This document shows, piece by piece, positions 1 to 33,801 of a DNA stretch of 33,801 nt; the stretch's first letter is position 1; the number at the start of each line of letters is the position of its first letter. The stretch covers positions 1 through 33,801 of the forward strand of contig PUOA01000243.1 of NCBI GenBank assembly GCA_003551925.1. The letters are read 5' to 3'. Both the position numbers and the translations under genes were made by a program. The notes under the pieces are model-generated. The model saw only the letters and a list, made by a program, of their open reading frames with translations. It was not told the DNA's origin and searched no databases. The stretch comes from Paracoccaceae bacterium. GTDB taxonomy: Bacteria; Pseudomonadota; Alphaproteobacteria; Rhodobacterales; Rhodobacteraceae.

Positions 1-1
1 C

Positions 2-595
2 CGCGCGCTGGCAGTCGATCCGCAGGTGCTGCTGCTGGACGAGCCGCTGGGCGCGCTGGACCTGAAGCTGCGCCGCGCCATGCAGGATGAACTCAAATCC
101 ATCCAGCGCCGCGTCGGCACCACCTTCGTGCACGTCACCCATGATCAGGAAGAGGCGATGGCCATCGCCGACACCATCGTGGTGATGAATGGCGGGCGCA
201 TCGTCGATCACGGGCCCCCCGCGCGCATCTACCGCGCGCCGCAGAGCCTGTTTTCGGCGGCGTTCATGGGCGAGATCAACCTGCTGCCGGGCCGCGCCCG
301 GGGCGGACGGCTGACCACCGCGCTCGGCGCCTTCGACGTGGACGCCCCCGACGGCGACGCCACGCTCTGCATCCGCCCCGAGGCGCTGGGCACCGCGCCC
401 GGCGGCCTGCCCCTCGGCCCCGCGCGCCTGACCGACGCGGCGTTCTTCGGCACCCACCATCGGGCTCGGCTTGTCCCACGCGCCGCGCCCGATCTGACGC
501 TGGTCGCGCATCTGCCCCCCGATGCCGACCCGCAACCGGGGCAGGAACTGGCGCTGCACGCCCGCACCCATGTCGTTCTGGAGGGTCACCCATGA
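2..595 (+). CDS. ABC transporter ATP-binding protein, PotA/MalK type (5'-truncated by window edge)
   Basis: Open frame from the window start; LLLLDEPLGALDLKLR (Walker B + D-loop), HVTHDQEEAMAIAD H-loop, C-terminal TOBE-like region. Confidence 0.93.
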   Translation, partial: RALAVDPQVLLLDEPLGALDLKLRRAMQDELKSIQRRVGTTFVHVTHDQEEAMAIADTIVVMNGGRIVDHGPPARIYRAPQSLFSAAFMGEINLLPGRARGGRLTTALGAFDVDAPDGDATLCIRPEALGTAPGGLPLGPARLTDAAFFGTHHRARLVPRAAPDLTLVAHLPPDADPQPGQELALHARTHVVLEGHP

Positions 596-1338
596 CCAGC
601 AGCCTGATCCGCATCAACGCCACCGACTGGTACCGCATCCGCAAGCTCGGCGACGGCGTCACCTGGATCGACGAGCCGCATATCCGCGAGTTCTTCCGCT
701 GCAACATCTGGCATGTGCGCGGGCGCGAGCGTGACATGCTGGTCGACAGCGGCATGGGCGTGGTGTCGCTGCGCGCGCATGTGCCCTTGGTCACCGAACG
801 CCCGCTGGACGCGGTCGCCAGCCACACGCATTTCGACCATATCGGCTGCCACCACGAATTCGACTGCCGCCTGTGCCACGCCGCCGAGGCCGACATCCTG
901 GCCGCCACCACGCGCGAAAACACGCTGGCCGCGGACTACGTCACCGACGACATCTTCACCGCGCTGCCGCCCGCGCCCTATCAATCGGCCACCTATACCG
1001 TGAAATCCGCGCCTGCGACGCGGATCCTCGAAGACGGCGACATCGTCGATCTGGGCGACCGGCATTTCGAGGTCATCCACACCCCCGGCCATTCCCCCGG
1101 CGGCATCGCGCTGTGGGAGGAAGCGACGGGCATGCTGATCTCGGGCGATATCGTCTATGACGGCCCGCTGATCGAAGGCACCACCGAGGCCGAGATGGCC
1201 GACTACATCGCCAGCATGAAACGGCTGCTGGACCTGCCGGTGCGGATCGTCCACGGGGGCCATTTCCCCAGCTATTCGGGCGCGCGTCACCGCGAGATCA
1301 TCACCAGATGGCTGCAGCAGAAGGAGGCGCTCGCATGA
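592..1338 (+). CDS. MBL-fold metallo-hydrolase
   Basis: SHTHFDHIG metal-binding motif, HTPGHSPGGIAL, SGDIVYDGPL; ATGA overlap with preceding CDS. Confidence 0.9.
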   Translation: MTSSLIRINATDWYRIRKLGDGVTWIDEPHIREFFRCNIWHVRGRERDMLVDSGMGVVSLRAHVPLVTERPLDAVASHTHFDHIGCHHEFDCRLCHAAEADILAATTRENTLAADYVTDDIFTALPPAPYQSATYTVKSAPATRILEDGDIVDLGDRHFEVIHTPGHSPGGIALWEEATGMLISGDIVYDGPLIEGTTEAEMADYIASMKRLLDLPVRIVHGGHFPSYSGARHREIITRWLQQKEALA

Positions 1339-2759
1339 TCGACGCGCGGCAGTTCTACATCAACGGCGCCTGGGTCGACCCGCTGCGCCCCGACGATCAC
1401 GCGGTCATCAACCCCGCCACCGAAGAGCCCGTGGCGACCGTCAGCCTCGGCGGTGCCGATGACATCGACCGCGGGGTGGTTGCCGCCACGGCGGCGTTCG
1501 GCCCGTGGTCGCGCACCCCGCCCGCCGAGCGCCGCGCGCTGGTGGCGCGGCTGCTCGAGGTCTACCGCGCCCGCTACGACGAGATGGTGCAGACCATCAC
1601 GCTCGAGCTCGGCGCGCCGGTGGACATGTGCGCCGAACAGCAGGCCGACACCGGGGTGGGCCATGTCGAGGGCTTCCTGCGCGCCTTCGACCGGCTGGAC
1701 TGGCGCGAGGTGCTCGACAACGGCGACACGCTGCTGCGCGAGCCTGTCGGCGTGTGCGGGCTGATCACGCCGTGGAACTGGCCGATCAACCAGATCGTGC
1801 TCAAGGTGATCCCGGCGCTGCTGACCGGCTGCACCTGCGTGCTCAAGCCCGCCGAGCTGACGCCGCTCAGCGCGATGCTCTATGCCCGGATGATCCACGA
1901 GGCCGGCTTCCCGCCGGGTGTGTTCAACCTGGTCAACGGCACGGGCGAGGTCGCGGGCGCCGCGCTCTCGCGCCACCGCGACGTGGCGATGATGTCGTTC
2001 ACCGGCTCCACCCGCGCGGGCATCGCCGTCAGCCGCGACGCCGCGCCCACCATCAAGCGCGTGACGCTGGAACTGGGCGGCAAGTCGCCCAACCTGATCT
2101 TTGCCGACTGCGATCTGGCCACCCGCGTGCCCGCAAGCCTGTCCGAGGTGTTCCTGAACACCGGCCAGAGCTGCGACGCCCCCACCCGGCTGCTGGTCGA
2201 ACGCTCGGTCTACGCGCAGGTGGCCGAGCTTGCCACGAAGGCGGCCGAGGCGCAGGCGGTGGGCGACCCCACGCGCCCCGGCGATCACATCGGCCCGCTG
2301 GTCAGCGCCACGCAGTTCCAGCGCGTGCAGGACCTGATCGCCGCCGGCATCGCCGAGGGCGCGACGCTGCTGGCGGGCGGTCCGGGCCGCCCCGAGGGCC
2401 AGAACCGCGGCTACTACGTCCGCCCCACCGTGTTCGGCGACGTGGACAACGCCATGACCATCGCCCGGACCGAGATCTTCGGCCCCGTCGCCGTGCTGAT
2501 CCCGTTCGACACCGAGGCCGAGGCCATCGCCATCGCCAACGACACCGATTACGGCCTCGCCGCCTATATCCAGACCGGCGATCCGGCGCGCGCCGAGCGG
2601 GTGGCGGCGCAGCTGCGCGCCGGGATGATCCACATCAACGGCGCCGCGCACAACTACGGCAGCCCCTTCGGCGGCTACAAGCACTCCGGCAACGGCCGCG
2701 AGGGGGGCTTGCCGGGGCTGGAAGAGTTCCTGGAGCTGAAAACCCTGCACACCGCCTGA
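1335..2759 (+). CDS. Aldehyde dehydrogenase family protein
   Basis: ITPWNWPINQ, FTGSTRAG, LELGGKSPN, NTGQSCDAPTR catalytic Cys region, EIFGPV; ATG at 1335 overlaps the MBL stop. Confidence 0.95.
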   Translation: MIDARQFYINGAWVDPLRPDDHAVINPATEEPVATVSLGGADDIDRGVVAATAAFGPWSRTPPAERRALVARLLEVYRARYDEMVQTITLELGAPVDMCAEQQADTGVGHVEGFLRAFDRLDWREVLDNGDTLLREPVGVCGLITPWNWPINQIVLKVIPALLTGCTCVLKPAELTPLSAMLYARMIHEAGFPPGVFNLVNGTGEVAGAALSRHRDVAMMSFTGSTRAGIAVSRDAAPTIKRVTLELGGKSPNLIFADCDLATRVPASLSEVFLNTGQSCDAPTRLLVERSVYAQVAELATKAAEAQAVGDPTRPGDHIGPLVSATQFQRVQDLIAAGIAEGATLLAGGPGRPEGQNRGYYVRPTVFGDVDNAMTIARTEIFGPVAVLIPFDTEAEAIAIANDTDYGLAAYIQTGDPARAERVAAQLRAGMIHINGAAHNYGSPFGGYKHSGNGREGGLPGLEEFLELKTLHTA

Positions 2760-2769
2760 GGAGGTCCCG

Positions 2770-3714
2770 ATGGCACCGCGTTTCAACCAGCCGCTCGGCG
2801 GCAACGACATGCCGCGCTTCGGCGGCCCGGTGACGATGATGCGCCTGCCCGCGCAGGACAGCGCCGAAGGGCTCGACGCCGCCTTCGTGGGCATTCCGAT
2901 GGATATCGGCACCTCGAACCGGCCCGGCACGCGGCTGGGGCCGCGCCAGATCCGCGACGAATCGCGGATGCTGCGACCCTACAACATGGCCACCGGCGCG
3001 GCGCCGTTCGAGCATCTGCACGTCGCCGATATCGGCGACGTGCCGATCAACACCTTCGATCTGAAGAAATCGGTGCAGATCATCGAAGATCATTACCGCG
3101 CCATCCTGCGCCACGGCGCGGTGCCGCTGACGCTGGGCGGAGATCATACGCTCACTTGGCCGATCCTGCGCGCGATGCGCGACCGTCACGGCCCGGTGGC
3201 GCTGATCCATGTCGATGCGCATGCCGACATCAACGATGCCATGTTCGGCGAGACCGTCGCGCATGGCTGCCCGTTCCGCCGCGCGTGGGAGGACGGCTGC
3301 CTGCTCAACGACCGCGTGATCCAGATCGGGCTGCGCGGCACCGGATACGGCCCCGATGATTTCGACTGGAGCCGCGAACGCGGCTGGCGCGTGGTGCAGG
3401 CCGAGGAGTGCTGGCACCGCTCGCTGTCGCCCTTGATGGAGGAGGTGCGCGCCATGATCGGCGACGCGCCGGTGTATCTGAGCTTCGACATCGACAGCCT
3501 GGACCCGGCCTTCGCGCCGGGCACGGGGACCGTGGAACCCGGCGGGCTGAGCATCTGGCAGGGGCTCGAGATCGTGCGCGGCTGCGCGGGGTTGCGGCTG
3601 GTGGGCGCCGATCTGGTCGAGGTCTCGCCCCCCTATGACCCGTCGGGCAACACCGCGCTGGTGGGCGCGAACCTGCTCTATGAAATGCTGTGCGCGCTCC
3701 CCGGCGTGCCGTAG
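2770..3714 (+). CDS. Agmatinase/guanidinobutyrase-like ureohydrolase (arginase family)
   Basis: GGDHTLTWP, HVDAHADIND, SFDIDSLDPAFAPGTGTVEPGGLS Mn-binding motifs; 10 bp after the ALDH stop. Confidence 0.93.
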   Translation: MAPRFNQPLGGNDMPRFGGPVTMMRLPAQDSAEGLDAAFVGIPMDIGTSNRPGTRLGPRQIRDESRMLRPYNMATGAAPFEHLHVADIGDVPINTFDLKKSVQIIEDHYRAILRHGAVPLTLGGDHTLTWPILRAMRDRHGPVALIHVDAHADINDAMFGETVAHGCPFRRAWEDGCLLNDRVIQIGLRGTGYGPDDFDWSRERGWRVVQAEECWHRSLSPLMEEVRAMIGDAPVYLSFDIDSLDPAFAPGTGTVEPGGLSIWQGLEIVRGCAGLRLVGADLVEVSPPYDPSGNTALVGANLLYEMLCALPGVP

Positions 3715-3731
3715 ACGCGCGCCGGCTGACA

Positions 3732-3807
3732 AGGCTCCCCGGAGGCGCTCCCCGAAGGCGCTCCCCGAAGGCGCTCTCCGGAGGGGCTCCCCGAAGGCGC
3801 CTCGCGG
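3732..3807. repeat. 13-bp GC-rich tandem repeat, unit ~AGGCGCTCCCCGA, about 4-5 copies plus degenerate ends
   Basis: Direct reading: AGGCGCTCCCCGA x2, AGGCGCTCTCCGG, AGGGGCTCCCCGA, AGGCGCCTCGCGG in the gap between convergent genes. Confidence 0.85.
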
Positions 3808-3823
3808 CCTCCGGGGGCACGCC

Positions 3824-4786
3824 TCAGTCGGTGCGGTTGGCGTCCAGGAAGCCCAGCACGTCGATCCGGTCCTGTTCGTTGCGCAGGCCGCGGAACGCCA
3901 TCTGGTTGTTCGGGATGTAGCTGTCGGGGTTTTCGAGCCACGCCAGCAGCGACTCCACCGTCCATTCGCCGCCATGTTCGGTCAGCGCGCGCGAGTAGCG
4001 CCAGCCATCGGCGGCGGCGACTTCGCGCCCGACGATGTTCACCAGATGCGGCCCGCCACGGTTCTGCTCGGCGTCATAGACGTGGCAGGCGGCGCACTGG
4101 CGCCAGACGCGTTCGCCGTCGGCGATGTTCGCGCTGGCCAGCAGCGCGGCACCATCATCGGCGGCCGCCATGTCCTCGGTTGCCGCGTCCTCGATTGCGT
4201 CGGCCTCGGCAACGTCCTCGATTGCGTCGTCGGCAGCTTCCGCTTCGGCCACGTCTTCGGTGACCTCTTCCTCGCGCGCCTCGGCCTCGGCGACCTCTTC
4301 GGTGGTGTCCTCGTCCATCGCCTCGTCGGCGGCGGCCTGGGCGGTGTCGGCATCCTCGGGGGCGGGGGCCTCCTCGGTCATCTCGGTGTCGGCGTCCGCG
4401 GGGGCTTCGGCAACGTCGGTTGCCTCATCGGCGGCATCCTCGGGGCGCTCTTCGGCGACATCCTCGGCGGCGTCGGGTTCGTCGAGCACCTCGGCGGCGG
4501 CGGTTTCTTCTTCGGCGGTTTCTTCCTCGACGACCGCATCGTCCTCGACCGCATCGTCCTCGACGGCGGCGACCTCGTCCGCGACGGTCTCGTCTTCCTC
4601 GGCCGCGGCGGCGACCTGTTCCTCGGCGGGCGGCTCGGTCGGCGCGGTGGCGGTGCGCTCGGGGCCCGAGCTGAACCCGGCCACGGCGGCCATCACCAGC
4701 AGCAGCGCGGTCCCGCCCGCCAGCACGGCGCGCGACGCCTGTTCGTTCTTGTCGAGTTTCTGAAAATCCTGCATCCACGATGACAT
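3824..4786 (-). CDS. Membrane-anchored cytochrome c family protein with long acidic linker
   Basis: N-terminal hydrophobic anchor (AVLAGGTALLLVMAAVAGF), ~150-aa Ala/Glu/Asp/Val linker, C-terminal VWRQCAACHVYD (CXXCH) and NNQMAFRGL Met-ligand region. Confidence 0.9.
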   Translation of the reverse strand: MSSWMQDFQKLDKNEQASRAVLAGGTALLLVMAAVAGFSSGPERTATAPTEPPAEEQVAAAAEEDETVADEVAAVEDDAVEDDAVVEEETAEEETAAAEVLDEPDAAEDVAEERPEDAADEATDVAEAPADADTEMTEEAPAPEDADTAQAAADEAMDEDTTEEVAEAEAREEEVTEDVAEAEAADDAIEDVAEADAIEDAATEDMAAADDGAALLASANIADGERVWRQCAACHVYDAEQNRGGPHLVNIVGREVAAADGWRYSRALTEHGGEWTVESLLAWLENPDSYIPNNQMAFRGLRNEQDRIDVLGFLDANRTD

Positions 4787-4880
4787 GGTCGTGAGCTCCC
4801 TGTTCTGGCGGCGCGCCCATCGCTCGCGCCCGTGACCGATCCGACCGACCCTGTGTCATGGCGACGCGGGCCGCGCGCTT

Positions 4881-4904
4881 AGGCTGCTGATTGTAAAGCA
4901 GCCT
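4881..4904. promoter_or_regulatory. Perfect inverted repeat AGGCTGCT-N8-AGCAGCCT in divergent intergenic region
   Basis: 8-bp perfect arms read directly between the cytochrome c and LOV genes. Confidence 0.5.
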
Positions 4905-4976
4905 TTGTGCCGTCGCAAATAGACTGCGCGCGCCGCGCGGCAAGCACGCTTTCACCGTCCGAAGGCATCTGCTATT

Positions 4977-4986
4977 CCCGATCGGG
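4977..4986. promoter_or_regulatory. Palindrome CCCGATCGGG upstream of the LOV gene
   Basis: Perfect 10-bp palindrome ~62 bp upstream of the LOV ATG; function unknown. Confidence 0.3.
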
Positions 4987-5048
4987 GCGCTGTCCGGAAG
5001 CGACGGCAGGTCGGCACCGCATCGAATGACGAGCAACGGAAAGATGAC

Positions 5049-5432
5049 ATGCTGTCAAACAAGGCCATGATGGATGAGTCCGCGCTGCGCGGATTGCTGG
5101 AGCCCGACGAGACCGACATGAGCGTCGTGTTCAGCGACCCGTCGCTGCCCGACAACCCGATGATCTTCGTCAGCGACGAATTCGAGGCGCAGACCGGCTA
5201 TTCCCCGGCCGAGGCGGTGGGCCGCAACTGCCGGTTCCTGCAGGGACCCGACACCAACCCCGACACCATCCAGGCGATCCGGCATGCGCTGCGCGCGCAG
5301 ACGCGCTTCACCATCGACATCCTGAACTACCGCAAGGACGGAACCGCGTTCATGAACCGGCTGCGCATCCGCCCGATCTATGACCCCGACGGCAAGCTGC
5401 TGTTCTTTGCCGGGGCGCAGAACCCGCTCTGA
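5049..5432 (+). CDS. Short LOV (PAS-family blue-light receptor) protein without effector domain
   Basis: Canonical flavin-adduct motif GRNCRFLQGPDT, then NYRKDGTAFMNRLRIRPIYD and LLFFAGAQ; only 127 aa. Confidence 0.93.
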   Translation: MLSNKAMMDESALRGLLEPDETDMSVVFSDPSLPDNPMIFVSDEFEAQTGYSPAEAVGRNCRFLQGPDTNPDTIQAIRHALRAQTRFTIDILNYRKDGTAFMNRLRIRPIYDPDGKLLFFAGAQNPL

Positions 5433-5504
5433 CGGGTGCCGCGGGGGGGCGCATCGGGTGTCGGTGCGGGTGTTCCGTTGCAGCAACGACAGGGGGCACG
5501 CAGA

Positions 5505-5750
5505 ATGACCGCAGAGATCGCAGGAACGGCGCTGGCAGCGCTGGGGCTGGTGATCGCCGCAGTGTTGGGCCGGTGGATGCAACCGCGCCGGCTGCCGCTG
5601 GTGCTGAGCGCGATCACCGGCGCGTTCGGCACCGGGGCGCTGGTGCTCTGGGGGCTGTTCGATGCGCTGTCGCTGCCGCTGCTGGTGGGCGCGATGGTCG
5701 TCTACGGGGTGGCGGTGGCGGTCACGGGACGGATGATGCGCCGCGGCTGA
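5505..5750 (+). CDS. Small membrane protein, unknown function
   Basis: ATG at 5505 inside the longer ORF; hydrophobic segments (GTALAALGLVIAAVLG, LPLLVGAMVVYGVAVAV). Confidence 0.6.
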   Translation: MTAEIAGTALAALGLVIAAVLGRWMQPRRLPLVLSAITGAFGTGALVLWGLFDALSLPLLVGAMVVYGVAVAVTGRMMRRG

Positions 5751-5752
5751 GC

Positions 5753-5824
5753 CCTGCGCCCGGTCCTGGGCCCGGTCCTGCGCCCGGTCCTGCGCTCGGT
5801 CCTGGGCCCGGTCTTGCGCCCCGG
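5753..5824. repeat. 12-bp tandem repeat, unit CCTGSGCCCGGT, about 6 copies
   Basis: Direct reading: cctgcgcccggt / cctgggcccggt / cctgcgcccggt / cctgcgctcggt / cctgggcccggt / cttgcgccccgg. Confidence 0.9.
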
Positions 5825-5984
5825 CTTCCCGCCACCGGTTCCGGTTTCGCAACAATTCGCCCCTGGCCGCGCATTTGTCCCGCAGTTTGCCAAGTTGCGC
5901 CACATTCCGCGCCCATCACCATGATCGGATTTTCAAGGAACACCGCTGCGCGCCGCGCGCGGCACTCTGATCAGGGCGATTTTC

Positions 5985-7538
5985 ATGACCAACGCAACGA
6001 TCATCGGGCCGGAGCCGGGCGGGCGGGCGCTGCAAGGGCAGGGCGCCGCAGGGCAGACGATGCCGATGCGCACGGCGGTGTCGGTGAACGAGCCGATGTC
6101 GGTGCTGTGGCAGGGCGCCGAATACCCGGTCTCGCAGTGGAACGTCCACGGGTTCACGCTGTGCGACGCGATCCCGTCGGTGCTGGCGCCGGGCCGGGGG
6201 CGCGTGGTCGATGTGTCGCTGCTGATCGGCGAGGGGGAAACGCGCCTGCAGATGACCGTGCAGGCACGTCGCGACGCGGCGGCGGGCGACGGGCTTAGCT
6301 ACCGGTTCATCGAACTGGGGCGGGCGCAGGCCGAGTTGCTGCACCGGATCGTGGACAGCGCGCTCACGCGGCAGGAACTGTCGCTGACGCAGCTTCTCAA
6401 CGACACCCGCGAGGTGCAGGCCGCGCGGCACGAAACCACGCGCCGGACGCTGGCCTTCCGAACCTGGTTTCAGGTCTCGCTGGCGGGTGCGGCGCTGGGG
6501 GCGGCGGCGTGGATGGCGCTGGGGTCGTTGTCCACGGTGCAGTCACGCTACGCGGCGGTGACGGCGGCGGCGGCCAGTGTGTCGGCGCCGGCGGCGGGGA
6601 TGGTGACCGATCTCAAGGTCGCCGAGGGCGCGACGGTCTCGGCCGGCGATGTGCTGGGCTACCTGCGCACGCCCGATCATGACGCGCGCGCCGAGGCGCT
6701 GGCCGCCGAATTGCGCGCGCTCGAGGCGGAAGCGGCCGAGTTGCGGCTGCACAGCGATTCTCTGGCGCGGGATGCGGCGCATGCCGATGCACAGGCCGCC
6801 GACGACGAGACGCGCCTGCGCGCAGCCGTCGCGCGCGCCGAGCAGCGCCTGCGCATCGAACGCGCCGAGCTGAGCACGCTGCTGACCACCGGCCTGCCCA
6901 CGCAGGCACGCCAGCAGCACCGCGCGCGCCAGCAGGCCGCGGTGCTGGCCGCGGAAACCGATCTCGACGCGGCGCGGGCCGAACTCGCGGCGTTGAGCTC
7001 GGCACGCAGCCACGGGCTCGCCCCCGGTCGCGCCGCCGATGCACTGACCCCCGAGACCGCCGCGCTGCGCATGGCGCATCTGACCGAGGAAATCGCGCTT
7101 GGCTATCAGCGCGACGCCGCGCTGACGCTGGGTGCGCCGGTGATCTCGCCCTGCGACTGCGCGGTCGCGCAGATCACCCGGGTGCGCGGCGAATGGGCCG
7201 AGCCCGCGCAGCCGCTGTTCGTGATGGCCAAGGACGGGCCGCGCGCGGTGCATGCGCTGGTGCTCGCCGACCGGGCCGGGCGCATCACCGAAGGCGCACG
7301 CGCCCGGATCGAGCTTGCCGATGGCCGCCGCGTGAGCGGGCGCGTCACCCGGCTGAGCTATGACACCCGCCGCGCGGGTGTCGCGGGGCTGCAGACCGAG
7401 GTCTTCGCCGCCGAGCGCTACGCGCGGGTGGAAATCACGCCTGACGCGCCGCTCGACGCCGATGTGGGGCTGACGGGCAGCGTCTCGATCACCACCATCG
7501 ATCCGCTGCGCTGGGTGCGCGCGCGGGCCGAGGGCTGA
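5985..7538 (+). CDS. Alg44-like exopolysaccharide protein: N-terminal PilZ-like region, TM helix, HlyD-like periplasmic region
   Basis: N-terminal ~120 aa PilZ-like, TM (WFQVSLAGAALGAAAWMAL), biotinyl-lipoyl-like SAPAAGMVTDLKVAEGATVSAGDVLGYL, long coiled-coil, C-terminal beta-barrel-like region. Confidence 0.75.
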   Translation: MTNATIIGPEPGGRALQGQGAAGQTMPMRTAVSVNEPMSVLWQGAEYPVSQWNVHGFTLCDAIPSVLAPGRGRVVDVSLLIGEGETRLQMTVQARRDAAAGDGLSYRFIELGRAQAELLHRIVDSALTRQELSLTQLLNDTREVQAARHETTRRTLAFRTWFQVSLAGAALGAAAWMALGSLSTVQSRYAAVTAAAASVSAPAAGMVTDLKVAEGATVSAGDVLGYLRTPDHDARAEALAAELRALEAEAAELRLHSDSLARDAAHADAQAADDETRLRAAVARAEQRLRIERAELSTLLTTGLPTQARQQHRARQQAAVLAAETDLDAARAELAALSSARSHGLAPGRAADALTPETAALRMAHLTEEIALGYQRDAALTLGAPVISPCDCAVAQITRVRGEWAEPAQPLFVMAKDGPRAVHALVLADRAGRITEGARARIELADGRRVSGRVTRLSYDTRRAGVAGLQTEVFAAERYARVEITPDAPLDADVGLTGSVSITTIDPLRWVRARAEG

Positions 7539-7541
7539 GCC

Positions 7542-9095
7542 ATGGCCGAGCGTCCGTTCCTGCGCAAATCCCCGGCGCTGACGGCGTGGTTGACCGCGCT
7601 GGGCTGGGCCGCCGCGATCGTGTGGCTGCTGAGCCTGATCCCCGAGCGGGCGCTCAGCGCGCACGACGCGGCCTTCATCGCGACGCTGGGTGCGCTGGGC
7701 GTCTGGCGCTGGTGCTGGGGCGGGTATCACCTGCTGCGCGCCTTCGCCTTCACGCGCCGGGTCTTTCCGATGCTGCGCGCCCGCGCCCAGGCCGACCCCG
7801 CCACCCGGCGCCGCCATGTCGCCGTGGTGATCCTGAGCTGGAAGATGGGCGACGCGATGAACGCCGCAGTCTACGCCAACCTGTTCCGCGACATCCTGGA
7901 CAATGGCGGCGGCGGCACGGTGGTCGCGGCGGTGTCGTCCGATCAGGACGAGGCGGTGATCGCCCATGTCCACCGCAGGACCGACCCGCTGGGCACCATC
8001 CGGCTGGCCTTTACCCGCCAGGACGGCACCGGCAAGCGCTCTGCCATGGCCGACGCGCTTGCGCGGCTGCGCGCGCTGGGTGTGCCGCCCGATTGCCCCG
8101 GCATCCTGATGGATGGCGACACGCTGGTCGCGCCCGGGCTGATCCGGCGCACCGCGCCGCTGCTGCTGCACCAGCCCGGGGTCGGCGCGCTGACCGTGGA
8201 CAACACGCCGCTGGTCGCGGGCGGCATGCTGGACCGCGAATGGTACCGGCTGCGCATGGCGCAGCGCCATGTCTACATGGCATCGATGGCGCTGTCGGGG
8301 CGGGTGCTGGTGCTGACCGGGCGCTGGTCGATGTTCCGCACCCAGATCATGACCCACCCCAACTTCGCCGCCAATCTGCTCGAGGACGTGCTGCACCACC
8401 CGCGGCTGGGCCGGATCGTGATGCTGACCGGCGACGACAAGTCCACCTGGCGCTGGGTGATCGAGGCCGGCTGGGACATCACGTATGTCCCGGACGAAGT
8501 GATCTACTGCCTTGAATCGCTGCCCGGCAAAGGATTCGTCGCCGACACGATCGGCCTGCAGAAGCGCTGGTTCGGCAACATGGTGCGCGGCGGCGCCAAG
8601 GCGCTGCGGCTGGGTCCGCGCCGGCTGGGGGTGTTCACCTGGCTCGCGCTGCTGGACCAGAAGGTGTCGATGTGGACGCCGCTGATGGGCATCGTGTTCT
8701 TCGGGCTCGCGGGGCTGCTGCACGACCCGGTGTTCTGGGTGATCTTCGCGCTGTGGGTCGCGCTGACGCGCACGCTGCATGCCGGTCTGACCGGGCTGAT
8801 CGCGCGGCGCTGGCACCCGATCTTTCCGCTGCTGACCTATTACGGGCAGGTGGTCGGCGCGGGGATCAAGATCTTCGTCAACCACAACCCCAATGTCCAG
8901 AAATGGACGCGCCAGAACACCGGCGCGGCGGGCGATCGCTCGGCGCTGGTGCGCGCCGACAGCAAGCTGATGCTGGCGGCGTCGCTGGTGGGGTTCGTCG
9001 CGGTGGTCATGACGCTGACCAACGTCTCGGCAAGTTCGACGCGCTTTGATCTCGCCGCCGACACCGCGGCGGCCGAACTCGTCTTTGGCCGATAG
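7542..9095 (+). CDS. Family 2 glycosyltransferase, Alg8-like polysaccharide synthase
   Basis: Multiple TM segments; ILMDGDTLV, LTGDDKSTWRW, QKRWFGNMVRGGAKALRLGPRRLG, LLDQKVSMWTPLMG; directly follows the Alg44-like gene. Confidence 0.85.
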   Translation: MAERPFLRKSPALTAWLTALGWAAAIVWLLSLIPERALSAHDAAFIATLGALGVWRWCWGGYHLLRAFAFTRRVFPMLRARAQADPATRRRHVAVVILSWKMGDAMNAAVYANLFRDILDNGGGGTVVAAVSSDQDEAVIAHVHRRTDPLGTIRLAFTRQDGTGKRSAMADALARLRALGVPPDCPGILMDGDTLVAPGLIRRTAPLLLHQPGVGALTVDNTPLVAGGMLDREWYRLRMAQRHVYMASMALSGRVLVLTGRWSMFRTQIMTHPNFAANLLEDVLHHPRLGRIVMLTGDDKSTWRWVIEAGWDITYVPDEVIYCLESLPGKGFVADTIGLQKRWFGNMVRGGAKALRLGPRRLGVFTWLALLDQKVSMWTPLMGIVFFGLAGLLHDPVFWVIFALWVALTRTLHAGLTGLIARRWHPIFPLLTYYGQVVGAGIKIFVNHNPNVQKWTRQNTGAAGDRSALVRADSKLMLAASLVGFVAVVMTLTNVSASSTRFDLAADTAAAELVFGR

Positions 9096-9111
9096 GGGAA
9101 AGGGTCCCGTC

Positions 9112-10020
9112 ATGGCATTGAAACCGCTTCTCGCCGCGTTCGTGCTCAGCCTGCTTGCCGGCTGCGCGATGCAGGACACAGGCTCTGCGCCGACCCATGC
9201 GGTCCCCGACGCGATCACGGTCACCGCCGACACCATCGGAGCGGTCGCCGCGCGCAGCGGCGATGCGTATCTGGTCGGGCGCGGCGACGTGCTGCAGATC
9301 CACGCCATCGACGCGCCCGAACTGACCGCACCCGCGGGCTACGAGGTCGGCGCCGACGGCACCATCGAGGTGCCGTTTCTGGGCGCCATTCCAGCCGCCG
9401 ACCGCGAGCCCGCCGCAATCCGCACCGAGCTGACGCGGCGCCTGCAGGCATACCTGCCCGACCCGCAGCTCGACCTGCGCGTGACCGACCACGCCGCGCG
9501 GCAGATCAGCGTCGTCGGCGCCGTCAACCGGCCTGGCCGGCAAGTGCTGACCACGCGCCCGCTGAGCGTGATCGACGCGATCAACGCCGCAGGCGGCTTT
9601 GCAACCACCGCCACCCCGCGCGGGGTCACCATCTTGCGCGCGGGGCGCGAAATCGCGGTCGACATCCGCGGGTTCCTCGAGGAAGGCCGCGCCCTGCCCA
9701 TGCTGCGCGACGGCGATGTCGTTCAGGTGGGCGGCCCCCGGCTGGGAACCGCGCGCGCTCCGCGCGGGATCACCGTGGCGCTTGACGGCCAGCCCGAGCG
9801 CGTGATCGACCCGGGGGCAACACGCGTTTCGGTGGCCGACCTGATCGCGCGTCTGGGCACCCCCGGCCACGCGGTGCAGGTGATCCGGCATGGCGACGCG
9901 CCCGGCCGCGTGTATCTGATCCGCGCCGCCGACGCCGCCGAGCGCGCCGTGGGCGGACGCTTCATGCTGGCGGATGGTGACCGTGTCGAGCTCCGTCCGG
10001 CCATTGATTTCAACAGCTGA
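9112..10020 (+). CDS. Wza-type polysaccharide export lipoprotein (PES + SLBB domains)
   Basis: Lipobox LLAGC, YLVGRGDVLQIHAID, VPFLGAIPAA, ISVVGAVNRPGRQVL, DAINAAGGF. Confidence 0.88.
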   Translation: MALKPLLAAFVLSLLAGCAMQDTGSAPTHAVPDAITVTADTIGAVAARSGDAYLVGRGDVLQIHAIDAPELTAPAGYEVGADGTIEVPFLGAIPAADREPAAIRTELTRRLQAYLPDPQLDLRVTDHAARQISVVGAVNRPGRQVLTTRPLSVIDAINAAGGFATTATPRGVTILRAGREIAVDIRGFLEEGRALPMLRDGDVVQVGGPRLGTARAPRGITVALDGQPERVIDPGATRVSVADLIARLGTPGHAVQVIRHGDAPGRVYLIRAADAAERAVGGRFMLADGDRVELRPAIDFNS

Positions 10021-10037
10021 AAAAAAGGAATTCCACA

Positions 10038-11204
10038 ATGAAGATCGCCATTGCCGGCCTGGGCTATGTGGGGCTGTCCAACGCCATCGTGCTGGCACGC
10101 CAGCACGAGGTGACCGCCGTTGACGTCTGCGTCGAGCGCGTGGCGGCGCTGAACGCAGGCCGCACTCCGGTCGAGGACACGCTCGCCCGCGCGCATCTGG
10201 CAACGGGAACGCTGCGGCTGCGCGCCACCACCGACGCCGCCGCCGCCTATGCGGATGCGGAGTACGTGTTCATCGCCACGCCGACCGATTACGACCCGGC
10301 CACCAACGCCTTCGACACCACCAGCATCGAGGCGGTCATCGCGCAGGTGCTGGCGGTGAACGATCGCGCGGTGATGGTGATCAAGTCCACGGTTCCCGTA
10401 GGCTACACCAAAGGCGTTCGCGCGCGGTTCGGCTGCGACCGGATCGTGTTCTCGCCCGAATTCCTGCGCGAGGGCCGCGCGCTCGAGGACAATCTGCACC
10501 CCACCCGGATCGTGGTGGGCGAGGTCAGCGCCCGCGGCGAGGCCGTCGCCGATCTGTTGCGCGGCGCGGCGCTGGCCGACGTGGTGCCGGTGCTGCTGAC
10601 CGATCCGACCGAGGCCGAGGCGATCAAGCTCTTCGCCAACACCTACCTGGCCAGCCGCGTCGCCGCGTTCAACGAGGCCGACACGCTGGCGATGGACCTC
10701 GACCTCGACGCGGGCGAGATCATCGACGCGCTGTGCCTCGACCCGCGGATCGGCGCGATCTACAACAATCCGTCCTTCGGGTATGGCGGCTACTGCCTGC
10801 CGAAGGATTCGAAGCAGCTGCGCGCCAATTTCGACGACGTGCCGCAGGCGCTGATCTCGGCCACGCTGGCCTCGAACGACGCGCGCAAGCGGGCAGTGGC
10901 CGACAGCATCGCCGCGCGTGGGGCGGCGAAGGTCGGCATCTACCGGCTGGTGATGAAGCAGGGGTCGGACAATTTTCGCGCCTCGGCGATGCAGGACATC
11001 ATCGCGCTGCTGCACGAGCGCGGCGTCGACCTGGTCGTGCACGAGCCCGAATGGCAGGGTGCGGAGTGCCTCGGCCAGCCGCTCGAGCCCGATTTCGACC
11101 GCTTCGCCGACGGCTGCGACCTGATCGTCGCCAACCGCATGGTGGCCGAGCTTGCACCACACGCGGCCAAGGTCTTCACCCGCGACATTTACGGGCAGGA
11201 CTGA
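10038..11204 (+). CDS. ugd: UDP-glucose 6-dehydrogenase (catalytic residues intact)
   Basis: GLGYVGLS Rossmann motif, EFLREGRAL, EAIKLFANTYLA, NNPSFGYGGYCLPKDSKQL catalytic Cys motif, KQGSDNFRAS; 388 aa, the E. coli Ugd class rather than GDP-mannose dehydrogenase. Confidence 0.93.
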   Translation: MKIAIAGLGYVGLSNAIVLARQHEVTAVDVCVERVAALNAGRTPVEDTLARAHLATGTLRLRATTDAAAAYADAEYVFIATPTDYDPATNAFDTTSIEAVIAQVLAVNDRAVMVIKSTVPVGYTKGVRARFGCDRIVFSPEFLREGRALEDNLHPTRIVVGEVSARGEAVADLLRGAALADVVPVLLTDPTEAEAIKLFANTYLASRVAAFNEADTLAMDLDLDAGEIIDALCLDPRIGAIYNNPSFGYGGYCLPKDSKQLRANFDDVPQALISATLASNDARKRAVADSIAARGAAKVGIYRLVMKQGSDNFRASAMQDIIALLHERGVDLVVHEPEWQGAECLGQPLEPDFDRFADGCDLIVANRMVAELAPHAAKVFTRDIYGQD

Positions 11205-11232
11205 GCGTTCGGCACCGCACCGGGCGGGCTTT

Positions 11233-11263
11233 CAACAATCGTCCCCGAAATGAACGATTGTTG
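11233..11263. promoter_or_regulatory. Perfect inverted repeat CAACAATCGT-N11-ACGATTGTTG between the two UGDH-like genes
   Basis: 10-bp perfect arms, 11-nt loop; no T-run immediately after. Confidence 0.6.
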
Positions 11264-11320
11264 CCCTGATCGGCGGGTATCCCGTTCGCATTGCACGCAC
11301 TCACAGAGAGGAGACCCGAC

Positions 11321-12424
11321 ATGAAAATCGCGATCATCGGTTTGGGCGGCGTCGCACTCGCCGACGCGCTGGCGCTTGCCCGGACGCATGAGGTGGTGAT
11401 GACCGGCCCGGTGCCGGACCGGGTGGAGGCCATCAACACCGGCGCCTTCGACCTGTGCGACCCAGCGCTTGCGCCGTATCTTGCCCGTTATCCGCTGCGG
11501 CTGAGCGCCAGCCTGCATACCGACGCGGCACTCGACGGCGCGGATGCGGTGATCGTGGCACCGCCGCTGTCATTCGATCCCGAGACGGGCGCCGCGCAGC
11601 TGGCCGAACTCGACAGCCGGATCGAGATGGCCGCGCGCCGCAGGCCCGGAGCGTTGATCGTGGTGCGCTCGGCGGTGCCGGTGGGCTACTGCGCGGCCAG
11701 GCGCGCCGAGACCGGCAGCCCCCGGATTGTCTACGCCCCCGAATTCGCGCGTGAGGGGCACCGCCTGAGCGCCGTGCTGCACCCGCAATTCCTGATCGTC
11801 GGCGACCGCGGCGCGGCCGGGAAAAAGGCGCTGGCGCTGCTGGCCGAGGCCGCGCTGAGCAACGCCATCCCCACCCGCGCCATCGGTCCCGCCGAGGCCG
11901 AGCTCACGCGCCACCTGTCGACGCTGTTCCAGGCCGCGCGGCTGGCCTATTTCAACGAACTTGACAGCTACGCGCTCCATCACGGGCTGGACGCGCGGCA
12001 GATCATCGATGGCGTCAGCCTGGACCCGCGGATCGGACCCCACGCGAACAACCCGTGCTTCGGATACTCCAGCCGGTCGCTGCCGCTGAGCGTGAACATG
12101 CTGGCGCCGCATCTCGACCCCGCGCGCACGCCGCTCCTTGCGTCGCTCGAAACCGCGCACAGCGCGCGCGCCCAGGCGCTGACGCACCAGATCGTGCAGC
12201 GCGCGCCGGGCGTGGTGGCGTTCTACGCGCCCGCCGACGCCACGGCGCTGCCGTCGGGGCTGGCGCAGATCAGGGCACGGCTCGAGGCGTCGGGGATCGC
12301 CACATATGTGCAGCGGACGCTGCCGCAGGCGGGGGACGACATGGTCATCGCCCAGCGGATGACCGCCGAGCTGGCCGCTATCCCGGCCAACGTGTTCACC
12401 CGCGACCATTTCATGCGCCGCTGA
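11321..12424 (+). CDS. UGDH-family paralogue, probable pseudoenzyme
   Basis: Collinear with the 10038-11204 product, but GLGYVG->GLGGVA, YGGYCLPKDSKQ->YSSRSLPLSVNM, and the IKLFANTYLA Lys and SDNFRAS motifs are lost; intact ORF. Confidence 0.88.
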   Translation: MKIAIIGLGGVALADALALARTHEVVMTGPVPDRVEAINTGAFDLCDPALAPYLARYPLRLSASLHTDAALDGADAVIVAPPLSFDPETGAAQLAELDSRIEMAARRRPGALIVVRSAVPVGYCAARRAETGSPRIVYAPEFAREGHRLSAVLHPQFLIVGDRGAAGKKALALLAEAALSNAIPTRAIGPAEAELTRHLSTLFQAARLAYFNELDSYALHHGLDARQIIDGVSLDPRIGPHANNPCFGYSSRSLPLSVNMLAPHLDPARTPLLASLETAHSARAQALTHQIVQRAPGVVAFYAPADATALPSGLAQIRARLEASGIATYVQRTLPQAGDDMVIAQRMTAELAAIPANVFTRDHFMRR

Positions 12425-12482
12425 GTTGCGTCCCGGCCCGGCAGCGCCGCGCCCGTGACGATTTCAGCCCCGTGCGGGCCAC

Positions 12483-13037
12483 TCAAGGCTCGACGATGCT
12501 CACCAGAATGACCGGCTCGCCTTCCGCGTTCTCGTGGATGAAGACCGTGACATACAGGTCCTCGTCCGCGTGCCGGGCGCCGAAGAAGCGCCGCGCGTCC
12601 AGATCGCTGTCGGGAGACGGCGCGCCCCCGGGGTGGTGATCGACGTCACGGCTGAAATGGGGATCCTCGCTGAAATCGTCGGGCAGATGCGTGCGCCCCA
12701 CCGCAAGGAAATCGATCTCGAAGCCCCGCAACCCAAGCACCGATTTGTAGGCCACGCTGAGCGGCAGGGGCCGTATGTCCGGATCGCGCAGGATGTAGGC
12801 AAATCTCTCATGGGCGCCGTCGACCTCGATCGTCTCTTTCCATGCACCATCGCGGTGGGGGCCCCAGGGGATGACATGCCGGTCGTGGTCAACGTGATCA
12901 TGGGCGATGAGCTCGGTCTCCTGAATGCGGGGCACCAGGGGGTGGTCGCTGATATCCTCGAGCGCGTCGGCCCGAAGGCCGGCGGTCATCGACATCAGCG
13001 CCAACGCGCTTGCGGCAAGCATGGTGTTTTTCTGCAT
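12483..13037 (-). CDS. Exported protein, DUF4892-like
   Basis: Signal peptide MQKNTMLAASALALMSMTAGLRA, then DHPLVPRIQETELIAHDHVDH and KETIEVDGAHERFAYILRDP...LRGFEIDFLAVG. Confidence 0.65.
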   Translation of the reverse strand: MQKNTMLAASALALMSMTAGLRADALEDISDHPLVPRIQETELIAHDHVDHDRHVIPWGPHRDGAWKETIEVDGAHERFAYILRDPDIRPLPLSVAYKSVLGLRGFEIDFLAVGRTHLPDDFSEDPHFSRDVDHHPGGAPSPDSDLDARRFFGARHADEDLYVTVFIHENAEGEPVILVSIVEP

Positions 13038-13087
13038 GGCTCTCCCTCCGTTTGTTTCCGTCGCGTTCGGCGTGGCCCATCGCACCC

Positions 13088-14686
13088 TCAGGGAGGCGAA
13101 TGGCGCACCCGCTGGACCGACTGCGACACCAGCGGGGCTTGCGGGTCCCCCGACGCGATCGAGCTGACCTTGTGCCAGAGCTCGGCGAGCGAGGTGTCGT
13201 TCGGATGCGCGTCGCGCAGCACGCCTTGCACAGAGAAATCCTGCGCCAGGTTCACATCGATGACGACGTCGATGAAGGGCGCGCCGAAGGTGACGCCTTC
13301 GCGCGATTCCGGATAGGACCAGCTCACCCGGCCATTGCGCTGATCGCCGACGAACCCGTGGTCGATGGTCAGCTGATCGAGCACCGCAGCCGGGCTGTGC
13401 GTGCCATCGCGCGTCATCAGATCATAGGGCGGCGTCAGCGTGATCGCTGCGTCGGGATCGGCGTCCCAGTCGCCTGTGGCCTGCTCGGCCGGCGCCTCCA
13501 TCGACAGGCAGGAAACGCCGAGACAGCGCATCGCGGCTGCGGTGTCATCATCGAGCTCGGCGCGCGACAGCCGGAAGGCGCGCGCCGTGCGCATCTGGAC
13601 CGTGTCCATCACCATGCGGTACGAGACATGCGGCGCCGGATCGTCCTGGGGCAGCGCCTTCATGCGCTGTGGCCCCATGTTGAAGCGATCGATCTGCACG
13701 AAGCTGATGGGGGTCGTGTAGGCCTTGGGCGGGAACGGCCCCATCTCCTCCATCCCGTAGCGGATGCGGTAGCGGGCATGGACCTGCGGCGCCTCTTCCT
13801 CCTCCAGGATCAGCAGGGCGCGGGTCATGGGGCCAAGGCTGTTGATGGCGCGGAAGGTCTCGGGGTCGGGCCCGGCGGCGGCCTCCAGAAACCGGTGTTC
13901 AACGGCTTCCCAATCCAATGCCTCGTAGCCTTCGATCCCCGTGAACAGCTCGGCAAGCTCGTTCGGCGCACCCCGCGTGATGTCGGGGGCGCCGAGCCCG
14001 GAACGCTCGCCCTCGGGGATCTGCTCGAGAAAATGCGCATTCACCCAGCCCGACCCACCAGGCAGGCCGGGATAGAGCACCTCGACCCAGGTGCCGCCAT
14101 TGACCTGCGCGGTGCCCTCGCCGGTGGCGACGTTCACGCCATCCGGGGCGATCCGCGCAATGATCGTGCTGCCCGGCACCCCGGGGCGGTCCCGGATGTT
14201 GAGCTTGTCGTCGGCATCGACGTTGACGATGCGGTGACGCGGCGCGTCGGGCGGCGGGTTCACGCGTTTCGGCGCGGAAAACGGGTCATCCTGTGCGGGC
14301 TCGGCCGGGGTGGTATCGCTTGCGGACCCGGTCGCAGGCGCGGGCGGGGCGCGGTCCGCTTCGCCCCAGTCGCTGCTCACTTGCAGTTCCGCCACGGCCT
14401 GCAGGGCGACATGTCGCTCCAGAAGTTCCTCCTGCATGAACTCGAGCACGACCTCCACGGCCGCGTCCCCGTGGGGTGCCAGCCGTTCAAGGATCGCCGC
14501 GCGCTGCGTCGCGCTCGCATCCTCGAGCGCGGCAACGTCTCGGATGATCTCGGCATCGTGGGCGACCGCAAGCGCCGGCGCAAGGGGCAGACCGACCGCC
14601 ACGGCAAGCAGCGCAATCCGGCGCCAGGCGGGCTGCGCGCGCGTCCCGAAGGGCGTGAGGGTGCGTTCGGTCAGTGTCGGATCCAT
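13088..14686 (-). CDS. Exported protein with SH3b-like domain and C-terminal region of unknown function
   Basis: Start at 14686 preceded by AGGAG; signal-like LLAVAVGLPLAPALAVA; DDKLNIRDRPGVPGSTIIARI...TWVEVLYPG...GWVNAHFLEQI resembles bacterial SH3. Confidence 0.75.
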   Translation of the reverse strand: MDPTLTERTLTPFGTRAQPAWRRIALLAVAVGLPLAPALAVAHDAEIIRDVAALEDASATQRAAILERLAPHGDAAVEVVLEFMQEELLERHVALQAVAELQVSSDWGEADRAPPAPATGSASDTTPAEPAQDDPFSAPKRVNPPPDAPRHRIVNVDADDKLNIRDRPGVPGSTIIARIAPDGVNVATGEGTAQVNGGTWVEVLYPGLPGGSGWVNAHFLEQIPEGERSGLGAPDITRGAPNELAELFTGIEGYEALDWEAVEHRFLEAAAGPDPETFRAINSLGPMTRALLILEEEEAPQVHARYRIRYGMEEMGPFPPKAYTTPISFVQIDRFNMGPQRMKALPQDDPAPHVSYRMVMDTVQMRTARAFRLSRAELDDDTAAAMRCLGVSCLSMEAPAEQATGDWDADPDAAITLTPPYDLMTRDGTHSPAAVLDQLTIDHGFVGDQRNGRVSWSYPESREGVTFGAPFIDVVIDVNLAQDFSVQGVLRDAHPNDTSLAELWHKVSSIASGDPQAPLVSQSVQRVRHSPP

Positions 14687-14986
14687 TTCGGGGCTCCTTT
14701 CCATCGCGAAGGTGGGGATCAGCGGCCCGCGCAGCGGATTGCGTCGGCCGGCGCGCAATGCGCTTGCGGCAGGCCCGGAGCGCAGGGGCCTCCAGACCCC
14801 CGGTCGCGCACTGGCGCCCGAAGGGCAGCGGTGCCTGCCCGTTTCCGTGCGGTTCGGGAATCATCTGCACCGCAGGTCACGCTGATCCCGTCGCCTTCGG
14901 GCGTGCTGTCATGAAACCCTTGCGCAAGCTGATCGCGATTGCGCCGGGATACGCCGTGAATCGCGGGGGGGTTCCGGGACGCAGCC

Positions 14987-16567
14987 TCATATCGGATTGT
15001 CGTTGAGCAGCGCGCTGCCGTCGCTGCGGCCCTCGAACTCCAGGGTCCGATCGCCGTCCTCCGTGGGCATGGTGAACATCTCGAGCGCTTCTGCCGCGCC
15101 CATAACGACCGCTTCATCCAGAAGCGGGATCGCGGCGGCGCGGGACAGCGCCTCGGCGACACCGGTCATCGACAGCGTCGAGACCAGATGCGGCAGCGCG
15201 TCACCCGAATCGAGTGTCATGTCGGCATCCAGCAGGATGCGTGCGCCAAGCGCCTGCAGGCGCCCATCCATGCTGACTTCGAGCCGCTCCACCGCGTCGA
15301 GCAGTTGCTGTTCGGGCGATCCGTCCATCATCGCAGCCCCGACCGCGCCCGCCACGGCCCCGACGATGTGCTGCGCGGCCACCGCCGTTCCGTCAAGCGT
15401 CAGCGCAAGGCTGAGCGGTTCGCGGTCCAGCGCGCCCTGAGGGTCGATCATCGCCCAGACATCGGCGCCGGGGATGACCTGATCGAGCAGGACTTCCAGC
15501 CCGATATCCTGCGCACCCTCGCCGGGGACGGCGGGCAGGTTGAACGCGATGCGCTGCCGATCGGCCGTCAGCGACAGATCCGCCGATCCGTCGGCGTCCG
15601 GCCCCGCCATCATCTGGTGCAGGAACCCCAGCGCGACACCCCCGTCGGCATCAAGCCCGCTGGACTCCAGCGCGAGCGACACCCCATCGATGCCGTAGGA
15701 TGCCTCCAGCTCCGCGCGCTCCATCGACGAGCGCGCCACATCATCACCCGCGCGCTGCTCGGTCACGATGTTCTCGGCGCGGCTGCTGAACTCCAGCGTC
15801 GCCCCGTCCTGCAGCGCGTCCATGTCGAACAGGATATCGGTGTCCTGATCGAGCCCGTCATTCCGCGCGGCGATGCTGAACGCGTCCATCCGGGTCGTCA
15901 CGCGCTGCGCGGCATCGGTCGCGTCGATGCGCGCCGCGTCGGCGCGGATGCCCAGATCGAGGCTGCGCGCCGAGGTCTCGAATTCAAGCGCGAACCCCTC
16001 CAGATGCGCCGCGACACCCGAGGCGTGCTGCGCGCCTTGAAACACGTGCTCGACGCTGCCGCCGCGGAACCGCAGGACGTCCGCGGGCAGGGCGGCGGCG
16101 AAATGCGCATCGCCCCCCGACCGCAGGCTGAGGGCGGCATGCTCCGCGTTGAGCGCGAAATAATGCGTCTCCTCGGCGACATGGTCGACAAGCTTGCCGC
16201 GCACATCGCCGTCCGGGCGCGTCGCAACCAGCGCCGAGTGCGCGCCATCGGCGTGCGGAACGATGCCGATCTCGTCGATCCAGAGCTCCTCGGTCGCGGC
16301 CTGCGTCTCGATCACGCGCACGTTCTGCAGAACGACCGTGTCACCATCCATGCGCCGCGCCTGCGCGACGATTTCGATCCCCGCCCGGTCGAGCAGCGCC
16401 TCGAGATGCGCGGGGATGTCGGCGTCGAAGGTCGCTTCCGTGTCGATATGGTCGAGCGCACCGCCGTGGCTCCCGCCCATGACCGACACACTCGATGCCA
16501 TGAGGGCGAGCGCCGATGCGAGGGTCGCGGTCAGGACGGTCGACAGGCGTCGGGCATCATGTTGCAT
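14987..16567 (-). CDS. Exported acidic protein of unknown function (possibly DUF2125/DUF945-like)
   Basis: Start at 16567; signal peptide-like LSTVLTATLASALALMASSVSVMG; no catalytic motif recognised; family guess is from overall texture only. Confidence 0.6.
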   Translation of the reverse strand: MQHDARRLSTVLTATLASALALMASSVSVMGGSHGGALDHIDTEATFDADIPAHLEALLDRAGIEIVAQARRMDGDTVVLQNVRVIETQAATEELWIDEIGIVPHADGAHSALVATRPDGDVRGKLVDHVAEETHYFALNAEHAALSLRSGGDAHFAAALPADVLRFRGGSVEHVFQGAQHASGVAAHLEGFALEFETSARSLDLGIRADAARIDATDAAQRVTTRMDAFSIAARNDGLDQDTDILFDMDALQDGATLEFSSRAENIVTEQRAGDDVARSSMERAELEASYGIDGVSLALESSGLDADGGVALGFLHQMMAGPDADGSADLSLTADRQRIAFNLPAVPGEGAQDIGLEVLLDQVIPGADVWAMIDPQGALDREPLSLALTLDGTAVAAQHIVGAVAGAVGAAMMDGSPEQQLLDAVERLEVSMDGRLQALGARILLDADMTLDSGDALPHLVSTLSMTGVAEALSRAAAIPLLDEAVVMGAAEALEMFTMPTEDGDRTLEFEGRSDGSALLNDNPI

Positions 16568-16840
16568 TCGATCTTTCCCTTTGGTTTCAAAGTGAAGGGC
16601 GTAACCTCTCACATCACGACTGGGTCGGCACCATGCGGCGACAGGCGCCATGGATCAAGCCTTGTGTGCCGCGCGGTGGGTGCCGATTCCGTGAAACCTG
16701 TCTTGCAGGACCGGGGAGGGCGATCATCGATCACCTTGAGCCAGCCGAGCCATCATGCGCGGACCCGACCGGGAGATCGCCCGTCGCACCCGCCGCCGTG
16801 CTGCGCCTGGCAAGGACCTGCTGGCGCCTGATGCCGCCCC

Positions 16841-16910
16841 CGCCCTCACCCCGCCCTCACCCCGCCCTCACCCCGGCCCCGCCCTCACTCCGGCCCCCGT
16901 CCTCACCCCC
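16841..16910. repeat. 11-bp tandem repeat, unit CGCCCTCACCC, 3 perfect copies plus degenerate copies
   Basis: Direct reading of cgccctcaccc x3, then cggccccgccctcactccggcccccgtcctcaccccc. Confidence 0.85.
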
Positions 16911-17100
16911 GCACTGCGCGCGGAGCTGCGCGAGAATGCGGCCGGGATCACGCGCCTGCGGCGTGACCGCGATCTTGCGCGACGGGACCGCGCTGCAATC
17001 GGACGCGAGCTGCGCGCCGTCCGGGCCGGGCTGTCGCCGCGGCACCGGCCGTGGCGCCGTGCGTGCAGGAGGTGGTCCCTTCGATGGCCCGCGCGGGCGG

Positions 17101-19332
17101 TTATCCCGCGCTCAGCCTGTCCAGCAACCGCGCCCACGCATCGAGCGTCTCCGTCTCCAGCTCGTCGCGCTTGCTCACCAGCAGCAGCTTCTGGACGCGG
17201 TCGATCAGCTGCACCCGCCAGTCGGGGGCCAGGGTGATGCCCTCGGCCTCGGCCCAGGCCAGCGCCTGCGCCACGAACGGCTTTGCCGCGTCCATCTGAT
17301 CGGCGAAGAGCCGCTCCGGCCGGCGCTCCACCCGGTCGAGCTGCGCGGCCAGCAGCTCGCTGGGCATCAGATCCTCGATGGTGGCGCCCTTCAGCCCCGT
17401 CAGCGCGCCCAGCGCCACCACCGGGCTGGTGTCATGGCCGATCCCTGCGGCCATCGCGCGGCCCTGGTCGGTGTCGTCGACCAGCACCGGCGGCAGGCCC
17501 GCATCCGCGTCGCTCAGCATCCGGGCCATGACGTGCATGATCTCGGCGTTGCAGGCGGGCGCGAAGATCAGGTCGCGCTTCGGCACGAAGCGGCCGGCGG
17601 CGATGCACAGCGTCTTGATCATGCTCAGGTAACGCTGTTCGATCACGCCCTGCACCAGCGCGGGCTGGGCGCCGTACATGCTGGCCTCGGCCACCGCCAT
17701 GTTGAGCGCTGCGCGCACCGCAAACGCCGCCCCGCGCTGGGTGTCGGTGCCTTCGGCCATCAGCAGATCGGCCGTGGCGCGGGTCGATCCGTCGCGGTCC
17801 ACATAAACCTTGCGCGCCCGCGCCAGACGGTCGGCATCGACCAGGAACGGCGAATGCGTGGTATAGAGGATCTGGTTGGCGGCGGCGAGCCCGTCGAAGA
17901 ACGCCGACAGGTCGCGCTGCGCGAGCGGGTGCAGCGAATGGCCCGGCTCATCGAGCAGCAGCACGCAGTTGTCATGCGCGCCCCTTGCCTCGTGCAGGAA
18001 CACCAGAAAGAAGCTCAGGAACCACTGCAACCCGGTCGAGCGGTGCTCGAGCTCGACCTCCTGCGGGCGGCGCGCATCGGCGACCCAGATGCGGAAATGG
18101 TTGCCGTCGGCCTCGAACCGGAAGCGGTAATCGCCCTGCTTCCACCACTCGGCGAAGCGCTCGGTCAGCTTGGTGCCCGCCGATTGCAGCAGGATCGAGC
18201 GGGTGCGCTTGGCCTGCGCGATCCGGGCCAGGATCTCGGGGTCGGGCTGGTGGTGCTGGCCGCGCAGCCGCATGATCGCGGATTTGAGGACGCCGGTTCT
18301 GCCCTCTTCCTCGATCATGCGGGCCTCGGCCTCGTCGCGCAGGTCGCGGAAATCGCGGCCAAGCTCGAGGATCTCGCGCGCCTCGACGCCCACGAACTCG
18401 AACAGCACCCGCAGCGTGCGCGCCTTGGCGCTTTCCTTGGCGCCGAGGTCCGGGCGGGTCATGTTCTCGACCACATGCGGCAGGTAGATCTCGGAATCGA
18501 GGTTGCCGTAATTCGAGTAGTAGACGAATTGCGGCAGCCGCTCGGTCACCGCGCGGCGCACTTCATCGCGTGAGGCCGGGTCGGGTGACATCATCGCCGC
18601 CATCTGCGTGCCCAGCGTCTTCTGCAGCCCGCGCAGCAGCGTGACCACCGTGCTGGTTGCCGGCGGGTCCTCGGGGATCAGCGCGGCGACGGCGTTGCGC
18701 GCCAGCCGCATGTCGTTGGCGGTGATCTGCGCCAGCCCGTTGAGGTCATCGAGGATCGCCGTGACCACCTGAAGCGCCTGCGGCTGCAGATCCTCGCGCA
18801 GGGTGGTCAGGTCGCGCTGCGCCTCCTCCAGCGCGGCGAGGGCGGTGCGCACCGCGGCGTCGTCATCGCGGGTGAAATCCGGGAACGCGATGCGGTAGCC
18901 GCCGTCATAGAGCCGCGCCACCGACACGCGGCGCGCCTGCGGCTCGGGGATGCCGGCAAGCTCGGCCAGGACCGTCGAGGCGCGGCCCGTGTCGAACTCG
19001 GCAATGATGAACTGGAACTGGTCGGGCGCGTTGCGGATGGTGACGAACAGCGCCTTGGGGTAGTCGGCGATGGGCTCGATCTCGCCGCCGCTGGCGGGGT
19101 TGAGCTTCCACAGCGGCAGCAGCAGGTTGGTCTTGCCGGATTCGTTGACGCCGATCAGCGCGGTGACCTTGTCGAGGCTCAGCCACCCGGAATCGCTGAC
19201 GGAGCGAAAGTTGCTGACGCGGTAGCGGGTGAGGGTGAAGCCGTCAGCGCGCGCGGGTGCGGGCTTGTCCGCATCGGCATCCGGGGCCGCGGTGGCGTTC
19301 TTATGGATCTGAAACTCCGTCTCGTGGCGCAT
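17101..19332 (-). CDS. OLD-family AAA ATPase with TOPRIM-like C-terminus
   Basis: Start 19332 preceded by GGAGG; Walker A GVNESGKTNLLLP, NCVLLLDEPGHSLHP Walker B, TTHSPFLVD, C-terminal ALVQGVIEQRYL...PVLVDDTDQGRAMA TOPRIM-like. Confidence 0.87.
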   Translation of the reverse strand: MRHETEFQIHKNATAAPDADADKPAPARADGFTLTRYRVSNFRSVSDSGWLSLDKVTALIGVNESGKTNLLLPLWKLNPASGGEIEPIADYPKALFVTIRNAPDQFQFIIAEFDTGRASTVLAELAGIPEPQARRVSVARLYDGGYRIAFPDFTRDDDAAVRTALAALEEAQRDLTTLREDLQPQALQVVTAILDDLNGLAQITANDMRLARNAVAALIPEDPPATSTVVTLLRGLQKTLGTQMAAMMSPDPASRDEVRRAVTERLPQFVYYSNYGNLDSEIYLPHVVENMTRPDLGAKESAKARTLRVLFEFVGVEAREILELGRDFRDLRDEAEARMIEEEGRTGVLKSAIMRLRGQHHQPDPEILARIAQAKRTRSILLQSAGTKLTERFAEWWKQGDYRFRFEADGNHFRIWVADARRPQEVELEHRSTGLQWFLSFFLVFLHEARGAHDNCVLLLDEPGHSLHPLAQRDLSAFFDGLAAANQILYTTHSPFLVDADRLARARKVYVDRDGSTRATADLLMAEGTDTQRGAAFAVRAALNMAVAEASMYGAQPALVQGVIEQRYLSMIKTLCIAAGRFVPKRDLIFAPACNAEIMHVMARMLSDADAGLPPVLVDDTDQGRAMAAGIGHDTSPVVALGALTGLKGATIEDLMPSELLAAQLDRVERRPERLFADQMDAAKPFVAQALAWAEAEGITLAPDWRVQLIDRVQKLLLVSKRDELETETLDAWARLLDRLSAG

Positions 19333-21115
19333 CGGTGTCCTCCATCTGCGGTCCGTCGATGCTCTCGGGCATCGTGCCGGGTGTCGGTGTGGCCGCGGGT
19401 CCGTCAAGATACTCCGCGGGGGCCGTGATCCGGTCGTCGCGCACCGCGGCGACCGCCTCGACCAGCAGGAACATGGCGATCAGCCCGACAATCGCGGTCT
19501 GGCCCAGTCGCCACCGTTGGGCCGCCGCTTCGACACTGCGCGGGATGGCGTAGCCCATCCGCCGCGCGGCGCGCCGTTTGGCGGCCCAGACGTTTTCCAA
19601 CTGTCTCACCAACGCACGAGGCGGCGCCGTAATCCCGTCGAAGAACACCGAAACGCCGATCCGCTGCGCATGCGCGGTGACGGCCACCCCCAGCGCCACC
19701 GCGATGCCGAGGCCCACGGGCCAGAAGGCGGCAGGCGCGGCCTGCAGCACCGGGGCGGCAACGATGGGGTTCAGCACCGGCCAGATCGCCGGCAGCGCCA
19801 GCGACAGCCCGGCGAGGCCCGCAAAGGGCAGCGCCAAGGCCTCGGACCGCGTGGGCGGCGCCTTGGGCGGCGAGAGCCACATCAGCGCCAGCGCGCGCGC
19901 CACCAGCAGCGTCGTGGCGACCCCCGACAGCGTCAGCGCCAGCGTCAGCCACGGCGCCCAGACCGCCGAGCCCTCGGCCAGCGCCGCCTTCAGCGCCTCC
20001 TTGCCCAGCGCGCCCGAGGTCGCGGGCAGGCCCGCCAGCACCAGCGCCGGGACCAGCCACAGCACGGTGATCAGCCCGCGCGACGTGGCGCTGCCCTGCG
20101 CCGCGAAGGCGCCCACGCCCAGAAACAGCGCGCCCTTCGCCAGCGCGTGATGCGCGGCCAGGAACAGCAGCAGCGGCGCGATGGCGGGCCATGCCTCGGG
20201 CGTCATCAGCCCCGCGCCGAGGCCGAGCGCGATGATCCCCATCTGCCCGACGCTGGAAAAGCCCAGCACCTCCTTGGCGGCGCTGCGCTGCACGCCGAGC
20301 AGGAGCGCGGCGAAGATCGTCACCATGCCTGCCGCCATGACCACGGTGCCGTGGTCGTCATAGGCCACCACCCCCAGCGGCACCGCCGAGACGATGCCGA
20401 ACAGCCCCGCCTTGATCATCGCCCCCGACAGCACCGCCGAGGCCGGCACGGGCGCGGCACCATGCGCGGGCGGCAGCCAGAAATGCAGCGGCATCACGCC
20501 CAGCTTGACCCCGAACCCGGCCAGCAGCAGCGCCACCGCCAGCCCGTCAAGCGCAGCGGTGCGCAGGTCCGCCAGCAGGATCGAGCCCACCTGCGTCGCC
20601 GCCAGCACCAGCCCCGAGAACAGGATCAGCTCGCCCGCCACCACGAAGGCGATATAGAGCTTCGCCGCCCGGTCCGCGCTGTCCGAGCGTGTGTGGATCA
20701 CCAGCCCGTAGGAGGCGAAGCTCATCAGCGCAAAGGCGGCGTAGAAGGTCACCGCGTCCTGCGCCACGATCAGCCCCAGGTTCCCGCTCATCGCCAGCAG
20801 GAACGCCACGCCGAACGCGGTCGCGCGCGGGTCGGCGCGCATCCAGTGGCGCGCCGCGGCCCCCGCGGCAATCCACAGGACCGTGGTGAACACCAGAAAC
20901 AGGCGCGATGTGTCGTCGATCCCCAGCGTCAGCCCCAGCATCAACCACGCGCCCGTCACCTGCAGCGGCGCAGTGTTCAGCAGCGCCAGCACCAGCGCGG
21001 GCAGCGGGGCGAGCGGCATCATCCGCCACAGGACCGGGCGCGCGCCCTCCCACAGCAGCGCGAACGCCATCGCCAGCGGCCAGCCCAGCGCGAACAGGAA
21101 GGCGGAAAGCGTCAT
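19301..21115 (-). CDS. Proton-conducting antiporter subunit, MrpD/NuoM/NuoN-like (third copy)
   Basis: MPLHFWLPPAHGAAPVPASAVLSGAMIKAGLFGI, MSFASYGLVIHT; many TM helices; start 4 bp after the preceding gene's stop. Confidence 0.88.
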   Translation of the reverse strand: MTLSAFLFALGWPLAMAFALLWEGARPVLWRMMPLAPLPALVLALLNTAPLQVTGAWLMLGLTLGIDDTSRLFLVFTTVLWIAAGAAARHWMRADPRATAFGVAFLLAMSGNLGLIVAQDAVTFYAAFALMSFASYGLVIHTRSDSADRAAKLYIAFVVAGELILFSGLVLAATQVGSILLADLRTAALDGLAVALLLAGFGVKLGVMPLHFWLPPAHGAAPVPASAVLSGAMIKAGLFGIVSAVPLGVVAYDDHGTVVMAAGMVTIFAALLLGVQRSAAKEVLGFSSVGQMGIIALGLGAGLMTPEAWPAIAPLLLFLAAHHALAKGALFLGVGAFAAQGSATSRGLITVLWLVPALVLAGLPATSGALGKEALKAALAEGSAVWAPWLTLALTLSGVATTLLVARALALMWLSPPKAPPTRSEALALPFAGLAGLSLALPAIWPVLNPIVAAPVLQAAPAAFWPVGLGIAVALGVAVTAHAQRIGVSVFFDGITAPPRALVRQLENVWAAKRRAARRMGYAIPRSVEAAAQRWRLGQTAIVGLIAMFLLVEAVAAVRDDRITAPAEYLDGPAATPTPGTMPESIDGPQMEDTDAPRDGVSDP

Positions 21116-21119
21116 CGGC

Positions 21120-22619
21120 TCACTCCAGATATTCGATGCTGACCACGAAGCGCGTCCACTCCAGCGGGCTGAAGGGCGCGTTGGCGAAGCTGCCCACCAC
21201 CAGCACCAGCAGCGCGGTGGTGATCGGCGGGCCGGCAAGCCACCAGCCGATGCGCGGGCGGCCCGGCGTCTCGGGCGTGTCGGAGCCGTCGCGGAACCAC
21301 GCGCGGTGCAGCATCGGCAGGAAATAGACCGCGTTCAGCAGGCTCGAGCCCAGCAGCAGCGCGATCACCCACGCCGCGCCGGCGTCCAACGCGCCCTGCG
21401 CCAGATACCATTTGCTCACGAACCCGGCGAGCGGCGGCAGCCCGATCATCGCCAGCGCGGCGAGCGAGAACGCCAGCATCGTGCCCGGCATCGCGCGGCC
21501 CACGCCGTCCATCGCGCTGACCTTCTTCACGCCCAGCCCCTCGGCCAGGTTGCCGGCGGCCATGAACATGGTGATCTTCATCAGCCCCTGGTGGATCAGA
21601 TGCGCGAGCGCCCCCACCGCGGCGATGGGGCTGGCCAGCGCCACGCCGAGCGTGATGTAGCTGACCTGGCTCACGGTCGAATAGGCGAGGCGCTTCTTGA
21701 TGTCGTCCTGCGTGATCGCGCGCAACGAGCCATAGAGGATCGTCACCGCCGCCAGCGCGGCCAGCGGTGCGGTCAGCCCCAGCACCTGCGCGGTCTCGAT
21801 CCCGAACACCTCGTAGACGACGCGCATGATCCCGAAGGCGCCCGCCTTGACCACCGCCACCGCGTGCAGCAGCGCCGAGACCGGCGCCGGCGCGACCATG
21901 GCGATCGGCAGCCACGCGTGGAACGGCACCAGCGCGGCCTTCACCCCCAGCGCCCCCACCAGCACCACGAACAGCAGCTGCGCGGCGAGGCGCTGGTCGT
22001 TCGCGACCGCGCCCAGCACGCCGCCGGGGACGAAATCGGTGGTGCCCGCCAGCACCCACAGCCCCAGCGTGCCCAGCAGCAGCACCAGCCCGCCGACCAG
22101 CGTGTAGATCAGATAGATGCGGCCCGCGCGCAGCGCCTCGGCCGAGCCGCGGTGGATCACCAGCGGATAGGTCGCCAGCGTCAGCAGCTCGTAGAAGATC
22201 AGGAAGGTGAACAGGTTGCCCGCCATGGCGATGCCCACGGTCGCGGCCACGCACAGGCTGAAGAAACCGAAGAACCGCGCCCGGTGCGGCCCGCGCTCCA
22301 GATAGCCCACCGAATACACGGTGGTGATCAGCCACAGGATCGCCGACAGCGCGATGAACAGGATCGCCAGCGGGTCGGCCTGCAGCTTGAACTCCAGCCC
22401 CGGCAGCATCGTGAAGCTGAGGTCGTAGATCACGCCCTGGCTGACCTTCCAGCTCAGCCACGCCACCAGCGCGACCTTCAGCGCGGCCATGCCAAGGTTG
22501 ATCCCCGTGCGCAGCCGCGCCGCGCTCTCGGGCAGGGCAAACAACACCGGTGACGCCAGCAACGACGTCAGCAGGATGAAAAGCGGCAGCAGCGGCATGT
22601 CGGCGGAGAGGAGGGTCAT
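21120..22619 (-). CDS. MrpD/NuoN-like antiporter subunit (second copy)
   Basis: VPFHAWLPIAMVAPAPVSALLHAVAVVKAGAFGI, DDIKKRLAYSTVSQVSYI; ATGA overlap with the next gene upstream. Confidence 0.92.
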   Translation of the reverse strand: MTLLSADMPLLPLFILLTSLLASPVLFALPESAARLRTGINLGMAALKVALVAWLSWKVSQGVIYDLSFTMLPGLEFKLQADPLAILFIALSAILWLITTVYSVGYLERGPHRARFFGFFSLCVAATVGIAMAGNLFTFLIFYELLTLATYPLVIHRGSAEALRAGRIYLIYTLVGGLVLLLGTLGLWVLAGTTDFVPGGVLGAVANDQRLAAQLLFVVLVGALGVKAALVPFHAWLPIAMVAPAPVSALLHAVAVVKAGAFGIMRVVYEVFGIETAQVLGLTAPLAALAAVTILYGSLRAITQDDIKKRLAYSTVSQVSYITLGVALASPIAAVGALAHLIHQGLMKITMFMAAGNLAEGLGVKKVSAMDGVGRAMPGTMLAFSLAALAMIGLPPLAGFVSKWYLAQGALDAGAAWVIALLLGSSLLNAVYFLPMLHRAWFRDGSDTPETPGRPRIGWWLAGPPITTALLVLVVGSFANAPFSPLEWTRFVVSIEYLE

Positions 22620-24067
22620 GGGGTCATCCCGAACGGATAGCCAAGCTCGATGAAGCTCAGGATCGGCGCGGCGGCCAGGCCCAGCCCGATGGCGCCCAGC
22701 GCCAGCACCAGCGGCGGCAGGTCTGCGAGCGCCCAGCCCTGATGCTCGGCCACCGGCGCGCGGACACGGTCAAAGCGCAGGAACCCGGCCATGACGCGGC
22801 TGAAATAGCCCACCGACATCAGCGTGCCGACCATCGTCACCGCCACCCAGTGCCAGTAGCCCGCCGCCATCGCGCCCTCCATCAGCGACCACTTGCCGAT
22901 GAAGCCCAGGCTCGGGGGCAGCCCGATCAGGCTGATCGCGGCCAGCGCGAAGGTGAACTGCGCCAGCGTCGGGCGCACCGGGGTGCGGTCCAGATCGCGG
23001 ATGATGTCGTGCCCGATCTCGTCCTTGATGCGGCCGGCGGACAGGAACATCGCCGCCTTGGCCGCGCCGTGGGCAAGGATCAGCAGCGCCGCCGCCTTCC
23101 AGCTTTCGGTCAGGCCGACCTGCCCGGCGCGCGCGAAGGCGATGAAGATCAGCCCGATCTGCACCACGGTCGACCACGCGACCAGCATCTTCAGCCGCTC
23201 GGCCCGCAGCGCCTGAACGCCGCCCCACAGCACCGCGCCCGCACCCAGCGCGCCGATCAGCGCGACGAGGATCTCGTCGGGCAAGGGCATGTAGGTGGTC
23301 AACCGCAGGAAGATGTAGAGCGCGGCCTTCACCACCAGCCCCGACAGCAGCGCCGAGGCCGGCGCCGTGGCATTGGCATGCGCCGAAGGCAGCCAGAAAT
23401 GCAGCGGAAACAGCGCCGTTTTCAACAGCAGCCCCACCACCATCAGCGCCAGCGCCGTGCTCATCGCCGCCGATGGTTCGGCCCCGATCAGCCCGGCGAA
23501 ATCGAGCTGCCCGATCTGGAGATAGACGAACCCCACGCCGAGCAGGAACAACAGCGCGCCCAGGATCGAGGCATACATGTATTCGAGCCCCGCGCGCAGC
23601 GCCGCGCGCGTGCCGCTGAGCACCGTCAGCCCGACCGCTGCGAGCGCGATGACCTCGATCATCACATACAGGTTGAAGATGTCGGTGCTGAGATAGACGC
23701 CGTTCATCCCCGTCAGCAGCAGCAGCCACAGCGGCCAGAAATACTGCTGCAGCCGCGCGTTGGCCGTGCCCTTGAAGCTGTCGAGCGCGCCCAGCGAGAC
23801 CAGCAGCCCCACGCCGGTGGTCAGCACCAGCATCGCCACGCTCAGCCCGTCGGCGCGCAGCGCGATGCCCAGCGGTGGCTCCCACCCGCCCAGCGGCGTG
23901 CGCACCGCGCCTGCGGCGTGGACCTCGGTCGCCAGCCACGCCACCGCGGCGCCGGTCAGCGCCATCGTGGCCAGCCCGATGGCCGCCGCCGCGCGCGGTG
24001 CCACAAAGGCCGCCATCGCGCCGAACAGCGGCGCGAACACCACCAGCGTCAGGGGATCAAGCGTCAT
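22616..24067 (-). CDS. mnhD: MrpD/MnhD-like antiporter subunit (first copy)
   Basis: LFPLHFWLPSAHANATAPASALLSGLVVKAALYIFLR, RLKMLVAWSTVVQIGLI. Confidence 0.92.
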   Translation of the reverse strand: MTLDPLTLVVFAPLFGAMAAFVAPRAAAAIGLATMALTGAAVAWLATEVHAAGAVRTPLGGWEPPLGIALRADGLSVAMLVLTTGVGLLVSLGALDSFKGTANARLQQYFWPLWLLLLTGMNGVYLSTDIFNLYVMIEVIALAAVGLTVLSGTRAALRAGLEYMYASILGALLFLLGVGFVYLQIGQLDFAGLIGAEPSAAMSTALALMVVGLLLKTALFPLHFWLPSAHANATAPASALLSGLVVKAALYIFLRLTTYMPLPDEILVALIGALGAGAVLWGGVQALRAERLKMLVAWSTVVQIGLIFIAFARAGQVGLTESWKAAALLILAHGAAKAAMFLSAGRIKDEIGHDIIRDLDRTPVRPTLAQFTFALAAISLIGLPPSLGFIGKWSLMEGAMAAGYWHWVAVTMVGTLMSVGYFSRVMAGFLRFDRVRAPVAEHQGWALADLPPLVLALGAIGLGLAAAPILSFIELGYPFGMTP

Positions 24068-24347
24068 CTTCGGCCTCGAGGCTGTGCAGGCGGCGGATCA
24101 GGGCGAGCGCGACGGCGGTGGCGCTGACCATGACCACGATGCCGGTGATCACCAGCGCGTGCGGCACCGGATCGGGAGCGTCGGGCGGGCTGCGCCACGC
24201 GGCCACGATCAGCACGAAGCCCGCCCCGACCGAGCACAGCTTCAGCGCCAGCACCCGGCGCAACCGGTTCTGCGCCACGATCGCGCCCACCAGCCCGATG
24301 GCGAAAACGGCAATCCCGGTCACGCCGTAGATGAGGTCAGGCGTCAT
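24057..24347 (-). CDS. mnhC: Na+/H+ antiporter subunit C (NuoK-like)
   Basis: GVTGIAVFAIGLVGAI...LALKLCSVGAGFVLI...DPVPHALVITGIVVMVSATAVALALI. Confidence 0.9.
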   Translation of the reverse strand: MTPDLIYGVTGIAVFAIGLVGAIVAQNRLRRVLALKLCSVGAGFVLIVAAWRSPPDAPDPVPHALVITGIVVMVSATAVALALIRRLHSLEAEDDA

Positions 24348-25308
24348 CGCGGCCTCCGGTCCCGGCTGCGCGTTCGGGCAGGGCCACGGGTTCGCGCCCG
24401 TGGAACAGCGCGGCCAGCGTCACCGCGATGGAGATCGTCACCAGCCCCTCGATCAGCAGGATCAGCGTCTTGGCGTGTTCGAGCGGGTATTCGAACGGCA
24501 TCCGCCCGCCGCCCGTGACCAGCAGCGCCACCGCCGCGAAGGCGCCCGTGCCCAGCACGAAGGCCACCCGCGCCGCGCCGCGATGCGACGGGCGCGGCAC
24601 ATAGAGCCGCGAGAGCAGCAGCAACAGCCCCACCGCCGCCAGCACCGCGCCGCCCTGGAACGCGCCGCCGGGCGCCGACGAGCCCACCCAAAGCAGATAG
24701 GTGCCCACCACCACGATGGCGGGCAGCGTCAGCCGCGCGAAGCCCTGCCAGACCTCGCCCAGCGCCGGGGCGGGGGCGTCCGACAGTCCGCGCTCGATCT
24801 GCCACACGGCGATCACCGCGGCGAGCAGGACGACGACCTCCATCAGCGTGTCATAGGCGCGGAAGTTCAGCAGCACCGCCGTCACCGGGTGGTCGACCCC
24901 GCTGATCGACATCGCATCCGCGACCAGCAGGTCGAACCCCGGCCCGCCGCGCGGGGCGCCCGCAAACGCCGCCGCGAGCCCCAGCGTCAGCAGCCCGCAG
25001 AACGCCGCGTTGGCGATCTGCACGCCCATCGGCACGGGCAGCGGCTCCGGCGCCGCCTTGCGCTCCACGGTCTGGACATGGTGCAGCGTGCGCAACAGCA
25101 GCGCGCCGGTCACGCCGGTGCCGATCGCGGCCTCGGCCAGCGCCACATCGGGTGCGGACAACCGCACCCAGGCCAGCGCCGACAGCAGTCCGAAGACCAC
25201 GAACAGCACGATCGCCGCAAACATGTCGCGCGTCGTCATCGACGCCACCGCAAGCGCCACCACCGCCACCGCCAGCAGCAGATCGAAGATCACCATGGTG
25301 TCGATCAT
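24337..25308 (-). CDS. Fused MrpA C-terminal (MbhD/MbhE-like) and MrpB subunit
   Basis: N-terminal DUF4040-like (MTTRDMFAAIVLFVVFGLLSALAWVRLSAPDVALAEAAIGTG), NFRAYDTLMEV, then MnhB-like SSAPGGAFQGGAVLAAVGLLLLL in one frame. Confidence 0.87.
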   Translation of the reverse strand: MIDTMVIFDLLLAVAVVALAVASMTTRDMFAAIVLFVVFGLLSALAWVRLSAPDVALAEAAIGTGVTGALLLRTLHHVQTVERKAAPEPLPVPMGVQIANAAFCGLLTLGLAAAFAGAPRGGPGFDLLVADAMSISGVDHPVTAVLLNFRAYDTLMEVVVLLAAVIAVWQIERGLSDAPAPALGEVWQGFARLTLPAIVVVGTYLLWVGSSAPGGAFQGGAVLAAVGLLLLLSRLYVPRPSHRGAARVAFVLGTGAFAAVALLVTGGGRMPFEYPLEHAKTLILLIEGLVTISIAVTLAALFHGREPVALPERAAGTGGRDDA

Positions 25309-25601
25309 GACCGCTCCCTGCGCGCGCGCTCGAGCGCATGGCGCGCGATCAGATGGCTGCAGGTGGCGCTGGCGACCACGACAAAGAACCACACCAGCGC
25401 GATGCGGACCACCGCACCGGGCGAGGCCGCCAGCAGCCCCACCCCCAGCGCAACCAGCCCCAGCCCCAGCCCGTCGGCCTTGGTCAGCGCGTGCAGGCGG
25501 CAGAAGATGTCGGGAAACCGCAGCACGCCCACGGTGCCGGCGATGAAGAACACCGCGCCCAGCGCGATCAGCGCGCCCGCGATCAGCTCGAGCGGGGTCA
25601 T
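25305..25601 (-). CDS. mnhG: Na+/H+ antiporter subunit G
   Basis: GTVGVLRFPDIFCRLHALTKADGLGLGLV; ATGA overlaps on both sides. Confidence 0.93.
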   Translation of the reverse strand: MTPLELIAGALIALGAVFFIAGTVGVLRFPDIFCRLHALTKADGLGLGLVALGVGLLAASPGAVVRIALVWFFVVVASATCSHLIARHALERARRERS

Positions 25602-25861
25602 TGCGGCCTCCCGCGCGCGCTCAGCGCCACGAAGGCCACCAGCGTCACCGCCGCGAGCAATGCGAACACCATCGCCACGTCCAGCAGCGCCGGCATCGCC
25701 ATCACCTGCGACAGGATCAGCAGCATGGCAACGGCGGCGGTGCCGAACAGCTGCGCCGCCATCAGCCGGTCCGCGGCGCCGGGCCCGCGAAAGACGCGCA
25801 CCAGCCCGCCCAGCACGCTGGCCAGCAGCACCACGAGGATCCCCCCCAGAAAAGACGTCAT
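25598..25861 (-). CDS. mnhF: Na+/H+ antiporter subunit F
   Basis: RVFRGPGAADRLMAAQLFGTAAVAMLLIL...LLDVAMVFALLAAVTLVAF. Confidence 0.93.
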   Translation of the reverse strand: MTSFLGGILVVLLASVLGGLVRVFRGPGAADRLMAAQLFGTAAVAMLLILSQVMAMPALLDVAMVFALLAAVTLVAFVALSARGRPQ

Positions 25862-25873
25862 GCAAAACCTCCG

Positions 25874-26452
25874 TCAGGATTGCGGCAGCGCAAAGAGCGC
25901 CGCGATCCGCGCTTCCAGCGCGGCCAGATCGGCGTCGAGATCCGCGCGCGTGTCAAGCATGTGCACGATCACCTCGTCGCCCGCGATTTCGGCCGACAGC
26001 GTGCCGGGCAGAAGCGTTATGGTGTTGACGAACATCACCCGCGGCGCGCCGTGGGGCAGCCGCAGCGGGTGGTGCCGGAAGCCCGGGCGCAGCGGCAAGG
26101 CGGGCAGCACCGCACGCCAAGCCACATCGACCGCCCCGCGCACCGACTGCACCGCGAACCACAGCGCAAAGGCCAGCGCCCCGCCCGGGCTGAGCCGCCA
26201 GCCGGGGCTTGCCGGCAAGAGCGCGAGCAGCACGCTGCCCGCGATCACCGCCGGGCCGCCGAACACCCATGCGTCCGGCTGGAACTCGGTCAGCACCGCC
26301 CAGACCAGCGCCAGCACCAGCACCGCCACCAGAAAGCGGCGCCAGCGCGGCGGGGCAGGGGGTGCGGGCTCGGGGATCACGGTCAGCGCGGCGGGCAGCG
26401 ACGGCGTGTCGGCGCCGAGCCCCCTGTCGGTGGCTGGGTCGGTTGTCTTCAT
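25874..26452 (-). CDS. mnhE: Na+/H+ antiporter subunit E
   Basis: MFVNTITLLPGTLSAEIAGDEVIVHMLD; N-terminal TM helices; start at 26452. Confidence 0.92.
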   Translation of the reverse strand: MKTTDPATDRGLGADTPSLPAALTVIPEPAPPAPPRWRRFLVAVLVLALVWAVLTEFQPDAWVFGGPAVIAGSVLLALLPASPGWRLSPGGALAFALWFAVQSVRGAVDVAWRAVLPALPLRPGFRHHPLRLPHGAPRVMFVNTITLLPGTLSAEIAGDEVIVHMLDTRADLDADLAALEARIAALFALPQS

Positions 26453-26673
26453 GTCCCCATCTCCGGTCGTGCGCGGCCGGTCCTGCGCAAGACGCCCCTG
26501 CGCGGCCGCTCGGGCCGGGGGCGCCGTGTCTGTTCCTGTCGCAGCATATAACGCTGTGGACCGCGCTTTCATCCCCAGGGGTGGCCATACGCTTTTCCCA
26601 CATCACGCTGCAGTGAGTGTGGATGAAACCCGCCACCCGCGCGTTGGTTCGGTATCAGCAATCGGAGGACGCC

Positions 26674-27027
26674 ATGTCGATGACAGCATTCAGCGGAAAC
26701 CACATGCAGACCACCCGCGAGCGCTCCGGGCGCCGGGATGGGTTGATCGGCATCTGGGGCCGCATCATCCATCGCGATCCCGAAGCCTATGAGGCGTGGC
26801 TTGAGGAGCGCGACATGTCGCGGATCGTGACCACGCTGCTGCGCCTGAACGAGCGCCAGCTCAACCGCCTGGGCCTGTCGCGCGCGACGCTGGCGCTTGA
26901 CGTCGAGGAACTGGCGATCCGCGCCGAGCAGGAGCTCGACCTCGCCTCCGACATCCTGCGGCTTGTCGATGGCGACGACGGCGACAACCTGCAGTCGGAA
27001 CCGCGCCGCAGCATCGCCGCCGAGTGA
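26674..27027 (+). CDS. DUF1127-like small protein
   Basis: ATG 26674 preceded by GGAGG; LLRLNERQLNRLGLSRATLALDVEELAIRAE resembles the extended DUF1127 motif. Confidence 0.6.
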   Translation: MSMTAFSGNHMQTTRERSGRRDGLIGIWGRIIHRDPEAYEAWLEERDMSRIVTTLLRLNERQLNRLGLSRATLALDVEELAIRAEQELDLASDILRLVDGDDGDNLQSEPRRSIAAE

Positions 27028-27047
27028 GCGGACAGCATGCGCGGAAA

Positions 27048-27071
27048 GGCCGGGTCCGTTGTGACCCGGCC
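27048..27071. terminator. Terminator-like hairpin GGCCGGGTC-N6-GACCCGGCC downstream of the DUF1127-like gene
   Basis: Perfect 9-bp GC-rich stem, 6-nt loop, 20 nt past the stop codon; no T-tract on the plus strand. Confidence 0.55.
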
Positions 27072-27316
27072 GCTGCATGACGGCAGGCGATGCACATCGC
27101 CGCGCTTGCCCGAGCGTCATGGAGTGACGGCGCGCGCGGATCTCGGGGTCCGGACCAGGACCGCGTCGGCGCGCGGCGCCTTTGCGGGACCGGACCGACG
27201 CCGCACGATAACCCGGCGGTGGCCGCCTGCATCTTGAAAAGCGCTGCACCCGTGTTGCGCTTGCTCACCGTCTCGCGGCACAGTCGGCCGATGCTGCCGC
27301 CAGGACGGGTGACCCG

Positions 27317-29749
27317 ATGCCGCACGGTCCGGAGACGATCGACACGCCCCACGCCGCGGGCCTGATCGGCGATGCGCGCCGGCACCGCCTTGGCGCGCTG
27401 GCCGAGGACATCGCAGCGGATACGGCGCGGATCACCCTGATCGATGCGTTGCCCGGCACCGGCAAGACCACGCTGCTGGAACTGATCGCCGCACGCACCG
27501 GTGCCGCGATCGAGCGCCACGCGCCAGCTGTGCCCGCCCGCGCCTCGGGCTCGGGCGACGGCGCGGCGTGGCTGATCGACCTGCCCGCCGATGCCCGCAT
27601 TGACCTCGCAACGCTTCGCGGGCGCGTGATCGTGGTTGCGGCGGCGCACCAGATCCAGGGCTACGCGCGGCTCAGGGTCTATGGCCATCTGCGCGAGATC
27701 GCCAATGCCGATCTGTTCCATGCCGTCGACACCGCCGCGCCCGGTTTCGGCGACAGCTGCGGCTGGCCGGCGCTTGTCGCGCATTTCCGCGCGCGCCCGG
27801 ATGACCGTGCCTCGGTCGTCGCGTTCCTGCGCGACACGGTCTTGCCGGGCCTTTCGGATGAGGCACGCACCGCGATGCAGGCGCTGGCGCGCTCGGGGCG
27901 CGGGCTGCGCGATGCCGCCCTGCCCGCGAGCCTGCGCGCGGCGCTTGCCTGGCTGCGTCCGCTGGTCGCGCCGGGGCACGATGGTTTCTGGACGCTGCGG
28001 GGCGCGGGGTTTGCGGCGATGCTGCGCGAGGCGGCACGCGACACACCCGACACCCCGGCGCTGCACCGCGTGATCGGGGATGCAGGCGACACCCCCTCGG
28101 CGGTGCATGCCGCGCTGGCGGCCGGGCATCGGCGCCGGGCGCTGGCGGTGCTGGAACGCGCCGGGGGCATGATGCTGGGCCATCTGCAGGGCCCGGCCGA
28201 GGCGCGCGCGGTGCTCGACGCCTTTGGCGACGATCCCGCCCCCGGTGTTGCCGCGCTGCGGATCATGACGGCGATGAAGGCGGGGCAGTCGGGCCATGCC
28301 GGACGGCTGCTCGATGCGGCCTGCAGCGGGTATGCGCGCGGCAGGCCCGACGGCAGCGGCACGCGCACTGGCACGGGTTCCGGCACGGGTTCCGGCACTG
28401 GCTCCGGCACTGGCTCCGCCGCGCCCGCGCTTCCGCCCGAGCTGCGCCTGATCCGGCTGCTGATGGGGATCTACAGCGACCGCCCGCTCGATACCGCCTT
28501 TCATTCCGAATATTTCGCCCTGCTGGCCGAGGTCGCACCCGACACCCACCTGCTGCGCGGCGCGATCTACAACGTCGCGCTGGATGCGCAGATCCGCGCC
28601 GGCCGGCAGGGCGAGGCGCAGGCCACCGCGCGCCGCGCGCTTGAACACTACCGCGCCGCCGGGGCGCCCTATCTGGCCTTCTACATCCATGTGCATATCG
28701 CGCTGATGCACCTGCTGGCCGGCGCGCCCCGCGCCGCCGAGCCCGAACTGCAGGGCGCCGAACGCGAACTGGGCGCGACCCCCTTCGAGACCCCGCAGGA
28801 TGACCGCTTCCTGCGCCTGCTGCATGCGCAGGTGGCCTATGAACAGGGCCAGCCCGACGCGATGGCGGCCTTCGCCGAAAACGCGTTTGACGATTTCGCC
28901 TTTGGCGAGCTGTGGCCGTCGATCGCGTCGATGGCGCTGGCCTTCGGTGCCGAGGCGCTGCTGCTGCTGCGCGGCACCGATGCCGCGTTGCGCTATCTCG
29001 AAGGCTGGCGGGTGCAGATGTGGCGCACGCGGCGGTTCCGGCTGCTGATCGAACAGCGCGAGGTGCTGATCCTGCAATCGGCGCGGCGCTGGCGCGAGGC
29101 GCGGCTGAAGCTGGACGCCATGGCCACGCGCATCGGCCGGATCTGGATTGCCAGCGCCGGCGAAAACCTGGCCGATCTGCGCGACCCCGAGGACATGGCG
29201 CAGGCGCTGCTGTGGTTGCGCCAGTCGGCGCTGGAACGGCCCCGCGACCGCGCGCTCGCCGACCGGCTGTCGCATGCCGCGCGCAATCCCCACCTGTCGT
29301 GGCGGCAGGCGCGCTGCATCGCGCTGTGGCAGGCCTGGGCGGCGCGGCGGCGCGGCAAGGTGGCCGAGGCTCGCCGGCTGCTGGCCGATACGCTGGGCGC
29401 CTGCGCGGCGCGCCATTGCGCGGCCCCGGCGATCGAGGAGCGGGTCTTCGTGGCCCCGCTGCTGGCCGATCCGCGGATGCGCGGCGGGCCGATGGCGGGG
29501 GCGCCCGTGCCCGCGGCGCTGCGGCGCGGCGGGCCGGGCACGGCGCGCGACGGCCCGCTGTCGCGGCAGGAAACCCGCGCGCTGGACCTGCTGGCCGAAG
29601 GCTGCAGCAACAAGGACATCGCCCGCGAGATGGCGATCAGCCTGCCCACGGTGAAATTCCACCTGCGCAACATCTACGCCAAGCTTGGCGCGCGCGACCG
29701 CCGCGCGGCGGTCGCCGAGGCGCGCGCGCGGGGGCTGCTGGGCAACTGA
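27317..29749 (+). CDS. Large LuxR-family (MalT/LAL-like) transcriptional regulator
   Basis: N-terminal LIDALPGTGKTTLLELIAA P-loop; C-terminal LSRQETRALDLLAEGCSNKDIAREMAISLPTVKFHLRNIYAKLGARDR LuxR HTH; 810 aa. Confidence 0.9.
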   Translation: MPHGPETIDTPHAAGLIGDARRHRLGALAEDIAADTARITLIDALPGTGKTTLLELIAARTGAAIERHAPAVPARASGSGDGAAWLIDLPADARIDLATLRGRVIVVAAAHQIQGYARLRVYGHLREIANADLFHAVDTAAPGFGDSCGWPALVAHFRARPDDRASVVAFLRDTVLPGLSDEARTAMQALARSGRGLRDAALPASLRAALAWLRPLVAPGHDGFWTLRGAGFAAMLREAARDTPDTPALHRVIGDAGDTPSAVHAALAAGHRRRALAVLERAGGMMLGHLQGPAEARAVLDAFGDDPAPGVAALRIMTAMKAGQSGHAGRLLDAACSGYARGRPDGSGTRTGTGSGTGSGTGSGTGSAAPALPPELRLIRLLMGIYSDRPLDTAFHSEYFALLAEVAPDTHLLRGAIYNVALDAQIRAGRQGEAQATARRALEHYRAAGAPYLAFYIHVHIALMHLLAGAPRAAEPELQGAERELGATPFETPQDDRFLRLLHAQVAYEQGQPDAMAAFAENAFDDFAFGELWPSIASMALAFGAEALLLLRGTDAALRYLEGWRVQMWRTRRFRLLIEQREVLILQSARRWREARLKLDAMATRIGRIWIASAGENLADLRDPEDMAQALLWLRQSALERPRDRALADRLSHAARNPHLSWRQARCIALWQAWAARRRGKVAEARRLLADTLGACAARHCAAPAIEERVFVAPLLADPRMRGGPMAGAPVPAALRRGGPGTARDGPLSRQETRALDLLAEGCSNKDIAREMAISLPTVKFHLRNIYAKLGARDRRAAVAEARARGLLGN
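28354..28420. repeat. In-frame 12-bp repeat (GGCACGGGTTCC-like) encoding Gly-Thr-Gly-Ser tetrapeptides inside the LuxR gene
   Basis: Protein GSGTRTGTGSGTGSGTGSGTGSAAP; DNA ggcacgggttcc x2, then ggcactggctcc x2. Confidence 0.85.
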
Positions 29750-29819
29750 GCGCGGCGCGCGCGATCGCCCGCGCGGCACCCCGCCGCCGCAGCACGCGCC
29801 GAAAAGTGCAGAACCCTGT

Positions 29820-29862
29820 CCGCATTCGAACAGAACCTATCCCCGCCGATACTGGAATGCGG
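29820..29862. promoter_or_regulatory. Inverted repeat CCGCATTC-N27-GAATGCGG upstream of the ABC transporter operon
   Basis: 8-bp perfect arms read directly, ~55 bp upstream of the permease ATG. Confidence 0.35.
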
Positions 29863-29914
29863 GCGGCGTTCCGGTCACCTTCGCCCCCGAACGCGCGCCA
29901 TCTCCAGGGGAGCC

Positions 29915-30943
29915 ATGAACGCAGGGCTGATCGAATTTCTGTTGCGTCGCGCGGTCGGGTTCGTCTCGGTCCTGCTGGTGCTGTCGCTGATGATCTTCGT
30001 GCTGGCGCGCGTGGTGCCGGGCGATCCGGCGCGCATGGCGCTGGGGCCGGCGGCATCGCAGGACCAGGTGGACAGGATGCGCGCGCAGATGGGGCTCGAT
30101 GAGCCGCTGCCGGTGCAGTATGTCAACTTCCTCGGTGGCGCGGTGCGCGGCGATTTCGGCACCTCGCTGATCTCGGGGCGCGATGTGACGACCGAGGTTC
30201 TGGGCCTGCTGCCCGCGACGCTGGAGCTGGTGCTGGCCACATTGGCTCTGATGCTGCTGTTCGGCGTGCCGCTGGGCGTGCTGGCCGCGCGTTACCGCAA
30301 CCGCTGGGCCGACACCGTGCTGCGGCTGGTGTCGCTGGTGGGGGTGACGATGCCGGCGTTTCTGGCCGCCATCCTGCTGCAGCTTTTCGCGGCGTATTTC
30401 CTGATGGACTGGCCGATCCTGGGCCGGCTGGACCGCAGCATGGGCATGCCCGCGGGGCCGACGGGGCTGCTGACCATCGACGGGCTGCTGCTGGGCCGGC
30501 CCGACGTCACGCTCAGCGCCTTGCAGCATCTGGCGTTTCCGGCGCTGGCGCTGTCGCTGTCGGGGATCGCGCAGATCATGCGCATCACGCGCTCGGCGAT
30601 GATCGAACACCAGCGCCGCGACCATGTGCAGACGCTGCGCAGCTTCGGGGTGCCGGGGCGCGTGGTGACGTTCCGGTACCTGCTGAAGCTGTCCTCGGTG
30701 GCGCCGCTGACGATCATGGGGCTGGAATTCGCGTCGCTGATCGGCAACGCCTTCGTGGTGGAAATGGTGTTCGCCTGGGGTGGCTTCGCCTCCTACGGGC
30801 TGGAATCGATCCTGCAGAAGGATCTCAACGCGATCATGGCGGTGGTGATGCTGTCGGGGCTGTTCTTCGTGGTGGCAAATCTGGCGATCGACGTGCTGAT
30901 CGGCCTGATCGACCCGCGCCTGCGCATGAAGGGAGGGCGCTGA
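29915..30943 (+). CDS. ABC transporter permease, DppB-like
   Basis: LIEFLLRRAVGFVSVLLVLSLMIFVLARVVPGDPAR; GLEFASLIGNAFVVEMVFAWGG; TM-rich. Confidence 0.93.
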   Translation: MNAGLIEFLLRRAVGFVSVLLVLSLMIFVLARVVPGDPARMALGPAASQDQVDRMRAQMGLDEPLPVQYVNFLGGAVRGDFGTSLISGRDVTTEVLGLLPATLELVLATLALMLLFGVPLGVLAARYRNRWADTVLRLVSLVGVTMPAFLAAILLQLFAAYFLMDWPILGRLDRSMGMPAGPTGLLTIDGLLLGRPDVTLSALQHLAFPALALSLSGIAQIMRITRSAMIEHQRRDHVQTLRSFGVPGRVVTFRYLLKLSSVAPLTIMGLEFASLIGNAFVVEMVFAWGGFASYGLESILQKDLNAIMAVVMLSGLFFVVANLAIDVLIGLIDPRLRMKGGR

Positions 30944-31830
30944 TGGCCACCGCCGAGCCCCACGGCGCCGACGCCCCGGTGCAGATCCTGTCGGCGCGGC
31001 GCATGGCGTGGCTGCGCTTCCGGTCGAACCCGGTGGCGGTGATCGGCGCGCTGATGGTGCTGTCGGTGCTGTTCTGCGTGGCCTTCGCGCCCTGGATCAC
31101 CCCCTATCCCGCGCACAGCGGCAACGTGCTCGATTTCGCCAACCGCCACGCCGCGCCCAGCGCCGATCACTGGCTGGGCACCGACAAGGTGGGCCGCGAC
31201 ATCTTCACCCGCGTGATCTATGGCTTCCGGATCTCGCTGCTGCTGGTGGTGGGCGTGCTGGGCGTGGCGGTGCCGGTGGGCGCGGCGCTGGGGCTGGCGG
31301 CGGGGTATTTCGGCGGGCGGACCGAGTTCGCGATCACCGGCTTCACCAATGTCATGCTGGCGATCCCGCCGCTGGTCATGGCGCTGGCGGTGGGCAACAT
31401 CCTGAACCCGAACCTGATCAACGCGATGATCGCGATCGCGCTGCTGTGGTGGACCTGGCACGCGCGGCTGGTCTACCGGGTAGCGAAATCGGTCGCGGCC
31501 GAGGATTTCATCGAGGCCGCGCGGCTGGCCGGCGCCTCGCACTGGCACATCCTGACGCGCGAGATCCTGCCCAACTGCGTGGCGGTGATATCGGTCAAGA
31601 CCACGCTGGATGCGGCGTTCATCATCCTGTTCGGCGCGACGCTGTCGTTTCTGGGCCTGGGGGTGCGGCCACCGACGCCGGATCTGGGGTCGATGGTCGC
31701 CGATGGCCGGCAGTTCCTGCCCGAAATGTGGTGGGGCGTGCTGGGTCCGGCGCTGGGGATCTTCTATGCCACGCTGGGCTTCAACCTGCTCGGCGACGGG
31801 CTGCGCGACATGTTCGACGTGGAGGTCTGA
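30943..31830 (+). CDS. ABC transporter permease, DppC-like
   Basis: HWLGTDKVGRDIFTRVIYGFRISL, EAARLAGASHWHILTREILPNC; 1-nt overlap with upstream permease. Confidence 0.94.
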   Translation: MATAEPHGADAPVQILSARRMAWLRFRSNPVAVIGALMVLSVLFCVAFAPWITPYPAHSGNVLDFANRHAAPSADHWLGTDKVGRDIFTRVIYGFRISLLLVVGVLGVAVPVGAALGLAAGYFGGRTEFAITGFTNVMLAIPPLVMALAVGNILNPNLINAMIAIALLWWTWHARLVYRVAKSVAAEDFIEAARLAGASHWHILTREILPNCVAVISVKTTLDAAFIILFGATLSFLGLGVRPPTPDLGSMVADGRQFLPEMWWGVLGPALGIFYATLGFNLLGDGLRDMFDVEV

Positions 31831-31833
31831 GCC

Positions 31834-33516
31834 ATGGCGCTGCTGGACATCCGCAACCTCAACGTCGCCTTCACCAGCTACGGCCAGCGCACCCATGTTC
31901 TGCGCGACGTGTCGCTGCGTATCGAGGAAGGCCAGCGCGTCGCGCTGATCGGTGAAACCGGATCGGGCAAGTCGGTCACGTCGAAGGCGGTGCTGAACAC
32001 GCTGCCGGGCAATGCCGCGGTCGAAAGCGGCGCGATCCACTGGCGCGGGCAGGATGTGCTGCGCTGGCCCGACAGCGCCCGCGAGGGGCTGAAGGGCGTG
32101 GAAATGTCGGTGGTGATGCAGGACCCGCTGTCCTCGTTCAACCCGGTCTTCACCATCGGGCGGCATCTGGAAGATGTGCTCTACTGGGCCGACCGGCGCA
32201 ACGACACGCGCCGCAGCCGCCGCGACCGCCGCGCGCATATCCTCGACGTGCTGCGCAAGGTGCAGCTTGGCGATGGCGCGCGGGTGATGGAGGCCTACCC
32301 GGCGCAGCTTTCGGGCGGCATGCGCCAGCGGGTGCTGATCGCGCTGGCGCTGATGAACCGCCCCGCGCTGCTGATCGCCGACGAACCCGGCACCGCGCTG
32401 GATGTGACCACGCAGGACGAGATCCTGAAGCTCATCAACGCGCTGGTCGAGACCGAGGGGCTGTCGCTGCTGATGATCACGCACAATCTGGGCGTGGTGC
32501 GGATGATGGCCGATGATGTCTATGTGATGCGCAAGGGCGTCATCATGGAACATGCCCCGCTGGCCGAGCTGTTCCGCGCCCCGCGCACCGATTACGCGCG
32601 CGACCTGATCGCCGCGATCCCGCCGCTCTATGGTCCGGGCGTCAAGGATCAGCCGGCGGCACCGGTCTCTGAAGCCCCGCTGGTGCAGCTTCAGGGCGTC
32701 CACAAGACCTTTGCCGCCCGGCGCCTGTTCGCGCCTGCGCAGCTGACGCATGCGGTGCGCGGGGTCGATCTGGAGATCCAGCGCGGCGAGATCTTCGGGC
32801 TGGCCGGCGAAAGCGGGTCGGGCAAGACCACGGTCGCGCGCATGGTGATGGGGATCATGCAGCCCAGCCGGGGCCGCGTGATCCTGGACGGCACGCCGCT
32901 GGATCAGGCGTTCGACGGGCGCGCGGACCGGCGGCTCGCGCAGATCGTCTATCAGAACCCCGGAACCTCGCTCAATCCCAAGCGGACCGTGGGCCAGACG
33001 CTGGAGGTGCCGCTGCGCTTTGCGGGCCTGTCGCGCAGCGAGATCCAGCCGCGCATCGACGCGCTTCTGGACCGCGTGGGCATGCCGGCGCTGTTTTCCA
33101 GCCGCTACCCGCATGAGCTGTCGGGCGGGCAGAAACAGCGCGTGGCGATCGCGCGCGCGCTTGCGGCCAATCCACGGCTGATCGTGCTGGACGAGCCGAC
33201 CTCGGCGCTGGATGTGTCGGTGCAGGCGCAGGTGATCGCGCTGCTGGAAGAGCTGCGCAGCGAGCTGGGGCTGACCTATCTGTTCATCAGCCACGACCTG
33301 TCGCTGATGCGCAACGTGTGTTCGCGCATCGCCATCATGCTGCGCGGCGAACTGGTCGAACAGGGCACCCCGGCCGAGGTCTTCGCCGATCCGCAGCACC
33401 CCTATACCCGCGCCCTGATCGCCGCGATCCCCGTCATCACCGACGCCGAGGACGCCGCGAAGCCCAGGGTCACCGACGAAGAAAAGGCAAGGTTTCTCGT
33501 GTCCTCGGCGGCATGA
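31834..33516 (+). CDS. Fused double ABC ATP-binding protein, DppD-DppF like
   Basis: Two Walker A (GETGSGKS, GESGSGKT), two signatures (LSGGMRQR, LSGGQKQR), two Walker B (LLIADEPGTALD, LIVLDEPTSALD). Confidence 0.95.
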   Translation: MALLDIRNLNVAFTSYGQRTHVLRDVSLRIEEGQRVALIGETGSGKSVTSKAVLNTLPGNAAVESGAIHWRGQDVLRWPDSAREGLKGVEMSVVMQDPLSSFNPVFTIGRHLEDVLYWADRRNDTRRSRRDRRAHILDVLRKVQLGDGARVMEAYPAQLSGGMRQRVLIALALMNRPALLIADEPGTALDVTTQDEILKLINALVETEGLSLLMITHNLGVVRMMADDVYVMRKGVIMEHAPLAELFRAPRTDYARDLIAAIPPLYGPGVKDQPAAPVSEAPLVQLQGVHKTFAARRLFAPAQLTHAVRGVDLEIQRGEIFGLAGESGSGKTTVARMVMGIMQPSRGRVILDGTPLDQAFDGRADRRLAQIVYQNPGTSLNPKRTVGQTLEVPLRFAGLSRSEIQPRIDALLDRVGMPALFSSRYPHELSGGQKQRVAIARALAANPRLIVLDEPTSALDVSVQAQVIALLEELRSELGLTYLFISHDLSLMRNVCSRIAIMLRGELVEQGTPAEVFADPQHPYTRALIAAIPVITDAEDAAKPRVTDEEKARFLVSSAA

Positions 33517-33535
33517 GCAGAAATGGAGGACGGGC

Positions 33536-33801
33536 ATGGTAACACGACTTGGCATTGATGTGGGCGGGACCAACACCGACGCGGTGATCCTGCGCGGACG
33601 CGAGGTGCTGGCCGGCGTCAAGCGGGTGACCACCGCCGACGTGATGACCGGCATCGGCGAGGCGCTGGAGGCGGTGATCACCGAGGCCGGCATCGCGCGC
33701 GAGGCGATCGACGTCACCATGATCGGCACCACGCATTTCACCAATGCGGTGATCGAGCGCCGCGCGCTCGATCCGGTGGCGGCGATCCGGCTGGGCCTGC
33801 C
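33536..33801 (+). CDS. Hydantoinase/oxoprolinase family protein, N-terminus (truncated by window end)
   Basis: ATG 33536 preceded by GGAGGA; MVTRLGIDVGGTNTDAVIL...VTMIGTTHFTNAVIERR. Confidence 0.9.
   Translation, partial: MVTRLGIDVGGTNTDAVILRGREVLAGVKRVTTADVMTGIGEALEAVITEAGIAREAIDVTMIGTTHFTNAVIERRALDPVAAIRLGL

What the first reader, a model, noticed from the sequence alone, without database searches (positions are those of the whole stretch)
17101..21115. OLD-family AAA ATPase overlapping the 3' end of an Mrp antiporter operon
The start codon (19332) of the OLD-like ATPase lies inside the last MrpD-like gene (stop at 19301), giving a 32-nt overlap and suggesting translational coupling. OLD-family proteins are usually found alone, in phage-defence (such as Gabija-like) or mobile contexts. 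Coupling to a cation/proton antiporter is unexpected and raises the idea of an ATPase that senses ion or membrane stress, or a defence effector using membrane potential.
Basis: partly seen in the sequence, partly recalled or inferred. Interest (0 to 1): 0.7.

Follow-up and report, generated by a model that had tools for sequence, protein, structure and literature searches.

The report
Mrp-linked, nuclease-degenerate OLD ATPase
A protein from a family of anti-virus DNA-cutting enzymes appears, in some marine and soda-lake bacteria, to have lost most of its cutting site and joined the genes for an ion pump under a shared stress switch, which suggests a new job outside virus defence.

Summary
An OLD-type ATPase gene (17101-19332, minus) starts inside the last antiporter gene of an eight-gene mrp operon, with a 32-nt overlap.

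The link is not an accident of this genome. The mrpD3-OLD junction is present in ten loci from several genera, with MrpD3 and OLD each down to about 54% identity, and one more genome carries a deletion remnant of it. Where OLD lies elsewhere, 7 of 11 copies carry their own copy of an ECF-type promoter motif (GGATGAAA-N12-GCGT[TA]) that also precedes this mrp operon, an ECF sigma gene and a DUF2333 gene. Linked OLD genes (0/10) and ordinary solo OLD genes (0/11) lack it.

This mrp type, this OLD clade and DUF2333 co-occur almost perfectly: DUF2333 is in 24/24 module genomes and 0/45 others.

In the same clade the ATPase motifs are invariant, but Toprim metal-A ligands (Glu, second Asp of DxD) are lost. 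They are intact in all 15 homologs outside it.

Best reading: a mobile class 1 OLD was recruited into an ECF-controlled Mrp/DUF2333 stress regulon as an ATP-driven accessory with a largely inactivated nuclease. The biochemical role is inferred.

The parts
17101..19332 (-). OLD-family ATPase gene, 743 aa, last gene of the operon
   Evidence: conserved start and Shine-Dalgarno
17836..19239 (-). ATPase region, residues 32-499: Walker A G61-K67, signature-like 431-440, Walker B 458-464, H493, all conserved
   Evidence: alignment
17104..17835 (-). Degenerate Toprim-like C-terminal domain, residues 500-743: Q561 in place of Glu, T621 in place of the second Asp of DxD; D619, E565, E653 kept
   Evidence: fold match to OLD C-terminal regions is weak
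19301..19332 (-). 32-nt overlap of the MrpD3 tail and the OLD start
19338..19343 (-). Shine-Dalgarno sequence GGAGGA of OLD
   Evidence: sequence; equivalent sites in relatives
19301..21115 (-). Third MrpD-like antiporter subunit (MrpD3)
   Evidence: Pfam Proton_antipo_M
21120..22619 (-). Second MrpD-like subunit
22616..24067 (-). First MrpD-like subunit
24057..24347 (-). MrpC
   Evidence: Pfam Oxidored_q2
24337..25308 (-). Fused MbhD/MbhE-MnhB subunit (start may be 25311)
25305..25601 (-). MrpG
25598..25861 (-). MrpF
25874..26452 (-). MrpE, first gene of the operon
26544..26577 (-). ECF-type promoter motif of the mrp-OLD operon (core TGAAA-N12-GCGTT at 26550-26571)
   Evidence: second best hit in the window in a scan with a matrix trained without this genome
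26618..26651 (+). Divergent ECF-type promoter motif for the small gene beside mrpE
   Evidence: best hit in the same blind scan
26674..27027 (+). Small divergent gene, start set after the promoter motif (ORF open from 26623); companion small genes occur beside mrpE or DUF2333 in relatives
   Evidence: no Pfam match

Best explanation
This is a Rhodobacterales branch of the class 1 OLD ATPases that was recruited into an ECF-sigma-controlled stress regulon with a three-antiporter Mrp complex ('type A') and a DUF2333 membrane protein. In this genome OLD is the ninth gene of the mrpEFG-(DE/B)-C-D-D-D-OLD operon, behind an ECF-type promoter motif at 26544-26577; the sigma factor, a probable anti-sigma factor and DUF2333 lie on another contig (C331) with matching motifs. 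In other genomes OLD is outside the operon and many copies carry their own copy of the same motif, so co-expression is what has been kept. The protein keeps every ATPase motif but has lost two of the three Toprim metal-A ligands, so it should act mainly as an ATP-driven switch or scaffold rather than a DNA-degrading effector. Most likely it supports or adjusts the antiporter or the membrane under Na+, alkaline or envelope stress. Shown by sequence: gene order, shared promoter motif, co-occurrence, motif decay. Inferred: that the ECF factor uses this motif, loss of nuclease activity, and the role at the antiporter.
For: Junction conserved in ten loci, plus a deletion remnant in G616 and two contig-broken cases. 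Promoter matrix trained without OLD sites: unlinked OLD 7/11 above threshold, p 3e-9; linked OLD 0/10, solo OLD 0/11; blind hits in the window fall on the mrpE intergenic region. Type A Mrp and the OLD clade co-occur in family and order samples, also on an rpoB tree (about 8 independent pairs agree, none disagree). DUF2333 in 24/24 module genomes, 0/45 others. ATPase residues invariant, Toprim metal-A ligands lost only in this clade. Purifying selection on the gene.
Against: No expression, phenotype or interaction data. Four of 11 unlinked OLD copies (L028, L046, L048, L116) lack the motif. G708 has type A Mrp without OLD; G351 has OLD without type A Mrp (assembly 88% complete). Most of the sampled genomes found through OLD are from one broad clade and several from similar saline habitats, so shared ecology contributes. 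Metal-B residues are kept, so some nicking could remain. Assigning the motif to the neighbouring ECF gene is inference.
Confidence: 0.6

Rival explanations
1. OLD is still a phage-defence protein that works without its Toprim, like E. coli YbjD, and was placed behind a stress-induced promoter; Mrp is only its expression vehicle, and the regulon answers envelope damage including phage attack.
For: YbjD's anti-phage effect needs only its ATPase domain (PMC13261556). Intact cousins are solitary genes, two on conjugative plasmids. A dynamin-like GTPase lies next to OLD in four loci.
Against: Near-perfect co-inheritance with one Mrp type and DUF2333 and long retention in one regulon are unlike the turnover expected of defence genes; no prophage or viral-contig copy of this clade was found.
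Confidence: 0.2
2. OLD keeps a changed nuclease activity (for example nicking, or RNA cleavage) through the remaining metal-B residues and acts on nucleic acid during ion stress.
For: In this protein D619, E565, T651 and E653 remain, and T. scotoductus OLD metal-A mutants still nick (PMC7049728).
Against: The lost positions are filled by many different residues (Q, P, G, R, A at 561; T, S, G, A, K, P and others at 621), which points to relaxed constraint rather than a new conserved site.
Confidence: 0.12
3. Linkage without function: a mobile OLD gene landed behind mrp once and was inherited with it.
For: The OLD family is patchy and mobile; a single ancestral junction could explain the linked loci on the OLD tree.
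Against: Unlinked copies carrying the same promoter motif, continued co-occurrence after separation, and different Mrp and OLD branching orders.
Confidence: 0.08

Closest known systems
Class 1 OLD proteins (T. scotoductus OLD 6P74, P2 Old, E. coli YbjD)
   Same: ABC-type ATPase with Walker A/B and H-loop, C-terminal domain that aligns to the Toprim LVEG motif; best sequence match in the PDB is TsOLD
   Different: Toprim metal-A ligands lost; not an isolated gene but the last gene of an mrp operon or a member of the same promoter group; clade-specific N-terminal extension; about 740 aa
Cran1, archaeal class 5 OLD (PMC12796447)
   Same: OLD ATPase in an operon with a membrane protein gene and apparently outside defence
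   Different: Cran1 keeps all nuclease residues and serves the cell cycle; its membrane partner is not an antiporter
Gabija GajA (class 2) and PARIS AriA (class 4)
   Same: Related ATPase domain
   Different: No GajB helicase and no AriB Toprim partner beside it; not a defence locus
Mrp multisubunit cation/proton antiporters
   Same: Subunits E, F, G, B, C and D-like present
   Different: Three separate antiporter-like subunits with a DE/B fusion and no long MrpA; ECF-type promoter motif; OLD as an extra gene

Membership tests
OLD family (class 1) | OLD-type ABC ATPase with intact ATP-site residues | tested here: met
   K67, S432, E462, H493 invariant in 37 homologs; 6p74 match 8e-12
OLD family (class 1) | C-terminal Toprim fold | tested here: inconclusive
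   Profile alignment runs into LVEG; domain model matches OLD C-terminal regions 6njw and 6nk8 only weakly, E 0.03 and 0.09; homologs outside the clade have clear Toprim motifs
OLD family (class 1) | Intact Toprim catalytic residues (E377, D431, D433, D381, S478, E480 of TsOLD; PMC7049728) | tested here: not met
   Q561 and T621 replace E377 and D433; D619, E565, T651, E653 remain
OLD family (class 1) | Isolated gene | tested here: not met
   Operon with mrp in ten loci; promoter motif shared with mrp in most unlinked copies
Gabija (class 2 OLD) | Adjacent UvrD/PcrA/Rep-like helicase gajB | tested here: not met
   Neighbours in the window are mrp genes and two genes without Pfam match
PARIS (class 4 OLD) | Adjacent separate AriB Toprim gene | tested here: not met
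   None among window neighbours
Mrp antiporter | Set of E, F, G, B, C and D-type subunits | tested here: met
Mrp antiporter | Long MrpA subunit | tested here: not met
   MrpA-like parts are split between a DE/B fusion and separate D-like proteins
ECF sigma regulon | Shared promoter motif upstream of the sigma gene and its targets | tested here: met
   blind scan
ECF sigma regulon | Transcription depends on that sigma factor | not testable with these tools
   needs RNA data from a sigma mutant

The most novel reading that the evidence does not exclude
A defence-type OLD nuclease has been domesticated as an ATP-sensing regulator or assembly factor of an ion antiporter: it gates or organises the Mrp/DUF2333 membrane assembly according to nucleotide state, making OLD proteins part of ion homeostasis.
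Probability: 0.35. Interest if true: 0.87.

Novelty: new variant of a known kind. Interest (0 to 1): 0.74.

Why it matters
OLD proteins are known almost only as anti-phage nucleases, and what isolated ones do is an open question. Here a whole clade lost most of the nuclease site, kept the ATPase and became tied, by operon or by promoter motif, to one antiporter type and a DUF2333 protein. That gives a testable case in cultured species (Rhabdonatronobacter sediminivivens, Roseivivax jejudonensis, Histidinibacterium aquaticum) of a defence enzyme turned to housekeeping, a functional context for DUF2333 in this group, and a defined promoter motif with named candidate targets.

Tried and rejected
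Plain phage-defence reading: no related place in viral contigs and one distant phage record. Rfam search of the window: nothing. Sigma-70 promoter scan of 16400-27400: none found; the terminator-like hits are not between mrpD3 and OLD. A guess at an EcfG-like consensus and a first guess at the spacing of the new motif gave nothing useful; the motif was read from aligned upstream sequences and the spacing corrected, so the strict pattern was chosen after seeing data; the matrix test used no OLD sites, and one search left out this genome. A first rpoB tree was wrong because antisense frames were picked for some genomes; redone. Whole-model fold comparison gives low TM scores (0.2-0.3), so it supports the family only through which proteins rank first. 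A crude longest-ORF gene caller misplaced genes in high-GC DNA and was replaced. Paper searches found no report of OLD with an antiporter, and DUF2333 only in one paper on type VI secretion.

Full report
OBSERVATION. The two ORFs and the 32-nt overlap are exactly as stated: OLD 17101-19332 and MrpD3 19301-21115, both on the minus strand. The ATG at 19332 is favoured over the in-frame TTG at 19407: it follows GGAGGA at 19338-19343, and the peptide M-R/K-H begins the protein in other linked genomes whose upstream sequence differs. The operon upstream is mrpE (25874-26452), F, G, a fused MbhD/E-MnhB, C and three MrpD-like subunits, with spacings of +12, -4, -4, -11, -11, -4 and +4 nt, then -32 into OLD (coordinates).

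WHAT THE PROTEIN IS. Pfam gives AAA_15 and AAA_21. PADLOC gives Old first (8e-18), then AriA and others. The alignment profile's best solved relative is T. scotoductus OLD 6p74 (8e-12), with the match running from Walker B into the LVEG motif that holds E377. AlphaFold2 with 37 homologs gave mean pLDDT 81; its PDB matches are retron PtuA, OLD, GajA, AriA and SMC/Rad50 ATPases, at low TM scores. The C-terminal domain alone (pLDDT 84) has OLD C-terminal regions 6njw and 6nk8 as its only matches with probability above 0.7, but at E 0.03 and 0.09, so the Toprim fold is likely, not proven.

DEGENERATE NUCLEASE. In T. scotoductus OLD the metal-A ligands are E377, D431 and D433, and metal B is D381, S478 and E480 (PMC7049728). 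The E377/D381 equivalence rests on the profile alignment; the others rest on the LDxDxxG and EDL motifs. All 15 homologs outside the clade (Bacillota, Bacteroidota, other Proteobacteria, G212, G113 and others) keep V-E-G/x and DxD. In the Mrp-associated clade position 561 is Q, P, G, R or A in all but L116, and the DxD pair is broken in all but L048 and L116 (Fisher p about 1e-9 and 1e-8, not corrected for common descent). K67, S432, E462 and H493 of the ATPase are invariant. L048 and L116 look transitional. pN/pS is 0.18 for residues 263-499, 0.49 for the C-terminal domain and 0.37 overall, like MrpD3's core; synonymous sites are near saturation, so these are rough.

CONSERVED LINK. The mrpD3-OLD junction occurs in ten loci (window, L017, L018, L021, L022, L023, L047, L089, L114, L115), with spacings from -59 to +37 nt. 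Two more genomes fit it across contig breaks: G363 (the ORF upstream of OLD in L004 matches the MrpD3 C-terminus of L089, E 2e-12 in a two-sequence comparison) and G405 (L025; weaker). In G616 a deletion joins the start of mrpC to OLD codon about 302 (L117). In other genomes OLD is separate from mrp: G399/G400 (nested inside the linked clade on the OLD tree, so probably a later separation), G025, G344, G404, G406, G407, G409, G786. G408 carries a linked and an unlinked copy.

CO-OCCURRENCE. Mrp operons of this layout fall into two clades (support 100/100), type A and type B. In a family sample of 397 genomes, searched for each gene separately, 6 have type A Mrp and the OLD clade, 0 type A only and 1 OLD only (G351). 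In an order sample of 395 the counts are 7, 1 (G708) and 1 (G616 remnant). The samples overlap (G696 and G776 give the same coordinates as G366 and G344), and only the top candidates per genome were scored. Controls with all or nearly all candidates scored gave 0/30 and 1/76 OLD-negative genomes with any such MrpD3; the one is type B. On an rpoB tree both traits change 10 times; about 8 independent pairs agree and none disagree, p 0.008-0.016. G708, which would disagree, has no rpoB match and is not in that test. DUF2333 (PF10095) is in 24/24 module genomes and 0/45 others.

THE MODULE AND ITS PROMOTER. Next to type A mrp, or next to OLD, most genomes have an ECF sigma gene, an anti-sigma-like gene and DUF2333; in this genome they are on contig C331 (L203). 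A motif GGATGAAA-N12-GCGT[TA], that is GGATG-N16-CGT[TA], precedes them. A matrix trained only on mrpE, DUF2333 and ECF sites, with the threshold at the 98th percentile of 395 other genes, finds it before 16/21 type A mrpE, 22/24 DUF2333 and 15/21 ECF genes (sets that include training sites) and before 7/11 unlinked OLD genes, none of which were used in training (p 3e-9; L019 and L020 are near copies). It is before 0/10 linked OLD, 0/11 solo OLD, 1/6 type B mrpE and 0/5 dynamin-like genes. Trained without this genome, the matrix puts its two best hits in the 33.8-kb window at 26618-26651 (+) and 26544-26577 (-), the two sides of the mrpE intergenic region; no shuffled window gave a hit above 18. 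So OLD either rides on the mrpE promoter or has the same motif of its own. This is the strongest evidence that the association is functional.

MECHANISM. Shown: operon layout, shared promoter motif, co-inheritance, decay of metal-A residues, kept ATPase. Inferred: the ECF factor recognises the motif; the nuclease is weak or dead (TsOLD metal-A mutants lose 12-15-fold but still nick; PMC7049728); the ATPase acts as a switch for the antiporter or membrane under ionic stress. Precedents: YbjD's Toprim is dispensable (PMC13261556), GajA senses nucleotides (PMC10568477), and Cran1 is a non-defence OLD in an operon with a membrane protein (PMC12796447). My estimates: shared regulon 0.85, strongly reduced nuclease activity 0.8, direct role at the antiporter 0.35.

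KNOWN OR NEW. It is built on an OLD scaffold but fails the class 1 definition (isolated gene, intact Toprim) and lacks the partners of classes 2 and 4. I call it a new variant of a known kind. No paper found describes it, within an open-licence library only.

Noticed in passing
G000:C331 (L203) 7096-9573; also L205, L206, L211, L212, L216: ECF sigma, anti-sigma-like and DUF2333 genes form a conserved divergent cluster, usually beside type A mrp; the DUF2333 protein has one predicted membrane helix.
   Followed up: partly
L027 5936-7354, L029 5935-7353, L049 11445-12866, L024 5432-6904: A dynamin-family GTPase with a hydrophobic segment lies next to unlinked OLD genes; it lacks the promoter motif. 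Its presence in the window's genome was not tested.
   Followed up: partly
L088 10143-14030; gene pairs of similar layout in L093 and L117: A DabA inorganic-carbon transporter gene with a proton-antiporter-like partner gene sits just downstream of type A mrp in L088; only L088 was identified by Pfam.
   Followed up: no
window 26674-27027 and relatives: A small gene divergent from mrpE has its own ECF-type motif; its end resembles DUF1127-like small proteins by eye, without a Pfam match.
   Followed up: partly
L117 8200-8700: Deletion that fuses the start of mrpC to the second half of OLD, removing three antiporter genes and the OLD N-terminus in G616, which keeps a type B mrp operon.
   Followed up: yes
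L130 6034-8097 and L131 5340-7442: OLD cousins on conjugative plasmids of Pseudosulfitobacter and Paracoccus; L131 lies next to a Tn3 transposase gene.
   Followed up: partly
window 10038-12424: Two adjacent UDP-glucose/GDP-mannose dehydrogenase-family genes in tandem.
   Followed up: no
window 13088-16567: Two genes downstream of OLD on the same strand (532 and 526 aa), each with an N-terminal hydrophobic segment and no Pfam match.
   Followed up: no
window 16840-16910: Short CCCCGCCCTCA-type repeats in the gap downstream of OLD.
   Followed up: no
G408 (L028 and L089): One genome holds two OLD copies of this clade, one linked to mrpD3 with a 4-nt overlap and one elsewhere.
   Followed up: partly
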